DNA of 64,000 nt. It comes from Bacteroidota bacterium (GTDB lineage Bacteria > Bacteroidota > Bacteroidia > Bacteroidales > SZUA-534). Shown here piece by piece: positions 1-64,000 of this stretch; positions within the stretch are counted from its first letter, which is position 1, and every line of letters begins with the position of its first letter. Where the stretch lies: positions 1 to 64,000 of the forward strand of contig QKGS01000079.1 of NCBI GenBank assembly GCA_003250355.1, read 5' to 3'. The translations under genes and the position numbers were made by a program. The notes beneath the pieces were generated by a model. The model saw only the letters and a program-made list of their open reading frames with translations. It did no database searches and was not told the origin of the DNA.

Positions 1-381
1 TTAGAGGTGAATTTTAGATTGAAAGAATTAAGGCAAAAAGCTAAGGAATTATTAATGAGTGAAAAAGGACTTTATCATCGAAGTAAACGACCAATAGAAC
101 CAGAAGCTGTTTTTGGGCAGTTGAAATCGAATAATAAATATAACAGGTTCACACTTAAAGGATTAAGCAAGGTAAACATAGAGTTTGGCCTAATGGCAAT
201 TGGTCATAATTTGAGAAAAATGGCAGCAAAAGCTGCATTTTCATCACATTTAGTTTCAATGATGCAAATTTTAATAAGTCATATACATTTTTTGAAGTCA
301 ATTACTATTTGTATTTATCCAAATCATCTTTTCTTTTTAAAAGAACAGCAAAATGAAACCAAATTATATTTTGCTGTATAA
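1..381 (+). CDS. Transposase C-terminal part, IS1182/DDE type (5' cut by window edge)
   Basis: The reading frame is open from base 1 and ends at TAA 379-381, so the gene begins outside the window. The visible part resembles the C-terminal end of IS1182-family DDE transposases: a basic stretch, then RRP/KRP-type text (KRPIEPEAVFGQLK) carrying the final catalytic Glu region, then a GL-KV-EFGLMAIGHNLRKMA stretch. The last 45 or so residues are hydrophobic and poorly conserved in such proteins. Whether the element is complete cannot be told. A GTG at 7 is an internal codon, not a likely start. Confidence 0.75.
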   Translation, partial: LEVNFRLKELRQKAKELLMSEKGLYHRSKRPIEPEAVFGQLKSNNKYNRFTLKGLSKVNIEFGLMAIGHNLRKMAAKAAFSSHLVSMMQILISHIHFLKSITICIYPNHLFFLKEQQNETKLYFAV

Positions 382-386
382 AAAAA

Positions 387-410
387 GAGACTGCCTTTTT
401 AGACAGCCTC
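387..410. terminator. Hairpin between transposase and tkt
   Basis: GAGACTGCCT and AGACAGCCTC flank a TTTT loop and pair with two mismatches, preceded by an A-run and lying between the convergent 3' ends of the transposase and tkt. It could be a shared terminator or the terminal inverted repeat of the insertion sequence; only one end is visible. Confidence 0.5.
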
Positions 411-433
411 ATTGTTACGCAACTATAAAAGTA

Positions 434-2470
434 TTATTGTAGTTCTTTAAGATAAAGTTCCACCTGCTTTACAACATTTTCTGCTGTATAGCCTAATTTT
501 TCATCCAAAACTGTATACGGTGCAGAATGACCAAAATGGCCTAAACCTATCGATTTTCCAATTGCCCCCACAAGACCTTGTAATGTTGATGGAAGACCGG
601 CTGTAAGCCCCAGTGTTGGAATCCCCTTTGGCAAAACCTCATTCTGATATTCTTTACTTTGCAACCTAAATAACCCTTCAGAAATAGCAGAAACAACTGA
701 TACATTCATCCCTTTTGTACGTAATATTTCTGCACCTGCAACCAATGTAGATACTTCCGAACCATTAGCAACTAAAATAATGTCAGGCTTATCGGCTTTC
801 TGTAAAATATAAGCACCTTTTTGGGCTTTAAGTGCATTCTCAAATTTTGACACATCGTTTACAGGAAGGTCATTAACATTTTGTCTTGATAATATTAGTG
901 CAGTTGGCGTTTCTGTATTTTCCATTGCCATTTTCCATGCAACAGTAGTTTCATGAACATCGGCAGGACGCAATGCCAGTACACTTGGTTTTCCTGAATG
1001 ATTGTATAATTGCTCCATTAACCGTATTTGAGCTTCCTGCTCAACAGGTTGGTGAGTTGGTCCGTCCTCTCCTACTCGGAAAGCATCGTGAGTCCAAATA
1101 TATTTAACAGGTAACTCCATAAGAGCTGCCATTCGCACTGCAGGCTTCATGTAATCTGAAAACACAAAGAATGTTCCGCAAGCTACAAATAATCCTCCAT
1201 GAGCAGCTATACCATTACAAATGGTTGCCAATGTAAGTTCAGCAACTCCTCCCTGCAAAAATTTACCGCTAAAATCGCCTTTTCTAATCTCCGTTGTTTT
1301 CTTAAGGAATCCGTCAGTTTTATCGGAATTAGCCAAATCGGCAGATGACACAATCATATTGTCAACATTCTCGGCCAATACTCCTAATACTGTTGCAGAG
1401 CCGGCTCTGGTTGCTGCATTATCCTTTTGAACTATTGCTTTATAATCAATATTTGGTACTTTTCCTGAAAGGAAAGAGTCTAACTTTGTCGATAATTCAG
1501 GATTATTTTTTCGCCACTCCTGTTCTGCTTTCTTTACTTCTGCCACTTTTGAAGCCTTTACTTTTGAAGCTTCGGCATAATAATCTGCAACATCAGGAAA
1601 TATTACAAACGGATTGTCAGGATTTCCGCCAAGATTCTCAATCGTTTTATTAATTGAAGCTCCTGCCGCCGACAAAGGTTGTCCATGAGTAGATACTTTT
1701 CGTTCAAAACTTGAACCATCCTCGGCAACAGCCCCCTTACCCATAATTGTTTTACCAATAATTAATGTAGGTTTTTCTGTTTCGGCAATCGCATCATTAA
1801 GAGCCTGTCTAATTTCATCGGCACTGTTACCGTCAATAGTTGTTACTTTCCAACCCCATGATTCATATTTTACTGCAGTATTTTCTGAGGTAACATCATT
1901 AACCTCAGTTGACAACTGTATATCATTTGAATCGAAAAACATAATTAGGTTACTAAGCCCTAAGTGACCTGCTATACGACCTGCTCCTTGTGATATTTCT
2001 TCCTGAATACCTCCATCAGAAATAAACGCATAAGTTTTGTGAGCCATCCATTCTCCAAATCGAGCTACCATAAAACGCTCAGCAATTGCAGCACCAACAG
2101 CCATTGTATGTCCTTGTCCAAGTGGCCCTGAAGTATTTTCAATTCCACGTACTATATCTCTTTCCGGGTGTCCAGGGGTAATACTTCCCCACTGTCTGAA
2201 ATTCTTACAGTCGTCCATTGAAAATGAACCAGTAAGAGCTAACTGAGCGTAAAGCATTGGTGACATATGCCCGGGATCTAAAAAGAAACGATCACGATAT
2301 GGCCATGTTCTGTCAGAAGGATCGTAATTTAAATACTCTGCATAAAGAATGTTAATAAAATCGGCACCTCCCATTGCACCCCCCGGGTGTCCTGATTTAG
2401 CTTTCTCCACCATTGATGCTGATAAAATACGAATATTATCAGCTGCTTTGCCGGCAATTTTGTTGTTCAT
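434..2470 (-). CDS. tkt: Transketolase
   Basis: 678 residues, full length for the two-domain transketolases of the pentose phosphate pathway, which move a two-carbon ketol unit between sugar phosphates using thiamine diphosphate. The N-terminal half has SGHPGGAMGGADF, FFLDPGHMSPMLYA and the cofactor motif, here SDGGIQEEISQGAGR rather than the usual GDG start, which is normal for Bacteroides-type enzymes. The C-terminal half has GVAELTLATICNGIAAHGG and THDAFRVGEDGPTHQPVEQ with the catalytic Glu and His. Start ATG at 2470 fits the usual MNN-K-A-DNIR beginning. Monocistronic with its own promoter. Cytoplasmic. Confidence 0.97.
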   Translation of the reverse strand: MNNKIAGKAADNIRILSASMVEKAKSGHPGGAMGGADFINILYAEYLNYDPSDRTWPYRDRFFLDPGHMSPMLYAQLALTGSFSMDDCKNFRQWGSITPGHPERDIVRGIENTSGPLGQGHTMAVGAAIAERFMVARFGEWMAHKTYAFISDGGIQEEISQGAGRIAGHLGLSNLIMFFDSNDIQLSTEVNDVTSENTAVKYESWGWKVTTIDGNSADEIRQALNDAIAETEKPTLIIGKTIMGKGAVAEDGSSFERKVSTHGQPLSAAGASINKTIENLGGNPDNPFVIFPDVADYYAEASKVKASKVAEVKKAEQEWRKNNPELSTKLDSFLSGKVPNIDYKAIVQKDNAATRAGSATVLGVLAENVDNMIVSSADLANSDKTDGFLKKTTEIRKGDFSGKFLQGGVAELTLATICNGIAAHGGLFVACGTFFVFSDYMKPAVRMAALMELPVKYIWTHDAFRVGEDGPTHQPVEQEAQIRLMEQLYNHSGKPSVLALRPADVHETTVAWKMAMENTETPTALILSRQNVNDLPVNDVSKFENALKAQKGAYILQKADKPDIILVANGSEVSTLVAGAEILRTKGMNVSVVSAISEGLFRLQSKEYQNEVLPKGIPTLGLTAGLPSTLQGLVGAIGKSIGLGHFGHSAPYTVLDEKLGYTAENVVKQVELYLKELQ

Positions 2471-2507
2471 TATAGTTTATATTTTTGAAATAAAATATTA
2501 CAGCACG

Positions 2508-2537
2508 CAAAAATATATATTATTTACAATCGGTCAA
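2508..2537 (-). promoter_or_regulatory. tkt promoter
   Basis: On the minus strand TTG (2537-2535), 19 bases, then TATTTTTG (2515-2508). This is the Bacteroidota -33/-7 arrangement with a perfect TAnnTTTG box, about 38 bases before the tkt start codon. The same TTG-N19-TAnnTTTG geometry recurs at four other sites in this window. Confidence 0.75.
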
Positions 2538-2608
2538 TTAAATAATATTATTTTGTCATAATATTACCAACAACTTATATTTAAGTCTTGTTTTTATAAC
2601 CAAAAATA

Positions 2609-2638
2609 TTGCACAATACATATTATAATATATTTTTG
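2609..2638 (+). promoter_or_regulatory. Promoter of START-domain gene
   Basis: TTG at 2609-2611, 19 bases, TATTTTTG at 2631-2638, 22 bases before the ATG at 2661. Perfect match to the phylum's -7 box with the standard spacing. Confidence 0.75.
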
Positions 2639-2660
2639 TGCTGATTAAAATATATATACA

Positions 2661-3317
2661 ATGCAAAGCAAGCTATTCCTTACCATTTTTATTAGTACAT
2701 TTTTATTTTCACTAAACATATTTGGCAATGAACCATTTTCGTCAGATAATGCAAAATGGGAACTAATATCGTCGGAAAATGGGATAGATATGTACGAAAG
2801 ATGGGTTGAGAACGAACAAAAGTGCAAAGTAAGAGAGCGCTCCGGCAAAATGACTTTAAACTGTTCTAGTGCTGAAGTTATAGATTTAATATCGAATGCA
2901 AAAAAAACTCACCTTTGGATGAGCTGCGTTGAGAAAGTAAACATTATAGAAAATACAGGTACTAAATGGTATGTTCATACTGTTTTTGAATATCCATGGC
3001 CACTGGGAAAACAAGATATGGTTTCTGAATATTCTGTAAAAAAAATTGGGGACAGAACTGTTATTTTCATAAATCAGGCATCGTCGAAATACCCAAAACA
3101 AAACAATATAAAGCGTCTTGACAGTTTTGTTGCAAGATGGGATATTGTAGATACCGGCAACAATAAGCTTAAAGTTACTTTCACCACCAAATCGAATACA
3201 CCTCCCGAGTATCCAACATGGGCACAAGACCCTATTGTAAGAAAGTTATTCCTTTCAAACCTTAGAAACTTCAAAAAAGTTCTTAAAGAATCTGAAATAA
3301 AACAGGCTAGTTTATAA
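2661..3317 (+). CDS. Secreted START-domain lipid-binding-like protein
   Basis: 218 residues with an N-terminal signal peptide (hydrophobic FLTIFISTFLFSLNIFG). The rest matches the START fold pattern: WELISSENGIDMYERW, an S-AEVIDLISN helix, W-M-CVEKVNIIE, a YPWPLGKQDMV core and a C-terminal amphipathic helix (LFLSNLRNFKKVLKE). START domains form a hydrophobic cup for lipids or sterols; the ligand here is unknown. The signal peptide suggests a periplasmic location. Own promoter, monocistronic, divergent from tkt. Confidence 0.8.
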   Translation: MQSKLFLTIFISTFLFSLNIFGNEPFSSDNAKWELISSENGIDMYERWVENEQKCKVRERSGKMTLNCSSAEVIDLISNAKKTHLWMSCVEKVNIIENTGTKWYVHTVFEYPWPLGKQDMVSEYSVKKIGDRTVIFINQASSKYPKQNNIKRLDSFVARWDIVDTGNNKLKVTFTTKSNTPPEYPTWAQDPIVRKLFLSNLRNFKKVLKESEIKQASL

Positions 3318-3377
3318 TAAGCTGCTATAGATATTTTTTTGTATTATAGTTATCGAACTTCATAATTCAAAATATCC

Positions 3378-3407
3378 TTGTTTGATGTAAGTTTTTGATT
3401 ACTTTTG
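3378..3407 (+). promoter_or_regulatory. ychF promoter
   Basis: TTG at 3378-3380, 19 bases, TACTTTTG at 3400-3407, giving an untranslated leader of about 42 bases. A small hairpin (AAATGC/GCATTT, 3416-3430) lies in the leader. Confidence 0.75.
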
Positions 3408-3455
3408 CGCCCTCAAATGCTTGGCATTTTTAAATAATAACAAAACACATAAATA

Positions 3456-4559
3456 ATGGCTCTACAATGTGGTATTGTAGGATTACCAAACGTTGGTAAG
3501 TCTACTCTTTTCAACTGCTTATCGAATGCAAAAGCTCAATCGGCAAACTTTCCTTTCTGTACTATTGAACCTAACGTAGGAGTAATAACTGTACCTGATC
3601 AAAGAATAAACGACTTAATGGAGATAAGCAAATCGGAAAAAGCAATTCCCACAACTGTAGAGATTGTTGATATTGCCGGATTGGTTAAAGGGGCAAGTAA
3701 AGGAGAAGGACTTGGCAATAAATTTCTTGCAAATATAAGAGAAACGGACGCTATAATTCACGTACTACGCTGTTTTGACGATGATAATATAACTCACGTT
3801 GATGGTTCTATTGACCCGGTAAGAGATAAAGAAATAATTGATACTGAACTTCAACTAAAAGATTTAGAAACAGTAGAAGCCCGAATTAGCAAAGTAAAAA
3901 ATCAGGCCAGAACAGGAAACGATAAGCGCGCTCAAAAAATCATGAGCTTACTTGAACAATATAAAGAGGCACTGGAAAAAGGATATTCTGCAAGAACGGT
4001 TTCAATTGATGATGCTGCAAAAGCAGAATTTTTAAACGACCTCCATTTACTAACCGACAAACCAATATTATACGTTTGTAATGTTGACGAAGCTTCGGTG
4101 AAAACCGGAAATGGTTATACCGAAAAAATTAAAAAAATTGCAGAAGCAGAAAACTCTGAAATCTTAATAATTGGTGCTGCTATAGAATCGGATATTGCCG
4201 AACTTGAGAGTTACGATGAACGCAAAATGTTTCTTGAAGATTTGGGACTTGAAGAGGCTGGAGTAAGCAAACTTATAAAAGCAGCTTATTCGCTACTAAA
4301 ATTAAAAACATATTTTACTACGGGCCAAAAAGAAACCAGAGCATGGACATTTAAAGATGGAATGAAGGCTCCACAGTGCGCCGGCGTTATTCATACCGAC
4401 TTTGAGAAAGGGTTTATTCGTGCCGAAGTAATAAAATTTAACGATTTTATTTCATTAGGTTCAGAAGCTGCCTGTCGTGAGGCAGGAAAAATAGGGATTG
4501 AAGGCAAAGAATATGTTGTTCAGGATGGCGACATAATGCATTTCAGATTCAATGTTTAA
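3456..4559 (+). CDS. ychF: Redox-responsive ATPase YchF (OLA1 family)
   Basis: 367 residues, the usual length. TRAFAC-class P-loop protein that binds the ribosome and hydrolyses ATP rather than GTP. Visible: G1 loop GLPNVGKSTLFN, switch region with FCTIEPNVG, G3 DIAGLVKGASKGEGLGNKFL, the altered specificity loop YVCNVDE (NVDE in place of NKxD, which explains ATP preference in the family), and the C-terminal TGS-like domain (TTGQKETRAWTFKDG to QDGDIMHFRF). Preceded by a strong promoter; cytoplasmic housekeeping gene. Confidence 0.97.
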   Translation: MALQCGIVGLPNVGKSTLFNCLSNAKAQSANFPFCTIEPNVGVITVPDQRINDLMEISKSEKAIPTTVEIVDIAGLVKGASKGEGLGNKFLANIRETDAIIHVLRCFDDDNITHVDGSIDPVRDKEIIDTELQLKDLETVEARISKVKNQARTGNDKRAQKIMSLLEQYKEALEKGYSARTVSIDDAAKAEFLNDLHLLTDKPILYVCNVDEASVKTGNGYTEKIKKIAEAENSEILIIGAAIESDIAELESYDERKMFLEDLGLEEAGVSKLIKAAYSLLKLKTYFTTGQKETRAWTFKDGMKAPQCAGVIHTDFEKGFIRAEVIKFNDFISLGSEAACREAGKIGIEGKEYVVQDGDIMHFRFNV

Positions 4560-4657
4560 AAGAAAAACATTCTACAACGAACATTCATATTAATGGATAA
4601 AATTCATCAGACCATTAATTAAATATTTTTTCACTCTATTTTTAGTATTTTTACAAA

Positions 4658-6322
4658 ATGTATAAAACACTAAAAATAACGATATTAGTATTACTCGTGT
4701 CTACAAAATATGTTTGTGCTCAAACGTATTTCGACTGGAATAAAAGAATTGAATACATCGGTTTTATTACAAAAGCGGATGTAAATAAAATAGACAGCTT
4801 TGCAACCTACTCTGTTGAAAAAGTTATTGGTGAAAATGTATATTTAAATCTTAATAAATATCAATATAACAATGTTATTGCTCGCAGTATAAAAATATAT
4901 CCCGACAACAGAAAAAACACAAAATCGGCAACGGCATTAAATATAGCTTCGACAGTTGCCGAAATGTTACAATGGAATGCATACCCCACTTACGACACCT
5001 ATTTACAGATGATGTATGGCTTTCAGGATAGTTTTCCTGAAATATGCAAAGTAGACACAATTGGATACTCAATAAATAACAGACTGATTCTTGCTGTTAA
5101 AATTTCGGATTATGTAAATAAAAACGAAACCGAGCCAAAGTTTTTATATACCTCTTCGATGCATGGCGATGAGGTAGCCGGTATAGTTATGATGCTGCGA
5201 TTGGCAAACCAACTACTGACACAATATGGCTCCGATGAACTAATTACAAAGCTTGTTGACAGCGTTGAAATTTACATAAACCCAATAGCTAACCCCGATG
5301 GAACTTATGCCGGAGGAAACAATAATATAAGCAATGCTACACGTAGAAATGCAAATGGAATAGACCTGAACCGAAACTTCCCCGACCCTGCATCAGGATT
5401 GTATCCCGATGGTAATGAACGGCAACCTGAGAATATTGCCATGATGAACTACATATCAACTAAATACTTCTCCTTGTCAATGAATATACACAGCGGTGAG
5501 GAAGTTTTAAATTATCCGTGGGATACATGGAGCAAACTACATGCCGATAATGATTGGTATTACCTGATATCGAGAGAATTTGCAGACACAGTGCATTCAT
5601 ACAGCTCTAACTATCTTACAAATTTCGATAATGGAGTAACTAATGGTTATGCCTGGTATTCAATAGATGGCGGGAGACAAGACTATGTAAACTATTTTAC
5701 AAACGGCCGTGAAATTACTTTTGAAATAGCGGAAAGTAAATTATTCGACAGCAATATGTTACCAACATTATGGAACTATAATTACAAATCGTTTCTTAAT
5801 TACATAAAACAATCGCTGTACGGTATATATGGTAATATCACCGATATTTATGGAAATGCAATAAATGCAAAAATTGAAATAACCAATCACGACAAAGACA
5901 GCTCGCATATTTACAGCAATACAAATGGAATGTTTTTTCGATATCTAAAGGAAAGTGTTTACACAATTAGGTTTACAGCTCCGCACTACGATACTCTTGT
6001 ATTAACTAACGTTAATATTAACGATTTTAGCAAATATGTTATTAATATTACAATGAATCCTATTTCTAATAGAACTTATGTAAATACTTCAAACACCTCC
6101 CCTTTCTGCATATTCCCCAATCCATCATCAGGAACTGTTTATATATTACCTCAAAATAATACCGAATACTTCAAAGTAGATATTTATAATACTAAAGGGC
6201 AACTCATTAACTCACAAACAAACAATGGAACCGTTACAATAAAACACCTTAATAAAGGATTGTATTTATTAAATATATGTTCCAAAAACAACTCAGCAAC
6301 ATCAAAAATAATAGTAGAATAA
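4658..6322 (+). CDS. Secreted M14 zinc carboxypeptidase with T9SS signal
   Basis: 554 residues: signal peptide (1-21), M14 peptidase domain (about 100-390), carboxypeptidase-regulatory-like beta domain (about 395-470) and a type IX secretion type-A C-terminal domain (about 485-554, starting FCIFPNPSSG and ending in a KGLYLL strand). Zinc ligands by motif are H169 and E172 (HGDE) and H278 (MNIHSG); R239 lies in the substrate motif DLNRNF and E357 (EITFEIAES) is the catalytic Glu. All key residues are present, so an active extracellular peptidase is expected, exported by Sec and then T9SS. Confidence 0.92.
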   Translation: MYKTLKITILVLLVSTKYVCAQTYFDWNKRIEYIGFITKADVNKIDSFATYSVEKVIGENVYLNLNKYQYNNVIARSIKIYPDNRKNTKSATALNIASTVAEMLQWNAYPTYDTYLQMMYGFQDSFPEICKVDTIGYSINNRLILAVKISDYVNKNETEPKFLYTSSMHGDEVAGIVMMLRLANQLLTQYGSDELITKLVDSVEIYINPIANPDGTYAGGNNNISNATRRNANGIDLNRNFPDPASGLYPDGNERQPENIAMMNYISTKYFSLSMNIHSGEEVLNYPWDTWSKLHADNDWYYLISREFADTVHSYSSNYLTNFDNGVTNGYAWYSIDGGRQDYVNYFTNGREITFEIAESKLFDSNMLPTLWNYNYKSFLNYIKQSLYGIYGNITDIYGNAINAKIEITNHDKDSSHIYSNTNGMFFRYLKESVYTIRFTAPHYDTLVLTNVNINDFSKYVINITMNPISNRTYVNTSNTSPFCIFPNPSSGTVYILPQNNTEYFKVDIYNTKGQLINSQTNNGTVTIKHLNKGLYLLNICSKNNSATSKIIVE

Positions 6323-6392
6323 AATGATTTGCTGTGTTAATATTTTTTCATAAAACATCTACTCTTTAATACACTATTAATAAATAAATAGC

Positions 6393-6400
6393 TAGGTTTG
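6393..6400 (+). promoter_or_regulatory. -7 box of PafA-like gene
   Basis: TAGGTTTG matches the TAnnTTTG box 22 bases before the ATG at 6422. No clear -33 TTG at the standard distance. Confidence 0.5.
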
Positions 6401-6421
6401 CCGGGATTTAAAAAATAAATT

Positions 6422-8062
6422 ATGTTCCGAACAAAAACAATTCTATCTATAATAGCTGTAATAGTATCGATAAATACATTTGCGCAACGCAAAAAAAACA
6501 TACCTCCGGAAAAGCCTAGTTTAATTGTAGGTATAATTATTGAAGATATGCGGTATGATTATATTGACAGGTTTTGGGATAATTTCTCAGATGGAGGGTT
6601 TAAAAAACTGGTTCAAGAAGGTTCATTTTGCAGAAATGCAAATTACAATTATTTGCTTACGCAAACTTCTTCGGGAATAGCTACAATTGCAACCGGCTGT
6701 GAACCTGTAATACACGGAATAGTATCAGACCAGTGGCACAATCAGTTGAAAGGGATAAACATAAAATCGGTTTACGATGATAAAGTGCTTGGAATAAACG
6801 ATGAAAAGCAAAAATGGCAATGTTCTCCAAAACATTTACTCACTACAACATTTGTTGACGAGTTGAAACTATACAATAACAATAAATCGAAAGCTATAGG
6901 CATAAGTGTTCATCCGGAGGGAGCAATTCTCCCGATAGGCCATATGGGCAATGCTGCTTACTGGTTCAACGACGAAACAGGCAATTGGATAACCAGTACT
7001 TACTATATGGATACTATTGCGGGATGGATTAATGAATTCAACTCTAAAAGATTTCCAGACATATACAAAGAACGTGATTGGATACCAACATATGAAGAAT
7101 CGAAGTATAGGACAGGATCTGAAAAAGGTGGTTCTAAGTCGATAGGATTCAGCTCTACCGATAAATTTGCAAAAAGAATAAATTCTTTAATGAATAAAAA
7201 TTCAGTATATAGCAAAATAAACTCGACCCCTTTTGGCATAAACCTTACTAAAGACTTTGCAATTGCTGCTATAATAAATGAAAAGCTAGGTAAAAATAAT
7301 AACACAGACTTTCTTAACATTTGTTTTTCGTCAACATCAATAATAAGCGGTGCTTGCGGTCCTAATTCAATTGAACTTGAAGATACTTATATTAAATTAG
7401 ACAAAGAGCTAGAACATTTATTGCAGTTTATAGATAATGAAATTGGCATTGAGAATGTATTAATTTACCTCACTTCTGACCATGGAACATCGTATGACCC
7501 TGAAAAACTCATTTCGAATAATATACCTGCAGGTAAATTTGACGGTGAACGTGCCGTAATGCTTCTTGGAACTTACCTTAACGCTATTTACGATAAGGGG
7601 AAATGGGTATCGGCATATCACAACAAGCAAATATATTTGAACCACAACCTTATAGAAAAATCGGGGGTAAGTTTAAGTGACTTTCAGAAAACTGTTGCCG
7701 ATTTTATAATACAATTTACAGGAGTAGCAAACGCTATAACTTCTACAACGTTAGAACAAACAAACTTCACTCACGGAGTATTTAATTATATGCAAAATTC
7801 TTTTAATCAAAAGCGTAGTGGCGATATAATCATAAATTTAGAACCCGGATGGATAGAAAAAGGTGATTATGTATCAACTGCAAATTCGGCAAACAAATAC
7901 GACCGCCACGTTCCTTTAATTTGGTATGGTTGGAAAATAAAAAGAAGCAGTATTGAAAAAGAAGTTCAAATAAAAGATATAGCTCCAACAATATCTGATT
8001 TTCTTGAAATACCATATCCTAATGGATGTACAGGTACTGCAATTGAAGGTTTGGTAAGGTAA
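6422..8062 (+). CDS. PafA-type alkaline phosphatase superfamily protein with altered active site
   Basis: 546 residues with signal peptide (1-21), colinear over its whole length with secreted PafA-type phosphatases: LIVGIIIEDMRYDY, the nucleophile region LLTQTSSG, ILPIGHMGNAAYWF, CGPNSIELEDTYIKLD, LTSDHG, KRSGDI and YDRHVPLIWYGW. T82 matches the nucleophile Thr79 of PafA, and D353, H354 and H496 match metal ligands. However, positions equivalent to ligands Asp305 and His309 are S306 and G310, Asp38 is E41, Asn100 is D103, and the phosphate clamp Lys162/Arg164 is H164/E166 (PafA numbering recalled, alignment by eye). It may use one metal, act on another substrate, or be inactive. Stops 2 bases from the convergent histidine kinase. 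Confidence 0.85.
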   Translation: MFRTKTILSIIAVIVSINTFAQRKKNIPPEKPSLIVGIIIEDMRYDYIDRFWDNFSDGGFKKLVQEGSFCRNANYNYLLTQTSSGIATIATGCEPVIHGIVSDQWHNQLKGINIKSVYDDKVLGINDEKQKWQCSPKHLLTTTFVDELKLYNNNKSKAIGISVHPEGAILPIGHMGNAAYWFNDETGNWITSTYYMDTIAGWINEFNSKRFPDIYKERDWIPTYEESKYRTGSEKGGSKSIGFSSTDKFAKRINSLMNKNSVYSKINSTPFGINLTKDFAIAAIINEKLGKNNNTDFLNICFSSTSIISGACGPNSIELEDTYIKLDKELEHLLQFIDNEIGIENVLIYLTSDHGTSYDPEKLISNNIPAGKFDGERAVMLLGTYLNAIYDKGKWVSAYHNKQIYLNHNLIEKSGVSLSDFQKTVADFIIQFTGVANAITSTTLEQTNFTHGVFNYMQNSFNQKRSGDIIINLEPGWIEKGDYVSTANSANKYDRHVPLIWYGWKIKRSSIEKEVQIKDIAPTISDFLEIPYPNGCTGTAIEGLVR

Positions 8063-8064
8063 AG

Positions 8065-9048
8065 TTAACTAACGGGGAGTTCTAAAGTAAAGGTACTCCC
8101 TTCGCCTTCAACACTCTCCACATCGAGTTTACCGTTGTTTCGTTCTGCAAACTCATTACATAAAATTAGTCCAAGACCTGTTCCCTTTTCCTGTGAAGTT
8201 CCTAGAGTACTATTGGCTTTTGCTTTATCGAAAATCACCCCCAATCGTGCTGCATCAATACCAATACCTGTATCTGCTATTTTTAAAAATACAGTACTCT
8301 CTTTAGTGTAAGCCTCTACCCTAACTTTACTATCGGGATACGAAAACTTAACAGCATTGGCTATAAGGTTTCTTATTATTGCTGCCAACATTGATGGGTC
8401 TGCAAACACATAAATATCTTCACTTATTGATAGTTTTATCTTTACTCCCTTATGCTTTGCAATAATTTTTATTGTATCTAAAACCTCCTCTGTTGCGTGT
8501 AACAGATTAACTTTTTTTGCATTAACCTTAATTTTTCCAGTTTGAGAACGTGTCCAATCTAATAAGTTTTCAAGCAATTTGAATGTATTTGACGAAGCTA
8601 AATATATTTCTTGAATAAGCTCATTGCGCGATTTTAACGAAAGACTCTCTTTCTCATCAATAAGAATTTCAGATGCTCCTATCAAAACATTGAACGGGCT
8701 TTTTAAATCATGAGCTAATAATGAATAGAATTTCTCTTTATCCTTTACTTCATTTTCAATATGATTTTTTGCTTTTAACAATTCTTCATTAATTGAAACC
8801 AGTTCATTGTTCTGTTCCTGAAGCTCTTTGGTTCTAGACTCAATAATTGACTCAAGATGTTTGAATTGCTTAATTCTATTTCTATTTACATAACTATCTC
8901 TTATTAAGAGTATAAGTACAATGGTAACGATTGCAATAGCACAAACATTTAAATCCAATGCTCCTGAAATATTATGAATAGAATTGCTACAAAAGATTTC
9001 TTTTGGTATTAAAAAAAGTAACAATATGTAAAACAAATGTTTCGACAT
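8065..9048 (-). CDS. Membrane sensor histidine kinase without a sensory domain
   Basis: 327 residues. Signal or first membrane segment (4-20), a second membrane helix (about 35-50), a coiled coil (55-105), then the HisKA domain with the phospho-acceptor H113 in SLLAHDLKSPFN, and HATPase_c with N box (NLIANAVKFSY), G1 DTGIGI and G2 GTGLGLIL. Only about 10 residues lie between the membrane segments, so no extracellular sensor domain is evident and the coiled coil probably carries input. No response regulator is adjacent. Lies 120 bases downstream of the TonB-dependent receptor on the same strand, so cotranscription is possible. Confidence 0.9.
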   Translation of the reverse strand: MSKHLFYILLLFLIPKEIFCSNSIHNISGALDLNVCAIAIVTIVLILLIRDSYVNRNRIKQFKHLESIIESRTKELQEQNNELVSINEELLKAKNHIENEVKDKEKFYSLLAHDLKSPFNVLIGASEILIDEKESLSLKSRNELIQEIYLASSNTFKLLENLLDWTRSQTGKIKVNAKKVNLLHATEEVLDTIKIIAKHKGVKIKLSISEDIYVFADPSMLAAIIRNLIANAVKFSYPDSKVRVEAYTKESTVFLKIADTGIGIDAARLGVIFDKAKANSTLGTSQEKGTGLGLILCNEFAERNNGKLDVESVEGEGSTFTLELPVS

Positions 9049-9168
9049 TGTTTAAATATACACTTATTTCATAAAAATATGTTTACAAACATAATGATAT
9101 TTATCAACACATCTACTGACAACGGTCAGTGTATTTTAACTGATACTATTAACCTTTCATAAAAATAT

Positions 9169-11553
9169 CTAGAATTCTATCATAATCCCTATTGTTGGCA
9201 ATACTGTTCCTATTCCATCTGTTTTTATATATGTCATAGCATATTTCTGCAACTCAATCGGGTCTGTCGGGTTTTCAATTATCTTATTTCCACCTATATC
9301 CGTAGCAGGAACAAGGATATCGGGCGTATCGGTTTTTGAATTTGTGATATTTTGAATGTCAAGATAAAGCATTAACGACCATTTATTAAAATAATAGCTC
9401 TTATCCACTCTTATATCGAGCTGAGTAAATATATTTAGTCGCTCTGTATTAAATTTAGTATAATCGGGGTATGCTCTTTGATTTACCTTCCACGCAGTTA
9501 CTATGCTTGATTTTTCAACATTATCGGGAGTATATGGTGCACCTCCTGCTAAACGAAATTTAAAGCCAAAATCCCAATTCCCCTTAAAACTCCTAGTTGC
9601 AGTCATACTCAACAAATGCTGATTATCCCATGCTGTTGGTATATAATTTCCATTAATGTCTTCAAACTCACTCCGCACATAAGTATATGAAAGCAAGGCA
9701 TTAAACTTAAAAATATTGGTATGACGCATATATAATTCGGCTCCATATGCACGCCCCTTGCCTATTGAAATAACTTCTTCGTCGCCAAAAGTACCAAAGT
9801 CACTTCCTTTGCTTGCTATTGCAACTGAATCATTAACCGAAAAAGGATAATCATTATAAACCTTATAAAAACCCTCAATAGTAATTTTCGACTTCTCATT
9901 TGGTAAATATTCTATCCCTCCTACTATATGATTAGCCGCAATATATTTAATGCCATTTGCTTTATTTACAAGAATATCGGTAGTATCACCAAACCCCAAT
10001 GCTGTATATGGTGGCAACTGATAAAAACGCCCCATATTATAATTCAATGCCCACTTGTTGTTTAATGGAATACTTAACGATAATCGGGGAGAAAATTGCT
10101 CCAACATATTTGCCATATTAGCGGAATAATTATTTGCATCCATCCTTACACCAACCGATGCAATTATACGTTCATCGAAAATACCTTTGCTTATCTGTCC
10201 AAATGTACTCCACTTAATAATATCAATATTTGTCCTATAATCAATTACTGCAGGGAAACGAATAAGATTAGTACTATTGAAGTATTCAGCATATTCAACT
10301 CCTGCTCCATAGTTTAATTTATAACCTGAACTATAACGAACTGTATTTTCATATCGGAGTTTAGTCTCTATCTCGTCTGACCTGTAATCGAGTATCTTTA
10401 TACTATCCTCATTATTGTCGGCATATTTGTAACTTATATTATTTAAATGATTTCTGCTAAGAACAAACGTATGATACCCCCTTGATGCAAAATGTTTAAA
10501 AACAACACCTGTTGTATAGTTCCATTGTTCATTAACCGGAAGATAACCTAGCTGATAACGTTGTTCTTCTGTTTCGTTGGCTTTCAAATTCAGCTCAAAC
10601 TGGTCTAAAGCCCCCAAACCAATAAATGTTATCTCATTTTTACTATTAATTTTGGTTTTAACCTTAAACTGCGCATCGTTATATGTAGGCAAAAACGGTA
10701 AGCCTAAGGCTGAAAATAAGAATTGCAAATATGAACGTCTAGCAGAAAAAACTATACTAGTATTATCGCTTATTGGCCCATCGGTTGTAAATGCCAAATC
10801 AGATGCTCCCACAGTAAGTCTGTACTTCATTTTCTCCTTATTGCCATCAACCTGTTTAAAATCTAAAACAGAACTCATAGCATTTCCCCTGTTAGCAGGA
10901 AATGCACCTGAATAAAAATCGACCTCCCTAACAAAATCAACATTAATTATGCCCACCGGTCCTCCGGAAGCACCTTGTGTTGCAAAATGATTCAAATTAG
11001 GTATTTCTACACCATCGAGGTAAAAACGATTTTCGCTGGGGCCTCCTCCGCGGACAATTACGTCGTTTCTAAATGAAACTGAACCAGCCACCCCGGGCAA
11101 CGATTGTATAACCTTACTTATATCACGATTACCTCCCGGATTTTTCTCTATCTCAGAAATACCTATACTGCGCATTGAAACAGGGCTTTCCTCAGTTTTC
11201 CTAAATGGTGATGCCTTAATCTGAACTTCAGCCAATTCAGTCGATGTTTCAACAACAGGTATCTCAATAAAAACCGTTTTTGCATTAGTTACCAATACTT
11301 CGTTTGAAACCGCAGCTTCATATCCAAGCAAAGAAACCTGAACCCTAATAAATCCCGGCTCTAAATTTTCAAATAAAAATTTTCCGTCTATATCTGTAAC
11401 CTGACCTATTGTTGTACCATAAACAACAACATTGGCAAATGGCAGAGGCTCATTGGTTATAGAATTAACAACAACTCCTCCTATCTTACCATTTTGTGCT
11501 CTTGCTGTAAATAAAACACAAAATAAAACTGATGTAAATATATATCGCAACAT
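9169..11553 (-). CDS. TonB-dependent outer-membrane receptor
   Basis: 794 residues: signal peptide (1-19), carboxypeptidase-regulatory-like beta domain (about 22-105, GKIGGVVVNSITNEPLPFANV), plug domain (about 125-235, with KVIQSLPGVAGS and the DVIVRGGGPSENRFYLDG strand typical of plugs) and a beta barrel rich in alternating aromatic strands to the C-terminus (IGIMIEF). TonB-ExbBD energised importer of an unknown ligand. No SusD-like partner is adjacent, so it is not a classical SusCD pair; single-gene receptors of this form often import metal complexes or cofactors, but nothing here decides this. Confidence 0.93.
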   Translation of the reverse strand: MLRYIFTSVLFCVLFTARAQNGKIGGVVVNSITNEPLPFANVVVYGTTIGQVTDIDGKFLFENLEPGFIRVQVSLLGYEAAVSNEVLVTNAKTVFIEIPVVETSTELAEVQIKASPFRKTEESPVSMRSIGISEIEKNPGGNRDISKVIQSLPGVAGSVSFRNDVIVRGGGPSENRFYLDGVEIPNLNHFATQGASGGPVGIINVDFVREVDFYSGAFPANRGNAMSSVLDFKQVDGNKEKMKYRLTVGASDLAFTTDGPISDNTSIVFSARRSYLQFLFSALGLPFLPTYNDAQFKVKTKINSKNEITFIGLGALDQFELNLKANETEEQRYQLGYLPVNEQWNYTTGVVFKHFASRGYHTFVLSRNHLNNISYKYADNNEDSIKILDYRSDEIETKLRYENTVRYSSGYKLNYGAGVEYAEYFNSTNLIRFPAVIDYRTNIDIIKWSTFGQISKGIFDERIIASVGVRMDANNYSANMANMLEQFSPRLSLSIPLNNKWALNYNMGRFYQLPPYTALGFGDTTDILVNKANGIKYIAANHIVGGIEYLPNEKSKITIEGFYKVYNDYPFSVNDSVAIASKGSDFGTFGDEEVISIGKGRAYGAELYMRHTNIFKFNALLSYTYVRSEFEDINGNYIPTAWDNQHLLSMTATRSFKGNWDFGFKFRLAGGAPYTPDNVEKSSIVTAWKVNQRAYPDYTKFNTERLNIFTQLDIRVDKSYYFNKWSLMLYLDIQNITNSKTDTPDILVPATDIGGNKIIENPTDPIELQKYAMTYIKTDGIGTVLPTIGIMIEF

Positions 11554-11579
11554 AACTTTTTTGTTTACTTATTATTAAG

Positions 11580-11613
11580 CAAACTTATACAAAAACAACA
11601 TATATAGCTCAAA
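11580..11613 (-). promoter_or_regulatory. TonB receptor promoter
   Basis: On the minus strand TTTG (11613-11610), 22 bases, then TAAGTTTG (11587-11580), 27 bases before the receptor start codon. The -7 box is perfect; spacing is slightly long. Confidence 0.55.
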
Positions 11614-11695
11614 TAACTATATATATTGATTCTATACATATATAAACGCTCTCGATTTATAATGTTTTTTATATTTTTATCAAAAAAAAACTAAA

Positions 11696-12031
11696 ATGAA
11701 AGTTGAAGAAATTATAAAAAAACTTAACCTAAAGGTATTAGGTGGCGAAAACGGATTGAACAATGAGGTTACCGGTGGATATACATCAGACTTACTTAGC
11801 GACGTAATGGGAAATATTGATGATGGTCAAATATGGATTACCCTTCAAACCCATAAAAATGTAATGGCAGTAGCTTCATTACGCGATGTTCCCGCCATAG
11901 TTTTAGTAAGAGGATACCAACCCGATGCCGATATGCTCGAAAAAGCCAATGAAGATGGAATACCTGTACTAACTACTGAAATGGGAGCATTTGAGGTTAC
12001 AGGAAAAATATATCAACTTATAAATGGGTAA
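11696..12031 (+). CDS. DRTGG-domain protein of the hydrogenase region
   Basis: 111 residues forming a single DRTGG-type domain: VTGGYTSDLLSDVM, a hydrophobic IWITLQTHKNVMAVASL strand-helix, AIVLVRG, then GIPVLTT. Such stand-alone domains (also found as the N-terminal part of some kinases and of phosphotransacetylase fusions) are repeatedly found upstream of [FeFe]-hydrogenase genes in anaerobes, beside PHP and HATPase genes as here. The biochemical role is not established; a ligand-binding or regulatory role is inferred. Divergent from the TonB receptor. Confidence 0.8.
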   Translation: MKVEEIIKKLNLKVLGGENGLNNEVTGGYTSDLLSDVMGNIDDGQIWITLQTHKNVMAVASLRDVPAIVLVRGYQPDADMLEKANEDGIPVLTTEMGAFEVTGKIYQLING

Positions 12032-12035
12032 CACA

Positions 12036-12156
12036 GGCTACTAGTTATAAGTAATAGATTGTAGGTTCTAAGTTCTAGATTGAAATGATAAAACAGAAAC
12101 ATCATTTGAGTCCATACTCCAACTACTAGAATCAAGAGACTAGATACCAAAAACAA
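12036..12156. repeat. Seven-base-phased imperfect hairpin array
   Basis: Starts 4 bases after the stop codon of the DRTGG gene. About eight related heptamers on the left (for example tagttat, aagtaat, aggttct, aagttct, agattga) run into AAATGAT (12083-12089), an 11-base loop, and the exact complement ATCATTT, followed by about seven heptamers (ccatact, ccaacta, ctagaat, caagaga, ctagata) that imperfectly complement the left arm. Seven-base phase is kept across both arms. Same class as arrays at 44191, 51751 and 52954. Confidence 0.65.
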
Positions 12157-12225
12157 TAACTGTTTATTAATCTATATCAATAATATATAGTCTAACAGGT
12201 ATTTTAAGAGCAACTCTTTTTCAAT

Positions 12226-12963
12226 ATGAACACATATAAAGCCGACTTTCATATACACACCATACTTTCACCATGCGGTGATTTATTTATGAGCCCGGCA
12301 AATATTATTGCCAAAGCTTGTGAAAAAGGCTTAGATATTATTGGCATTACAGATCATAATACAACTCGCCAATCGCGTTTAGTTAAACAATTGGGCAAAA
12401 AAGAAGGTGTATATGTATTGTGCGGTGCCGAAATAACATCAAAGGAAGAGGCTCACTGTTTAGCCTATATGCCTGACATAGAAACGCTAAACAAACTCCA
12501 AGAGTACCTCGATAGCCATTTACCAAACATACCTAACAATGTTGAACAATTTGGCTATCAGGTTCAAGTTGATGAAAATGAAGATATTTGCTATGAAGAA
12601 CCAAAGCTATTAACATCGGCAATTGACCAATCTGTTGAGCAAATTGAGCAATTTGTGCATTCGTTAAACGGAATTTTCATTCCTGCTCATGTTAACAAAA
12701 GCCGCTTTAGCCTTACAAGTCAACTCGGATTCATACCTCCCGACCTTAAATATGATGCTCTGGAGCTATCAAAACACATTACACACGAAGAATTCTTACT
12801 ACAGAACAGCTATTTAAATAATCCTACAATTATAAAAAGCTCCGATGCTCACTTTGTTGACGATATTGGTTCTGTATTTTCAAAATTCTCAATGAAGCAC
12901 CGAAGTTTTGAAGAAATAAAAATGGCGCTTAATAATGAGAATGGAAGGGAGGTAATTAGATAA
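12226..12963 (+). CDS. PHP-domain metal-dependent phosphoesterase
   Basis: 245 residues. PHP-family motifs: DFHIHTILSPCGD at the N-terminus (metal-binding HxH), GLDIIGITDHNT with the second Asp-His pair, GAEIT with a metal Glu, PAHVNKS and SSDAHFVDDIG near the C-terminus with the last His. PHP enzymes are trinuclear metal hydrolases (histidinol phosphatase, polymerase exonucleases); the substrate of this subfamily is unknown. It sits between the DRTGG and HATPase genes upstream of the hydrogenase subunits, a recurrent neighbourhood, but has a 194-base gap before it filled largely by a repeat. Confidence 0.88.
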   Translation: MNTYKADFHIHTILSPCGDLFMSPANIIAKACEKGLDIIGITDHNTTRQSRLVKQLGKKEGVYVLCGAEITSKEEAHCLAYMPDIETLNKLQEYLDSHLPNIPNNVEQFGYQVQVDENEDICYEEPKLLTSAIDQSVEQIEQFVHSLNGIFIPAHVNKSRFSLTSQLGFIPPDLKYDALELSKHITHEEFLLQNSYLNNPTIIKSSDAHFVDDIGSVFSKFSMKHRSFEEIKMALNNENGREVIR

Positions 12964-13017
12964 TTTATTGATTAAATAATGTTCTAATTTTAAAATGTGA
13001 TATATTAAATATAAGTT

Positions 13018-13228
13018 ATGAATTTGAAAATTATGAAGTGTGGAAATTTGAAAATGATATATCCACAAATACTTAATCTAAAAAATACAAAACTCTTTTC
13101 ATCCATTAATTTCACGAATGAACACTAATTACGTTTCTTGGTTAGTGAAAATTAGTGTAATTCGCAGACCTTTTTTTATGACAGCAAACTATTTTCACAT
13201 TTTCTAATTTCCTAATTATCAAATTATA
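13018..13228. repeat. Nested imperfect inverted repeat with seven-base texture
   Basis: The 271-base spacer between the PHP and HATPase genes holds two nested inverted pairs. Outer arms are A/T-rich (GAATTTGAAAATTATGAAG near 13020 and the reverse complement of GATAATTAGGAAATTAGAAA near 13225). Inner arms are CACGAATGAACACTAATT (13112-13129) and AATTAGTGTAATTCGCAG (13150-13167), which pair with three mismatches. Heptad-like spacing of gaa/gtg words is visible but weaker than in the other arrays. No gene was found here. Confidence 0.5.
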
Positions 13229-13234
13229 ACAAAC

Positions 13235-13774
13235 ATGAAAGACATTTCACTCCACATTTTAGATATAGCTCAAAACTCTATTTCTGCAAAAGCATCGGTA
13301 ATAGCTATAAATATAACTGACTCAATAAACCAGAATATATATTCTGTAGAAATAATTGACAATGGGAAAGGTATTCCTTCCGAAATGATGCCTACAATTA
13401 CTGACCCATGGACAACATCAAGAATAACCCGCAAAGTTGGACTTGGCATACCACTGTTTAAACAAAATGCGGAACTCACCGGGGGGCATTTCTCAATAGA
13501 ATCGGAAGTAGGTATAGGTACACAATTAAAAGCTACTTTTATAAAAGACAATATTGACTGTTTGCCACAAGGCGATATTCAGGGAGTTTTATTAATGCTT
13601 GTATTCTCAAATACAGAAATCGATTTTTCATACACATTCACAACCGATAAAGGCGAATATACTTTCGACACAAATGAAATAAAACAAGTGCTTGAAGGGG
13701 TATCAATTCTTCAACCCGAAATTAAAAAATACCTAAAAGAAATGCTTGCAGAGAACATAAAAGAACTCTATTAA
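13235..13774 (+). CDS. HATPase_c-domain protein of the hydrogenase region
   Basis: 179 residues. A compact GHKL ATPase: N box DIAQNSISAKA, G1 IIDNGKGIP, then TSRITRKVGLGIPLFKQNAELTGG and GIGTQLKATF. It lacks a dimerisation/His-phosphotransfer domain, so it resembles stand-alone serine-kinase or anti-sigma-like GHKL proteins rather than a histidine kinase. The C-terminal 60 residues are a separate small domain. Members recur next to [FeFe]-hydrogenase operons with DRTGG and PHP genes; a regulatory role is inferred. A 266-base spacer separates it from hndB, which has its own -7 box. Confidence 0.82.
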   Translation: MKDISLHILDIAQNSISAKASVIAINITDSINQNIYSVEIIDNGKGIPSEMMPTITDPWTTSRITRKVGLGIPLFKQNAELTGGHFSIESEVGIGTQLKATFIKDNIDCLPQGDIQGVLLMLVFSNTEIDFSYTFTTDKGEYTFDTNEIKQVLEGVSILQPEIKKYLKEMLAENIKELY

Positions 13775-13982
13775 AGAAAAAATTCCTTATTTCCTTAATT
13801 TATTTTTAGTCTAAATAAATAAGCACTAATAATCATTAACACTCTAATAATTAAAGAAATAAATCTTTATTTAAAATAATTACGCCTTGTTTTTCGCCAT
13901 TTTTTTTATCATAATCGGAACTCAAAACCCCTTATTTAAAACCGTTCCAAAGTACTAACTTCTTATAAACTAAAGTTTTTAG

Positions 13983-13990
13983 TAGATTTG
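13983..13990 (+). promoter_or_regulatory. -7 box of the hydrogenase operon
   Basis: TAGATTTG is a perfect TAnnTTTG box 50 bases before the hndB start. No clear TTG at -33, so an activator may be used. A small hairpin CTCA-AAAAT-TGAG follows at 13997-14009 in the leader. Implies transcription of the four subunits independent of the three accessory genes. Confidence 0.5.
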
Positions 13991-14040
13991 CCAAGTCTCA
14001 AAAATTGAGGTTAATTATATAAAAAATAAATACATCAAAA

Positions 14041-14442
14041 ATGGCAAAAATTAAATCATTGGCAGACCTGCAAAAAATGAAAGCAGATGTGCAAAACAAA
14101 GTTGATTTAAGGGAAAAAGGTGATGCTGTTGACAAATTGGTACAAGTAAAAGTATCAATGGCAACTTGTGGTATTGCGTCAGGTGCTAAGCAAATCATGG
14201 AGTTCTTCATGGATGAATTAGACAAACGTAATATTGGAGCTGTTGTTACTCAAACAGGCTGTATGGGATATTGTTATGCAGAACCAACTATTGAAGTTAC
14301 CCTTCCGGGTCAGGAGCCGGTAGTATACGGTTATGTTGACCAGTCGAAAGCAGACGACATTATTGAGAAATACATTAAAAACGGTGAGTTGGTAGACGGC
14401 ATTATTCCGCAGAACTACGAAACTATTGATGATAAAAAATAA
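14041..14442 (+). CDS. hndB: (2Fe-2S) ferredoxin-like hydrogenase subunit HndB
   Basis: 133 residues. Thioredoxin-fold [2Fe-2S] ferredoxin domain: MATCGIASGAKQIMEFF in the first half, then TQTGCMGYCYAEPTIEV, with cysteines placed as in HndB-type subunits, preceded by a charged helical N-terminus (SLADLQKMKADVQ). In four-subunit NAD(P)-linked hydrogenases this small subunit accompanies the NuoE, NuoF and H-cluster subunits. First gene of the hndB-hydB-hydA-hydC operon, 15 bases before hydB. Confidence 0.9.
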   Translation: MAKIKSLADLQKMKADVQNKVDLREKGDAVDKLVQVKVSMATCGIASGAKQIMEFFMDELDKRNIGAVVTQTGCMGYCYAEPTIEVTLPGQEPVVYGYVDQSKADDIIEKYIKNGELVDGIIPQNYETIDDKK

Positions 14443-14444
14443 TT

Positions 14445-14452
14445 AGGGAGGT
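14445..14452 (+). promoter_or_regulatory. Strong Shine-Dalgarno site of hydB
   Basis: AGGGAGGT ends 5 bases before the hydB ATG. Such a site is unusual because genes in this phylum generally initiate without Shine-Dalgarno pairing, as do the flanking genes here. Confidence 0.7.
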
Positions 14453-14457
14453 TAATT

Positions 14458-16251
14458 ATGTCAAAATATAAAATGCACTTAATGATTTGCGGTGGTACGG
14501 GTTGTCGTGCTTCTGAAAGCAATATCATTGAGGAAAAGCTTAACAAAGAGCTTGAAGAAAAAGATTTACAAAACGATGTACAGGTAGTAATGACAGGCTG
14601 TTTCGGTTTCTGCGAAAAAGGGCCTATTGTAAAAGTACTTCCTGACAATACATTCTATACTCAGGTTACGCCAAATGATGCAAAAGAAATTATTGAAGAA
14701 CACTGCATTAAAGGTAGAAAAGTACAACGACTACTTTACCAAGATCCTGAGAAAAAAGAGCACGTTGCCGACTCTAAAAATATGGGTTTCTACAAAAAAC
14801 AAATGCGTATTGCTTTACGTAACTGTGGTGTTATTAACCCTGAAAATATTGAAGAATACATAGCACGTGACGGTTATTCAGCTCTAGGTAAATGTTTAAC
14901 AGAATTGACTCCACAACAAGTAATCAATCTGGTTAAAGATTCTGGGTTACGTGGTCGTGGGGGAGGCGGTTTCCCTACCGGGTTAAAATGGGAATTTGCA
15001 GCAAAAAACGATGCCGACCAAAAATATGTAATCTGCAACGCCGACGAAGGCGATCCGGGTGCATTTATGGATCGTTCTATACTTGAAGGTGATCCTCACT
15101 CTGTACTTGAGGCTATGGCTATTTGTGGTTACACAATGAAAGCTACAAAAGGTCTTATATATATACGTGCAGAATATCCTTTAGCTATTGAGCGTTTAAA
15201 AACTGCTATTCGTCAGGCTCGTGAATTTGGATTACTTGGAACAGATATATTAGGTACAGGTTTCGAATTCGATGTTGAGCTTCGTTATGGTGCAGGAGCA
15301 TTTGTATGTGGTGAGGAAACTGCTCTTATTCACTCTATGGAAGGTGAGCGCGGCGAACCTACTTTCAAACCACCATTCCCTGCCGTAGAAGGATACAACA
15401 AAAAACCATCGAACGTTAATAACGTTGAAACATTTGCTAACATTCCGGCCATTATTCTAAAAGGTTCAGAATGGTTTAGTGCTATTGGAACTGAAAAAAG
15501 CAAAGGTACCAAAGTATTTGCTTTAGCAGGTAAAATTAACAACGTAGGTCTTATTGAGGTTCCTATGGGTATCACTCTTCGTGAAGTTATTTACGAAATT
15601 GGTGGTGGAATTAAAGACGGAAAGAAATTTAAGGCAATCCAGACAGGTGGTCCTTCCGGAGGTTGTTTAACTGAAAAACACCTTGACATTCCTATTGATT
15701 ACGACAATTTATTAGCTTCAGGATCTATGATGGGTTCTGGTGGTATGATAGTAATGGACGAAGACGACTGTATGGTTTCTGTTGCTCAGTTCTACTTAGA
15801 ATTTACTGTTGAAGAGTCGTGTGGTAAATGTGCTCCATGTAGAGTAGGAAACAAACGCCTTCACGAAGAACTCGACAAAATATGTAAAGGTAACGCTACA
15901 AAAGAAGATTTAGATGCATTACGCAATTTGGCTAATGTTATTAAAGACACTTCTCTTTGTGGATTAGGTCAAACCTCTCCTAACCCAATATTATCAACAC
16001 TCGATAACTTCTACGATGAATATTTATCGCACGTTGTTGATAAAAAATGTCCTGCCGGAGTTTGTAAAGACTTAATGCAGTATGTAATTGATCCGGAACC
16101 ATGTGTTGGCTGTACTGCTTGTGCAAGAGTATGTCCTGTTGGAGCTATTGCAGGTGAGCGCAAAGAAGCTCATGTTATTGATACTGAAATATGTATTAAG
16201 TGTGGTGCTTGTATCGACAAATGTAAATTCAATGCTATCAGCATTCAATAA
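14458..16251 (+). CDS. hydB: NADH-binding subunit of [FeFe]-hydrogenase (NuoF-like)
   Basis: 597 residues in three parts. Residues 1-95: thioredoxin-like [2Fe-2S] domain with C11, C16, C48 and C52. Middle: NuoF core with RGRGGGGFPTGLKW (NAD), NADEGDPGAFMDRS and YGAGAFVCGEETALI (FMN), then the SLBB region and the [4Fe-4S] site ESCGKCAPCR...SLCGLG. C-terminus: two ferredoxin-type [4Fe-4S] motifs (CVGCTACARVCP and CIKCGACIDKC). It couples NADH to the hydrogenase subunit; in HydABC complexes it is where flavin-based electron bifurcation is placed. A strong Shine-Dalgarno AGGGAGGT precedes the ATG. Confidence 0.96.
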   Translation: MSKYKMHLMICGGTGCRASESNIIEEKLNKELEEKDLQNDVQVVMTGCFGFCEKGPIVKVLPDNTFYTQVTPNDAKEIIEEHCIKGRKVQRLLYQDPEKKEHVADSKNMGFYKKQMRIALRNCGVINPENIEEYIARDGYSALGKCLTELTPQQVINLVKDSGLRGRGGGGFPTGLKWEFAAKNDADQKYVICNADEGDPGAFMDRSILEGDPHSVLEAMAICGYTMKATKGLIYIRAEYPLAIERLKTAIRQAREFGLLGTDILGTGFEFDVELRYGAGAFVCGEETALIHSMEGERGEPTFKPPFPAVEGYNKKPSNVNNVETFANIPAIILKGSEWFSAIGTEKSKGTKVFALAGKINNVGLIEVPMGITLREVIYEIGGGIKDGKKFKAIQTGGPSGGCLTEKHLDIPIDYDNLLASGSMMGSGGMIVMDEDDCMVSVAQFYLEFTVEESCGKCAPCRVGNKRLHEELDKICKGNATKEDLDALRNLANVIKDTSLCGLGQTSPNPILSTLDNFYDEYLSHVVDKKCPAGVCKDLMQYVIDPEPCVGCTACARVCPVGAIAGERKEAHVIDTEICIKCGACIDKCKFNAISIQ

Positions 16252-16252
16252 T

Positions 16253-16260
16253 GAGGAGGT
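16253..16260 (+). promoter_or_regulatory. Strong Shine-Dalgarno site of hydA
   Basis: GAGGAGGT ends 7 bases before the hydA ATG and starts 1 base after the hydB stop codon. Second strong site in this operon; hndB and hydC lack one. Confidence 0.7.
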
Positions 16261-16267
16261 TTAAACA

Positions 16268-18025
16268 ATGGAATTTGTAAATTTAATAATAGATAAAAAA
16301 CCTGTAAAGGTTAAAAAAGGGACAACCGTTCTTCATGCTGCTAAAGAAGCAGGTATTGACATACCTACTCTTTGTTACATGAAACTTGATGACGTTGGCA
16401 TTGAAAATAAGCCTGGCGGTTGTCGTATTTGTGTTGTAGAATGTAAAGGTCGTAAAAACCTTGCTCCTTCTTGTGCAACTGAAGCAACTGAAGGAATGGA
16501 AATTACAACAAACAGTATGCGTGTTTTAAATGCACGTAGAACCGTAATGGAACTAATACTTTCTGACCACCCGTCTGATTGTTTAGTTTGTGCAAAATCG
16601 GGCAACTGCGAACTTCAGGATATGGCTCACAAATTAGGTGTTCGCGATATTCCTTTCAAAGGTGAACAATCAACTTACAAAGAAGATTTCTCTCCATCAA
16701 TTATCCGCGACATGGACAAATGTATTATGTGTCGTCGTTGCGAAATGATGTGTAACAAAGTTCAAACTGTTGGTGCTCTATGGGCAATTAACCGCGGTTT
16801 CGAATCTGTTGTTTCACCTGCTTTTGAAATGGATTTGGAAAAATCAACTTGTACATATTGTGGACAGTGTGTAGCTGTATGTCCTACTGCTGCATTAACT
16901 GAAGTTGACCATACTAAAAACATCATTCGTGCTTTGGCCGATCCTAATAAAACAGTTGTAGTTCAAGCTGCTCCGGCAGTACGTGCTGCACTTGGTGAAG
17001 AATTTGGTATGGAGCCAGGCACACTTGTAACCGGTAAAATGGCAGCTGCTTTACGTGCATTAGGTTTCAACAGCGTATTTGACACCGACTTTAGTGCCGA
17101 CTTAACAATTATGGAAGAAGGTACAGAGCTTCTGGGTCGCTTACAAAAGCACTTAGATGGCGATAAAACAGTAAAACTTCCTATGCTAACATCATGCTGT
17201 CCTGGATGGGTAAACTTCTTCGAAAAGCAATTCCCCGATATGCTTGATATTCCATCAACAGCTCGTTCTCCACAACAAATGTTTGGTTCTATTGCAAAAA
17301 CATATTACGCCGATAAAATTGGCGTGAAACGTGAAGATATGGTTGTTGTTTCTGTTATGCCATGTTTGGCTAAAAAATATGAGTGCCAACGCGACGAATT
17401 TAAAGTAGATGGCAACCCCGATGTTGACTACTCAATTTCTACAAGAGAACTTGCTGACTTAATAAAAGGAGCAAATATTGACTTCAACAAATTACCCGAT
17501 GAAGATTTCGATGATCCTCTAGGTGAATCAACCGGTGCCGGTGTAATATTCGGAGCTACAGGTGGTGTTATTGAAGCTGCTTGCCGTACAGCATACGAAG
17601 TTTTTACTAAAAAGAAACTTGAAAAAGTTGATTTTGAACAACTTCGCGGTATGGAAGGTATCCGTTCTGCTACTATCGACTTTGATGGTCTGCCAATTAA
17701 AATTGGTATTGCACACGGTTTAGGTAATGCTCGTAAATTACTTGAAGATATTCGTGCAGGAAAATCAGAATACCATGCAATAGAAATTATGGCGTGTCCG
17801 GGCGGATGTATCGGTGGTGGTGGCCAACCATTACACCATGGCGATTCGTCTATTCTTAAAGCAAGAACTGCAGCTATATATCGTGAAGATGCTAATAAGC
17901 CTATCCGTAAGTCTCATGAGAACCCATCTATTGTAAAGCTTTACAAAGAGTTCTTAGGCGAACCTTGTGGTGAAAAATCACACAAGCTATTACACACTCA
18001 CTATTTCGATCAAAATAAAAAATAG
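16268..18025 (+). CDS. hydA: [FeFe]-hydrogenase catalytic subunit
   Basis: 585 residues. Order: plant-type [2Fe-2S] domain (cysteines in the region 36-70, CRICVVEC), His-Cys [4Fe-4S] motif (HPSDCLVCAKSGNC, 101-114), two [4Fe-4S] ferredoxin motifs (CIMCRRCEMMC and CTYCGQCVAVC, 152-205), H-cluster domain with P1 TSCCPGW (C310, C311), P2 MPCLAKKYE (C366) and P3 MACPGGCIGGGGQP (C510, C514), and a C-terminal small-subunit-like tail (LYKEFLGEPCG). All H-cluster ligands are present, so it should be active, reversibly reducing protons or oxidising hydrogen. The maturases HydE, HydF and HydG are not in this window. Confidence 0.97.
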   Translation: MEFVNLIIDKKPVKVKKGTTVLHAAKEAGIDIPTLCYMKLDDVGIENKPGGCRICVVECKGRKNLAPSCATEATEGMEITTNSMRVLNARRTVMELILSDHPSDCLVCAKSGNCELQDMAHKLGVRDIPFKGEQSTYKEDFSPSIIRDMDKCIMCRRCEMMCNKVQTVGALWAINRGFESVVSPAFEMDLEKSTCTYCGQCVAVCPTAALTEVDHTKNIIRALADPNKTVVVQAAPAVRAALGEEFGMEPGTLVTGKMAAALRALGFNSVFDTDFSADLTIMEEGTELLGRLQKHLDGDKTVKLPMLTSCCPGWVNFFEKQFPDMLDIPSTARSPQQMFGSIAKTYYADKIGVKREDMVVVSVMPCLAKKYECQRDEFKVDGNPDVDYSISTRELADLIKGANIDFNKLPDEDFDDPLGESTGAGVIFGATGGVIEAACRTAYEVFTKKKLEKVDFEQLRGMEGIRSATIDFDGLPIKIGIAHGLGNARKLLEDIRAGKSEYHAIEIMACPGGCIGGGGQPLHHGDSSILKARTAAIYREDANKPIRKSHENPSIVKLYKEFLGEPCGEKSHKLLHTHYFDQNKK

Positions 18026-18030
18026 TTATT

Positions 18031-18516
18031 ATGTCAACAGCAGATATTAAATTAAACCCTGTGGAAGTAGAAAAGCTTAAAGCAGCTTGCGCAGAATTAA
18101 ATAACGAACCCGGTGAATTAATCAATGCTTTACACAAAGCTCAAAGCTTATTTGGTTATTTGCCGGCTGAAGTTCAAGAGATTATTGCTGAAGAAATGAA
18201 TGTTCCGGTTGCGAAAGTTTACGGAGTTGTTACATTCTACTCATTCTTTACAATGACACCTAAAGGAAAACACCCTATTTCAATTTGTACTGGTACAGCT
18301 TGCTATGTACGCGGTGCCGACAAAGTAGTGGAAGAATTCAAGAAAAAACTTAACCTTGAAGTTGGTGAAACATCTGAAGATGGTAAATTCTCACTAAGCT
18401 GCTTGCGTTGCGTTGGAGCTTGTGGTCTTGCACCGGTTGTTATGGTTGGAGAAAAAGTATACGGACGTGTATCTCCCGACGGTGTTGCTGAAATTCTTGA
18501 AGAATATGCAGACTAA
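18031..18516 (+). CDS. hydC: NuoE-like [2Fe-2S] subunit of [FeFe]-hydrogenase
   Basis: 161 residues, NuoE family: N-terminal helical bundle (LINALHKAQSLFGYLP, VAKVYGVVTFYSFF) and thioredoxin-like [2Fe-2S] domain with the four cysteines in CTGTACYVRG and CLRCVGACGLAP. It passes electrons between the flavin subunit and the hydrogenase. Only 5 bases after hydA; last in the operon. In many operons of this type the NuoE gene comes first, so the order hndB-hydB-hydA-hydC is a variation. A strong terminator follows. Confidence 0.96.
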   Translation: MSTADIKLNPVEVEKLKAACAELNNEPGELINALHKAQSLFGYLPAEVQEIIAEEMNVPVAKVYGVVTFYSFFTMTPKGKHPISICTGTACYVRGADKVVEEFKKKLNLEVGETSEDGKFSLSCLRCVGACGLAPVVMVGEKVYGRVSPDGVAEILEEYAD

Positions 18517-18547
18517 AACATTGTAACCTTAAACAATAATATAGAAG

Positions 18548-18577
18548 AAGCGTTATTTTTATAACGCTTTTTTTTAT
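18548..18577 (+). terminator. Hydrogenase operon terminator
   Basis: AAGCGTTAT, TTTT loop, ATAACGCTT, then a T-run. A perfect nine-base-pair intrinsic terminator 32 bases after the hydC stop. Confidence 0.92.
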
Positions 18578-18645
18578 TTATTTTAGCACTATTACCAGTA
18601 TTTATTATATTTAAGTTCTTATTTAAAAAATATACGTTTAGCCTT

Positions 18646-19020
18646 ATGGATAGTATAAATTTATCACCAACAGATGAAAGCCCCGAAGTAATATTAGATG
18701 CTACTTCTGGTGAATTTAAATTTAAAGGAAAGTCATTGCCTGAAGATGTAGCCAAATTCTATAAACCTATTCATGAATGGATAGATGAATATGCAAAAAA
18801 TCCGAATCCTGATACAAAAATAGAATTTGAATTCGAATATTTTAATTCTGCTTCTTCAAAACAAATACTCGACATATTAGAAAAGTTTGCTGTAATTTCA
18901 AACACCCCTAATAACGTGTCTGTTGTTTGGAAATTCCTTGAAGATGACGAAGATATGGAAGAAGCAGGCGAATCATATTCCGAAATAGTTAATATCCCTT
19001 TTGAAATGATGCCTTATTAG
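18646..19020 (+). CDS. SiaC-family (DUF1987) regulatory phosphoprotein, copy 1
   Basis: 124 residues, one SiaC/DUF1987 domain: SPEVILDATSGEFKFKGKSLPED at the N-terminus, FYKPIHEWIDEY helix, then FEYFNSASSKQILDIL and a C-terminal VVWKFLEDDEDMEE segment. In the Pseudomonas SiaABCD system a Thr in the YFNT motif is phosphorylated by SiaB and dephosphorylated by SiaA. Here the equivalent residue is Ser68 (YFNS), while copy 2 at 37622 keeps Thr69, so the two may be distinguished by kinase or phosphatase. Followed after 4 bases by a hydrolase gene, so probably cotranscribed. Confidence 0.88.
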   Translation: MDSINLSPTDESPEVILDATSGEFKFKGKSLPEDVAKFYKPIHEWIDEYAKNPNPDTKIEFEFEYFNSASSKQILDILEKFAVISNTPNNVSVVWKFLEDDEDMEEAGESYSEIVNIPFEMMPY

Positions 19021-19024
19021 AATT

Positions 19025-20374
19025 ATGTTGCGCTTAGGTATATTGGTATACTTATGGATTTCAATAACCATAACCGTTTATAGTCAAATTTATCACCAAA
19101 ATACAGGCAAAGTAATCCCATCAAACACGCCTGACACCATTATTTGGTCAGAAGGTATTTTCAATAATTATAATGCATTTTTCGGAACTCTGTTAGTTAA
19201 AGAGAACCGAAAAATGCATAATTCAAGATTAATATCTATTCCTGTAATTAGAATACCTTCTATTAATTCAAATTCGTCAGAGTCTCCATTGTTTATTATG
19301 AATGGAGGTCCGGGCGAATCAAACATTAACAAACTCTTATTTTCTGATTTAATTATTGAAAACCGCGACATTATATTCGTAGGTTACCGTGGTGTTGATG
19401 GAAATATAAAACTTGACTGCCCCTGCTATAAAAATCTAATCATAAATAATCATATTACAATCAATAACAACAGCAACATTTTTACAACAGCCGCTGATTC
19501 ATGCATTAAAATATGGAGCAAACTCAAAATTGACATTAGCGGTTATAATATGCACGAAGTTATTATTGATTTCAACACAGTAAGAAAAATTTTGGGCTAT
19601 AATAAAATTTCATTACAATGCTACAGCTTTGGCACTTTACTTGGACAACAATTTTCAAGTACTTACCCTGAATATATTGATAAACTTATACTTATTGCCC
19701 CCCGAAAACCATACGACTTTTTATTTACTCCGGAACAAATAAATAATGGTAGCTCAATTATTATACAGCACTATTTTAAAACATTTTTACAAACAAGCAT
19801 TAAAAAAGAAGAAACCCAAAACTATTTAAACGAATGTTTTAAAAATATCATTGATAATTGCCAATGGCTAAATGAATACAAATTATATATATTATTCTTT
19901 TCAAAATTATATGACATAAACAATGCTTTCGAGATACTTAAAGCTTTTGATAATGCCAACAATGGTGATTATAGCGACATAACAAGAATATATAATAGCT
20001 TCTTTAACCATTTTATGAATAACAATATCATTGGCGATATTTTTATTAAAAAGCAAGGGTATATAAGCTACCATACTGATACAAATTCAATCGCCGGAAA
20101 AATTGCAATGGCTGTTAACAATACTTACTCTCCTGTTATTACAAATAATAAATATTACAATACTTCTAACATATATATGCCAAATAAGATTGATATGCTT
20201 ACTATTTTCGGAGAACTCGATATTGTATCATCTCCTGAATACTTTTTTGATTCTATGAATATAACTTTACATTCTTCAAATATTGAAGTAATTGAAAATG
20301 CCTGCCACCTTGATATTTTTTATTCCTATAAAGAAAAACTCGACTCTGTGATATATAAATTCATGGAAAAATAA
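19025..20374 (+). CDS. Secreted alpha/beta-hydrolase (S33-like)
   Basis: 449 residues with signal peptide (1-20, ending VYSQ). Alpha/beta-hydrolase features: oxyanion loop FIMNGGPGES (90-99), VGYRGVDG, nucleophile S201 in CYSFGT (Cys in place of the usual Gly at the first position of G-x-S-x-G), D399 in FGELDIVSSP and H428 in ENACHLD. This pattern is that of secreted proline-iminopeptidase-like hydrolases. Substrate unknown. The protein is unusually rich in Asn and Ile, with long Asn-rich stretches (NNHITINNNSN). Probably in an operon with the preceding SiaC-like gene. Confidence 0.82.
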   Translation: MLRLGILVYLWISITITVYSQIYHQNTGKVIPSNTPDTIIWSEGIFNNYNAFFGTLLVKENRKMHNSRLISIPVIRIPSINSNSSESPLFIMNGGPGESNINKLLFSDLIIENRDIIFVGYRGVDGNIKLDCPCYKNLIINNHITINNNSNIFTTAADSCIKIWSKLKIDISGYNMHEVIIDFNTVRKILGYNKISLQCYSFGTLLGQQFSSTYPEYIDKLILIAPRKPYDFLFTPEQINNGSSIIIQHYFKTFLQTSIKKEETQNYLNECFKNIIDNCQWLNEYKLYILFFSKLYDINNAFEILKAFDNANNGDYSDITRIYNSFFNHFMNNNIIGDIFIKKQGYISYHTDTNSIAGKIAMAVNNTYSPVITNNKYYNTSNIYMPNKIDMLTIFGELDIVSSPEYFFDSMNITLHSSNIEVIENACHLDIFYSYKEKLDSVIYKFMEK

Positions 20375-20423
20375 AAAGGAGAGTTAAATACCCTCCTCAT
20401 TTAATTCTTTAAATAAAAGCATA

Positions 20424-20642
20424 TTACCACCAAATACTTCTTTTAGGTGGATTTCCATACGATTCAAAAGTATCGCCGGCATCGTTTAATACTGCCATTA
20501 ATTCTTCAACTGTGAATTCGAATCCATCTTCGGCTGCTCTTTCAATAAAAATCTCTTTTGACTTTGCTGCATCGTACTTTGCACGAAACACCAAATCTTT
20601 TCCTCCTTTTGTAAGAAGATCTTCTACTGCTTGTTTTGACAT
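20424..20642 (-). CDS. Nif11-like leader-peptide protein, orphan
   Basis: 72 residues. The first 50 or so match the Nif11 domain used as leader in RiPP precursors: MSKQAVEDLLTKG, then KYDAAKSKEIFIERAAEDG and FEFTVEELMAVL. After a short AGDTFESY spacer it ends NPPKRSIWW. There is no Gly-Gly cleavage site before the tail and no cysteine, and no modification enzyme, protease or transporter lies nearby. It could be an orphan RiPP precursor or a Nif11 domain recruited to another role. It has its own -7 box. Confidence 0.72.
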   Translation of the reverse strand: MSKQAVEDLLTKGGKDLVFRAKYDAAKSKEIFIERAAEDGFEFTVEELMAVLNDAGDTFESYGNPPKRSIWW

Positions 20643-20665
20643 TTTAGTTTGAGTTTATAAGTTAA

Positions 20666-20673
20666 CAAACGTA
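20666..20673 (-). promoter_or_regulatory. -7 box of Nif11-like gene
   Basis: TACGTTTG on the minus strand, 23 bases upstream of the start codon. Perfect TAnnTTTG; no clear -33 element. Confidence 0.5.
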
Positions 20674-20771
20674 AATTTTGCCAATTTTAAATTAAAAACC
20701 AAATGTTAATTTCATTTTTCAAGCAAAAACCCACAAATCAATGATAAAAAACAGGAAAAAGCTTTTTTTAC

Positions 20772-21173
20772 TTAAAAATACAAAGCAGACACATAAGTAT
20801 TATTAACTCCATCATTAACAAAATACTTCCACTCTATTGTCTTATAATCAGCTGAAATTACTCCCGTTCCGGAAAAAGAAATACCTAATGTCGATGTTCC
20901 TGTTATTTTAAGAGTTCCTTTAGGATCTTCTGTTACATATACTTCCTTTGATTCTGATATCCCCTGATTATAAAAATTATTTATAACATATTCATTATCC
21001 TTACTAAGTGTTGATGGGTTACGAATAATACTTACCTGATAAGTTCTCTGACCTAACAGATCGGAATGTTCATTACAATTCCATGTGCCAATAATTGTAT
21101 TAGCAGGTCGTTCCATTTTCTCACATGAAACAAGCAATATGAGAATAGCACTAATAATTATAATTATCCTCAT
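20772..21173 (-). CDS. Small lipoprotein, lipocalin-like beta-barrel candidate
   Basis: 133 residues. Lipoprotein signal with lipobox LLVSC and lipidated C17, followed by an all-beta sequence beginning NTIIGTWNCNEH and ending in paired strands (YKTIEWKYFVND, TYVSALYF). The GTW start and strand pattern are lipocalin-like, but no family was recognised. It starts 14 bases after the stop of the large OmpA-type gene, so it is the last gene of that operon and probably a surface or periplasmic accessory. Confidence 0.65.
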   Translation of the reverse strand: MRIIIIISAILILLVSCEKMERPANTIIGTWNCNEHSDLLGQRTYQVSIIRNPSTLSKDNEYVINNFYNQGISESKEVYVTEDPKGTLKITGTSTLGISFSGTGVISADYKTIEWKYFVNDGVNNTYVSALYF

Positions 21174-21187
21174 AACGGTAAACTTTA

Positions 21188-24100
21188 TTATTTCCCAATT
21201 ACAACAATCTCAACACGTCTATTTTGTCTTCGCCCTTCATTAGTATCATTGTCGGCTATCGGACGCTTATTCGCAAAACTCAAATACTTAACCCTGTTAC
21301 ATCCATTTGCAATCAAATAATTTGCAACAATCTTAGCTCTTTCTAATGCTAAATCATTATATGTTTCTTTTGTTTCTAAATCATCGGCGTGCCCATGAAC
21401 AGCAATTTTAACTGAAGGATTTTTCTTCAATGCCTTAACCAAACGTTCCAATTCAGGGAAACTCGTTGGTGGTATTTCAGTACTTACCGGGTCAAAGTTA
21501 AGTGTTTTCATTGGTATAAGCTGTCCAACAGTAATACCCTTTAATAATACCTCTTTCTTAAGATTCTTAAATGTCACCACTTGCTGACTATGTAGCTTCT
21601 CGGCATAATACCAATACTCATCGGCAGTTACCTCTACAATGTAATCATCGCCGGCAATGAAACTCAAGGTAAATACCCCCGATTTAACCCCTGTTTTACC
21701 AGAAGTTACTACTCGTCCGTTCTTATCAAGTATTCTCACATCGGCTACAATAGGTTTAAGGGTAGTTGCATCCTTAACTATACCACTCAAATTTGTTCTT
21801 CGTACAATTTCAACTCCGGGTTGATCAATATCTGCTGTAAATGAAGACGAAAAATTGATTTTTCTTTTCTTCTCATTAAATATAAAGTTTACCTCAAACT
21901 GTCTGTATCCATTAAGCTGAACATGATAATTATTCTGCTCAAGCGTAAAATTCTCATAAAAAATATTATTTACACTAACGCTATACTTATCGACATTAGG
22001 AACATAAATTTTAAACTCTCCGCTTGCATTTGTTAGAGCTGAGTACTTTTTTCCATAAGAATCCTCTGCTGTAATTTTAATATTACTAATATCAATATTA
22101 CCCAAATTTGATAACTTAGAACGATTTAATATAATATTTCCAAAAATTAAATTATTCTCAGTGAAAGGTATCTCTATATTTTTATCTTTATCAATCTTAA
22201 CAAGTTGCATAGTTTCATCAGTACTAAATGCCCCTTCAATTTTTGAAACCGGAAAATACTCTAACAAATAGAATCCTTCAGGTATATTTTCGTAAGTTAC
22301 AGTTCCATTAAAATCAGACAATAAATCGGCTGTCATAAAATAACCGGTTGTATTATAGCCATCCTCCTCTTCGTTTTCATCTTTTCTAATAGATAGCAAT
22401 ACATTTTTAACACCCGGCTCTCCATCGTCGCGAACTTTATTTCCATTAAAATCTTTATAAAATATAACATTCAAATCATGATAACGATACTGTGGCTGAT
22501 TAATAATAATATCCTTACGTAACCTTAACTCAAAATATGTACTTGTGTATTTATACCTCTCCTCTGTTACCCTATCAATATTTGTTTGATAATTAACTGT
22601 GTTAGTTAAAGATACTTTCCATGTTTTTGCAAATTCACTCGACAACTCATTCGACCAATAAATACGTGTTACTTTCGATGTAATATCTCTGTCGAAATTT
22701 AGTCTGGAAATAAAACGCAAATAATCTGATGCCAATGGAACATCTAAATAGGGCATTACCCTTATTACCTGAGGTAATTTTGAACCTATAAAATAAAGAT
22801 ACTGCCTATTTACAGTATTGGGTCCATGAAAATATGTTGCTGATAAACCCCAAATTCTGCTTCTGTAACCAAGAGTTGTTTTAAAATTAAACCAATGCTT
22901 ATTCATATCAGGCAATACTGAATCGTATGATTCGGGATAATCAGATACCCATGAATATCCACCCTTAAAATTCAACGTAAAAACATCAACCGACGATGGA
23001 ATTCTAAATTTCAAATCACCCATCAACAATGAGCTATATGTAGCAAAATCATCTTTTATTTCACTCGAATAAACCTGATTAGTTCCACGCCCTTCAAATA
23101 CAACACCGGCAGCATAACTTACTTTTTTATTAAGTGTTTCATTCAAATAAAGTTTTGTTTCACTATAATTTGTGTAATTGCTCTGAACCAATGAATCACC
23201 TACGTATGAAACCGGTGTATATTTCATATTGTAATAATTCAAATACAATGACTTTCTATTAACCAAAGGCATAAAAAAATTGCCATAAATTCTCAATAAA
23301 CCTCCCGAACCGTAGTAAGTTGGCGATGTGTTCATTACTGTAACATTGAACTTCGATTTCTTAATAGTATTACTATATCCTATTATGCTTCTTATTCCTG
23401 TTTGTGTTTTGGGTTCACTATAATTCCAATCGGCTATTCCTAAAGCCATTTTTATATTAAAACTACCTATTTTTGGAAATTGAGTTGCAAAATTCACAAA
23501 CCCTACTTTTGACTGAACCTTTCTAGTATCATTCTCAACAAACGACACCCCTCCGGCAACAGAATAATCAGAAAATGTATGCTGATATGATGTTCCCAAA
23601 TTTATTGCATCATAAAACAATGAACGGGTTGCTATTGCCTCAAATTTAGAACGTTTAAATGTATAATCGAACATTCCTCCCCGTCCGTACATACTTTGCC
23701 CCATATCTTTAGATATATCTCCTACCCCAAATTCTACTCCTCCTTTTGCATAACTCAATATGTATCGTCCATATTTCCATGGGTCATCCCAAAATGTTTT
23801 ACCATATCCTCGCAGCATATAATGAAACTCCGATTCGTCTTTAAATAAAACATTCCCGTCAACATAAATAGAATAAGATGGCTTTACTGTAGTAAATAAG
23901 TTCTGTGCCGCAACCTCTATAGTAAGAAATTTATAATTGTCGGGAATATTATTTTCATAATAGCTACTCAATTCTTTTAACCATACAACGCTACTAAAAG
24001 CAGTATCGGAAGTATATGCTTTAATGTTTACTTTGTGAAATTTCTTTTGATAATAATTAACCTCCTTGGTAAGATATACCGGTAATTGAATTATTGTATC

Positions 24101-24721
24101 TGACAATGAAGGTACCGTTACCTCCATCCTAAATAAGTTATCTTTGGTTCCTACAGCCTCTATAGTCCTGTCAAAAGTGAAATCGAGATACATAATCTCA
24201 TCCAAATTACCATTATTAGCAATTTTCAAATAAATATCGGTTCCTTTTTTTGCTTCGTCAATATATTCAACCCTACTGACAGGTTTGAACTTCATATCTT
24301 TTATTTTTGGAATATTAACAAAGCTATACTGATTTTTTATTTGCTCTCCATTTAAATCGGCTATTGAAGCCACTATTGAATAACCAATACCTCCTTTTAC
24401 ATTATGGGAAGGGGCAACCCTAAAAGGCAAAAAAATTGAATCGTGAGGTTCCAGTGTTATTCGTTGATTCTGAATACCCATAAAAGACCAATTAGCCGGA
24501 TAACTGAAATTAGTTTGAAACTCAACCGAAGAGTTCGATGGATTCTTTATCTTTACTGTATTAAAAAAAGATTCTTTTGCTGACACTTCAACTTTTTGCC
24601 TAAGAAACTCTATTTCCAGCTGATCGTGAGCATCTTCTAAAAAATAAAACTGAGAATGCATTTTACCGCTTAACAGCAATAAAAAAAGAAACACCAATAT
24701 ATTTCTAATAATAAAATGCAT
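21188..24721 (-). CDS. Large outer-membrane protein with Ig-like domains, barrel and C-terminal OmpA domain (usher-like candidate)
   Basis: 1177 residues. Signal peptide (1-23); two Ig-like domains (about 25-235; the first, with VKIKNPSNSSVEFQTNFSYP, resembles NEW3-type folds); a long beta-barrel region (about 255-780) with alternating aromatic strands and a YGRYILSYAKGGVEFGVGDIS segment; an SdrD/Cna-B-like domain (YKDFNGNKVRDDGEPGV); further beta-sandwich domains; and an OmpA peptidoglycan-binding domain (about 1065-1177, HGHADD, LALERAKIVANYL, GRRQNRRVEIVV). The layout, periplasmic Ig domains around a big barrel, recalls usher proteins but with a wall anchor. Start overlaps the previous stop by one base (TAATG), so translation is coupled. 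Confidence 0.7.
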   Translation of the reverse strand: MHFIIRNILVFLFLLLLSGKMHSQFYFLEDAHDQLEIEFLRQKVEVSAKESFFNTVKIKNPSNSSVEFQTNFSYPANWSFMGIQNQRITLEPHDSIFLPFRVAPSHNVKGGIGYSIVASIADLNGEQIKNQYSFVNIPKIKDMKFKPVSRVEYIDEAKKGTDIYLKIANNGNLDEIMYLDFTFDRTIEAVGTKDNLFRMEVTVPSLSDTIIQLPVYLTKEVNYYQKKFHKVNIKAYTSDTAFSSVVWLKELSSYYENNIPDNYKFLTIEVAAQNLFTTVKPSYSIYVDGNVLFKDESEFHYMLRGYGKTFWDDPWKYGRYILSYAKGGVEFGVGDISKDMGQSMYGRGGMFDYTFKRSKFEAIATRSLFYDAINLGTSYQHTFSDYSVAGGVSFVENDTRKVQSKVGFVNFATQFPKIGSFNIKMALGIADWNYSEPKTQTGIRSIIGYSNTIKKSKFNVTVMNTSPTYYGSGGLLRIYGNFFMPLVNRKSLYLNYYNMKYTPVSYVGDSLVQSNYTNYSETKLYLNETLNKKVSYAAGVVFEGRGTNQVYSSEIKDDFATYSSLLMGDLKFRIPSSVDVFTLNFKGGYSWVSDYPESYDSVLPDMNKHWFNFKTTLGYRSRIWGLSATYFHGPNTVNRQYLYFIGSKLPQVIRVMPYLDVPLASDYLRFISRLNFDRDITSKVTRIYWSNELSSEFAKTWKVSLTNTVNYQTNIDRVTEERYKYTSTYFELRLRKDIIINQPQYRYHDLNVIFYKDFNGNKVRDDGEPGVKNVLLSIRKDENEEEDGYNTTGYFMTADLLSDFNGTVTYENIPEGFYLLEYFPVSKIEGAFSTDETMQLVKIDKDKNIEIPFTENNLIFGNIILNRSKLSNLGNIDISNIKITAEDSYGKKYSALTNASGEFKIYVPNVDKYSVSVNNIFYENFTLEQNNYHVQLNGYRQFEVNFIFNEKKRKINFSSSFTADIDQPGVEIVRRTNLSGIVKDATTLKPIVADVRILDKNGRVVTSGKTGVKSGVFTLSFIAGDDYIVEVTADEYWYYAEKLHSQQVVTFKNLKKEVLLKGITVGQLIPMKTLNFDPVSTEIPPTSFPELERLVKALKKNPSVKIAVHGHADDLETKETYNDLALERAKIVANYLIANGCNRVKYLSFANKRPIADNDTNEGRRQNRRVEIVVIGK

Positions 24722-25245
24722 TATGGAATCCCCGTATATTGTTTTAATTCAAAATCTAATACTGATGTAAAAAAGCCGGTACTCATATTAGTTAAAGCTC
24801 CCATATTATACGAAATTGAAACCGAAGCATTTACAGTCTGCCCTAATCCACTGTCAGCTATTGGCCAATAACACAAAGGTTGAAATGTATCGGACAATAA
24901 AATTGATGGTAAATCAATTCCCCCATTAGTACTAATTGTACTAATTCTCATTTTATCCAAATCAATTGGAGTAGCTCCATAATCAGGGTCAAAATTGGAA
25001 TAAGACGATTTTACATACAAAGCCATACCGTCTACTGTTAATGTCAATCCGGCAGAGTCAACAAATTGCACATTGTATGTTGTATAATTATTGAGTGTTA
25101 TACCGAAATTAATACTATTCAATGATCTATAATAAAAATCTAACCTACCGGTACCGCTTACATCATATATCTTTACACTATACCCCTGACTTAACAAATC
25201 AAACGATGATAATAATAAAAAGAATATGTAAAATATCTTTTTCAA
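24721..25245 (-). CDS. Secreted beta-rich protein, minor-subunit candidate
   Basis: 174 residues with a signal peptide (ending LLSQG). The mature part is made of short beta strands (YSVKIYDVSG, LDFYYRSLNSINFGITL, YNVQFVDSAGLTLTV) and ends FTSVLDFELKQYTG. No family recognised. Its stop codon overlaps the start of the 1177-residue outer-membrane protein, and it follows the 218-residue secreted gene beyond an attenuator-like terminator. The position suggests a minor or tip subunit for the large barrel protein; this is inference from order only. Confidence 0.6.
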   Translation of the reverse strand: MKKIFYIFFLLLSSFDLLSQGYSVKIYDVSGTGRLDFYYRSLNSINFGITLNNYTTYNVQFVDSAGLTLTVDGMALYVKSSYSNFDPDYGATPIDLDKMRISTISTNGGIDLPSILLSDTFQPLCYWPIADSGLGQTVNASVSISYNMGALTNMSTGFFTSVLDFELKQYTGIP

Positions 25246-25288
25246 TGGTAAATAATTCTATAACTATTAAATACAATTCATAATATAC

Positions 25289-25324
25289 AAAAAAGTCAAA
25301 CAGTTAACAACTGTCTGACTTTTT
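25289..25324 (-). terminator. Intercistronic terminator/attenuator after major-subunit gene
   Basis: Arms AAAAGTCAAACAGTT and AACTGTCTGACTTTT around a 3-base loop, one mispair, with A-run and T-run on opposite sides so it can act on either strand. It lies in the 99-base gap between the 218-residue gene and the downstream 174- and 1177-residue genes, so it would give much more subunit than barrel mRNA. Confidence 0.85.
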
Positions 25325-25344
25325 ACAATATCTTAAAAAAGTTT

Positions 25345-26001
25345 CTAGTCGTGAGCTTTTAACGATACAAATACGTTAGTTGAATAACGGTCAGCAGGTA
25401 ACCCCAAACTTAATAATGTTTGACCTGCAGGTACTCTGGCAGCACTTACAACAGCTGTACCAAGTTCCCACTGAATTTGAAACTTGTTAACATTAATATC
25501 TCCTGCACCACCGGTTGTTGCCGAAGGTAATGATTCAATAATTTCAAACGGAGCATTAGTTAATAACTGTATTGCACTAGGGTCAACACCTGCACCTGCT
25601 AAATTAATATCGGTACCTACGGTATGTCCAACTCCAGTATAATCAACAACATAACCTACCATATCTAATGGAAATCCGGCATTGGCACCAACTCCTGAAG
25701 CTCCTGTACCTGTAATATCGCTACCAATAAAAGTAGCATCTTCGGCATATAACTCTACATCGTAATCGATAGACGATGCGATAGTAAATTCTGTTGTGTG
25801 ATTAGGTGTATTTGCAATACCATACTCGTATTGGTTCAATGTATTAACTGCAAAATCGATATTTCCACCTGCTGTTACATTAAGACGCAAAATGGTATTT
25901 AAAGTAATTGATACCGGAATTGTTGCATTATCAACTACTGCTTGTCCAAAGCTGATTATTCCAATACTGCTTAGGGCGATAAGAGAAAAAATCTTTTTCA
26001 T
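25345..26001 (-). CDS. Secreted beta-sandwich protein, major fibre-subunit candidate
   Basis: 218 residues with a signal peptide (1-19, ISFGQ). The mature N-terminus begins with an alternating hydrophobic strand (TIPVSITLNTILRLNV), followed by Gly/Ala/Thr-rich beta strands, and the protein ends VFVSLKAHD. Low charge, no cysteine; composition is pilin- or adhesin-like. No known family recognised. First gene of its operon, with own -7 box and a strong terminator right after it, as for an abundant subunit. The alternating N-terminal strand would suit donor-strand pairing, but this is a guess. Confidence 0.6.
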   Translation of the reverse strand: MKKIFSLIALSSIGIISFGQAVVDNATIPVSITLNTILRLNVTAGGNIDFAVNTLNQYEYGIANTPNHTTEFTIASSIDYDVELYAEDATFIGSDITGTGASGVGANAGFPLDMVGYVVDYTGVGHTVGTDINLAGAGVDPSAIQLLTNAPFEIIESLPSATTGGAGDINVNKFQIQWELGTAVVSAARVPAGQTLLSLGLPADRYSTNVFVSLKAHD

Positions 26002-26048
26002 ATTCTATTTGTTTAAGTTTCCATTTTATAATTAACACATTTTAAAGA

Positions 26049-26056
26049 CAAAGATA
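26049..26056 (-). promoter_or_regulatory. -7 box of the surface operon
   Basis: TATCTTTG on the minus strand, 48 bases before the start of the 218-residue subunit gene. Perfect TAnnTTTG; -33 TTG not evident. Confidence 0.5.
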
Positions 26057-26133
26057 AGCTAAATATGTTCATTATACGTAACTAATATGACTAAATAATT
26101 ATTTTTCTACACTAATTATTCATTTTTTTTGCG

Positions 26134-28026
26134 TCAATTAAAGTCTAATTTAAAACCAATAACCAAAACATCATCTATCTGATAATAATCCTTTCCTATC
26201 CAATTCTCAAACTCCTGCTCTAATATTTCTTTCTGTTTTTCAAAACTTTCAGAATGAATTTGATGAAGCAAACTTCTAAATTTCTTAATCATATATTTTC
26301 TACCCTCGTCGCCCCCAAACTGATCAATAAAGCCGTCGGAAAAAATATAGAAACAAGTAGGTCCATTTATTTCAATTGTATGTAAATCATATGTTGCACT
26401 TTCCTCTTTTCCTCCAACTCCCGACTTACTCCCCTTTACCTGAGATACTTCACCGTTTTGAACATATATTAAAGGATTCTTTGCACCTGCAAATTCAATG
26501 ATTTTCCTTTCCGGATCAATAGAACAAAGTGCCATATCCATACCATCCTGATTGCTTGTTTCATCTTGTTTTAATGTAGAACGAACACTTTGGTGCAATG
26601 CTTCAAGTATAAGGTCGGGTCTGGTAATACCTTTTCCCGATATTTCATCAAGCAGATTATATCCAATCATACTCATAAATGCCCCGGGAACACCGTGTCC
26701 TGTACAATCGACGGCAGAAATAAGAATCTTTTTTGATGACTCCTCAACATCTTCATCTTTTGATTTTCCATGCATATTGAATATTTTAAATATATTCGAT
26801 TTTGCATCAACTTCCCTAAACCAATAAAAATCTCCACTTACAACATCACGAGGTTTAAAAAGAACAAATGAGTCTTTAACTATTTGATTAAGCTTATCTG
26901 TTTTTGGAAGCAACGCTTTTTGAATTCCTTTTGCATAATTAATACTATGCTGAATATTGTCGCGCTGTTTTTTTATCTGCCCCATCGCTTCCTCTATCTG
27001 ATCATTCTTTTCTGCAATTTCTTTATTCTGAGCCTCCAGCTTTATATTAGCGCGTCTCCTTGCTCTATTTGAATAAAGCATAAAAACAGCTAAAATAATC
27101 ATTAAAATAAGCCCTACCGCAATCATTTGAGCTCTGGCTCTTTGCTCCTTTATTTGTAAATCTTGTAACTCTTTTTGCTGATTTAGGTTTTCTATCTCAA
27201 GCTCCTTTTGTTTAGCAATTCTGCCGGCATAAGCAAGACTATCTTCTTTAATCATAATAGATAGGCGCATAGAGTCTCTAGTTTGTTCAAATAATTGTTG
27301 TCGTATTTTAAACAATTCGGCAGCAAGTCTTTTTTCCTCTTCTGTTTTAGCAACCTTTTGCTGTGTTTCAAGTATTTGCTCAGTAAACTCTTCGTTTATG
27401 CTTTCCCCTTCAAGAAATTTCATATATGAATCGGCCTTTTCCATATATTCCTGATACTTTTTCATATTCCCAGCCAACTCATAATTGGTGCCAAGTTGTT
27501 GGTAACAAGCTAATATTAATCGAGGGTCTTTATTATCGGTAGCCAATTTTAAACTCTCTTCTAATTTTGCAATAGCATCTTCATAAAAACCTAATAACTG
27601 ATTAATATAGGCTACGTCAATTAAGCCTGCTGAGACACTAGTTTTATTACCTACCTTTCGCCTAAGCAGAAGGCTTTTTTCAAAATATTCCAGAGCAAAT
27701 TCAAGTTCTTCTGCATCGGTATATAATACAGCCATATTGGTATATACATTTTTAGCATCGTCGAACCTATCGTTTTGGAGAAATAAGTCGGCCGAAATAC
27801 TAAAATTACTAATAGCATCATCAATAACACCTGCACGCCAATATATTAAAGCTATTTTACTATAAGTTGAGGCTGCTCCTGCTGCATTGTTCCCATTAAT
27901 TTGAATATTTGCAGTCTCTTTCAAACGGTCAACCTGCTGTTGTTCATCACCACTTAACGTTCTGAAATTTTGGCTATAAATATTACTTATTAAAAATGAG
28001 GTCAATATCAATATATATATTCTCAT
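26134..28026 (-). CDS. TPR-transmembrane-SpoIIE-type protein phosphatase, copy 1
   Basis: 630 residues: signal peptide (1-18), TPR repeats (about 30-205), coiled coil (210-298), one membrane helix (300-319), second coiled coil (325-365), PP2C/SpoIIE phosphatase domain (385-630). Catalytic metal-binding motifs are present: SGDFYW, AVDCTGHGVPGAFMSMIG (D440), DGMDMAL and FSDGFIDQFGG. The TPRs face the periplasm and the phosphatase the cytoplasm. The domain is of the SiaA type that removes phosphate from SiaC proteins, copies of which lie at 18646 and 37622. Located between the surface subunit operon and the divergent chaperone-like gene. Confidence 0.9.
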   Translation of the reverse strand: MRIYILILTSFLISNIYSQNFRTLSGDEQQQVDRLKETANIQINGNNAAGAASTYSKIALIYWRAGVIDDAISNFSISADLFLQNDRFDDAKNVYTNMAVLYTDAEELEFALEYFEKSLLLRRKVGNKTSVSAGLIDVAYINQLLGFYEDAIAKLEESLKLATDNKDPRLILACYQQLGTNYELAGNMKKYQEYMEKADSYMKFLEGESINEEFTEQILETQQKVAKTEEEKRLAAELFKIRQQLFEQTRDSMRLSIMIKEDSLAYAGRIAKQKELEIENLNQQKELQDLQIKEQRARAQMIAVGLILMIILAVFMLYSNRARRRANIKLEAQNKEIAEKNDQIEEAMGQIKKQRDNIQHSINYAKGIQKALLPKTDKLNQIVKDSFVLFKPRDVVSGDFYWFREVDAKSNIFKIFNMHGKSKDEDVEESSKKILISAVDCTGHGVPGAFMSMIGYNLLDEISGKGITRPDLILEALHQSVRSTLKQDETSNQDGMDMALCSIDPERKIIEFAGAKNPLIYVQNGEVSQVKGSKSGVGGKEESATYDLHTIEINGPTCFYIFSDGFIDQFGGDEGRKYMIKKFRSLLHQIHSESFEKQKEILEQEFENWIGKDYYQIDDVLVIGFKLDFN

Positions 28027-28160
28027 AACATAATTCTTTATTTTTCAATATAAAAAAATCACTTGTTAAATTAGCATTTCTAAACAACAAAGTGATATGA
28101 GGGTTTAAAAGTAATTCAATATTATTTTCATAACAAAAACAAAAGTAAAACTATTTTATA

Positions 28161-28168
28161 TAATTTTG
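28161..28168 (+). promoter_or_regulatory. -7 box of chaperone-like gene
   Basis: TAATTTTG, a perfect TAnnTTTG box 58 bases before the ATG at 28227, in the divergent spacer. No TTG at -33. Confidence 0.4.
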
Positions 28169-28226
28169 TTTTCTTAAATGTCAAACATTTATTTTTTCAC
28201 TAACTTAGTATAAACATAGACTAAAA

Positions 28227-29042
28227 ATGGATAGAGCAATAAAAATTATTGGATTATTACTAATAACACTTATATTAAACATTAATAATATAAATTCTCA
28301 AGACTTTGAAGTATCCCCGGTTAAGCTTTTTTATAATGCAGAGCCCGGAGAAGCTCAAACTAAATATGTTTCTGTTAAGAATCACAGTAATAAAACACAA
28401 ACATTTATAATAAATATTAGCGACTATAATGTTAACAACAAAGGACAAGGCGAATACCTTGATGCAGGTAGTTTGAAGAATAGTATAGCAGATTGGGTAA
28501 GTATAGCACCATCATTCTTTGAACTTGAACCAAATGCTGAAAAGGAAATAACTATTACTCTTCAACAGCCTGCCAATGATTATAGTTCAAAGTGGGGAGT
28601 TTTATTTTTTAGAACAGCCAAAGAACAAACTGCTTATTCGGCCGATAAAAGCTTGCAAACATCAATGAATGTAAGTGCAAGAATTGTAGTTGACATTTAT
28701 CAAACACCAAGTTCAAACAAAAATTATAAAGTTACAATAGGTCATTTATCGGAATTAATCACCGAAACAATTGACTCTACAAAAACATATACTGCTGTTG
28801 TAAATAATCTTGAAAATATAATAACAAACTGTAAAGTATTTTTAGTGGCGACAAATATTCATACAGGCGTTGAAAAAACTTACCCTCCGACAGAATTTGT
28901 ATTAATGCCCAAAAGCTCAAGAAAAATACAACTTGAGTTACCTAATAATCTTGAAAAGGGCACTTATTCTCTAGCTGCAATTTTAGATTATGGCAGCAGA
29001 ACCAATCTTGAAGGGACACAAATAGTAATAACTATTGATTAA
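28227..29042 (+). CDS. Periplasmic PapD/DUF916-like chaperone candidate
   Basis: 271 residues with signal peptide (ending NINSQ). Two Ig-like domains: the first starts FEVSPVKLFYNAEPGEAQTK, with VKNHSNKTQTFIINISDY and ending KWGVLFFRT; the second has YTAVVNNLENIITNCKVF. This is the organisation of pilus chaperones and of DUF916-type proteins that accompany WxL surface proteins. No membrane anchor at the C-terminus. Divergent from the TPR phosphatase and near the secreted subunit and barrel genes, so it may escort those subunits. The assignment rests on pattern only. Confidence 0.62.
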   Translation: MDRAIKIIGLLLITLILNINNINSQDFEVSPVKLFYNAEPGEAQTKYVSVKNHSNKTQTFIINISDYNVNNKGQGEYLDAGSLKNSIADWVSIAPSFFELEPNAEKEITITLQQPANDYSSKWGVLFFRTAKEQTAYSADKSLQTSMNVSARIVVDIYQTPSSNKNYKVTIGHLSELITETIDSTKTYTAVVNNLENIITNCKVFLVATNIHTGVEKTYPPTEFVLMPKSSRKIQLELPNNLEKGTYSLAAILDYGSRTNLEGTQIVITID

Positions 29043-29052
29043 ATTGAATATA

Positions 29053-30213
29053 ATGCGGATACTAATAATAACCTCATACATATTATTATTTTCTGCAATA
29101 TCAGTAACAGCCCAGGATACCATTCGTGCATTTTACAATAATGGAGAATTAAAAGAAGAATTCCTAGGCTACTTTTCCGGCTCCGACACTATTCGTAACG
29201 GCTATTATAAATACTTTATTAAAAACAAAATAAGCCAAACAGCTTATTATGACAACAACAAACTACATGGTAACGTAACAATATATTACGATAACGGGAA
29301 AATAAAAGCCGAATATATATACATTAACGGATTACGAAATAACAATTATAAGTTCTATGATTATATAGGAACACTTAGAATCGAAGGTTCATATAAGAAC
29401 GACTCATTAACAGGCATAACGAAAGTATTTGACATAAAAGGAAATATTGCCAGTTCCACAATGTATAAAAACAATAAAAAAGAAGGGATAGAACTCATAT
29501 ACGGAAAATACAACCGTGTACTTTCAAAAATAGAATACAAATGCGATACTGTTAACGGTTTGTACGAAACTTTTCATGAAGACGGAAACCTAAATTATAG
29601 AGGAAAAAAAATTGGTAAGCATTTTAATGATACCCTATATGTATATTACAACAATGGCGACTTACAACGCAAGTGCTATTATAAAAACGGAGTCTTAAAT
29701 GGAGAACTAATAACATACTATAATCACAATAAAATAAAATCGGTAACCCAGTATAACGAAGGACAAAAAGTTGATGAGTTTATTGAATACTTTACCGATG
29801 GCAGCATTTCTCAAAAAGGACAGTTCTTTAACAACAATAAAAATGGCAAATGGATAGCTTACTACCCTAACAACGCCATGTTTTCTGAAGGAAACTTTAA
29901 AAATGGTAAATTTGATGGCGAATGGCTAATATTTTTTGAAAATGGCAGTATTAAACAACGAGGATGGTATACTAATGGGAAAGCATTGAGAGATTGGTGT
30001 TTTTACCACCCTAATGGAAGTATATGGAAAAAAGGGAAATATATTAATGACTTAAAAGAGGGAATTTGGGAACACTACAATGAGAATGGAAAGCTTGAAA
30101 AAATTTTTTATTACGAGCACGATATATTAAAACCTTATTCTATTATGAAATTATTAGACAACTGGGTTAAAGTATATATAAGTGGTGATAATATAATTCA
30201 AGTATTTCCATAA
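29053..30213 (+). CDS. Secreted YwqK/MORN-like repeat protein
   Basis: 386 residues from the ATG at 29053, which begins a proper signal peptide (MRILIITSYILLFSAISVTAQ); an in-frame ATG at 29035 would overlap the previous gene by 8 bases and is less likely. The rest is about a dozen tandem repeats of 20-24 residues with the pattern Y-NG-x-K-E-x-x-Y-x-x-G-x-x-x-G-x-W, as in YwqK-type proteins often named antitoxins. Nothing here supports a toxin partner; secreted MORN-like beta solenoids are more likely structural or binding. Probably cotranscribed with the chaperone-like gene. Confidence 0.78.
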   Translation: MRILIITSYILLFSAISVTAQDTIRAFYNNGELKEEFLGYFSGSDTIRNGYYKYFIKNKISQTAYYDNNKLHGNVTIYYDNGKIKAEYIYINGLRNNNYKFYDYIGTLRIEGSYKNDSLTGITKVFDIKGNIASSTMYKNNKKEGIELIYGKYNRVLSKIEYKCDTVNGLYETFHEDGNLNYRGKKIGKHFNDTLYVYYNNGDLQRKCYYKNGVLNGELITYYNHNKIKSVTQYNEGQKVDEFIEYFTDGSISQKGQFFNNNKNGKWIAYYPNNAMFSEGNFKNGKFDGEWLIFFENGSIKQRGWYTNGKALRDWCFYHPNGSIWKKGKYINDLKEGIWEHYNENGKLEKIFYYEHDILKPYSIMKLLDNWVKVYISGDNIIQVFP

Positions 30214-30359
30214 TCGCAAGTTATTTCCCAATACTGATGCTATTATTAAATAACATATATTTTACATTACACACACAACTTGCCGCAAATATAAAACTCT
30301 TAAAACCAATAAAATACAATAATTACGTAAAAATATTTCAAAAATTTTTAGCTATTTAC

Positions 30360-30389
30360 TTGCATTTAAATAAACAATATGTATTTTTG
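30360..30389 (+). promoter_or_regulatory. tRNA-Pro promoter
   Basis: TTG at 30360-30362, 19 bases, TATTTTTG at 30382-30389; about 68 bases of leader before the tRNA. Confidence 0.75.
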
Positions 30390-30463
30390 CATCGCTTTTG
30401 AAACAAAACACTTCACCTTACAAGGCAGTAATAACAAAGGCTAAGTTCTACAAAGAATGATTT

Positions 30464-30538
30464 CGGGGTATAGCACAGTCCGGTTAGTGTACCTGGTTTG
30501 GGACCAGGGGGTCGTAGGTTCGAATCCTACTACCCCGA
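30464..30538 (+). tRNA. tRNA-Pro (UGG)
   Basis: 75 bases. Acceptor CGGGGTA/TACCCCG, D stem GCAC/GTGT, anticodon stem CCTGG/CCAGG around loop TTTGGGA (anticodon TGG), T arm GTAGG-TTCGAAT-CCTAC, discriminator A. The CCA end is not encoded. Confidence 0.95.
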
Positions 30539-30539
30539 C

Positions 30540-30573
30540 AAAAAAGCTGATTCATTGTTGAGTCAGCTTTTTT
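30540..30573 (+). terminator. tRNA-Pro terminator
   Basis: AAAAAAGCTGATTCA, TTGT loop, TGAGTCAGCTTTTTT; 15 pairs including one G-T, starting 1 base after the tRNA. Confidence 0.92.
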
Positions 30574-30667
30574 TGTTTTTGTACTATTTTAATTATCACA
30601 AGAATTTTCATTTCATTATACTCAGAATCTCAAAAGAATAATCTTAAATGAGTAAATACAAAAAGTA

Positions 30668-30698
30668 AAAGCTTTCGGGCTGGGAACCCGAAAGCTTT
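30668..30698. terminator. Perfect 12-bp hairpin of unknown role
   Basis: AAAGCTTTCGGG, 7-base loop, CCCGAAAGCTTT. No gene ends just before it, and the 3' side lacks a T-run, so it is more likely an RNA leader or attenuator element for the short frame at 30724 than a simple terminator. Confidence 0.5.
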
Positions 30699-30723
30699 AA
30701 ACCATTTTATTAACCAAATCATT

Positions 30724-30795
30724 ATGAAAAAACCTACATTAACTAAAACGGATATTTTTATAAAATGTTTCAAAAAAAGTCATTATTTTTTTTGA
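30724..30795 (+). CDS. Possible 23-residue leader peptide or gene remnant
   Basis: ATG AAA AAA begins a short frame whose product starts MKKPTLTKTD and ends KKSHYFF, closing at TGA 30793-30795. The start context (ACCAAATCATTATG) looks like a genuine gene start in this phylum, but the frame runs directly into a strong terminator hairpin (30773-30810). It could be a leader peptide, a small protein or the 5' remnant of a deleted gene. No function is assigned. Confidence 0.3.
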   Translation: MKKPTLTKTDIFIKCFKKSHYFF

Positions 30796-30810
30796 AATAA
30801 TGACTTTTTT
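30773..30810. terminator. Bidirectional terminator downstream of lipA
   Basis: Arms AAAAAAGTCATTATTT and AAATAATGACTTTTTT, perfect 16-bp stem, 6-base loop, A/T runs at both ends. Lies 22 bases beyond the lipA stop on the minus strand. Confidence 0.9.
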
Positions 30811-30831
30811 GAAAAGTACTTTATACTTGTA

Positions 30832-31695
30832 CTACAAACACTTAGCTGCGTGTTTTTCGGCTCCGTAGCTACTTCGCACCAATGGGCTGCTTTCAACAAA
30901 AGTGAAACCCATTTCGAGCCCTTTTTCTTTATAAAATGCAAATTTATCGGGGGTAATATATTCAATTACCGGATGCAAATCGTTTCGTGGTTGCAAGTAT
31001 TGACCTATTGTTACAATGCTAACACCAACAGAGCGCATATGACTGAGTGTAGCCAGCACCTCGTTGTCGGTTTCGCCAATACCTACCATTATACCCGACT
31101 TTGTAATTATGCCCGATTCCGATATATATTTAAGCACATTAATACTAAGCTCATAGCGGGCTACATTTCTAACTTGCCTTGTTAACCGTTCAACAGTTTC
31201 CATATTGTGGGAAATAACATCTGGCTTTGCATTAATTATAGTTTGCAAATGCTTTTTATTGCCTTTCATGTCGGGAATAAGAGCTTCAATAGTGATGTCT
31301 CTGTTTGTGGCTTTAACAGCACTTATAGTATCTGCCCAAAATTGAGCTCCACTGTCGGGTAGGTCGTCGCGCGTAACAGAAGTAATTACTGCATGTCGAA
31401 GTTTTAGCTTTTTTATTGCTGCGGCCAATGTTTCAGGTTCAGTGAAATCGACAGGTTGGGGTGTACCGTGTATAACATCACAAAATTTACAATTCCTGGA
31501 GCAAACATTTCCAAGTATCATAAAACTTGCAGTTCCTGCGTTCCAACATTCCCCTTTGTTAGGACAATTGCCACTTGTGCAAATTGTATTTAATTTATTG
31601 GTATATATAATATTATATACTTCAGAATACTTAGCCCCTTTAGGCATTTGTGCTTTCATCCATCGGGGAAGTCTGTTACGTTGTATGCTTTTCAA
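30832..31695 (-). CDS. lipA: Lipoyl synthase
   Basis: 287 residues, usual length. Radical SAM enzyme inserting two sulfurs into octanoyl chains on carrier domains. Auxiliary cluster cysteines in CTSGNCPNKGECWN (C-x4-C-x5-C), radical SAM cluster CSRNCKFC (C-x3-C-x2-C), and the C-terminal RSSY motif (LVRSSYGAEKH) whose Ser binds the auxiliary cluster. Starts MKSIQRNRLPRWMKA. Follows the enoyl-CoA hydratase gene by 23 bases, so the two form an operon. Lipoate is needed for 2-oxoacid dehydrogenases or the glycine cleavage system. Confidence 0.96.
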   Translation of the reverse strand: MKSIQRNRLPRWMKAQMPKGAKYSEVYNIIYTNKLNTICTSGNCPNKGECWNAGTASFMILGNVCSRNCKFCDVIHGTPQPVDFTEPETLAAAIKKLKLRHAVITSVTRDDLPDSGAQFWADTISAVKATNRDITIEALIPDMKGNKKHLQTIINAKPDVISHNMETVERLTRQVRNVARYELSINVLKYISESGIITKSGIMVGIGETDNEVLATLSHMRSVGVSIVTIGQYLQPRNDLHPVIEYITPDKFAFYKEKGLEMGFTFVESSPLVRSSYGAEKHAAKCL

Positions 31696-31718
31696 AATAA
31701 CTAACGCTGCTTAAAGTA

Positions 31719-32486
31719 TTACTTGTGTCTTTGTTGAAACTCTTTTAAAGTATTTACAGTTGCAATCTTGTCAAGAGATTTTGATATTGCTTTTGCCGAC
31801 ATTTCTGTTACTTCTTCATCAATTTGCTTATAAACAATATCGAATAAAAACTCTTTTAATTCGGCTCGGGTATTACCTTCAGAACGTTGAATATTTTTAA
31901 TTAAACTATTCTCCACATCAATAATATTATCGACAGATGTTATTTTATCGGCTAGTCCATAGGCCAATGCTATTTGAGCTGTAAATGATTCAGCAGAAAG
32001 CATTAATGATTTACTACGTTTAAAGCCCATACGCTTAACAAGAAATGGTGCTATGGTTGCAGGGAGTAATCCGAGTAACACCTCCGATATACGCAGGTGA
32101 CAGTTTTGTTCCAATATTACAAAATCGGACACAGCAAGCAGCCCTATTGCAGCACCATATAAATACCCATGACCAACAGTTATTGTGGTTTGCGGTAGTT
32201 TATGCCAGGCTCTTAGGAATTTCGATAATACTTTCATCTGGTCTATACGTTCTGACTCAGGCAGTTCTGAAGCTTCAAGAAACCATTCCAAATCGGCTCC
32301 GGAGCAAAAACTATCGCCACGCCCTTTGAGTATTACAATATCGGTACTTGTGTCATTTTGCAGCTCTTCGGAAAGCTCCATAAGTCTGCTAATCATTTCA
32401 CCGTTAAGGGCATTTTTTTTCTGGGGTCTGTTCAAACGTACTGTTAATATGGTTCCGTTCTTTTCTGTATCAATATATACCGACAT
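31719..32486 (-). CDS. Enoyl-CoA hydratase/isomerase family protein
   Basis: 255 residues, crotonase fold. Oxyanion-hole segment DSFCSGADLEWF, second hole HGYLYGAAIGL, and ISEVLLGLLPATIAPFLVKR holding the Glu usually needed for hydration. The LGLLPATIAPF text is close to that of methylglutaconyl-CoA hydratases of leucine degradation, but no other leucine genes are present so the substrate is open. Precedes lipA. A -7 box TAAATTTG lies at 32513-32520. Confidence 0.88.
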   Translation of the reverse strand: MSVYIDTEKNGTILTVRLNRPQKKNALNGEMISRLMELSEELQNDTSTDIVILKGRGDSFCSGADLEWFLEASELPESERIDQMKVLSKFLRAWHKLPQTTITVGHGYLYGAAIGLLAVSDFVILEQNCHLRISEVLLGLLPATIAPFLVKRMGFKRSKSLMLSAESFTAQIALAYGLADKITSVDNIIDVENSLIKNIQRSEGNTRAELKEFLFDIVYKQIDEEVTEMSAKAISKSLDKIATVNTLKEFQQRHK

Positions 32487-32512
32487 AACTCTATTGTTTT
32501 GATTAATAAAAT

Positions 32513-32520
32513 CAAATTTA
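32513..32520 (-). promoter_or_regulatory. -7 box of the hydratase-lipA operon
   Basis: TAAATTTG on the minus strand, 26 bases before the start codon. Perfect box, no standard -33 element. Confidence 0.45.
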
Positions 32521-32615
32521 AAAACAAATAATTTAATACGAATAGTTTATTTATGACTTTTAACCATGTAAATTAAAACTCAAGAAGCTGCTTAACAATC
32601 AGTAAGTTTTACTTT

Positions 32616-33569
32616 TTAATAAGTAAAATCACTATTTGTAATTATTTTTTTTATTTCTGTTTCAAATTCCTGAACGTTATGGATGGTTTTAATTTTTTCA
32701 AATAGTTTATCCCCATTTACAAAAGTTTTGTAAAAATACTGCCAAAGTTCTTTCATACGGAACAGAAAGAATTTTTGATCTGTTATTTTGTTTTTATAAA
32801 ATTCATGTAATGAATAATACAATTCGGTAAATTTTTCACGCTTATCATTTTCCGTAAGGTTAATGCCTTTAATTTGGTTTGTAATAAACGGATTTATAAA
32901 AGCTCCGCGACCAATCATATACCCTGTAATACCTGAGTGAACTTTTTCTATTCGTTCTACATCAGATACAGTTAAAATATCGCCGTTATATACAACCGGT
33001 GCATTGAACTTTTCGTAAATAGCTGCAAATGCATCAATATCGGCATGTCCGTCGTATTTTTGCACTCCCGTTCTGGGGTGTATAATTATCTCTTTAAGCG
33101 GATAGTTGTTGAGTATATCAATTATAGGTAAAATCTCATCTTGAGAGTAAAAGCCCAGTCTTATTTTTACTGATAAATCAATTTTCATATTAGACATTAC
33201 CCCATCAAGTACTTGCTGTATAGTTTCAGGATAAGGTAAAAGACCGGAGCCGCGTTTCTTTTTTGCTACTTGTGGAAAAGGACAACCAAGATTCCAGTTT
33301 ACTTCAGTAAAACCATATTCATGAAGTACATTTGAGTATTGCAAAAAACCTTCTGCTTCATTGCTTAGCAATTGAGGAATAAGGTCAATATTGGCATCAA
33401 TATCTCCGAAAATATTTTTTACTTTCTGTATTTTAATTGGCGATTTTGTGCTTGCAAGTAAATAAGGAGCCATCATCTGTTCAAATCCACCAAATACTTT
33501 ATGATATGTGTTCATAAATATGGTGTCGGTCATTGCCTGCATAGGTGCAAGCTGTAGTTTTTTGTCCAT
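32616..33569 (-). CDS. dus: tRNA-dihydrouridine synthase
   Basis: 317 residues from ATG 33569 (MDKKLQLAPMQAMTD). A longer frame reaches 33689, but its extra 40 residues are hydrophobic and unlike Dus proteins, and a good promoter lies inside that extension, so the shorter start is chosen. FMN-dependent reductase of uridines in tRNA: APM start, NLGCPFPQVAKKKRGSGLL with the catalytic Cys, VKIRLG, IIHPRTG, VVYNGDI and GRGAFINP. The -KKKRGSGL- form is that of DusC-like bacterial enzymes. Monocistronic. Confidence 0.93.
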   Translation of the reverse strand: MDKKLQLAPMQAMTDTIFMNTYHKVFGGFEQMMAPYLLASTKSPIKIQKVKNIFGDIDANIDLIPQLLSNEAEGFLQYSNVLHEYGFTEVNWNLGCPFPQVAKKKRGSGLLPYPETIQQVLDGVMSNMKIDLSVKIRLGFYSQDEILPIIDILNNYPLKEIIIHPRTGVQKYDGHADIDAFAAIYEKFNAPVVYNGDILTVSDVERIEKVHSGITGYMIGRGAFINPFITNQIKGINLTENDKREKFTELYYSLHEFYKNKITDQKFFLFRMKELWQYFYKTFVNGDKLFEKIKTIHNVQEFETEIKKIITNSDFTY

Positions 33570-33586
33570 TTCAATAAAATAATGTA

Positions 33587-33618
33587 CAAAAATAGCATAT
33601 ATTGATAATATGCAGCAA
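33587..33618 (-). promoter_or_regulatory. dus promoter
   Basis: Minus strand TTG (33618-33616), 21 bases, TATTTTTG (33594-33587), 17 bases before ATG 33569. The spacer contains the palindrome GCATAT-ATTGATA-ATATGC (33595-33613), a possible operator. Nothing further seen in 33619-33735. Confidence 0.65.
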
Positions 33619-33735
33619 AAAACAGATATTTGAATACAGTGTAATATCAATATCTCCAGAAAAAGAAGAAGATTTGGTTCTACTACCATTTTAGTGGGTA
33701 AACTTATATGTGTTTGTGCTCATTACTTAAAATTA

Positions 33736-33882
33736 AGTCGGCAGCCCACAGTCGGCAGTCGACAGTAAAAAAGAGGTCTGCGAACTGCCTACTGAATACT
33801 GCTGACTAAAAACGAAGCATAAAAACGAAGCATATTTTAGGTGAATAAATAAAAAATCTTCCACTAAAAATGCAGTAGTACC
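33736..33882 (+). repeat. Composite dispersed repeat, copy A
   Basis: Three parts. (1) An imperfect inverted repeat, arms 33736-33766 and 33778-33807, made of seven-base units such as agtcggc, agtcgac, ctgccta, ctgctga. (2) GACTAAAAACGAAGCAT with AAAAACGAAGCAT duplicated exactly in tandem (33808-33833), then ATTTTAG. (3) A module ending CCACTAAAAATGCAGTAG (33861-33878). The order and much of the sequence recur, inverted, at 61459-61569; part 3 recurs alone at 53709-53745. Lies between the divergent dus and DUF302 genes. Confidence 0.7.
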
Positions 33883-33981
33883 GAAGATTTTATAGAAATG
33901 TTATACAAAATAAATCCCGATATAGTTATTAAATGAGCTTTATATTTTTTGTAAATTTAATGATTATTAAAACCATAAGTC

Positions 33982-34371
33982 ATGAAAAATTTAGCATATA
34001 AAAGAACCATAAACGGAGATTATAACAGGGTATATTCAAGAGTTGAAAATGCACTTAACATAGTGGGGTTTGGTATAATTACCCAGGTAGCAATGCACGA
34101 AAAAATAAAGGCAAAACTCAATAAAAATATTCCTATTTATCAAATACTGGGGGTTTGTAGTCCAAAACACGCTTATGAAGCATTAAAAATTGAAGAGAAT
34201 ATAGGTTTATTTTTACCATGTAAAGTTCTTATAAAAGAAAAAGGTGAAAATGAGTTTGAAGTTGTAGCCATAAATTCAAAAGAGATGATGGGAATGCTCA
34301 ATAATGAGGAGCTTATGCCTATAGCAACAGAGGTAAATAATTCGCTTTACGCTTTTATAGAGTCGCTGTAA
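33982..34371 (+). CDS. DUF302-family protein
   Basis: 129 residues, one DUF302 domain: RVENALNIVGFGIITQVAMHE, then YQILGVCSPKHAYEALKIE and IGLFLPCKVLIKE. The two conserved Cys (GVCSP, LPCKV) are those of the family. No signal peptide, so cytoplasmic. Function unknown in the family, which binds small ligands in some structures. Monocistronic, convergent with rpoD. Confidence 0.88.
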   Translation: MKNLAYKRTINGDYNRVYSRVENALNIVGFGIITQVAMHEKIKAKLNKNIPIYQILGVCSPKHAYEALKIEENIGLFLPCKVLIKEKGENEFEVVAINSKEMMGMLNNEELMPIATEVNNSLYAFIESL

Positions 34372-34417
34372 AAAATCCTATTGTTCAAATCAATTAATTC
34401 CTAAAACTATATTTGAC

Positions 34418-34442
34418 AAAAAAAGCGGCTCTAAAGCCGCTT
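34418..34442 (-). terminator. rpoD terminator
   Basis: AAGCGGCT, CTAA loop, AGCCGCTT, followed on the minus strand by a T-run; 5 bases after the rpoD stop codon. Confidence 0.9.
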
Positions 34443-34446
34443 ATCA

Positions 34447-35307
34447 CTATCCTAAATATGTTTTCAATAATTTACTCCGTGAAGTATGTCGTAACCGACG
34501 AATTGCCTTTTCCTTAATCTGACGAACACGCTCACGTGTTAATCCGAATTTCTCACCAATCTCTTCAAGAGTCATTTCCTGACAAGCTATACCAAAGAAT
34601 AAACGAATAATATCGCGCTCCCTTTCTGTTAAAGTAGCTAAAGCACGATCAATTTCCTTAGCCAACGACTCATCAATAAGTCCGCTATCGGCAATAGGAC
34701 TGTCTTTATTCTCAAGTATATCTAGCAAGCTGTTATCTTCACCTTCAACAAAAGGAGCATCAACTGAAATGTGACGACCCGATACCTTTAATGTATCAGC
34801 AATTTTGTCTTTAGGTATATCTAACTCTCCTGCAAGCTCTTCAGGCGAAGGAGTACGTTCGTGTTCCTGCTCAAATTTAGAATAAGCCTTATTTATCTTA
34901 TTCAATGACCCTACCTGGTTCAAAGGCAAACGAACAATTCTCGACTGCTCAGCCAAAGCCTGAAGAATTGATTGGCGAATCCACCAAACTGCATAAGAAA
35001 TAAATTTAAAACCTCTTGTTTCATCGAACTTCTCAGCAGCTTTAATTAATCCAAGATTCCCCTCATTAATTAAGTCCGGCAAACTAAGACCTTGGTTTTG
35101 GTATTGTTTGGCAACAGACACAACAAAACGTAAATTCGCTTTAGTCAACTTCTCCAGCGCAATTTTATCGCCTTTTCTGATACGCTGTGCCAACTCAACC
35201 TCTTCCTCTACCGTAATCAGGTCTTCTTTACCAATCTCTTGCAAATACTTATCTAACGAAGCACTCTCACGATTAGTAATAGATTTTGTGATCTTTAACT
35301 GTCTCAT
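34447..35307 (-). CDS. rpoD: Primary RNA polymerase sigma factor RpoD/SigA
   Basis: 286 residues, the short form of sigma-70 typical of this phylum, with no region 1.1. Starts [15 protein letters not shown] and then region 1.2 ([16 protein letters not shown]), region 2 with [18 protein letters not shown] and the core-binding helix [18 protein letters not shown], region 2.3-2.4 [18 protein letters not shown], region 3, and region 4 with helix-turn-helix [20 protein letters not shown]. It recognises the TAnnTTTG promoters noted throughout this window. Confidence 0.96.
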
Positions 35308-35354
35308 CTAAGTTTACCTATATAATTTAATAACTCGATATGTTAAAACAAAAA

Positions 35355-35378
35355 CCCGAATAAAAATGTTTAACCGGG
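35355..35378 (-). promoter_or_regulatory. Hairpin in rpoD leader
   Basis: CCCG and TAAA pair with TTTA and CGGG across an AATG loop with a small internal loop; on the minus strand a T-run follows. Lies in a leader of about 150 bases and could attenuate rpoD. Weak stem. Confidence 0.3.
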
Positions 35379-35466
35379 CTCTGATATTTATTGCTTTACT
35401 CTATGAATTTATCCCTTTTCAATATTGCGTTCTTATGTAAATACGTACCCTACGCAAAAAGAGTTA

Positions 35467-35474
35467 CAAAAGTA
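35467..35474 (-). promoter_or_regulatory. rpoD -7 box
   Basis: TACTTTTG on the minus strand, about 160 bases before the rpoD start, so the mRNA has a long leader. Apart from this, the leader hairpin and the dapF -7 box, nothing was seen in the 347-base spacer 35308-35654. Confidence 0.5.
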
Positions 35475-35608
35475 TATAAAAATATTGATATTTTATATAT
35501 GACTAATACACTTAATTAGTGAAATAGCGTTAATTCTCACACTCCCAATGCAAATACATTTTAGTATATAAAACAGATTATAATAAGCTATGTTAAAAAT
35601 TAATATTG

Positions 35609-35616
35609 TACTTTTG
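35609..35616 (+). promoter_or_regulatory. dapF -7 box
   Basis: TACTTTTG, perfect TAnnTTTG, 38 bases before the dapF start; no TTG at -33. Confidence 0.55.
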
Positions 35617-35654
35617 TGCATTAATTTTTTTCATTAAAAACTGCATATAAATAA

Positions 35655-36440
35655 ATGTCAAAAACAGTTAATTTTTTCAAATATCAAGGAACAGGTAACG
35701 ATTTTATAATGATCGATGGCAGAGGTGCTAATTTCCAAGAATTAACACAGAATGAAATAGCTTTTCTGTGCCACCGCAGATTTGGAATTGGCGGCGATGG
35801 TCTTATAATTCTTAGAAATAAAGATGGTTATGACTTTGATATGGATTATCATAACTCTGACGGTAACCGAGGCTCAATGTGTGGAAATGGAGGTCGATGT
35901 ACTGTTGCTTTTGCTTACGACCTTGGTATAATAAAAAACAGAACCACTTTCTTTGCACCCGATGGTGAACATGAAGCTGAATTTATTGACCACAACAATA
36001 TAAGGCTTAAAATGCAGGATTTAAAAACCATTGAGAATCATAAACTTGGCCCATTTATGAATACAGGTTCACCCCACTTAATTGTATTCAAAAATACCAA
36101 CGATGAATTTGACGTTTATTCCGAAGGCAAAAATATACGCTATAACGACACATACAAAAAAGAAGGCACTAACGTAAATTTCGTAAAAATTAACAATAAT
36201 TATATTGATGTTTTTACTTATGAAAGAGGTGTAGAAGACGTTACATACAGCTGTGGAACAGGAACTGTTGCTTCTGCTATTGCTGCAAATATATATAATG
36301 GTTTTAGCTCTCCTGTAACTGCTCAAACAAAAGGGGGAATACTTAAAGTTGATTTTGAAAAAAACGGATCTGAATCGTTTTCAAACATATGGTTGCAAGG
36401 TAATGGAATGAAAGTTTTTTCAGGTTCTGTATCTTTTTAA
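35655..36440 (+). CDS. dapF: Diaminopimelate epimerase
   Basis: 261 residues. Converts LL- to meso-diaminopimelate for lysine and peptidoglycan synthesis, without cofactor, using two Cys. Both are present: SMCGNGGRC and the second in YSCGTGTVAS. Starts FFKYQGTGNDFIMIDGR, the family hallmark. First of a run of plus-strand genes, 50 bases before the tandem SiaB gene. Confidence 0.96.
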   Translation: MSKTVNFFKYQGTGNDFIMIDGRGANFQELTQNEIAFLCHRRFGIGGDGLIILRNKDGYDFDMDYHNSDGNRGSMCGNGGRCTVAFAYDLGIIKNRTTFFAPDGEHEAEFIDHNNIRLKMQDLKTIENHKLGPFMNTGSPHLIVFKNTNDEFDVYSEGKNIRYNDTYKKEGTNVNFVKINNNYIDVFTYERGVEDVTYSCGTGTVASAIAANIYNGFSSPVTAQTKGGILKVDFEKNGSESFSNIWLQGNGMKVFSGSVSF

Positions 36441-36490
36441 CTAAACTTTTAAAAAAAAACTATATATTTACTGAAAACCTATTCAAATTA

Positions 36491-37612
36491 ATGGCTAACC
36501 CTAATAAAATAAAGAACGGTTTCACATTTAAGTTATTCAAAGGGATACAATCCGATAACTTAAACTACATATATAGGGGTGTTTTTACCCAAAGTATTAC
36601 TGACAATATTCTGAACCTTACTGAAATTAATCTTGACAAAGCCGGAGAAAATGCCAAGATAAAAAAACGTGTATTTACAATAATGGTTGAAGGGCTTCAA
36701 AATATTACCCGCCATCAGGAAGTTGAAGAGAGTAAAGAAAAGGTAGAATCAGGGGTATTTATGCTGCAAGATTTTGAAGGCAAATACTTTATAACCACCG
36801 GAAATCCAATATATAATGCTAACATTGAGAAACTTACAGGTCAAATTGAAAAAATAAACAATCTTGATTCTGAAGAGCTAAAGCAATATTATAAAAGTGT
36901 ATTAAACGATAATATTATTTCAGCTAAGGGTGGTGCCGGACTTGGTTTAATTGAAATGGCAAGAAAATCGGGCAAGAAACTGGTTTATGATTTCGTTAAG
37001 AAAAACGATGATATTTCATATTTTTATCTGAACACCGAGATTTCACATGAAAATGAAGAACAGAGTTTAAAAAAACGCAACCTATCTCTTGATCACATTA
37101 AGGATATTCACCAAATGCTAAATACCGAAAATATTGTTTTAATATTCAGCGGCATATTTAATCAAGAGAGTCTTTTGAGCATATTAAGCATAATGGAAAA
37201 CCAAATGATGGAGCATACCTTAAATCTGAAAAAGAAGGTATTTAACATTATGGTTGAAATGTTACAAAATATTGTAAAGCATGGAGTTAACGGCAAGGAA
37301 CCAAACCAAAATCCGGGAATATTTTATATAAGTCAGGTTGGTGAAACATATATGCTAAATGCCGGAAACTACGTTAATAAGAGTGAAGAAAAATCGCTAT
37401 GTGAAAAGATAGATTATGTAAATGCTTTGTCGCAAGATGAATTGAATGATTTTTATGAAGAGAGTTTATTCAATTTTAAAATTGATAACAGCAAAGAATC
37501 GGGTCTTGGACTTATTGAATTAAGACTGAAAACAAAGAAAAAGATTAACTACGAAATTACTCCTTATAATGATAATTTTTGTTTCTTTGTAGTACAAACC
37601 CAAGTAGAATAG
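36491..37612 (+). CDS. Tandem-duplicated SiaB-family protein kinase
   Basis: 373 residues containing two complete SiaB (DUF6272-type, GHKL fold) domains in one chain, about 1-185 and 200-373. Repeat landmarks: N box IMVEGLQNITRH (E67, N71) and IMVEMLQNIVKH (E256, N260); TTGNP / NAGNY; G box GGAGLGLIEMARKSGK and ESGLGLIELRLKTKK. Known SiaB proteins of about 180 residues carry one domain and phosphorylate SiaC. Both nucleotide-binding motifs look intact, so either an intrachain dimer or division of labour is possible. A SiaC gene follows 9 bases downstream. Cytoplasmic. Confidence 0.85.
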   Translation: MANPNKIKNGFTFKLFKGIQSDNLNYIYRGVFTQSITDNILNLTEINLDKAGENAKIKKRVFTIMVEGLQNITRHQEVEESKEKVESGVFMLQDFEGKYFITTGNPIYNANIEKLTGQIEKINNLDSEELKQYYKSVLNDNIISAKGGAGLGLIEMARKSGKKLVYDFVKKNDDISYFYLNTEISHENEEQSLKKRNLSLDHIKDIHQMLNTENIVLIFSGIFNQESLLSILSIMENQMMEHTLNLKKKVFNIMVEMLQNIVKHGVNGKEPNQNPGIFYISQVGETYMLNAGNYVNKSEEKSLCEKIDYVNALSQDELNDFYEESLFNFKIDNSKESGLGLIELRLKTKKKINYEITPYNDNFCFFVVQTQVE

Positions 37613-37621
37613 ATTTATCTG

Positions 37622-38002
37622 ATGAATAAATTTTATTGCGATTATACAGAAGACACTCCGGAAGTTGTGCTCGATTCAGAGAATGGTATTTATACTATAA
37701 AAGGCAGGTCGTTACCTGAAAATGCAGTAGGATTTTATGAACCTATATTTGAATGGTTTTCAAACCTTAAAAATGCCAATGATGTAGACAATATTGTATT
37801 GGATATAAAACTTGATTATTTTAACACATCATCTGCTAAGCAAATAACCAAACTATTACTGATAGTTCAAAAGGTTTCTGAGTCAAAAAACATTTTAGTT
37901 AACTGGCACTATTTTAAAGATGATACCGATATAAAAATGTCGGGTGAACGATTTGCCAGATTGATTGATGTAAAAATTAACATTCTACCTTATAACGATT
38001 AA
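37622..38002 (+). CDS. SiaC-family (DUF1987) regulatory phosphoprotein, copy 2
   Basis: 126 residues, one SiaC domain: TPEVVLDSENGIYTIKGRSLPEN, FYEPIFEWFSNL, then LDYFNTSSAKQITKLL with Thr69 at the position phosphorylated in SiaC proteins, ending WHYFKDDTDIKMSGERF. It directly follows the double SiaB kinase, so this is the likely kinase-substrate pair. Its downstream target is unknown, since no SiaD diguanylate cyclase is present. Paralogue of the gene at 18646, which has Ser instead of Thr. Confidence 0.9.
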   Translation: MNKFYCDYTEDTPEVVLDSENGIYTIKGRSLPENAVGFYEPIFEWFSNLKNANDVDNIVLDIKLDYFNTSSAKQITKLLLIVQKVSESKNILVNWHYFKDDTDIKMSGERFARLIDVKINILPYND

Positions 38003-38105
38003 CATCAATTCTTCATTCATTATAGAATATCGAAGTATCTTTTACAAAAAACACCAATCTAAAAACCACGGCTTAAACAAATGATATAATAAAAGTAATT
38101 AATAT

Positions 38106-38801
38106 ATGCCGTTAAATATCAATTTTATTCTTCATGTACCATTTGAAACACCAGGTTGTATTGAGAAATGGTGCAAACAAAATAATCATAATACTTCATT
38201 CACTAGATTATACAATAACGAACCACTTCCCTCTTTCGAAAGTTTTGATTGGATAGTTATAATGGGTGGTCCTATGGGTATATACGACGATAAAGATTAT
38301 TCGTGGTTAAAATTAGAACGCAGTTTTATAAAAGAGGCAATAAATGCAAATAAAGTTGTATTAGGCATATGTTTAGGCTCACAATTCATAGCCGATGCTT
38401 TAGGAGCAAAAGTATACAAAAACAAGGTAGATGAAATCGGTTGGTTTAACATTGAGAAAAATCAAGAATCAAATCATCCTATTATAAATAATTTACCAGA
38501 GTTATTCCCTGTATTCCACTGGCATGGCGACACTTTCGATTTACCCGAAGGTGCATTACATCTATTTTCAAGTGAAGCAACTATTAATCAGGCATTTATT
38601 TATAACAATAAGGTTCTTGCCTTGCAATTTCATATGGAAATAACACCTGAACTACTTAACGGCATGATGGATAATGTTAATGCTAACTTAACTGAAAAGG
38701 AATACATACAAACAAAGAAAGAAATACTTTCACAAATTGAAATATCGGAGCTAACCAATAAATTCATGTTCAGTATTCTTGATAAAATGGCAATCATCTA
38801 A
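38106..38801 (+). CDS. Class I glutamine amidotransferase-like protein
   Basis: 231 residues, stand-alone GATase1 domain. Cys-His-Glu triad visible: nucleophile Cys in VVLGICLGSQFIADALGA and the His/Glu in LQFHMEIT; also IMGGPMGIYDD. Members of this group are named GMP-synthase-like amidotransferases but act on unknown amines and lack the synthetase domain. Its stop is 2 bases from that of the convergent phosphatase gene. Confidence 0.88.
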   Translation: MPLNINFILHVPFETPGCIEKWCKQNNHNTSFTRLYNNEPLPSFESFDWIVIMGGPMGIYDDKDYSWLKLERSFIKEAINANKVVLGICLGSQFIADALGAKVYKNKVDEIGWFNIEKNQESNHPIINNLPELFPVFHWHGDTFDLPEGALHLFSSEATINQAFIYNNKVLALQFHMEITPELLNGMMDNVNANLTEKEYIQTKKEILSQIEISELTNKFMFSILDKMAII

Positions 38802-38803
38802 AT

Positions 38804-40555
38804 TTACACATCGAATCTTATACCTATCACCAAAATATCATCGAGTTGACGGTGCTCGCCTTTCCAGTAATTAAATTCATTTTGAATTATATCACGTTGT
38901 TTATCCATTGGCTTTTCATGATTCTTAGCAATAAAATCATGAAAGCGTGATGAGAAATATTTCTGTTTGTTAATACCTCCAAACTGATCCTGAAAACCAT
39001 CGGAATACATATAAACTGTAGTTGGACTATCAATTTTTATAGTATGTTTTTCATAGTAAATACCATCAAGTCCAACATTACCTCCTACGCTAAATATATT
39101 ACCCTCGATAGTATAGCGTTTTCCATTTTTAAAATATAACGATGTATGACCGGCTAATGCTATTTCAACTATTTTCTCTTTTTTGTCGTAACATAAAAAG
39201 GTAACATCCATACCATCTTCGCTAAAACCTTGACTTTCGCCTTTGTCGTATTGCTTTAGAGTATCAACTGTTTTTTCATTAAATGCCAATAAGACTTCTT
39301 GAGGGTCGTACACTTTATTTTCATTAACTACCTGATTAAGAAGAGTATTTCCGATCATACTCATAAATGCTCCGGGTACACCATGACCTGTACAGTCAAT
39401 TGCAGCAATGAATACTTTATTACCATGGCTTGCACTCCAATAAAAATCACCGCTAACTATATCACGAGGTTTATAGAATATAAACATATCGGGTATTTGC
39501 TTCTTTAAATTTGCTTCAACAGGTAATATTGATTCCTGAATTCTGCTTGCGTAATTTATGCTATCAATTATTTGGTTGTTCTTTTTTGTTATTTCTTTAT
39601 TTAGCTCCTGTAATTTCTTATTTGCTTTTTTCCTTGCTTTCATTTGTTGATAAGCATATGACGCAAATACTGCCAATAATGAAAAAAGGAGCAGCATTAA
39701 TAATATAGTTCTTTTCTTTTTGCTAAGCTCCGCATCTTTTTGTTGCAAAGTAAGTTCATCAATTTTCGATTGCTGATTTAAAAGCTCTATTTCCATTTGC
39801 TTTTTCTTTTTCTCTATCTCAGCAAGTTTCAACGAATCCTGAGTTATTCTAAGCTCCCGTGTTTTTTGGTTTTTCTCTTCAATTGCAACATTTTTTTCAT
39901 TTTCAAGTTTTGTAACAGTCTGATTTACACTAGTCATTAACAACATTTTATCAATTGAGGAGTAAAGTCCAAAATATTCAACCGATTTATCTTTATTGCC
40001 AAGTTTTTCGTAAGCTTCATACAAAATTCCATAGAACTTACGAACAAGCTTCATGTTATTAAGCTCCTTACTTATTTGTAATCCTGCTTCGGCTTCTTTT
40101 ATAGCTTCCTGAGACTGCCCGTTATTATTAAGTGCTGATGCCATATTTCCATAATATCCGGCTAACTCTTCTTTGTTCCCTTTACTTTTAATAAACTCAA
40201 AACTTTGCTTAAAATACTCTATTGATTTTGGGTACATTTCCATATCGGAATATACAAAAGCTATATTCTGCAATACTTTTAATTGCCCATTATTATTTCC
40301 GGTAAGTTTACTAATGGTAAGTACTTCGTTGAAGTTAGAAATAGCACCTTCGTAAATAAAGTATTCCCAATATAAAAATGCCATTTTATTATAGTATGAT
40401 GCCGCAGCACTTTCATTACCTGCATTACGACTCTTAATAGCATTAATTTCATATGCTTGTATTTGTTTCTGAACACTTTCGGGAAGTTGTTTTTGTGGAT
40501 ATAATACACTAGAAACAAAGAATATGAATACAAATATTATTGATGCTTTTTTCAT
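38804..40555 (-). CDS. TPR-transmembrane-SpoIIE-type protein phosphatase, copy 2
   Basis: 583 residues with the same plan as the protein at 26134: signal peptide (1-20), TPR repeats (about 35-200), coiled coil (210-280), membrane helix (283-301), coiled coil (302-335), PP2C/SpoIIE domain (345-583) with SGDFYWS, AIDCTGHGVPGAFMSMIG, EDGMDVTFL and MYSDGFQDQFGG. Catalytic Asp residues are kept. Being close to the SiaB-SiaC pair, it is the best candidate for the SiaA-type phosphatase acting on the SiaC at 37622. The TPRs, predicted to be periplasmic, are the likely input domain. Confidence 0.9.
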   Translation of the reverse strand: MKKASIIFVFIFFVSSVLYPQKQLPESVQKQIQAYEINAIKSRNAGNESAAASYYNKMAFLYWEYFIYEGAISNFNEVLTISKLTGNNNGQLKVLQNIAFVYSDMEMYPKSIEYFKQSFEFIKSKGNKEELAGYYGNMASALNNNGQSQEAIKEAEAGLQISKELNNMKLVRKFYGILYEAYEKLGNKDKSVEYFGLYSSIDKMLLMTSVNQTVTKLENEKNVAIEEKNQKTRELRITQDSLKLAEIEKKKKQMEIELLNQQSKIDELTLQQKDAELSKKKRTILLMLLLFSLLAVFASYAYQQMKARKKANKKLQELNKEITKKNNQIIDSINYASRIQESILPVEANLKKQIPDMFIFYKPRDIVSGDFYWSASHGNKVFIAAIDCTGHGVPGAFMSMIGNTLLNQVVNENKVYDPQEVLLAFNEKTVDTLKQYDKGESQGFSEDGMDVTFLCYDKKEKIVEIALAGHTSLYFKNGKRYTIEGNIFSVGGNVGLDGIYYEKHTIKIDSPTTVYMYSDGFQDQFGGINKQKYFSSRFHDFIAKNHEKPMDKQRDIIQNEFNYWKGEHRQLDDILVIGIRFDV

Positions 40556-40625
40556 ATGGCTACTTGTTTACATATAAAGTTAACGAAATAATATGTAAAT
40601 AGTAAATGGCTATCAACTAAAAATA

Positions 40626-40661
40626 AAAAAGGGGCACTTTGTATAAAAGTAACCCCTTTTT
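40626..40661 (-). terminator. gyrB terminator
   Basis: AAAAAGGGG-c-ACTTT, GTATA loop region, AAAGT-aa-CCCCTTTTT. Stem with a small bulge, 23 bases after the gyrB stop on the minus strand. Confidence 0.85.
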
Positions 40662-40683
40662 AAATATACCCATGATTAAATTA

Positions 40684-42663
<1,980 letters not shown>

Positions 42664-42725
42664 TTATGACAATAATCTTATATTCAATTATTTACAAGAT
42701 ATTAATTCTCAACTTATAAATTAAT

Positions 42726-42733
42726 CAAATATA
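42726..42733 (-). promoter_or_regulatory. gyrB -7 box
   Basis: TATATTTG on the minus strand, 71 bases before the gyrB start. Perfect box, no standard -33. Nothing else seen in the 237-base spacer. Confidence 0.5.
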
Positions 42734-42891
42734 CCATTTTCAGTATGGAGACTATTATATTTTGGAGTAAAAAAATGGAGAGTTTTAAACAAGAAATTAA
42801 CAATATTGAACAGTAAACCTTCCTGATAAAAGTTTAAACGAACAGAATCGAGTAATTCGAAATTGACTCCCATAATAATTAAGTGCGGAGT

Positions 42892-44184
42892 TTATTCTAT
42901 TATATTGGCATAAAGGTCGTGAACCTCAGCTTTAGTTATACATACATATATAATATCTCCTATTTGAATTTTATCGGTATGTTTTATAAGTATTTCATTG
43001 TCGACTTCGGGAGAGTCGAACTGTGATCGGGCAATAAAGTATTCTCCCTCAATTCTATCTATTAATACTTCCATTGTTTGGCCTACCTTTGCTTCGTTAA
43101 GTTCAAGTGATATTTGCTCCTGAATTTCCATTATTTCAGCAACACGCTCATCTTTAACTTCTTGCGGAATATTATCATCATAATTATCGAATGCAAATGT
43201 ATTTTCTTCGTGTGAATAAGGAAATACTCCCAAACGATCGAACTTTATATCACGCACAAATTGCTTTAACTCTTCAAAATCGGCTTGGGTTTCACCTGGG
43301 TGACCAACAAGCAAAGTTGTTCGCAATGCAATTCCAGGCACTTTTTCCCTACACTGCTTCATAAGCTCATATGTTTGCTCCTTGTTTGTATTTCGTTTCA
43401 TCAGCTGCAACATATTATTACTTATATGCTGCAATGCAATATCCATATAACTGCAAATGTTTTGATACTGAGCCATTACATCAAGTACTTCGAGCGGAAA
43501 AGCTGCCGGATAAGTATAATGTATACGAAGCCATTTTAACCCATTTATATTGGCAAGCTTTTCCATTAATGGAGCAAGCATTCGCTGTTTGTATATATCA
43601 ATTCCGTAATATGATAATTCCTGAGCAATAAGGATAACTTCTTTTACTCCTTCTGCCACAAGAGCTTCAGCCTCTTTAACTATATCTTCCATTGGTTTTG
43701 AAGTGTGCTTACCTGTAATACCCGGAATTGCACAAAAAGAACAGGCTCTGTCGCATCCTTCCGATATTTTTAAGAATGCATAATGCTTGGGTGTTGTTAT
43801 TTTGCGTTGTGGCATCAAAACAGGCATAGGGTTACAACCAACATAACGCAGTAGCTCTTCCAGTTCAAATTTACCAAACCATGCATCTACCTCGGGTATT
43901 TCCTGCTGTAGTTCTTCTTTATAACGTTCTGACAAACAACCAAATACTACAATACTACCAATATAACCTTCTTCTTTATCGGCTGCTAGTGACAGAATTG
44001 TCTCTATTGATTCTTCTTTGGCATCGCCAATAAAGCCACAGGTATTCACCATAACATAGTCAAACTCTCCATCTTCGCCTTCATGCTGCACTAAAAAGCC
44101 GTTTACTTCGAGTTGACGAATAAGAACTTCAGAATCTACAAGGTTTTTTGAGCACCCCATAGTAATTATATTGATTGATTTCAT
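42892..44184 (-). CDS. rimO: Ribosomal protein S12 methylthiotransferase RimO
   Basis: 430 residues. Radical SAM methylthiotransferase acting on an Asp of S12. UPF0004 domain with the first cluster cysteines (MGCSKNLVDSE, VNTCGFI, FGCLSERY), radical SAM motif GCDRACSFCAIP, and C-terminal TRAM domain (QTMEVLIDRIEG to ICITKAEVHD-like ending). Follows ftsY, as is usual in Bacteroidota, but the 127-base spacer is filled by a heptad array ending 6 bases before the start codon. Confidence 0.95.
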   Translation of the reverse strand: MKSINIITMGCSKNLVDSEVLIRQLEVNGFLVQHEGEDGEFDYVMVNTCGFIGDAKEESIETILSLAADKEEGYIGSIVVFGCLSERYKEELQQEIPEVDAWFGKFELEELLRYVGCNPMPVLMPQRKITTPKHYAFLKISEGCDRACSFCAIPGITGKHTSKPMEDIVKEAEALVAEGVKEVILIAQELSYYGIDIYKQRMLAPLMEKLANINGLKWLRIHYTYPAAFPLEVLDVMAQYQNICSYMDIALQHISNNMLQLMKRNTNKEQTYELMKQCREKVPGIALRTTLLVGHPGETQADFEELKQFVRDIKFDRLGVFPYSHEENTFAFDNYDDNIPQEVKDERVAEIMEIQEQISLELNEAKVGQTMEVLIDRIEGEYFIARSQFDSPEVDNEILIKHTDKIQIGDIIYVCITKAEVHDLYANIIE

Positions 44185-44190
44185 GTTTTT

Positions 44191-44295
44191 AAGTTATAAG
44201 TTAGAGTTTATGGGTATTGGGTATTGGATATTGAGTTGCTAGTTGCTAGTTGCTAGTTGCTAGTTGCTTTTTACTGTCTCTAGTCTCCAGTCTCC
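44191..44295. repeat. Fifteen-unit seven-base-phased array with changing unit
   Basis: Fifteen consecutive heptamers without loss of phase. The unit changes in steps: aagttat/aagttag, then two gggtatt and one ggatatt, then gagttgc and four tagttgc, one tttttac, then tgtctct and two agtctcc. It fills the spacer between the ftsY stop (16 bases away) and the rimO start. 7 is not a multiple of 3, so a stop triplet in a repeated unit occurs in all frames. Confidence 0.8.
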
Positions 44296-44311
44296 GATTA
44301 ACATAAAAAAT

Positions 44312-45259
44312 TTAGTTGAAAAGGGAGTCGACAAATTCGTTGCGGTTAAATATTTGCAGATCGTTTATACCTTCACCTACACCTATATATTTAACAGGTA
44401 TTTTAAATTGGTCAGAAACACCTATAACTACCCCTCCTTTTGCAGTACCATCGAGTTTGGTAATGGCTAACGAAGTAACTTCGGTTGCAGCTGTAAATTG
44501 TTTGGCTTGTTCAAATGCATTTTGCCCTGTAGAACCATCGAGTACAAGAAGAACTTCATTAGGAGCAGCAGGGTGTAGTTTTCGCATTACATTTTTTACC
44601 TTAGATAGTTCATTCATGAGATTTATTTTGTTGTGTAAGCGACCTGCAGTATCAATAAGAACCACATCGGCTTTTGAGGCTATTGCACTGTTAATAGTAT
44701 CAAAAGCGACAGATGCCGGGTCGGCTCCCATTTTTTGTTTAACAATGGGTACTCCTACACGTTCGGCCCATACCTGAAGTTGGTCAATTGCAGCAGCTCT
44801 AAATGTATCTGCGGCACCAATCACTACACTTTTACCAGCATTTTTAAATTGATTAGCAAGTTTACCTATTGTTGTAGTTTTACCTACTCCATTAACACCT
44901 ACCACCATTATAACATATGGTAATCCCGATTCTGTTTTGGGAACATCAAAGTCGTCGAGATCAACAGTATTATTTTCCTGAAGTAAAGCTGCAATTTCCT
45001 CTTTTAGTATTGTTTGCAACTCTTGAGTTCCAAGATACTTATCGGCAGATGCTCTATTTTCAATACGTTCAATTATTCTTAATGTAGTATCAACACCAAC
45101 ATCGGAAGTAATAAGTACTTCTTCCAAATTATCGAGTACTTCATCGTCGACTTTTGATTTACCAACAACAGCTCTTGAAAGTTTTTTTAGTACACTTTCT
45201 TTAGTTTTTGACAATCCTTTGTCTAAAGTTTCCTTCTTCTGACGCGAAAAAATACCCAT
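44312..45259 (-). CDS. ftsY: Signal recognition particle receptor FtsY
   Basis: 315 residues, short form without a long acidic A domain. SRP GTPase NG domain: N region with KKLSRAVVGKSKVDDEVLD, G1 VVGVNGVGKTTTIGKLA, DTFRAAAIDQLQVW, G3 DTAGRLHNK, G4 TKLDGTAKGG and the C-terminal GVGEGINDLQIFN. Receptor for SRP-ribosome complexes in membrane targeting. Downstream of DUF4295 in the conserved ribosomal-protein block, though here with a terminator and its own -7 box in between. Confidence 0.97.
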   Translation of the reverse strand: MGIFSRQKKETLDKGLSKTKESVLKKLSRAVVGKSKVDDEVLDNLEEVLITSDVGVDTTLRIIERIENRASADKYLGTQELQTILKEEIAALLQENNTVDLDDFDVPKTESGLPYVIMVVGVNGVGKTTTIGKLANQFKNAGKSVVIGAADTFRAAAIDQLQVWAERVGVPIVKQKMGADPASVAFDTINSAIASKADVVLIDTAGRLHNKINLMNELSKVKNVMRKLHPAAPNEVLLVLDGSTGQNAFEQAKQFTAATEVTSLAITKLDGTAKGGVVIGVSDQFKIPVKYIGVGEGINDLQIFNRNEFVDSLFN

Positions 45260-45311
45260 TGTAGTTAGTTATTAAATATTATTTCTCTATGTATAGCAGC
45301 TTTGAACGTGG

Positions 45312-45319
45312 CAAATATA
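45312..45319 (-). promoter_or_regulatory. ftsY -7 box
   Basis: TATATTTG on the minus strand, 52 bases before the ftsY start and beyond the upstream terminator, so ftsY can be expressed on its own. Confidence 0.5.
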
Positions 45320-45407
45320 GCAAAAAAGAGGTTTTTAAAGATAGTATTTATCTAAAAATGAGGAAAAAACAGATTTTACGATTCAACACTTAACTAATTT
45401 AAAAAAT

Positions 45408-45442
45408 AAAAAAGGCTTTCTCAATATGGGAAAGCCTTTTTT
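45408..45442 (-). terminator. Terminator of the rpmB-rpmG-DUF4295 operon
   Basis: AAAAAAGGCTTTC, 8-9-base loop, GAAAGCCTTTTTT; perfect 13-bp stem 21 bases after the DUF4295 stop. Confidence 0.92.
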
Positions 45443-45463
45443 AATATTTTAATAAAGATTTGC

Positions 45464-45616
45464 TTATGCTTTAAAGAAATCTTTTACATTTTCAGTATTA
45501 ACAACCTCTTCTTTAAACTGGTAAGCACCGGTTTTAGGAGATTTTACCATTTTCACCACTTTAGCATAGGTTTTGCCTGTACCTGTTTTAAGTGTTGCTA
45601 CCGTTTTCTTAGCCAT
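45464..45616 (-). CDS. DUF4295 small protein
   Basis: 50 residues, ATG at 45616, stop at 45464-45466. Sequence starts MAKKTVATLKTGTGKTYAKV and ends VKDFFKA; basic, ribosomal-protein-like. DUF4295 genes almost always follow rpmG in Bacteroidota, which is the arrangement here (9 bases after rpmG). Probably ribosome-associated, but this has not been shown to my knowledge. Confidence 0.9.
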   Translation of the reverse strand: MAKKTVATLKTGTGKTYAKVVKMVKSPKTGAYQFKEEVVNTENVKDFFKA

Positions 45617-45625
45617 GACTCAATA

Positions 45626-45814
45626 TTATTTAATTTCTTTATGTACTGTTACTTTTTTAAGAATAGGATTGTATTTTTTTAATTCCATTCTGTCGGGAGT
45701 ATTTTTTTTGTTTTTAATGGTAACATACCTTGAAGTACCCGGCATCCCGCTTTCTTTGTGCTCTGTGCACTCTAATATAACCTGTATTCTATTACCTTTC
45801 GATTTCTTAGCCAT
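45626..45814 (-). CDS. rpmG: Ribosomal protein bL33
   Basis: 62 residues: [53 protein letters not shown]. Single Cys, so this is not the four-Cys zinc form. Between rpmB and DUF4295 in the conserved block. Confidence 0.96.
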
Positions 45815-45826
45815 CTCTTCTCTTTT

Positions 45827-46069
45827 TTAGTATTTAGTTATATACCCTTTAGCCTTTGCCTCTTTAAGCACTGCAATTAATCCGTTTTTGTTAATAGTAC
45901 GAATACCTGCTGCAGACACCTTCAAAGTAACCCAACGATCTTCCTCCGGAAGATAGAATTTCTTTGTAAACAAATTAGGATAAAACTTCCTCTTAGTCTT
46001 TAAATTTGAGTGGGAAACATTGTTTCCTACGATCATTTTTTTTCCTGTTACTTGACAAATACTTGACAT
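45827..46069 (-). CDS. rpmB: Ribosomal protein bL28
   Basis: 80 residues starting [21 protein letters not shown] from ATG 46069; a GTG one codon upstream is possible but the ATG fits the family. Continues [35 protein letters not shown]. 12 bases before rpmG; first gene of the operon. Nothing of note was seen in the 237-base spacer upstream. Confidence 0.96.
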
Positions 46070-46306
46070 CACAATATCTTTTTAGTTCCTAATCATTCGA
46101 TTTTTCGGTTTGCAAAATACGGTATTTAATTCCATATAATCAAACTTTCAATCGCTTTTTTTTTTAATAAATGAATGTTTTTCACATAAACAATAAAAGA
46201 GATTAAAAACCAAACATTTAACAGGCAGATTTTAAACAACTTACATTAACGACATAAGCTATAAATTATCAATTTGAAATTGTAGATTTTTAAAATCGAA
46301 GCAAAG

Positions 46307-47194
46307 TTATTTCATTTTTTGTTTTACCCAATAGTTGTCAATAGCATTTTTACCAATAATTCGCCCTACTTCAACAACATTTTGCGATTTATGAAAATCG
46401 AGAGTACCACAAGTATCACTCGACATTTGAATAAGAATATCGGGTTTATGTTTTTGTATTTCAATTTCCGACATTTTACTAATCATTATGCTAATACTTT
46501 TATCAATCAAATAGTGAAAACCTAGATTATCGTCTTGCGCTAAGGGGTTTAATTTTTGGATATGATGTGTAAATTCTTTTAGTTTTTTCATATAAACAGG
46601 TTCGGGCTCTTCTTTCTTTTTGGGTTTTGTTTTTATAACCGGAATATTTGCATTAACATCGACAACCACCAATATATCGCCCGGGGTACGTTTTACATTT
46701 GAAATAGGAACATTATTGACTACTCCCCCGTCAATCATATATATTTTACCTTTTTTAAATGGTGTAAAAACTGTTGCTATTGAAATAGATGCTCTTATAG
46801 CATCAAGTATTTTCCCATTTTGCCATACTATTTCTTCGCCTGTCATTAGGTTTGTAGCATTGGCTGTATATGGTATTGTGAAATCTTCTATTTTTTTATC
46901 ATCAATAAAAGTTTTAAGCTTATTCATAACCTTATCGCCTTTAACCAAGCCATTGTTACTGAATGAAAAGTCGATAAGCTGAAATATTTTAAATTTATCG
47001 AGTGTTAGTGCCCATTCATAAGCCTGCTTCATTTTGCCCGACACAAATATACCTCCTATTAATGCCCCCATTGAAGTACCTGCAACCGATGTAATTTCAA
47101 ACCCATTTTTCTCCAATTCTTCAATAACTCCAAAATGTGCAACACCACGTGCCCCTCCGCCCGATAATACAAGGGCAACTTTTTGTTTTTCCAT
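46307..47194 (-). CDS. Patatin-like phospholipase (RssA type)
   Basis: 295 residues. Patatin Ser-Asp dyad hydrolase: oxyanion loop LSGGGARGVAHFGVIEEL (10-27), nucleophile S41 in GTSMGALIGG, catalytic Asp in MIDGGVVNNVPIS. No signal peptide or barrel, so cytoplasmic, of the RssA/YlbK type rather than a secreted BamA-patatin fusion. The C-terminal 90 residues hold a Lys-rich KKKEEPEP linker. Monocistronic. Confidence 0.92.
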   Translation of the reverse strand: MEKQKVALVLSGGGARGVAHFGVIEELEKNGFEITSVAGTSMGALIGGIFVSGKMKQAYEWALTLDKFKIFQLIDFSFSNNGLVKGDKVMNKLKTFIDDKKIEDFTIPYTANATNLMTGEEIVWQNGKILDAIRASISIATVFTPFKKGKIYMIDGGVVNNVPISNVKRTPGDILVVVDVNANIPVIKTKPKKKEEPEPVYMKKLKEFTHHIQKLNPLAQDDNLGFHYLIDKSISIMISKMSEIEIQKHKPDILIQMSSDTCGTLDFHKSQNVVEVGRIIGKNAIDNYWVKQKMK

Positions 47195-47234
47195 AAAATA
47201 TAAACTATATAATATAGGTAAATATAAAATAAAT

Positions 47235-47265
47235 AAAAAAGCAGAGATTCATTCCCTGCTTTTTT
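47235..47265 (-). terminator. Terminator of GH86-like gene
   Basis: AAAAAAGCAG and CTGCTTTTTT, 11-base loop; 30 bases after the stop on the minus strand. Confidence 0.88.
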
Positions 47266-47294
47266 ACTAGATATTTTAAAAATTTACACTTTAC

Positions 47295-49376
47295 TTATTG
47301 CTTTACAAACTGATGAACATAAATTTCATTGCCTGCTTTTAACTTCAATACATACACTCCGGAATTGAGTTCTGAAACGTTAATATTATTTACCGCTAAA
47401 GAGTTATTTGCTATTAATAGACCTTCAATAGTATAAATAGCATATTCCGAGGCATTATTACTGATATATATAATATCGGTAGCAGGGTTAGGATATATTT
47501 CTAAATTTTCATCCTGCTCAATACTATTTGAACCGGTAATATTACCATTTTCAAGATTAAATACTCTCATAACCATACTGGTAACATATCCGCCGGCATC
47601 GGGAAATTCAACTGTAATGGTATTATTGGCTTGTAAATAGTTGTAAGGGATATTAATCTCAATCATACCAAAGAACGATGCTTTATTTGACTGTGCATCG
47701 CCTCTTAAATCGGTTGGAACTATTATGGAATTATTATTAACCTTAACAATAGGTTGCAATGATTTGCCATGGTCACGTCCCACGCCAATTTTTAAAGTTG
47801 CAAATCCATCGGCAACCAGGTTAAGGCTGTTTATTGTAAAATTAATTGCTGTATTTGCTTCAATTGATTGTTTGTATGTTGTTGCATAATTACGTGTTTC
47901 GGTATAAGTATTATCTATTTGCAATGCCGAAGCTGTGGTATATTCTACAACCATAGTTGCCATACTTTTAACTGTCAATGTTGTAGGCGCTCCTGAATAG
48001 TTAACTGTATCAAGTTTTACTTCACTGTTCCAATAAAGATGCTTTGTCATAGTTGATATAATATCGTTTGCGGCTATCCCCAATTCGCTTATATTAACTG
48101 TAATATCGTTATTTTCAAGGTTATTGAGTATCAGGTATGTTTTATTCCCATTTGCATAAGCATCTACTTGCAAGTCGAGGTCTGAGGTAGATGTAAATAA
48201 TCGGGTACCATCAACACCATGCCACAATTGGTACAATTTTATATAATCGGTATATTCGGCTGTTGCTTTATCCGGATTAAATATATTCCAATCAGTAGAC
48301 CAAACAGCCATTATAAATGGTATTACCCCTTCCATCATATCGGGTCTGTCCATAAACTGCATCATCATAGAGCTAATAGAACTTGAACAACGCCAGTCGC
48401 GTTCCGGATTTCTTTTATGATCTTCAATATTTCGTGTTCTTGCTCCAAATTCGGTGACTAAAAATGGTTTTTCATCTCCCCAAGTTATTGTGTTATAGTG
48501 TGATAAAATATCCATAAATGCTTCCATATTACCCCCTTTTCTAAATTTATCGGTTGGCTCGCTAAAATCATAAAGGTGAAATGAATAAAAATCCATATCA
48601 TTACCACAAGAATCAATAAATGTTTTCCATCGAGTATCCCAATTAAAGAAATTACGCGATTCCGGGTCGGGAAATGCCTCTGCAAAACCTCCCACTCGTG
48701 CATTAGGATACTGCTTATGTAATTCTCTTGCAGCTTCGCGATGAAAAAGAAAATGCTCATGAAGTATATCTATTTCCTGAGCTTCGGTAGGTCGAAGCGG
48801 ATCGGTTGTTTTCCAAAGTACATACTGGTCAATTGGTTCCCAAAGAGGTTCATTTAGTATTTCCAAAAATTCAGGTTGTGGCATTCCGGTATTACCTCCT
48901 GTTCCACAAGCTTCAGTAAGATATATGCTTAATAAATCGCCATAGTTTTTTCCGGCAATTGCATGATTATGTGATGCTGCTGTTACAAAATTATCATACA
49001 CTCCATATTGACCGGTAACTGTTAGTTTTTGAGATGATTCTAAACCATGAGCTCTAGTATTTAATTTATAACTATTTTTAAATGATGTACAAGAGGCTAA
49101 AGTATTTGCCGAATAATTATTTGCAATATTTGTAAGGTTTCCGGTTTCTCTTCCATAATAAACATTAAGGTCGCTTATTATATAATCTATAAGTGCATTG
49201 CCTCCCGACTTCAATCCTTCATAATTAGCCGAGTGTATTGTAACAAATTTTGAGCGTTGAAACTCTCCTACGCCACCTACCAAGTGCTTACGATTAAAAT
49301 AAACATTAACATCGATTGCATTAGCCGACATAACCCCTAATACCAGCAATGTAGTAATGAACAAATTCTTTATCAT
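47295..49376 (-). CDS. Secreted GH86-like beta-agarase/porphyranase with T9SS signal
   Basis: 693 residues: signal peptide (1-20), clan GH-A barrel (about 25-400), beta domains (about 400-600), T9SS type-A C-terminal domain (about 615-693, from IYPNPATD). VGEFQRSKFVTIHSANYEG and YSFHLYDF are agarase/porphyranase-like; the catalytic acid/base is likely E176 (EILNEP) and the nucleophile E309 (LVTEFGAR). GH86 enzymes cut agarose or porphyran of red algae, pointing to a marine setting. No other carbohydrate-active gene, SusCD pair or sulfatase lies near, so it is not in a visible utilisation locus. Family call is from memory. Confidence 0.75.
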   Translation of the reverse strand: MIKNLFITTLLVLGVMSANAIDVNVYFNRKHLVGGVGEFQRSKFVTIHSANYEGLKSGGNALIDYIISDLNVYYGRETGNLTNIANNYSANTLASCTSFKNSYKLNTRAHGLESSQKLTVTGQYGVYDNFVTAASHNHAIAGKNYGDLLSIYLTEACGTGGNTGMPQPEFLEILNEPLWEPIDQYVLWKTTDPLRPTEAQEIDILHEHFLFHREAARELHKQYPNARVGGFAEAFPDPESRNFFNWDTRWKTFIDSCGNDMDFYSFHLYDFSEPTDKFRKGGNMEAFMDILSHYNTITWGDEKPFLVTEFGARTRNIEDHKRNPERDWRCSSSISSMMMQFMDRPDMMEGVIPFIMAVWSTDWNIFNPDKATAEYTDYIKLYQLWHGVDGTRLFTSTSDLDLQVDAYANGNKTYLILNNLENNDITVNISELGIAANDIISTMTKHLYWNSEVKLDTVNYSGAPTTLTVKSMATMVVEYTTASALQIDNTYTETRNYATTYKQSIEANTAINFTINSLNLVADGFATLKIGVGRDHGKSLQPIVKVNNNSIIVPTDLRGDAQSNKASFFGMIEINIPYNYLQANNTITVEFPDAGGYVTSMVMRVFNLENGNITGSNSIEQDENLEIYPNPATDIIYISNNASEYAIYTIEGLLIANNSLAVNNINVSELNSGVYVLKLKAGNEIYVHQFVKQ

Positions 49377-49616
49377 TGTAATTGTTTTTAATTATTAATA
49401 AATAGTATTTAAGTCTCCTAAGTTAAGTAAACTTTGCCTACATATCAATTTTTGCACATATTACTAAATGAATGTATATATACTAAAATACACATTATGA
49501 AATATCCGACACAATTACTCTGATTAATAAAAATACAAACCCAAATATTTCTAATTGATTATTTTATTGAATCTACTAATAAAGTAACTTTACCGATTCA
49601 AAAACTATAAACAACT

Positions 49617-50843
49617 ATGAGTGGCATAAATACAAAGCTGATACATGGAAATATTAGTGATACACACAGAAGCTTACGTACACCTGTATATTTAAATTCA
49701 TCGTTCGATTTTGAAACATCGGTCGATGTAGAGAGAGCATTTCGGGGTGAGACCAATGCTTATGCGTATTCGCGAATATCGAACCCTACGGTAACTGCAC
49801 TTGAAGAGAGATTAAATGCTCTTGCCGGTTCCAATCACTGTCTTTGTTTTAGTTCCGGAATGGCTGCAATAACCAATACTATAATGGCTATTTGCGAAAG
49901 CGGCGACAATATAATTACTTGCAAATACTTGTTTGGTAACACCTACTCACTGTTTGCAAGAACACTTAAATCGTTTGGAATTGAGGTTAGGTTTGTTAAC
50001 CTTGAAAATAACGATGAAATTTTGTCTAATATTAACAATAATACCCGTGCAATATTTTTTGAAGCAATATCGAACCCTCAGCTAATAGTATTCGATATTG
50101 AAAAAATAACTGCTTTGGCAAATGAGAAAAAAGTACTTACAATAATTGATACCAGTCTGCTAACTCCATATCTTTTTAATAGCAAAAAATATGGTATTGA
50201 CATTGAAATAATGTCAACTACCAAATTTATTTCGGGTGGAGCCACATCGGTTGGAGGTGCTGTACTTACATACAACTCAGCTAAATGGGAAAATATTCCT
50301 AAACTAAAAGAGAGTTTTGAAAAATTTGGACATGGAGCTTTGCACAAGAAGCTTTATAAAGAGGTGTACCGAAATTTTGGAGCCTGCCTCGACCCACATA
50401 GTGCATATTTGCAAACATTAGCTTTAGAAACTCTTACCTTGCGAATAGACCGTATATGTTACAATGCATCTGCACTTTCACAATACCTTGATAATAACAA
50501 CAAAGTACACAAAGTTGAATATTCAACATTAAGAGGTTCAAAGTATTACAGCCTGTCAGGCAAATACTTTAACTCAAAGCCGGGTTGTTTAGTAGGTTTA
50601 TGGCTTAACGACAAGGAAGAGTGCTACCGCTTTATGGATGCATTAAAAATAGTAAAACGAGGTACAAACCTGTGCGATAACAAATCGATGATAATACATC
50701 CGGCATCGACTATATACTGCGATTTTAGTGACAAGGAGCGAGTAGAGTTCCGCATTACCGATAATTTTATGAGGCTTGCTGTAGGATTGGAAGATATAGA
50801 AGACTTAATTGCAGATGTAGAACAAGCACTCGAAACATTATAA
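49617..50843 (+). CDS. Cys/Met-metabolism PLP-dependent enzyme
   Basis: 408 residues. Fold-type I PLP enzyme of the cystathionine gamma-synthase / O-acetylhomoserine sulfhydrylase / methionine gamma-lyase group: SGINTKLIHGN start, YSRISNPTVTALEERLNALAG, SSGMAAI, IIDTSLLTPYLF with the PLP-ring Asp, Lys of the Schiff base in STTKFISGG, and SVGGAVL. The exact reaction cannot be told from the sequence; a FRITDNFMRLAVGLED ending is typical. Preceded by a 240-base spacer in which only a weak TAACTTTA box near 49583 was seen. Confidence 0.9.
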   Translation: MSGINTKLIHGNISDTHRSLRTPVYLNSSFDFETSVDVERAFRGETNAYAYSRISNPTVTALEERLNALAGSNHCLCFSSGMAAITNTIMAICESGDNIITCKYLFGNTYSLFARTLKSFGIEVRFVNLENNDEILSNINNNTRAIFFEAISNPQLIVFDIEKITALANEKKVLTIIDTSLLTPYLFNSKKYGIDIEIMSTTKFISGGATSVGGAVLTYNSAKWENIPKLKESFEKFGHGALHKKLYKEVYRNFGACLDPHSAYLQTLALETLTLRIDRICYNASALSQYLDNNNKVHKVEYSTLRGSKYYSLSGKYFNSKPGCLVGLWLNDKEECYRFMDALKIVKRGTNLCDNKSMIIHPASTIYCDFSDKERVEFRITDNFMRLAVGLEDIEDLIADVEQALETL

Positions 50844-50903
50844 ATAGTTGTTATACCTCTATTAAGTGTAAATATTTCCTTTTTTTTATATCAGTCAACT
50901 TCT

Positions 50904-50911
50904 TATTTTTG
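50904..50911 (+). promoter_or_regulatory. -7 box of YwqK-like gene
   Basis: TATTTTTG, 17 bases before the ATG at 50929. Perfect box; -33 region is T-rich without TTG. Confidence 0.5.
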
Positions 50912-50928
50912 TCAAAAATTTTGATACA

Positions 50929-51750
50929 ATGAAGCATTTACTTTTCAGCATAGCTGTTATCATTTCTTTATCTGCTGCCGCACAAAATGTTGGTCAGGAA
51001 AGCGGAGAATCTTTAGTAAATTACCAAGACATTAACGGTTACAAACAAGGTTACTGGAGAAAAATAAACGTAAACGGATATCCTATATATGAAGGTTATT
51101 TCGTTGACAACAAACCTGTTGGCAAATTCAAACGATACGACCAAAAGGGAAACATATATGCAGATATGTATTATCACAAAAGCTCCGACAAAGTTAATGC
51201 TGTATTCTATCATCGCAATGGCAAAAAGGCTGCTGTGGGCAACTATATTGGACAACAAAAAGACAGCATCTGGTTATATTATAACGAAGATGGCCGTTTA
51301 GTTATTGAAGAAGGATACTTAAATGGCGCAAAGCACGGACAATTCAAACAGTATACATACGAAGGTGTTTTATTTGAAGATATTTCATACGTCAAAGGCT
51401 TAAAACACGGCTATTATAAAAAGTATTTTTACGACACAGGACGATTAATGTCAGAAAACAATTATAAAAACGACACGCTGCAAGGCAAGAGTATTTCATA
51501 TTATAAAAATGGCAAAGTTTATATTGAAGGTACTTACGTAAATGACTTAAAAGAAGGTGGTTGGTTAAAATACAACGACAACGGTAGTGTAGACAAAATA
51601 TATCAATACAAAAAAGGGAGTTGCCCTCAATTAGATGCAGAACAAGACAAACAACTAAAACAGTGGGAACAAAATAAAAACCAATTCCCTGAACCGCTTA
51701 ATGCAAATGACATTGACTGGCTCCGTGGAAACAGTGGTGACGGGTATTAG
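50929..51750 (+). CDS. Secreted YwqK/MORN-like repeat protein, second copy
   Basis: 273 residues with a signal peptide (1-18, LSAAAQN). About eight repeats of the form G-W/Y-Y-x-x-G-x-x-x-x-E-x-Y-x-x-N-x-x-x-G (for example GYWRKINVNGYPIYEGYF). Same class as the protein at 29053 but shorter. Despite the common antitoxin name, the signal peptide argues against an intracellular antitoxin. A heptad array begins at the very next base after its stop codon. Confidence 0.78.
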   Translation: MKHLLFSIAVIISLSAAAQNVGQESGESLVNYQDINGYKQGYWRKINVNGYPIYEGYFVDNKPVGKFKRYDQKGNIYADMYYHKSSDKVNAVFYHRNGKKAAVGNYIGQQKDSIWLYYNEDGRLVIEEGYLNGAKHGQFKQYTYEGVLFEDISYVKGLKHGYYKKYFYDTGRLMSENNYKNDTLQGKSISYYKNGKVYIEGTYVNDLKEGGWLKYNDNGSVDKIYQYKKGSCPQLDAEQDKQLKQWEQNKNQFPEPLNANDIDWLRGNSGDGY

Positions 51751-51806
51751 TAGGTTATAGGTTATAAGTATCAAGTAGCAAGTAGCAAGTAGCAAGTAGC
51801 TGTTTC
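51751..51806. repeat. Eight-unit seven-base-phased array
   Basis: Starts on the base after the TAG stop at 51748-51750. Units: taggtta twice, taagtat, caagtag four times, ctgtttc, all in one phase. TAG in most units falls in all three frames along the array. Confidence 0.8.
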
Positions 51807-51861
51807 TAAACAAAACAAAAAGCTATCTGTATATACATCCGAATAATATAATTGGCAAATA

Positions 51862-52953
51862 ATGAGCAAAGGAAGAGTTTTAATGGCAATGAGTGGTGGT
51901 ATTGACAGTACCGTAGCCGCTATGCTGTTAACCGATCAAGGATATGAATTAGAAGGGGTTACATTTCGCTCATGGGATAACATTTCATCGGCTTGTATGG
52001 AAAAAGAAACAGGCTGCTGTAGTGTTGATGCTATATTTGAAGCAAAAGCCATAGCCGACCAATTTGGATTCCCTCACCAAATACTCGACATACGCAAAAA
52101 GTTTAAAGAGAGCGTAATTCAAAACTTTATTGATGAATACCTTAACGGACGCACTCCTAACCCTTGTGTAGTTTGTAATTCTGACATAAAGTGGGGTGAA
52201 ATAGTAAAAAAAGCCAATGAACTAAACTGTGAATATATTGCTACCGGACATTATGCTCAAATAATTGAACAAAACGGACGATTATTTATAAAAAAAGGGG
52301 CTGACGACACCAAAGACCAATCATATTTCCTTTGGAACTTATCGCAGGAAAACCTTAAAAGAACCATATTCCCTTTAGGTAACTTAACCAAAGAGCAAGT
52401 TAGAAAAATAGCCTTTGATAAAGGTTTTGTTAAGCTTTCACAAAAACGCGAATCGCAGGAAATATGCTTTATACCCGATAACGATTACCGCCGTTTTTTA
52501 CGTGAAAATGTATCTGATTTTGAAACCCGTTTTACAGAAGGTAATTTTGTCGATTCATCGGGTAAAATCATTGGAAAACACAAGGGATACCCAAACTACA
52601 CTATTGGTCAACGCAAAGGTTTAAATATTGCCGTTGGTTACCCGCTGTATGTTCTAAACATTGATGCAAAAAGCAATACTGTAATACTTGGCACTAAAGA
52701 TGAACTTAACAAAACTACTTTTCTAGTTGACAACTACAATCTTATGATGTTCGACAAAATAGATGGAGAACTTGAGGTAACTGCAAAAATAAGATACCGT
52801 AATCAGGGAGGTTTAGCAAACATAAAACACGAAGGTGAATTAATTAAAGTAAGCTTTTATCAACCTATGGATGCAATTACTCCAGGACAATCAGCTGTTT
52901 TTTACAAAGATAATTGCTTAGTGGGTGGAGGCGTCATTAAGAAAGTACTTTAA
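51862..52953 (+). CDS. mnmA: tRNA-specific 2-thiouridylase
   Basis: 363 residues. Adds sulfur to C2 of U34 in Lys, Glu and Gln tRNAs. PP-loop MAMSGGIDSTVAAMLL, catalytic Cys pair in NPCVVCNSDIKWG and SQEICFIPD, tRNA-binding YIATGHYAQI, and the C-terminal beta barrel (TIGQRKGLNIAVGYPLYV to ITPGQSAVFY). GC-poor like its neighbours. Followed at the base after its stop by a heptad array. Confidence 0.96.
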   Translation: MSKGRVLMAMSGGIDSTVAAMLLTDQGYELEGVTFRSWDNISSACMEKETGCCSVDAIFEAKAIADQFGFPHQILDIRKKFKESVIQNFIDEYLNGRTPNPCVVCNSDIKWGEIVKKANELNCEYIATGHYAQIIEQNGRLFIKKGADDTKDQSYFLWNLSQENLKRTIFPLGNLTKEQVRKIAFDKGFVKLSQKRESQEICFIPDNDYRRFLRENVSDFETRFTEGNFVDSSGKIIGKHKGYPNYTIGQRKGLNIAVGYPLYVLNIDAKSNTVILGTKDELNKTTFLVDNYNLMMFDKIDGELEVTAKIRYRNQGGLANIKHEGELIKVSFYQPMDAITPGQSAVFYKDNCLVGGGVIKKVL

Positions 52954-53037
52954 TAGTCGGTAGTTAGCAGCCTTCAGTAGTCAGCATAAAACATACAATA
53001 ACCGGTTTACTTTTTTCGGTTTCCGGTCTGCAAAAAA
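52954..53037. repeat. Twelve-unit seven-base-phased array
   Basis: Starts on the base after the mnmA TAA. Units tagtcgg, tagttag, cagcctt, cagtagt, cagcata, aaacata, caataac, then cggttta, ctttttt, cggtttc, cggtctg, caaaaaa, all in phase. The first part resembles the agtcggc units of the composite repeat at 33736. Ends 10 bases before the next start codon. Confidence 0.75.
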
Positions 53038-53047
53038 TTATTGAAAA

Positions 53048-53656
53048 ATGAAACTAAAAAAAATGATACCCGAACTGGTTGAAACAATTGTAAAAGCCGG
53101 CTACGACAAAGAACCCAAAGAGCTTCAAAGCTTGATAATTCCCAAAATAAAATCTGGTGCCGATCTTATAGTAACAGCACCTAAAAATTCGGGTAAATCA
53201 ACCGCTATAAATATTGGAGTTATACAACAACTCAAAAAACCCGAAGACAAAGCACCAAGAGCTATTATTGTTGTAAAGTCGAAAGACGATGCTTTTGCGT
53301 TCGATGAACAATTTGAAATGCTGGCTGAACTTACCGGACTGCGTTCCCTTTTTGTATACGACGAAGGACACCTGCTTTACCAAAAAGATATGATATATGA
53401 AGGTATTGATATTCTGATTGCAACTCCCAAAAGGCTTACAGAATTACTAAACAATATGGGTATTCCATTAGGTAAGCTACAAATGCTTATTATAGACGAT
53501 GCCGAAACTATATTCAATTTCTCAAACCACACCCTTATTCATCGAATTACCGACAGCAATAAAGTTCAGGTAATGCTTTTTGCAAACGAATGGAATAAAC
53601 GATTCGATGACCTTGCAGACAGAACTATGCGAAACCCCGAAATTATAACTCTTTAA
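53048..53656 (+). CDS. Degenerate single-domain DEAD-box helicase-like protein
   Basis: 202 residues covering only the first RecA domain of a DEAD-box protein. Q-motif-like ELQSLIIPKI, Walker A changed to APKNSGKST (normally A-x-T-G-S-G-K-T), TPKR for motif Ib, motif II changed to IIDDAET in place of D-E-A-D, and no SAT motif (LFAN). The second RecA domain, needed for unwinding, is absent, and the frame ends cleanly with a stop. It may bind nucleotide or RNA without helicase activity. Confidence 0.8.
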   Translation: MKLKKMIPELVETIVKAGYDKEPKELQSLIIPKIKSGADLIVTAPKNSGKSTAINIGVIQQLKKPEDKAPRAIIVVKSKDDAFAFDEQFEMLAELTGLRSLFVYDEGHLLYQKDMIYEGIDILIATPKRLTELLNNMGIPLGKLQMLIIDDAETIFNFSNHTLIHRITDSNKVQVMLFANEWNKRFDDLADRTMRNPEIITL

Positions 53657-53708
53657 CCTAAATAATTCACATAATTATATACTCAAACAACTATTTATTA
53701 ATAAAAAG

Positions 53709-53745
53709 ATACTAATCCACTTTTAGTGGAAAATGTCAATTTAAC
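53709..53745 (+). repeat. Partial copy of the composite repeat (3' module)
   Basis: GATACTAATCCACTTTTAG continuing to GTCAATTTA, with the perfect hairpin TCCACT-TTT-AGTGGA (53716-53730). It aligns with 61459-61493 (about three quarters identical by eye) and with the reverse complement of 33852-33882. Lies between the convergent 3' ends of two genes and might also serve as a terminator. Confidence 0.6.
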
Positions 53746-53752
53746 TAATATT

Positions 53753-54514
53753 TTACTGCATTTCTGTTAAATGCTTCCAAAATCGCTTAGGCATATTGTG
53801 CATTTGCAAACGCTTATTTGAGCGTTCTTTTATCGATACCGATTTAAAATAATTCTTCCATAAATCCTGAAATACAAGCTCTTCTGTATTCAAAATACTT
53901 TTATCTATATCACCACTTCTGGAAATATTTGAATCAACAAATCGTATTTCCTGAACATCGAACAAATTGTAGTAATATCCATATTCCCTTATTGTATCAT
54001 ATATTACCCATTTTTGATCAGCAAAGCGGTCTTTAAAATGCTTAATACTAATAGGCAACACATTGTACTTGGGTTCAAATGGTGCAAAATATATATTATC
54101 GGCAGTTTTTTTGAACCTAACAAACATGAGCGTATGTTCTGCCTCCCTGCTCACTCGTTTGTGAATATCATGAACTTCGGCAACAATAGGATTCCCAAAG
54201 TCACCAAACACACTCCTCTTATACGAAAATACAAGCTGAATATAATTTAAAAGCAACAATTCAACATCGGGTAATTCAGATAAGAATACTCTATAAATCA
54301 TATCGGCATTCTTTTTGTTTATTTTTTTCAATAAACCATTCCATACTCTCTCCGATTTTTCAAGTTCTGTTACAATTTGTATCTCTTTTGAAAACAACAT
54401 TGATTGATTAATCCCCCTTTGCATAATTTTAAAAGGTGTTGTCTTTGTCTCAAAAGCATAAAAAACTACCGAGAGAAATCCTTCAAATGTCTTGTCGTAT
54501 ATATATATTTCCAT
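53753..54514 (-). CDS. TIGR03915-family DNA-metabolism protein (DUF4130)
   Basis: 253 residues. Begins MEIYIYDKTFEGFLSVVFYAFE and has FVRFKKTADNIYFAPFEPKYNVLP and WVIYDTIREYGYYYN, the hallmarks of the DUF4130/TIGR03915 family. These proteins are nearly always encoded with a radical SAM partner (next gene upstream here), often fused to uracil-DNA glycosylase; this one has no glycosylase domain. A role in DNA repair or modification is inferred in the family but not defined. Confidence 0.88.
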   Translation of the reverse strand: MEIYIYDKTFEGFLSVVFYAFETKTTPFKIMQRGINQSMLFSKEIQIVTELEKSERVWNGLLKKINKKNADMIYRVFLSELPDVELLLLNYIQLVFSYKRSVFGDFGNPIVAEVHDIHKRVSREAEHTLMFVRFKKTADNIYFAPFEPKYNVLPISIKHFKDRFADQKWVIYDTIREYGYYYNLFDVQEIRFVDSNISRSGDIDKSILNTEELVFQDLWKNYFKSVSIKERSNKRLQMHNMPKRFWKHLTEMQ

Positions 54515-54518
54515 TTTT

Positions 54519-54707
54519 CAAGTTGTAGGTTATAAATTATTTGTTTATAAGTTCGATATTCCAATACTTTAATTTTTTAAGCATCCACCTGAATTACAAA
54601 TTTCACAACTCTTCTTTTATAATCTCATATTTCACTTATTAGCACATTATCTAATTAAACTCGAACTAACGATAAAGCGGGTTAAACTGTTAGCTTATAA
54701 CTTAGCA
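54519..54707. repeat. Spacer with degenerate seven-base texture
   Basis: The 193-base gap between the radical SAM gene and its partner. Read on the minus strand from the base after the radical SAM stop, units such as tgctaag, ttataag, ctaacag, and later gtattgg, aatatcg, aacttat, taaccta, caacttg, resemble the heptamers of the clearer arrays. Phase is less certain than at 44191. Confidence 0.4.
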
Positions 54708-55973
54708 TTACCACAAACTCAACTGCATATAACCGTCCCCAGCCACTTTTAATTTCTTTGGTGTTGGTTCAAGCAATATTTTCCGCACATTTTCAGGTTT
54801 TAACTCATTTATAGTTGGTGTAGGTAACTCATTGCATGAAATAAAATACTTTGCACGTTTTAGAACAACCCCCATTTTCTTTAAGTGCTGAAAATTTAAC
54901 CGCCTGTATGTTCGTGCCATTATAATTTTTTGAGCCGACTTCACCCCTACTCCCGGTATTCTCAGAATCATTTCATAATCGGCTTTATTAACATCAATAG
55001 GAAATAACCATGGATTACGCAAAGCATAGCCAAGCTTTGGATCTATTTCCAAATCAAGATTAGGGTGTGAATCGCTTACTATCTCTTCCATTGAAAAATG
55101 ATAAAACCTAAAAAGCCAGTCAGCTTGATAAAGCCTGTTTTCTCGTTTCAACGGAGGCTCTTTTATTGCAGGCAATCTTGTATCTTTAGTATTTATTGGT
55201 AAATACCCCGAATAATATACGCGCTTCAAATTCTGCCCGGTATACAAATTAGCCGATAAATCGAGTATTGACTTATCAGTATCGTTGGTAGCTCCTATAA
55301 TAAGTTGAGTACTTTGTCCTGCCGGAGTAAACTTTGGTGCCTTTATGTTTATTTTTCGCTCATACTTATTCTCAATAATACCTGCACCAATTATTCCCAT
55401 AGGGCTAATAATACTTTGGTGGTCTTTCTCTGGTGCTAGCATTTTTAAATTGGGTTCGGTTGGTATTTCCATATTTACACTTAAACGGTCGGCATACAAT
55501 CCGGCTTGTTTTATTTGCTCATTACTTGCTCCGGGTATTGCTTTCAAATGTATGTAACCGTTATAACGATGCTGTGTTCGTAATTCCTTAGCTACTCCTA
55601 CCAATTGTTCCATAGTATAATCAGGATTACGAATAACTCCTGAACTAAGAAACAAACCCTCAATATAATTTCTTCGATAAAAGCCTATGGTCAAATTAAC
55701 CAATTCATTAACAGAAAAAGTCGCCCTAGGTATATCATTTGACCTGCGACTTGTACAGTATGCACAATCATAAATACAATAGTTGGTAAGCATGACTTTT
55801 AAAAGCGAAACACATCGTCCATCTTCAGTAAAACTATGACATATACCCCATGCAGCAGCATTACCAATCCCATTGCCGGTATTACTACGTTTAGTACCAC
55901 TCGATGCACATGAAACATCGTATTTAGCCGAATTTGCTAATATATTTAGTTTATCAAATACCTCCACATTCAT
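54708..55973 (-). CDS. TIGR03916-family radical SAM DNA-metabolism protein
   Basis: 421 residues. Radical SAM cluster C-x3-C-x2-C in NYCIYDCAYCTSRR; upstream ASSGTKRSNTGNGIGNAAAWGICHSF is a family signature. C-terminal helix-hairpin-helix DNA-binding motif (NKADYEMILRIPGVGVKSA). Partner of the downstream DUF4130 gene, as in most genomes with this pair. The combination of radical SAM chemistry and a DNA-binding motif suggests repair of a DNA lesion or a DNA modification; the reaction is unknown. Divergent from a LexA-like regulator across a palindromic operator. Confidence 0.9.
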   Translation of the reverse strand: MNVEVFDKLNILANSAKYDVSCASSGTKRSNTGNGIGNAAAWGICHSFTEDGRCVSLLKVMLTNYCIYDCAYCTSRRSNDIPRATFSVNELVNLTIGFYRRNYIEGLFLSSGVIRNPDYTMEQLVGVAKELRTQHRYNGYIHLKAIPGASNEQIKQAGLYADRLSVNMEIPTEPNLKMLAPEKDHQSIISPMGIIGAGIIENKYERKINIKAPKFTPAGQSTQLIIGATNDTDKSILDLSANLYTGQNLKRVYYSGYLPINTKDTRLPAIKEPPLKRENRLYQADWLFRFYHFSMEEIVSDSHPNLDLEIDPKLGYALRNPWLFPIDVNKADYEMILRIPGVGVKSAQKIIMARTYRRLNFQHLKKMGVVLKRAKYFISCNELPTPTINELKPENVRKILLEPTPKKLKVAGDGYMQLSLW

Positions 55974-56008
55974 TTATCCGTATTTTATTAGCAAATATAC
56001 TAATATTT

Positions 56009-56033
56009 TTAGCATAAATCTTAATTATGCTAA
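56009..56033. promoter_or_regulatory. Operator palindrome for the LexA-like regulator (candidate)
   Basis: TTAGCATAA, 7 bases, TTATGCTAA: perfect nine-base arms in the 149-base divergent spacer. A second partial site, TTAG-N8-CTAA, lies at 55988-56003 next to the radical SAM start. The position suits autorepression and repression of the radical SAM operon by the S24-type regulator. Confidence 0.65.
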
Positions 56034-56122
56034 TTATTTTTGCTTTTAAACTAAAAAATTCGTTATTTAGCTGAAAATTAGAATAGTATCAGAAAAGAAA
56101 GATTATATCATAAACAAATAAA

Positions 56123-56890
56123 ATGATAGAGCAAAACATAAAATACCTACGTAAAAGCAGAGGCTTAACTCAAAGCGAACTGGCCGAGAAAATTGGAGTA
56201 AACCGTGCTATGATAGGTTCATACGAAGAAAAGCGTGCACAACCAAAAATATCAGTTCTGCAAACATTATCGGCATTTTTCAGAATAAGTATCGACGACC
56301 TTATAAATACCGACTTATCGACAAGTATTATTGATACAACAAAAGATCACCGATTGGGTAAAAACCTAAGAGTTCTTACGTCGGCAGTCGATAAACAAAA
56401 CAACGAGCTAATATCAGTTGTACCGTCTAAAGCATCGGCAGGATATACTTTCGGATATGCTGACCCCGAATATATGGAAAAGCTTCCGGTATTTAACCTG
56501 CCACTTACTGAACTTAGCTCAGAACGCAGCTACCGTGTATTCCAAACCAAAGGCGACAGTATGAAGCCAATAGAATCGGGCAGCTACATAATTTGCGAAT
56601 ACGTACTTAACTGGGACGATGTGCAAGAAGGAAAACCTCATATATTATTAACAAAAGAAGACGGAATAGTTTTTAAACGCCCATTCAGACAACACAACAA
56701 TGAACTGTTGCTAAAATCGGACAATAAAGAATATTTGCCATACTCAATTCAATTTTCAAATGTATTAGAAATATGGAAAGCTCTGGGCTATATTAGCTTT
56801 ACACTGCCCAACCACGGAGCCCCAACAGTTGACTCTCTACACGAAATGTACAAAAAGCTTAAAAATGAAATAGAAGGAATGAAAAGTTAG
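56123..56890 (+). CDS. XRE-family LexA-like repressor with S24 peptidase domain
   Basis: 255 residues. N-terminal helix-turn-helix (IKYLRKSRGLTQSELAEKIG, 7-26). S24 domain with an Ala-Gly autocleavage site A106-G107 (SKASAGYTF), nucleophile S146 in KGDSMKPI and general base K185 in GIVFKRPF. Ser, Lys and the cleavage site are all present, so RecA-stimulated self-cleavage is plausible. Small C-terminal helix (DSLHEMYKKLKNEIEG). Faces the radical SAM / DUF4130 operon, suggesting a local DNA-damage switch. Confidence 0.9.
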   Translation: MIEQNIKYLRKSRGLTQSELAEKIGVNRAMIGSYEEKRAQPKISVLQTLSAFFRISIDDLINTDLSTSIIDTTKDHRLGKNLRVLTSAVDKQNNELISVVPSKASAGYTFGYADPEYMEKLPVFNLPLTELSSERSYRVFQTKGDSMKPIESGSYIICEYVLNWDDVQEGKPHILLTKEDGIVFKRPFRQHNNELLLKSDNKEYLPYSIQFSNVLEIWKALGYISFTLPNHGAPTVDSLHEMYKKLKNEIEGMKS

Positions 56891-56901
56891 ATTTTATATT
56901 T

Positions 56902-57771
56902 CTACGAAACTCCCGGCATTTCTTGTATTTCTTGTAGCATCTGATTAAAAATATATTTATTATCAAAATCAACTAATGCCATTTCGCTTTCTTCCGGTTC
57001 TTTATTTGTATTATAAATAGCTATTTGATCGGTATGATAATATATATTCCATTCTCCATTATTGTATTCAAGTGCTGTAAGGTTTTCAATCCAGTCGCCT
57101 GAGTTTAAATATGTTATTGTATGGTTATTTACAATATGATTACTCATTTGAGGATGGTGAATGTGTCCGCAAACTATGTAATCGTATTTTTTATTTACTG
57201 CAAGTTCAATAGCCGACTTTTCAAAATCATTAATAAATCTTAATGCCGATTTTACGCTGTTTTTTATTTTTTTCGATAGCGATACTTTTTCTCTCCCAAG
57301 AAAAGCGTTTATTCGGTTAATAAATACATTGATAGCTATAAGACTGTCATAGCTTATTGCACCTAGTTTTGCAAGCCATTTTGAATGTTGCATTATTACA
57401 TCAAAAACATCGCCGTGAAAAAACCATGCTTTTTTACCGTCTATGTCAAGAGTAAGGTTATTTACTATTTCAAGCTTACCAAGTTTAACACCGGTAAATT
57501 TCCGAAGCATTTCATCGTGATTGCCGGTAACATAGTATACCTTAGTCTGTTTTGTTGAAAGGTTTATTATGTGTTTAATTATTTTTATATGAGTTTTTGG
57601 AAAATAGCGTTTCTTAAATTGCCATATATCAATAACATCACCGTTCATTATTAATATTTTCGGGTTTACTGATTTTAAATAAGTTAATAAATCTTTAGCT
57701 CTACAACCTCCTGTCCCTAAGTGAATATCACTTATAACAACTATTTCAATATCTCTCTTTAATCCTTTCAT
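56902..57771 (-). CDS. UDP-2,3-diacylglucosamine diphosphatase-like metallophosphoesterase
   Basis: 289 residues. Calcineurin-type phosphoesterase motifs: SDIHLGTGG (first Asp/His), MNGDVIDIWQF, VTGNHDEMLR, FFHGDVFDV and CGHIHHPQM. The W-Q-F and HGD features are those of LpxH/YbbF-like enzymes of lipid A synthesis, but whether it performs the LpxH step or acts on another UDP-sugar lipid is not decided here. Stops 12 bases from the convergent regulator gene. The 262-base spacer beyond its start holds only a TATAC/GTATA palindrome near 57782 and the terminator of the next gene. Confidence 0.86.
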   Translation of the reverse strand: MKGLKRDIEIVVISDIHLGTGGCRAKDLLTYLKSVNPKILIMNGDVIDIWQFKKRYFPKTHIKIIKHIINLSTKQTKVYYVTGNHDEMLRKFTGVKLGKLEIVNNLTLDIDGKKAWFFHGDVFDVIMQHSKWLAKLGAISYDSLIAINVFINRINAFLGREKVSLSKKIKNSVKSALRFINDFEKSAIELAVNKKYDYIVCGHIHHPQMSNHIVNNHTITYLNSGDWIENLTALEYNNGEWNIYYHTDQIAIYNTNKEPEESEMALVDFDNKYIFNQMLQEIQEMPGVS

Positions 57772-57983
57772 TTCAAAATGCTATACGTAATTAGTATACC
57801 GAATGTAAATAATTAGCCTACTATTATTTGGGTTAAAGAAACAGAATTAATATCTCTATAAGGTTAAGTAAGTTTTAATTTAATGGTATATTGATGGAAG
57901 TTGTTAACACATACGCATTTATATTAAAAGAAAATGGTTGTGGTATACATATTGATGTGCTATATTCATATTTCAATACAAAA

Positions 57984-58013
57984 AAAAACCGACCCTACAA
58001 TAGGTCGGTTTTT
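57984..58013 (-). terminator. Terminator of the three-gene secreted-protein operon
   Basis: AAAAACCGACC, 8-base loop, GGTCGGTTTTT; perfect 11-bp stem 21 bases after the stop at 58034. Confidence 0.92.
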
Positions 58014-58033
58014 ATTCTTCTTCTAATGTAAAG

Positions 58034-59236
58034 CTATTGTTCAATATTGCTCTTATCAACAATCAGAATTTTTTCAGGATTAACTTTACTTATTTCCTCA
58101 TACCATCCTTTTATTGTTACAAGATTCTTATATAATTCATCAACCGCTATAACTTTTCCAATATGAAAACACGATGTTTCATTCATCTCTCTGTCATATG
58201 CAGTATATAAAACAAGCATACCTTCCTTTATATTCTCTGTTGTAGCTTGATGCCATTGAAAAATAACATCTTTACTCCAAATTTCTTCAGTACTGCAATC
58301 GCCCATTGCCAATACCTGATACTCCCCTTTTGTAGCATCGGTAGCAACAGTTTTTACCTTTGCCGGGCTATACTTTTTATACTGAAATCGGGTTTCTTTA
58401 TCAGATTCAACCATAAGTTTGCTACCAACAGACACAGTGTTCGCTACCGTTGTAGTTGTAGAAACTGATGGCACAGAAGCAGCAGGAGTAGAAATATTTT
58501 CTTGCTTTGCCGCTGAATTATCCTCAGAACTCTGCGATGATGAAGAAACTGCCTGCGATTGAACAGGCGCACTTCCCGATGGTGCAACTTCTTGTACCGG
58601 CTCAATTTCGCTAAGTAACTCCATACACATATCGTAGCACTCTTTACTTACTGAAGGTACTGATTCTAAAACTTTAATCGCCTTGTTATTCTCACCTTGC
58701 TGATGTAATGCCTTTGCTCTTGAAATTATAAAATCACATTCCGAATTATAGAACTCAAGTATTTTCTCTTTTCCTTTCTCAACAAATGCTTTAAACTGGC
58801 CGGCATTAGTATTCAACACTTTCACTGCTTCCATATAGGCTTTAGTTTCATTTTTTCCTACACCTTTTACTTCTATGGATGTTTGGCTATACACATTGCC
58901 CGACATATTGTCTTTAATTTCAAAATTCACACTTAATGTAAGTGCGTGCATTGGTGGAGCACTTGGAGTAATATCTTTTGTTAGTACATCAATACTTACA
59001 TCCATTACAAAAAAAGGATTTTCACCTTCTCCCGACATTCCATTTTTAGTACAAATTTGCTTCATTTTATTTATAAGCAAATTCTTGGTAGCTTGTGGAA
59101 TTGCCTGATCTGATACTTGTGGCGTTATTGCAATACGCGCTGCGTCGTCGGCTTTTGCTTCATTATTCTGAGCTGTAACCGTTGTTAAGCCTATGAATAA
59201 TACAGCTAATAGCATTATAATTTTTTTCATAATCAT
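58034..59236 (-). CDS. Secreted protein of unknown function with low-complexity linker
   Basis: 400 residues; signal peptide (KKIIMLLAVLFIGLTTVTAQ); the ATG two codons inside (59230) is an equally good start. Residues about 25-150 form an alpha/beta domain (VLTKDITPSAPPMHALTLSVNF, then KNETKAYMEAVKVL) like the CsgG/FlgT-type folds of periplasmic proteins; 150-210 look like a TPR pair (ALHQQGENNKAIKVLESVP); 210-275 is a Ser/Ala/Gln/Thr-rich linker; the last 125 residues are a beta domain with YKKYSPAKVKTVATDA. Third gene of an operon with 59299 and 60298. Confidence 0.7.
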   Translation of the reverse strand: MIMKKIIMLLAVLFIGLTTVTAQNNEAKADDAARIAITPQVSDQAIPQATKNLLINKMKQICTKNGMSGEGENPFFVMDVSIDVLTKDITPSAPPMHALTLSVNFEIKDNMSGNVYSQTSIEVKGVGKNETKAYMEAVKVLNTNAGQFKAFVEKGKEKILEFYNSECDFIISRAKALHQQGENNKAIKVLESVPSVSKECYDMCMELLSEIEPVQEVAPSGSAPVQSQAVSSSSQSSEDNSAAKQENISTPAASVPSVSTTTTVANTVSVGSKLMVESDKETRFQYKKYSPAKVKTVATDATKGEYQVLAMGDCSTEEIWSKDVIFQWHQATTENIKEGMLVLYTAYDREMNETSCFHIGKVIAVDELYKNLVTIKGWYEEISKVNPEKILIVDKSNIEQ

Positions 59237-59298
59237 TCAATTTTAGTTTTATTACTTTATTGATGCATTGAATAAATAATATGTTGCTTGCAAACCGA

Positions 59299-60264
59299 TT
59301 ATTTTTCACCAACAATTAACCATGCTTCACCTAAACCTTTCAAATAAACTTTACATTCAATCATGAAAGGCTCATCAGAAAGAAACTTTTTTAAGTCAGT
59401 AACGAATTTTTTAGTATCCATTGCTCTCTGTGAACCATTACGTTCGTAGAATAAAGGAGTGCGAACTTGTTCAAAACGCATCATATTAGCAGTACCATCC
59501 GATAAACTGAATCGTCCCTGAACTGTATTTTTTGCCATCCAGTCTTCTATGAAAATATTTAATTCGTCTGTTTCACCATCAAAATCATACTCTGCTTCCA
59601 GATCACTTCCCCAGCCATCGAAAACCATAACATTAATACGCACCTCGCGTCCATTGGCAAACATATCTTCAAAATGAGCCATTAAACGACCATTGAACTC
59701 ATCCATATAACTCAATACAGCCTCTTCAAGAAGTAATTCTGCCGGCGCAGCAGTACTTGGAGCTCCTGTTCCTGCGGCTGATGCTACAACTTTGCTTGTA
59801 TAAGCATCGAGTCCTTTTAAGTTAAATGTTATATATTGCTTTGGCCCTTGTTGCTTTACCTCATAGTCGAGTTCCATTATAATATCGGCTTTAGCAGTAC
59901 GCTTCAATGCATCAATAGGCGACTCTGCTATCATGCTACCCATTTTACTAGTCATCATGCTAACTTCAGCTGCTTCTTGCTCCATTTTTTTCATCTCTGC
60001 CTCAAGGTCTTTTAATGGGAAACCTCTGTCTGCCATTATTCCCGACATTTTTGTAATAACAAGTCGCAAACTGGCATCATTCTGAAATGCCTTCTTATAA
60101 TCGGGTAAAACTACCTCTGATCCCTGATTATCGAATTTCATACTATACCCTTGGCTAATACACATTCTGTCGCTTGGCACTACCATTATTGTAGGCTTCT
60201 TTGCCTGACTATATGATGCTATTGAAAATAAAGCTGCTACTACTATTAATATAAGTTTTTTCAT
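59299..60264 (-). CDS. Secreted DUF6175-like protein
   Basis: 321 residues with signal peptide (ending ASYSQ). Starts KPTIMVVPSDRMCISQGY, a pattern of the DUF6175 proteins of Bacteroidota, and continues with KADIIMELDYEVKQQGPKQYITFNL and VYLKGLGEAWLIVGEK. The overall alternation of strands and amphipathic helices recalls CsgG/LpoB-type periplasmic domains. Function unknown. Between two other secreted genes, 62 bases from the downstream start and 33 from the upstream stop. Confidence 0.72.
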   Translation of the reverse strand: MKKLILIVVAALFSIASYSQAKKPTIMVVPSDRMCISQGYSMKFDNQGSEVVLPDYKKAFQNDASLRLVITKMSGIMADRGFPLKDLEAEMKKMEQEAAEVSMMTSKMGSMIAESPIDALKRTAKADIIMELDYEVKQQGPKQYITFNLKGLDAYTSKVVASAAGTGAPSTAAPAELLLEEAVLSYMDEFNGRLMAHFEDMFANGREVRINVMVFDGWGSDLEAEYDFDGETDELNIFIEDWMAKNTVQGRFSLSDGTANMMRFEQVRTPLFYERNGSQRAMDTKKFVTDLKKFLSDEPFMIECKVYLKGLGEAWLIVGEK

Positions 60265-60297
60265 TGTTTTTATTATTTATATATGTAATAAGGTTAA

Positions 60298-60822
60298 TTA
60301 AAATCCTGCATCAAGTGCTCTTGCAATTCCTTGCTTTTCCAGTTCTTTTCTAAGCTCATCAAATGCAATAGAAACTGCTATGCCACACTTATAGTGTTTA
60401 TCCATTTTTATCCGTTTGGGGGCAACATCGCTACTCATATTTACATATAGCAAATATTGACCTCCGGGTTCAAAGAATTTTTCAAAATAATCGTAATGTT
60501 CATCGGCAGCATTGCTATTGGAACAAATAGGTGGTGTTTTCGCCGCTTTTCCTCCTCCGGCAGCAGGAAATCCTTTAAATATTGCACAGGCTACTGCATT
60601 CATTTTTGCATTTCGGGTGGCATCTTCAGCCTTCTTTCCATATCCCCACACTTCAATAAGTTTAGTTCCATCAACACCTACTGCTATTGTTGCTACTTCA
60701 TAGTTGTATGAGCTGTTATACTCCATTTTACGCACCTGATTTCTTGTTTGTGCATTAAGTACTGTTACATTAATTGCTGCAATTGCAATTAATGTCATTG
60801 CTAATTTTAATACTCTTCTCAT
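60298..60822 (-). CDS. Secreted LPP20/FlgT-N-like protein
   Basis: 174 residues with signal peptide (ending VTVLNAQ). The middle, EVWGYGKKAEDATRNAKMNA followed by VACAIF, is the G-x-G-x-x-x-x-x-A-x-x-x-A-x-x-x-A pattern of LPP20/FlgT N-terminal domains. Contains three Cys. First gene of the operon 60822-58034. With its neighbours it suggests a periplasmic or outer-membrane complex, purpose unknown. Confidence 0.7.
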   Translation of the reverse strand: MRRVLKLAMTLIAIAAINVTVLNAQTRNQVRKMEYNSSYNYEVATIAVGVDGTKLIEVWGYGKKAEDATRNAKMNAVACAIFKGFPAAGGGKAAKTPPICSNSNAADEHYDYFEKFFEPGGQYLLYVNMSSDVAPKRIKMDKHYKCGIAVSIAFDELRKELEKQGIARALDAGF

Positions 60823-61210
60823 TTTTATTTACATTTTAATTTAGGTTTGAACTTTACTACTATATAAATATATAATAGGGGTTGTTTAATTTTTAGCGCA
60901 AGCTACAATTTTTTTGTTTAATGCAATTAAAAATCATCTTTTTTAATCGTTAATTAATCGGTTTATTGAGACAATAAAAGAGTGTTTATATCAAAAAAAA
61001 GACCCATAACTACGTTGTTGTTATAAAATACTTTGACAAACATTCTTCAATAAAACATTAAACAAACAACTATAAAAGACTGATAAACACAACTTAAATA
61101 CACCACAGCCATCCATCTAAATAATACGCTAGTATTATTTTATGACCTATATCAATTTATAATATATCGAAGAGCATATTGTATTTTTAAAATCGTAAAG
61201 AATATGGCTG
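60823..61210. other. Spacer without genes; one perfect palindrome
   Basis: No gene seen. AAATAATAC-GCTA-GTATTATTT (61119-61140) is a perfect inverted repeat with nine-base arms, about 70 bases before the first RNA promoter, so it could be an operator for the RNA or an intrinsic hairpin. Confidence 0.5.
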
Positions 61211-61218
61211 TATATTTG
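61211..61218 (+). promoter_or_regulatory. -7 box of structured RNA 1
   Basis: TATATTTG, 8 bases before the conserved AGGTTATAG start of RNA 1. No TTG at the standard -33 distance. Confidence 0.55.
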
Positions 61219-61224
61219 CATCAT

Positions 61225-61385
61225 AGGTTATAGTTCTTTGAAATGCTTGTTGTGGGAATCTCTTCTTTAAATTCCTAAAATGCTATAACCTCTTCTTTAG
61301 GGCTACAGTAATTTTTTTCATGGGTTAATTAATTTGGTTGAATAATATTGGACAATTTTTTCTCACAACAAGCTTTCATTTTTTA
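61225..61385 (+). ncRNA. Structured RNA, copy 1 (class not recognised)
   Basis: About 160 bases. Ends pair: GCTTGTTGTGGGA (61245-61257) with TCTCACAACAAGC (61361-61373), 13 pairs, flanked by GAAA/TTTC. Inside, a variable region is followed by conserved text also found in copy 2 (ACAGTAATTTTTT, CATGGGTTAATTAATTTGG, AATAATATTG). The 5' AGGTTATAG can instead pair with CTATAACCT at 61283-61291, which copy 2 lacks. A U-run follows the 3' arm. Shape (closing stem, large unpaired middle, about 160 bases) is compatible with 6S RNA, but no class is claimed. Confidence 0.65.
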
Positions 61386-61458
61386 TCATCTTTACACTGC
61401 ACAAATAAATCATCTCCTCAAAATTAGCAAAACATTTTTCAATTAAGCTTATTAATAT

Positions 61459-61569
61459 GACACTACTCACTTTTTGTAGAGAATGTCAATTTATTAGCTT
61501 CTAAAATGTTTTCATTTTTAGTCAGCAGCTCACAGAACTCTATTATATTCCGCCTGTAAACTATTGACT
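61459..61569 (-). repeat. Composite dispersed repeat, copy B (inverted)
   Basis: Read on the minus strand: an imperfect inverted repeat of heptad type (arms 61569-61548 and 61541-61520, with CTGCTGACT at its end), then TAAAAATGAAAACATTTTAG, AATAAAT, and the module ending at 61459. The order and sequence match copy A at 33736-33882 apart from the 13-base duplication there. The module at 61459-61493 also matches 53709-53745. Confidence 0.65.
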
Positions 61570-61650
61570 CAATTCCGATTAAAGAATACTAACACCTAAA
61601 AGATTACCCGCTAAAATAGCAGTAGAACCATTTTTTTTATAAATCAGATT

Positions 61651-61680
61651 TTGATTTTTGTTGAATTTATTGTAATTTTG
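61651..61680 (+). promoter_or_regulatory. Promoter of structured RNA 2
   Basis: TTG 61651-61653, 19 bases, TAATTTTG 61673-61680, 10 bases before the conserved AGGTTATAG. Full consensus geometry. Confidence 0.75.
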
Positions 61681-61689
61681 ATTGAACAA

Positions 61690-61842
61690 AAGGTTATAGT
61701 TCTTTGAAATGCTTGTTGTGGAGTACTCTTCTTATTAAGCTCATTTTTATTATGAGTTTTCTTCAATGTTACAGTAATTTTTTCATGGGTTAATTAATTT
61801 GGTTAAATAATATTGAACTATCCACAACAAGCTTTCTTTTCA
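61690..61842 (+). ncRNA. Structured RNA, copy 2 (class not recognised)
   Basis: About 150 bases. GCTTGTTGTGGA (61711-61722) pairs perfectly with TCCACAACAAGC (61821-61832), again flanked by GAAA/TTTC. An internal hairpin AAGCTCAT/ATGAGTTT (61737-61758) occupies the region that differs from copy 1. The downstream core ACAGTAATTTTTT, CATGGGTTAATTAATTTGG, TTAAATAATATTGA is shared. The closing stem differs between copies by changes that keep pairing (GGA/TCC here, GGGA/TCTC in copy 1). Confidence 0.68.
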
Positions 61843-61956
61843 TCTCCTAAACTAAAAAATCACATATTATACATTTATATACAGCGTATTAAAGAATACA
61901 CACACAACCGTTTGTATTTTTTATTTATTGAACCTATGCATTCTTGTAAAAAACAT

Positions 61957-61964
61957 TATTTTTG
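61957..61964 (+). promoter_or_regulatory. secA -7 box
   Basis: TATTTTTG, 45 bases before the secA ATG; shows that secA need not be transcribed from the RNA promoters. Confidence 0.5.
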
Positions 61965-62009
61965 TCGCTCTTGTATAAGCAACATTTTTTTACGATATAA
62001 ACATATACC

Positions 62010-64000
62010 ATGAGTGTAATAGATAATATTTTAACCAAGATATTTGGTAATAAATCAGACAGAGACATAAAAGAAATAATGCCATTTGTAGAAGCTGCAA
62101 AAGAAGCATATTCAAAACTTAGCTTATTATCGAACGATGATTTGAGAAGCAAATCTACAGAACTAAAGCAAATAATTTCAGACTTTATTATTGAAGAAAA
62201 TAACGAGATTTCTGAATTAAAAAAGAAACTCGACTCTGATGATATTCAAATTGAAGAGCGTGAAGATATTTACAAGGAAATTGATACTATTGAGACTAAA
62301 ATAGATATTAAAATTCAGGAAATTCTTGACAATATTCTTCCCGAAGCATTTGCCCTTATTAAAGAAACAGCACGTCGCTTTGCTGAAAACGAAATAGTAG
62401 AAGTTACTGCAAATGATTTTGACAAAGGACTTGCGGCTATACGTAATAACATAGAAATTAAAAACGATAAAGCTTTATGGAGTAACACATGGATTGCAGG
62501 CGGAAATCCTGTTACTTGGGATATGATTCACTACGACGTACAGTTAATAGGTGGAGTAGCTCTTCATAAAGGGAAAATATCGGAAATGGCTACCGGCGAA
62601 GGTAAAACACTAGTAGCTACATTACCTGTATTTTTAAATGCATTAACAGGAAGAGGTGTACATGTAGTTACTGTCAACGACTATCTTGCAAAACGTGACT
62701 CGGAGTGGATGGGACCTTTATATCAATTCCATGGTTTAAAAGTAGATTGTATCGACAAGCACCAACCAAACTCAGAGAGCAGACGTCAGGCTTATCGAGC
62801 CGATATTACTTTTGGTACAAATAATGAATTTGGATTCGACTACCTGCGCGATAATATGGCTCTAAGTCCCGACGACCTAGTTCAACGTCGCCATAACTTT
62901 GCCATTGTCGATGAGGTTGACTCTGTTTTAATTGACGATGCCCGTACTCCATTAATAATTTCAGGTCCGGTGGCAAAAGGCGAAAACCAATTGTTCGATG
63001 ACCTTAAACCCAAGGTTACTAAATTATATCAGGAGCAGAGAAACCTTGTTACACAAGTACTATCCGATGCTAAAAAATTATTGTCGGAGGGTAAAGACGA
63101 AGAAGGTAGCTTACTGTTGTTTAGAGCTCATAAAGGTTTGCCTAAAAATAAAGCTCTAATTAAATATTTGAGTGAGCCTGGAGTGAAAGTTATGATGCAA
63201 AAAACCGAAAACCTGTATATGCAGGAAAATGGTAAAAACATGCATAAAGTAACCGATGACCTTTTCTTTGTGATTGATGAAAAGCAGAACTCTATTGAAC
63301 TTACCGAAAAAGGTATAGACCTTATTTCAGGCGATGCTGAAGACCATAATTTCTTTGTATTACCAGATGTTGGTGCAGAAATAGCAGAACTTGAAAAACA
63401 AAATTTAAGTGTTCAAGAAAAAGTTGCTGAAAAAGACTCTTTAATTCAAGACTATGCTGTAAAATCGGAAAGAGTACATACTATAAACCAGCTTCTTAAA
63501 GCATATGCCATGTTTGAAAAAGATGTGGAATATGTTGTAATGGATAATAAAGTAAAAATAGTTGATGAGCAAACCGGTCGAATAATGGAAGGTCGCAGGT
63601 ATTCCGACGGATTACATCAGGCTATTGAAGCTAAAGAAAATGTAAAAGTAGAAGCAGCAACACAAACTTTTGCAACCATAACATTGCAAAACTACTTTAG
63701 AATGTACAACAAACTGGCTGGTATGACAGGTACTGCTGAAACAGAAGCCGGCGAATTTTGGGATATTTATAAGCTTGATGTTGTTGTAATCCCAACAAAC
63801 CGCCCAATTCAAAGAAAAGACATGAATGATTTGGTTTATAAAACAACCAGAGAAAAATATAATGCGGTAATTGATGAAGTTGTCAAACTTGTAGAAAAGA
63901 ATCGTCCGGTACTTGTAGGTACTACTTCGGTTGAAGTATCAGAACTATTGAGCCGGATGTTAAAAATGCGCGGCATAAAACACAATGTACTTAATGCTAA
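62010..64000 (+). CDS. secA: Preprotein translocase ATPase SecA (3' end outside window)
   Basis: At least 663 residues are visible from ATG 62010; no stop before the window ends. N-terminus [23 protein letters not shown], then a charged insertion (about 55-125) typical of Bacteroidota SecA. NBD1 Walker [44 protein letters not shown], motif [23 protein letters not shown]; pre-protein cross-linking region; [39 protein letters not shown] and the beginning of NBD2 ([13 protein letters not shown]). Drives Sec export, needed for the many signal-peptide proteins here. Confidence 0.97.

Follow-up and report, generated by a model that had tools for sequence, protein, structure and literature searches.

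The window, a stretch of 64,000 nucleotides from a contig of a Salinivirgaceae-like Bacteroidales, contains the genes and features listed below. An ORF listing of the window confirmed the coordinates of all of the locus genes.

18646..19020, + strand: SiaC-like phosphoprotein (PF09345, 1.6e-36)
20772..21173, - strand: small accessory lipoprotein, 133 aa (lipobox-like N-terminus)
21188..24721, - strand: usher-like outer-membrane barrel protein, 1177 aa (AF2, Pfam, family alignment A5)
21218..21496, - strand: OmpA peptidoglycan-binding domain of the barrel protein, residues 1076-1168 (Pfam, 7.2e-15)
21872..22483, - strand: C-terminal Ig-like domains of the barrel protein, residues 747-950, matching the C-terminal region of FimD in the alignment (AF2, VIA)
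22508..23926, - strand: predicted beta-barrel of ~26 strands, residues 266-738 (AF2)
23936..24616, - strand: two N-terminal Ig-like domains, residues 36-262 (AF2 strands)
24721..25245, - strand: subunit B, 174 aa, pilin-like, candidate fibre-initiating or tip subunit (paralogue of A, gene order)
25290..25324, - strand: intrinsic-terminator-like hairpin, 16 bp, directly 3' of subunit A
25345..26001, - strand: subunit A, 218 aa, candidate major fibre subunit of the TLP family (AF2, structural and profile matches)
25894..25941, - strand: candidate donor strand, the N-terminal extension of subunit A (residues 21-36), in which hydrophobics alternate
26134..28026, - strand: SiaA-like phosphatase, 630 aa, with TPR, transmembrane and SpoIIE/PP2C parts (PF07228, 8.6e-17)
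28227..29042, + strand: periplasmic two-domain chaperone, WxLIP-related, 271 aa (PF06030, hhalign)
28623..28709, + strand: EQ..DK..G...RI...Q.P block of the chaperone, residues 133-161 (conservation)
29035..30213, + strand: secreted MORN_2-repeat protein, 392 aa, coupled to the chaperone gene (PF07661, 2.8e-23)

The module in the window comprises the chaperone gene with the MORN-repeat gene, and the phosphatase, subunit A, subunit B and barrel genes in that order. The 392-aa MORN_2 ORF is thus also part of the module, and the ATG near 29053 is the probable start of its signal peptide. We determined the conservation of this arrangement in 38 loci from a single genome scan, counting both members of one near-identical pair (L059 and L069). 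Subunit B lay directly 5' of the barrel gene in all 29 testable loci, subunit A was the next gene beyond it in 26 of 26, and the phosphatase gene was 5' of subunit A in 19 of 22. The chaperone and MORN genes were adjacent in 17 of the 20 loci tested, these 17 being all that have a chaperone gene, and in 3 of the 20 no chaperone gene lay near the barrel. The arrangement was found again in dozens of Bacteroidota genomes, a recurrence that places it beyond chance. The earlier note, which had proposed a chaperone/usher-like fibre system here, named a gene-neighbourhood survey as one check, and this came out in its favour, since the genes do co-occur.

The genomes of 60 relatives, a set that overlaps the 38 loci (L038 is G002 and L048 is G006, for example), gave a similar picture. 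When matches to the OmpA tail alone were left out, the barrel was present in at least 12 of them, and the chaperone (9 genomes) and subunit A (11 genomes) were confined to those 12, in each case among the matches listed. The chaperone was not found in 3 of the 12 barrel genomes, two of which have cut contigs and one of which is 70% complete. Three loci matching the chaperone profile (L115-L117) lacked a barrel. On two Deinococcus plasmids (L125 and L126) the chaperone profile matched at 8e-20 and 7e-15, adjoining SdrD_B/CarboxypepD_reg proteins, and the barrel profile matched weakly (0.09 and 3e-3), so these plasmids are only possible carriers of the system. Matches for cluster proteins of relatives (L115-L117, the Deinococcus plasmids, and the two-domain proteins and TLP clusters described below) were scored unfiltered, assuming a database of nominal size 500.

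The accessory genes are less constant. Homologues of the 133-aa ORF, whose N-terminus bears out its earlier description as a lipoprotein, were found beside the module only in L033 (52%) and L037 (32%), among 11 loci. The signalling phosphatase reported within the locus is indeed present, and it matched the NCBIfam SiaA model at 7.2e-58, yet below the cut-off. Its candidate partner is the SiaC-like protein, whose gene was present in 7 of the 15 loci that had sufficient flanking sequence; together with an abhydrolase gene (18646-20374), it lies just outside the cluster and adjoins it again in close relatives. A SiaA-like phosphatase and a SiaC-like phosphoprotein near the cluster recall the SiaABCD phospho-switch, from which the window differs by the TPR sensor half of its phosphatase; no SiaB or SiaD partner was identified.

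We modeled the 1177-aa protein with AlphaFold2 (pLDDT 84.0, pTM 0.55). The model contained two N-terminal Ig-like domains at residues 36-256 and a barrel of ~26 strands, and Pfam placed SdrD_B at 755-822, CarboxypepD_reg at 878-927 and OmpA at 1076-1168, in agreement with the prior description of a barrel with flanking Ig-like domains and an OmpA domain. Structure prediction was the other check named for the barrel, and ushers were among the structural matches found with VIA: MtrB at Z 20.7 (260-738), FimD at Z 17.0 (298-949) and PapC at Z ~15. Model residues 298..949 aligned with FimD 174..833, that is, on into the C-terminal domains (CTDs), with MtrB scoring higher. In profile comparison, the N-terminal Ig domains weakly resembled the chaperones (hhalign 72%). 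No plug-sized insert was seen in the AF2 barrel, where the longest inter-strand gap in 266-738 was ~24 residues. Two of the observations that count against a chaperone-usher-like reading are the MtrB score of 20.7 against 17.0 for the usher, and the plug not seen in the model. An MtrB-like electron conduit was also considered for the barrel and rejected, resting as it does on the fold match alone. The OmpA domain, singled out earlier as one of the features that set this system apart, is present here by Pfam but is missing from several relatives, whose barrel proteins of 910-996 aa stop before it. The tail is lineage-specific, and because of its absence from relatives we dropped it as a defining part of the system.

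Sequence comparison with classical components was negative. The barrel protein had no match to the usher domain PF00577 at E<=1 in Pfam, and PF00577 passed the cut-off in none of 60 genomes, this one included, with a positive E. coli control. No Pfam match to usher, PapD, pilin or WxL-domain models was found in the window proteins, as the earlier note had said of pilins and ushers, and hhalign detected no relation to FimC, FimD or FimA/F/G (<=6%; 0.1% for the chaperone against E. coli FimC).

The two-domain chaperone candidate at 28227 held up, with a kinship not previously suggested. It matched WxLIP_PGBD (PF06030) at 30.0 bits, over a cut-off of 27.3, and with signal peptides removed the hhalign value was 97.6% across 221 columns spanning both domains. 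The Bacteroidales chaperone profile gave 95.4%, compared with 0.3% for the best of 15 column-shuffled controls. Pfam gave no DUF3324 (HBD) match, although the hhalign alignment spans the second domain, and the chain ends in GTQIVITID without a hydrophobic C-terminal membrane helix. No match to the PapD-type PF00345 was seen for the window chaperone at E<=1 (Pfam; in part among the matches listed). Across 20 sequences, E133, Q134, D140, K141, G146, R152, I153, Q159 and P161 were invariant or nearly so, and we infer that the block they define (133-161) is a candidate subunit-binding hairpin. In a reported AF2 prediction, a strand of WxLIP completes the WxL sandwich (PMC10599100).

Subunits A and B are paralogues (hhalign 99%), and neither secreted protein had a Pfam match, fimbrillin families included. 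No C-terminal type IX sorting domain was matched in A or B in Pfam or NCBIfam; one does occur elsewhere in the window (47295-49376). At the sequence level, the distance from Q20 to the GG was 24-25 residues in 28 of 28 A proteins and 8-13 in 30 of 30 B proteins, and P29 and N35 of the A extension were invariant in the 28 sequences. In the AF2 model of subunit A (pLDDT 83.6), the extension was predicted as non-strand or disordered, with pLDDT of about 61-70. Subunit A carries a conserved extension of donor-strand type that B lacks, the donor-strand role being inferred. Cysteine close to the processing site was absent from all 28 A sequences and present in 4 of 30 B sequences. Some relatives carry proteins of 345-478 aa that match the subunit profiles in their C-terminal part, an arrangement like that of two-domain tip adhesins. 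A match of subunit B to the S-layer protein 9f8f was ignored (E 1.2).

The hairpin 3' of subunit A is also conserved. A stem of at least 10 bp occurred in 22 of 29 loci (0.9 expected), and a fold z below -2 was obtained in 25 of 29, compared with 0 of 29 for the coding control. The scan spans at least 70 bases after A and, in the short-gap loci L051 and L057, runs beyond the ORF start of B. TAnnTTTG is the consensus of a conserved Bacteroidota promoter; it occurs at -55 of subunit A in the window. Of 28 other loci, 6 had it, in one case within the gene itself, and it was rejected as not conserved.

Structural comparison tied subunit A to the TLP-1a and TLP-1b cryo-EM filaments (PDB 9ikj and 9ikk; chains of 236-237 residues), with Z values of 9.8 and 9.7 and Foldseek values of 3.9e-6 and 1.6e-5 for TLP-1b and TLP-1a, respectively. 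Foldseek also returned viral capsid jelly-rolls (E 0.02-0.2), and classical pilins reached only Z 5-6, a range that the tool calls uninformative. An A-family profile that included relatives matched only TLP-2 (2.3e-4) and TLP-1 (5.3e-4) among 177,635 PDB sequences, and the match begins within the extension. When the profile was restricted to the Bacteroidales A family (A6), it matched no PDB sequence. A relative in L160 matched TLP-2 at 4.9e-9, and a TLP stretch was found in 8 genomic loci, 7 of them from one genus, all of which adjoin a chaperone and a barrel. Subunit A is thus homologous in sequence and fold to solved filaments whose relatives sit in the same type of cluster, while filament formation in this organism is inferred. 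We take these entries to be the filaments that a review leaves unassigned. According to the review, such cryo-EM filaments have not been conclusively identified (PMC12967142).

We consider it highly probable that the locus encodes a chaperone-usher-like surface-fibre pathway, and our best reading is that this pathway is distinct from the classical one; the original proposal was largely right. The filament homology of the subunits, the WxLIP kinship of the chaperone and the plugless barrel are additions to it. Classical chaperone-usher pili (Fim, Pap, Csu, CFA/I) also have a chaperone, a barrel with C-terminal Ig domains (here predicted, with a FimD match that MtrB exceeds), and subunits of which some bear an N-terminal extension and others do not, and their operons have a terminator after the major subunit. 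Their descent may also be shared, if the system is a member of the classical superfamily that has diverged beyond Pfam detection. That reading, which keeps the mechanism and differs on descent only, and so does not exclude our own, draws on the same functional parts, the FimD alignment with its CTDs, and a sub-threshold PapD_N match in one relative of the chaperone (L105; 14.7 bits, cut-off 23). We nevertheless regard it as doubtful, since the window system, as predicted, lacks a plug and has ~26 strands where FimD has 24, uses a WxLIP-type chaperone and shows no sequence signal with FimC or FimD. The window proteins further differ from those of the classical pili in the OmpA tail and in matching neither PF00577 nor PF00345.

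A static diderm WxL coat, in which WxLIP-like and WxL-like proteins sit on peptidoglycan or the surface with the OmpA barrel as anchor, without a long fibre or secretion through the barrel, would also explain the chaperone homology and the OmpA domain. Firmicutes WxL/WxLIP clusters similarly have two subunit genes, their WxLIP is homologous to the chaperone over two Ig domains, and subunit B has a GWxLxV-like motif. That motif goes with only a weak WxL profile match (<=35% in a merged set): hhalign values of 87% for pilins of same-class clusters (L104-L112) and 60% for subunit B collapsed to ~3% and 14-18% without signal peptides, and the idea of true WxL domains was kept as a hint only. Pfam found no WxL domain (PF13731) in either subunit or in the genome, and the window, unlike the Firmicutes clusters, lacks DUF3324 and the C-terminal membrane helix and has an outer-membrane barrel and filament-family subunits. 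Given also that only A has the conserved extension and that many barrels lack OmpA, we think a coat unlikely. Less credible still is that the subunits leave the cell by type IX secretion or as lipoprotein type V pili, with the barrel an unrelated porin or conduit. MtrB as best structural match and the sorting domain elsewhere in the window speak for it, but neither subunit matches that domain, none of the 28 A sequences has a cysteine near the cleavage site, and the genes for the barrel, B and A adjoin one another in all testable loci. Type V (Mfa/Fim) pili are likewise surface fibres of Bacteroidales; subunit A differs in having no lipobox and no fimbrillin Pfam match, and in being accompanied by a chaperone and a barrel.

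For the chaperone-usher-like pathway, we propose that subunits A and B would reach the periplasm via Sec, where the WxLIP-like chaperone would hold each of them, probably lending a strand of its hairpin to an incomplete beta-sandwich; such strand exchange is an inference. The 1177-aa protein would act as the usher, its N-terminal Ig domains taking in chaperone-subunit complexes, its barrel of ~26 strands serving as the exit pore and its C-terminal Ig domains working like usher CTDs, with the OmpA domain tethering this version to peptidoglycan. Secretion through the barrel is inferred from the model, and so is the polarity, in which the extension-less subunit B would initiate the fibre and copies of A would then join, each putting its own extension into the preceding subunit. 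The terminator 3' of A may maintain an excess of A, and a SiaA/SiaC-type phospho-switch probably controls the timing of fibre production, a regulation likewise inferred.

We found no published description of this system in the open-licence papers searched, judging from listings and the starts of abstracts. No classical usher passed the cut-off in any of the 60 relatives, yet the module provides all of the functional parts of such a pathway, using window proteins that fit no usher, PapD, pilin or WxL-domain Pfam model. We lean slightly toward a separate chaperone-usher class, spread over several Bacteroidota lineages and possibly Deinococcus, that combines a plugless usher of ~26 strands with a WxLIP-descended chaperone and builds TLP-type environmental filaments. 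If this is true, a single donor-strand system would have branched into the WxL/WxLIP pair of Gram-positive bacteria and the fibre pathway of diderms. For the cryo-EM filaments, the module offers a gene family and a candidate for the assembly machine, so that their origin can be tested. The tie between the WxL-interacting protein of Firmicutes and a diderm fibre chaperone suggests that chaperoning by donor strand predates the classical pathway or extends beyond it.

An earlier reading of the sequence had placed a candidate chaperone/usher-like surface fibre cluster at 20772-30213, and the cluster is real, with its open reading frames at the positions given. Judged by relatives in a scan of named genomes, the host lies near Salinivirgaceae, Bacteroidales.

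Genes of the cluster and its flank (window positions, strand, product).
18646-20374, SiaC-like gene and abhydrolase
20772-21173, minus, small lipoprotein
21188-24721, minus, barrel protein
24721-25245, minus, subunit B, TTG start
25345-26001, minus, subunit A, candidate major fibre subunit
26134-28026, minus, TPR-SpoIIE phosphatase
28227-29042, plus, chaperone
29035-30213, plus, MORN_2-repeat protein

Homologous clusters were present in 11 related genomes, some interrupted at contig ends; a single scan of named genomes, partly overlapping this set, gave 38 loci. Where upstream sequence sufficed, subunit B lay directly upstream of the barrel (29/29 loci) and subunit A came next (26/26), and the chaperone together with its MORN gene was present at 17 of 20 loci with enough sequence. 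Across 60 relatives, the matches listed placed the barrel in 12 genomes; 11 genomes had subunit A and 9 had the chaperone, all of them among those 12. In one relative (L048, the same as G006) the chaperone was on a different contig, not beside the barrel.

Profile comparison indicated that subunits A and B are paralogous (99%). In all 28 A sequences, 24-25 residues separate the invariant Q20 from the GG motif, while the corresponding distance in B (Q20 to G31) is 8-13 residues in 30 of 30. The A-specific segment DNAxIPVSVTLN, with alternating hydrophobics, ranks among A's most conserved stretches, and in the predicted model it is unstructured and adjoins the well-folded core. High conservation combined with predicted disorder is the pattern that a donor strand would show. 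In the window, subunit A is directly followed by a hairpin of 16 bp carrying a T tail (25324-25290). At this site 22 of 29 loci have a stem of at least 10 bp, where shuffled sequence would give 0.9, and the folding z was below -2 in 25/29 loci versus 0/29 control stretches within B. Because stem sequences vary among loci, it is position and structure that are kept, an arrangement that suits production of A in excess of B and the barrel.

The subunit A model was closest to TLP-1b and TLP-1a, cryo-EM entries that we take to be the pond-water filaments (structural comparison scores, Z 9.8 and 9.7), three units beyond the next entries (TasA, 6.8); Foldseek gave 3.9e-6 and 1.6e-5, respectively. A 27-sequence A-family profile matched only TLP-2 (2.3e-4) and TLP-1 (5.3e-4) in the PDB, the match beginning inside A's extension; neither the Bacteroidales A family alone nor the same-class pilins alone gave any PDB sequence match. 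A 58-residue TLP stretch was found in 1 of 395 genomes of a phylum sample and in 8 of 390 genomes from the order of that match, which is itself one of the eight. Chaperone and barrel were present at all 8 of these loci, and 7 had the barrel first, then the chaperone, the extended subunit and last the unextended one. The subunit tested from one neighbourhood (L160) matched TLP-2 at 4.9e-9. A 2026 review describes the pond-water filaments as not conclusively identified (PMC12967142).

The AlphaFold2 model of the barrel protein (34 sequences) had a mean pLDDT of 84.0 and a pTM of 0.55. DSSP assigned about 26 strands to residues 266-738, mostly with pLDDT >90, and no plug-sized insert appeared among these predicted strands; the strand number is itself a prediction, ranging from 24 to 26. 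The best VIA match was MtrB (6r2q_B, Z 20.7 for the barrel), followed by FimD (9fy9_D, Z 17.0 over residues 298-949), PapC (about 15) and LptD (14.3), and Foldseek returned FimD at 1.0e-11 and the WxL-interacting protein (WxLIP) 9i25_C at 6.1e-6. The N-terminal Ig pair matched the chaperones weakly by profile (72%).

The chaperone passed the Pfam WxLIP_PGBD cut-off. Against PDB sequences its profile had EfmWxLIP1 chains as top matches (E about 0.1). Without signal peptides, chaperone profiles matched WxLIP at 95-98% over 213-221 columns covering both domains; the highest of 15 column shuffles of the Bacteroidales chaperone profile reached 0.3%. In one study, an AlphaFold2 prediction has a WxLIP hairpin occupying a gap in the WxL sandwich (PMC10599100). 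We infer that residues 133-161, the chaperones' most conserved block, correspond in position to such a hairpin.

In a sample of the phylum, 22 of 296 genomes had a match to the chaperone profile, and 20 neighbourhoods were retrieved. Each of the nine neighbourhoods L104-L112, from six same-class genomes, combines the chaperone and small subunits with an adjacent barrel homologue of 918-948 aa (barrel profile 5e-15 to 1e-32) that lacks the OmpA tail. Aligned with each other, the two barrel families match at 100% across 898 columns. In several same-class clusters there are genes for proteins of 345-478 aa that match subunit profiles in their C-terminal part, an architecture reminiscent of two-domain tip adhesins. 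In same-class genomes, the loci L105 and L106 carry several tandem extended subunits, partly near-identical, suggesting subunit duplication or variation. The remaining 11, more distant neighbourhoods were of mixed content. In one family of the phylum (L115-L117), WxLIP-like chaperone genes had no barrel visible nearby. Two Deinococcus plasmids, D. deserti plasmid 2 (L126, 8396-12852) and another (L125, 7882-13547), have a chaperone-profile match beside an 839-1021-aa CarboxypepD_reg/SdrD_B protein and small secreted proteins, possibly a diderm relative outside Bacteroidota.

A SiaA-like phosphatase lay upstream in 19 of 22 loci with enough upstream sequence, and a SiaC-like gene was near the cluster in 7 of 15 with enough flank. 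By inference from these named families, the two may switch fibre production. A second TPR and SpoIIE/PP2C phosphatase of the same design lies at 38804-40555 (minus). Beside the SiaC-like gene, adjoining genes at 14458-18516 (plus) resemble [FeFe]-hydrogenase complex subunits, named by sequence reading alone, and 47295-49376 (minus) encodes a protein resembling beta-porphyranases that bears a sorting domain for type IX secretion.

No usher match rose above the cut-off in the 60 genomes searched, E. coli FimA, FimC, FimD, FimF and FimG gave no profile signal (at most 6%), and no WxL domain was found in the subunits or the genome searched. The chaperone is common to this module and WxL clusters, but the rest is not clearly so. 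We therefore infer that the module works as classical chaperone-usher systems do, yet stands outside that family's sequence definitions.

Follow-up and report, generated by a model that had tools for sequence, protein, structure and literature searches.

The FopS/GibS small RNAs (sRNAs) of Bacteroides thetaiotaomicron are paralogues that bind start-codon regions (PMC11697453) by means of a single-stranded sequence shared between several sRNA genes (PMC11697453, PMC7366714). FopS, described as conserved within Bacteroidaceae (PMC11697453), consists of a 5' single-stranded stretch followed by a terminator, and some members of the group are derived from 3' UTRs. The 6S RNA of Bacteroides, together with its product RNAs, is known from experiment (PMC7366714). 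In rRNA operon leaders, boxA sits beside the 5' strand of a helix that forms over a long distance; the leader-trailer helix of Escherichia coli is treated in PMC10250234. Nus-factor regulation through boxA also extends outside rRNA operons, to suhB and others, in which case boxA is found close upstream of coding genes (PMC5725501).

The locus described here resembles each of these systems in part. The window, by which we mean the whole stretch of 64,000 nt of Bacteroidota DNA under analysis, holds two homologous RNA genes of ~155 nt (61225-61386 and 61691-61841) that we refer to as sRNA A. The placement of boxA in sRNA A is that seen in rRNA operon leaders; in contrast to them, sRNA A is ~155 nt long, contains no rRNA and has an unrelated core. 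As with suhB, the boxA lies outside rRNA operons, but it begins a non-coding RNA. Like FopS/GibS, which come from the same order, several sRNA genes share one single-stranded sequence, here a core present in sRNA A, in a second sRNA (sRNA B) and in a candidate RNA C that is 3'-UTR-derived, as some FopS/GibS members are. Binding of the shared sequence to start-codon regions has been shown for FopS/GibS and is only proposed for the core of sRNA A. The layouts also differ, since sRNA A is a closed, pseudoknotted RNA with boxA whose core sits inside the closed stem, whereas sRNA B fits the FopS layout. No Rfam match to FopS was obtained (FopS may be absent from the release).

Two tandem RNA genes and their predicted fold

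The initial annotation of this region had described two homologous structured RNAs in tandem, each preceded by its own -7 box, and both observations were borne out. The copies are related by ungapped direct repeats of 52 nt at 85% identity and 44 nt at 93% identity, at a spacing of 465-466 nt, and the arms of both closing stems are inverted repeats. The predicted transcript starts with AGGTTATAG in both copies, with a -7 box of the form TAnnTTTG, which is the form used by Bacteroidota promoters (PMC9723704), located 14-18 nt upstream. Beyond the two window copies, 15 of 17 homologues retain this box, at 14-19 nt. A scan with the sigma-70 consensus was uninformative, with 9 sites found versus 9 expected. 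The features of the locus are as follows.

61211-61218, + strand: -7 promoter box of copy 1, TATATTTG, from the sequence, with TAnnTTTG kept in homologues
61225-61386, + strand: sRNA A copy 1, predicted transcript from 5' AGG to the U-rich 3' tail
61226-61233, + strand: 5' tail GGTTATAG, predicted as one strand of the pseudoknot helix from compensatory changes with the inner segment
61232-61244, + strand: boxA of copy 1, AGTTCTTTGAAAT, matching the 16S rRNA leader boxA of Salinivirgaceae
61242-61258, + strand: 5' arm of the closing stem of copy 1 (inverted repeat, covariation)
61283-61290, + strand: inner segment CTATAACC of copy 1, predicted to pair either with the 5' tail or with the GGTTA within the core
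61313-61356, + strand: conserved open core of copy 1, including the 18-mer TTTTTCATGGGTTAATTA (61314-61331) common to sRNAs B and C
61360-61376, + strand: 3' arm of the closing stem of copy 1 (inverted repeat, covariation)
61374-61386, + strand: U-rich tail of copy 1 after the stem, T-rich in most relatives; probable 3' end
61673-61680, + strand: -7 promoter box of copy 2, TAATTTTG, of the form TAnnTTTG
61691-61841, + strand: sRNA A copy 2
61698-61710, + strand: boxA of copy 2, AGTTCTTTGAAAT
61708-61722, + strand: 5' arm of the closing stem of copy 2 (inverted repeat)
61737-61760, + strand: inner hairpin AAGCTCAT..ATGAGTTT, predicted by folding in copy 2 only, in place of a clean CTATAACC
61778-61821, + strand: conserved open core of copy 2, with the 18-mer at 61779-61796
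61821-61835, + strand: 3' arm of the closing stem of copy 2 (inverted repeat), then a U-rich tail to 61841

Each copy is probably an independent non-coding RNA gene of ~150-160 nt with a sigma-A-type promoter box, its predicted limits being placed at the level of promoter and U-tract. The annotation had found no coding frame to explain the region, in agreement with our comparison of homologues: single-base differences in the T-run ahead of CATGGG disrupt any minus-strand frame. A candidate minus-strand leader peptide (ATGAAAAAA..) was rejected because the length of its A-run shifts the frame between homologues.

For structural analysis, 22 homologous sequences of sRNA A were aligned. Read from 5' to 3', the element begins with the TAnnTTTG box, the 5' tail AGGUUAUAG and boxA AGUUCUUUGAAAU. 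The 5' arm of the closing stem (consensus GCUUGUUGURRGG/CCUUACAACAAGC) is followed by a variable pyrimidine-rich stretch, the inner segment CUAUAACC, UCUUCUUUUAGGGCUACAGUA and a U-run of variable length; the 3' half comprises the core CAUGGGUUAAUUAAUUUGGUUGAAUAAUAUUGGACAA, the 3' arm of the stem and a U-rich end. Across the 22 sequences we find the common start, a closing stem whose differences preserve pairing and a core that hardly varies, all noted in the annotation from two copies. The 5' tail GGUUAUAG is moreover complementary to the inner CUAUAACC, and because the resulting helix crosses the closing stem, the fold is a predicted pseudoknot. For the stem and the 5'-tail/inner helix, 98% of cells are paired and 7 pairs are changed on both sides; none of 500 shuffles reaches either statistic, and sliding the register destroys both. 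Compensatory changes between 5' tail and inner segment are seen in homologues L017 (GATTATAG/CTATAATC) and L025a (AGTTATAG/CTATAACT). As judged from sequence comparison, both the closing stem and the pseudoknot are well supported.

RNAalifold, which is blind to pseudoknots, instead proposes a helix between UAACC in the inner segment and GGUUA in the core. Covariation is absent from this core-masking pairing, the core being invariant. The two pairings of the inner segment are mutually exclusive, which suggests a switch in which sRNA A would toggle between core-free and core-masked folds. The variable inner hairpin of the initial annotation stands for copy 2, where it is stable; it does not apply to copy 1 and the relatives, which have CTATAACC, complementary to the 5' tail.

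Distribution of sRNA A and separation from 6S RNA

A covariance-model search identified sRNA A in 19 of 20 Salinivirgaceae genomes, including all 17 of good quality. Among 393 Bacteroidales genomes searched with the covariance model, none of the 388 from other families gave a match, under stricter filters that may lose weak matches. Likewise, most Salinivirgaceae genomes yielded homologues when searched at the DNA level, and none of 40 other-family genomes yielded the whole element. The order-level BLAST matches L020-L023 were rejected as chance: three resemble the antisense of MKK gene starts, and the remaining one is an AT-rich stretch. No other part of the RNA accompanies that stretch, and the same is true of 19-mer matches from Avacholeplasma (L056) and Mariprofundaceae (L069). 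The window's genome and G004 have two copies each, G001 has three and the others mostly one, with tandem copies in three genera; a small tree with modest support suggests that the copies arose by separate duplications.

The position before secA, included in the initial annotation, turned out to be incidental. Copy 2 ends ~170 nt upstream of secA in the window, and this proximity, together with the tandem copies, would be expected of a secA cis-regulatory leader or of a mobile repeat lacking RNA function. We consider such an origin extremely improbable, because the gene downstream differs from genome to genome, the element has its own promoter, U-rich end and covariation, and it occurs mostly as one copy per genome in a conserved place beside an upstream divergent operon. 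As the downstream gene is not conserved, sRNA A is not tied to secA and would therefore act in trans. The divergent operon (58034-60822 in the window) encodes secreted proteins of 174, 321 and 400 aa and adjoins the RNA in most Salinivirgaceae genomes. A gene of ~575 aa lies between operon and RNA in relatives and is missing in the window's genome.

The closing stem with an open middle had also led to the proposal of a 6S-like RNA, which did not hold. In Rfam searches at E up to 10, sRNA A had no match other than a spurious one to a snoRNA model, and the models RF00013, RF01685 and RF01693 in particular did not match the window RNAs at E<=10. At the level of the whole genome, RF00013 and RF01685 gave no match at E<=0.001. 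We built a Bacteroidales 6S model from weak 6S-Flavo matches in other families, which share one clear consensus; locus L075, cut by a contig end, was excluded. With this model, a separate 6S gene was identified in 17 of 20 Salinivirgaceae genomes, located in the window's own genome at G000:C75:142845-142973 (L100). L100 matches RF01693 (Bacteroidales-1, annotated '6S-Bacteroidales RNA suggested') with E=1e-4 and RF01685 (6S-Flavo) weakly, in both cases below the gathering score (36 vs 60 bits and 27 vs 85 bits, respectively). Because Rfam cut-offs miss L100, such Salinivirgaceae 6S genes would remain unannotated.

Since the window's genome has a separate 6S locus, sRNA A is something else. It resembles Bacteroidales-1/6S-Flavo in length, in having boxA close to the gene's 5' end and in a closing stem leading into a U-tract, but the two have no inner sequence in common and occupy separate loci in the same genomes. 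Compared with the 6S shape of closing stem, symmetric central bubble and apical stem, the closing stem is present, while the middle consists of a one-sided conserved strand and the 5'-tail pseudoknot, with no conserved apical stem. 6S duplicates exist in other phyla, and a diverged second 6S RNA (a 6S-2 analogue), binding RNA polymerase through closing stem and open middle, would account for the length and layout just described. It is nevertheless very unlikely given the absence of 6S model matches, the canonical 6S elsewhere in the genome and the nature of the conserved part, a single-stranded core on one side only that also occurs in a short sRNA of non-6S shape.

The annotation's further suggestion of an undescribed class agrees with the lack of a genuine Rfam match, the covariation and the conserved promoters. 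No earlier description was found within open-access papers, and we regard sRNA A as previously undescribed. It appears to be present in essentially every member of Salinivirgaceae (Bacteroidales) and to be distinct from the 6S RNA of that family.

A core shared with sRNAs B and C

Within Salinivirgaceae, the 18-nt core UUUUUCAUGGGUUAAUUA is found exactly only in sRNAs A, B and C, and the exact 18-mer is in none of the 388 other-family genomes (the reversed control pattern gave zero matches). sRNA B, found in five genera via a search for core-complementary sites, is a standalone, likewise undescribed RNA of ~100 nt with its own TATATTTG promoter and a scaffold unrelated to that of sRNA A. Its sequence reads GCACUCUUCACUUCAUUUUGUUACUUUUUCAUGGGUUAAUUAWUCAAGUGC, followed by a GC-rich hairpin. 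The arms of this terminator hairpin covary between genera (GGGCTGCC/GGCAGCCC, GGGTCGCC/GGCGACCC and AGGTTGCC/GGCAACCT). The hairpin loop is of UCCC type; sRNA B loci are G000:C69:17770-17787 (- strand, L157), L172, L159, L174, L162 and L163. Candidate RNA C of the window's genome (G000:C5:34116-34133, - strand, L154) would be derived from a 3' UTR, the stop codon of the gene running directly into TTTTTTTCATGGGTTAATTA and then a terminator hairpin whose loop is TCCCC. A near-match to the core, with G as last base, is followed by a strong terminator hairpin at G004:C164:40860-40877 (L179); this locus is either a further RNA with the core or lies antisense to the start of a 51-aa ORF.

The core therefore looks like a reused module, acting either as a seed or as a protein site, and it is the strongest clue to function. 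It is antisense to the start-codon region UAAUUAACCCAUGAAAAA, a typical Bacteroidota start of MKK.. proteins, and in the window's genome start regions are rich in A at about -13 to -11 and downstream of AUG. The search for core-complementary sites yielded no near-perfect mRNA target conserved across Salinivirgaceae. Target statistics were computed on 304 start regions from a 426-kb sample of the window's genome. For the core as it stands in sRNA B, 6 of the 304 reach <= -16 kcal/mol, versus 1.3 for shuffled cores (0 of 60 shuffles reach this number); the A version gave no excess over shuffled cores. Enrichment of targets is thus at best weak. Within the sample, a gene resembling a chemoreceptor or sensor (G000:C63, AAAUAACCCAUGAAAAAAUGAAAAG) came out as the best individual candidate.

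While the family and the structure of sRNA A are well supported, we infer its mechanism. We give roughly even chances to sRNA A being a family-wide trans-acting regulator whose core is antisense to start-codon regions. Somewhat doubtful, in our estimate, is that the core serves to bind a protein (of the RRM-type RbpB-like kind, a ribosomal protein or RNA polymerase), with A, B and C serving as sponges or scaffolds without mRNA pairing. Near-invariance over ~40 nt exceeds the needs of a short seed, the same 18-mer recurs in otherwise unrelated RNAs and no convincing conserved mRNA target emerged; RbpB, furthermore, binds single-stranded parts of multicopy Bacteroides sRNAs (PMC11697453). However, the core matches no known protein motif, and a perfect start-codon antisense (CAU and the U-run opposite AUGAAAAA) would be an odd coincidence.

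boxA and the proposed mode of action

The 5' boxA of sRNA A is that of Salinivirgaceae rRNA operons: AGTTCTTTGAAAT compares with AAGTTCTTTGAAATTATG in the 16S leader of G007 and AAGTTCTTTGACATTATG in that of G001; the assembly of the window's genome (G000) contains no 16S. The boxA of the 16S-23S spacer in Salinivirgaceae is AAGTTCTTTGACATGCTGG. Nearly all sRNA A homologues carry boxA, and two of the three occurrences of GTTCTTTGA in 426 kb of the window's genome are in the sRNA A copies. sRNA B has no boxA, so boxA is not part of the function shared by the two RNAs.

A boxA (G[C/T]TCTTT[A/G]A; GTTCTTTGA/GTTCTTTAA) also occurs at the 6S loci (L076-L094 and L095-L111), ~44-77 nt ahead of the 6S start at 15 of 17 other-family loci and at 11 of 17 Salinivirgaceae loci. 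In Bacteroidales 6S genes, boxA is followed by a CCCGCA../..TGCGGG leader-trailer helix running into a T-run. The layout of boxA, closing helix and U-run is common to two unrelated structured Bacteroidales RNAs, sRNA A and 6S, and is reminiscent of the leader-trailer helices of rRNA.

Identity with the rrn leader boxA in nearly all homologues, and the rarity of boxA otherwise in the window's genome, would also suit a decoy that titrates or stores NusB-S10(-SuhB) and tunes rRNA synthesis, the function of the core being secondary. We think this improbable: in Bacteroidales 6S genes boxA is located in a presumably removed leader, which suggests a role in biogenesis, and sRNA B shares the core and lacks boxA.

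For a trans-acting regulator, we hypothesize that boxA recruits NusB-S10 to nascent sRNA A and helps the distant stem arms to pair, by analogy with leader-trailer folding of rRNA. The inner CUAUAACC would then pair either with the 5' tail, which leaves the core free, or with the core's GGUUA, which masks it, and would thus form an on/off switch. A free core UUUUUCAUGGGUUAAUUA may pair with one or more mRNA start-codon regions, with UAAUUAACCCAUGAAAAA as the ideal site at the starts of MKK.. secreted proteins, and this pairing would keep ribosomes from entering, in a manner similar to FopS/GibS of Bacteroides. With its own inner hairpin, copy 2 could represent a version whose core is constitutively free.

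More speculatively, and with little likelihood in our view, NusB-S10 on the 5' boxA may itself decide between the pseudoknot and the core-masked fold, linking antitermination to translational control. If true, the status of ribosome synthesis would set the amount of available anti-start-codon seed, carried also by sRNAs B and C, that represses mRNAs of secreted proteins.

To a phylum in which few sRNAs have been characterised, sRNA A contributes a previously undescribed family. Its pseudoknot covaries, its boxA lies outside rRNA, and unrelated scaffolds reuse its core. The boxA and closing-stem layout that it shares with 6S further raises a testable question, namely whether the Nus complex may aid the maturation of structured RNAs other than rRNA.
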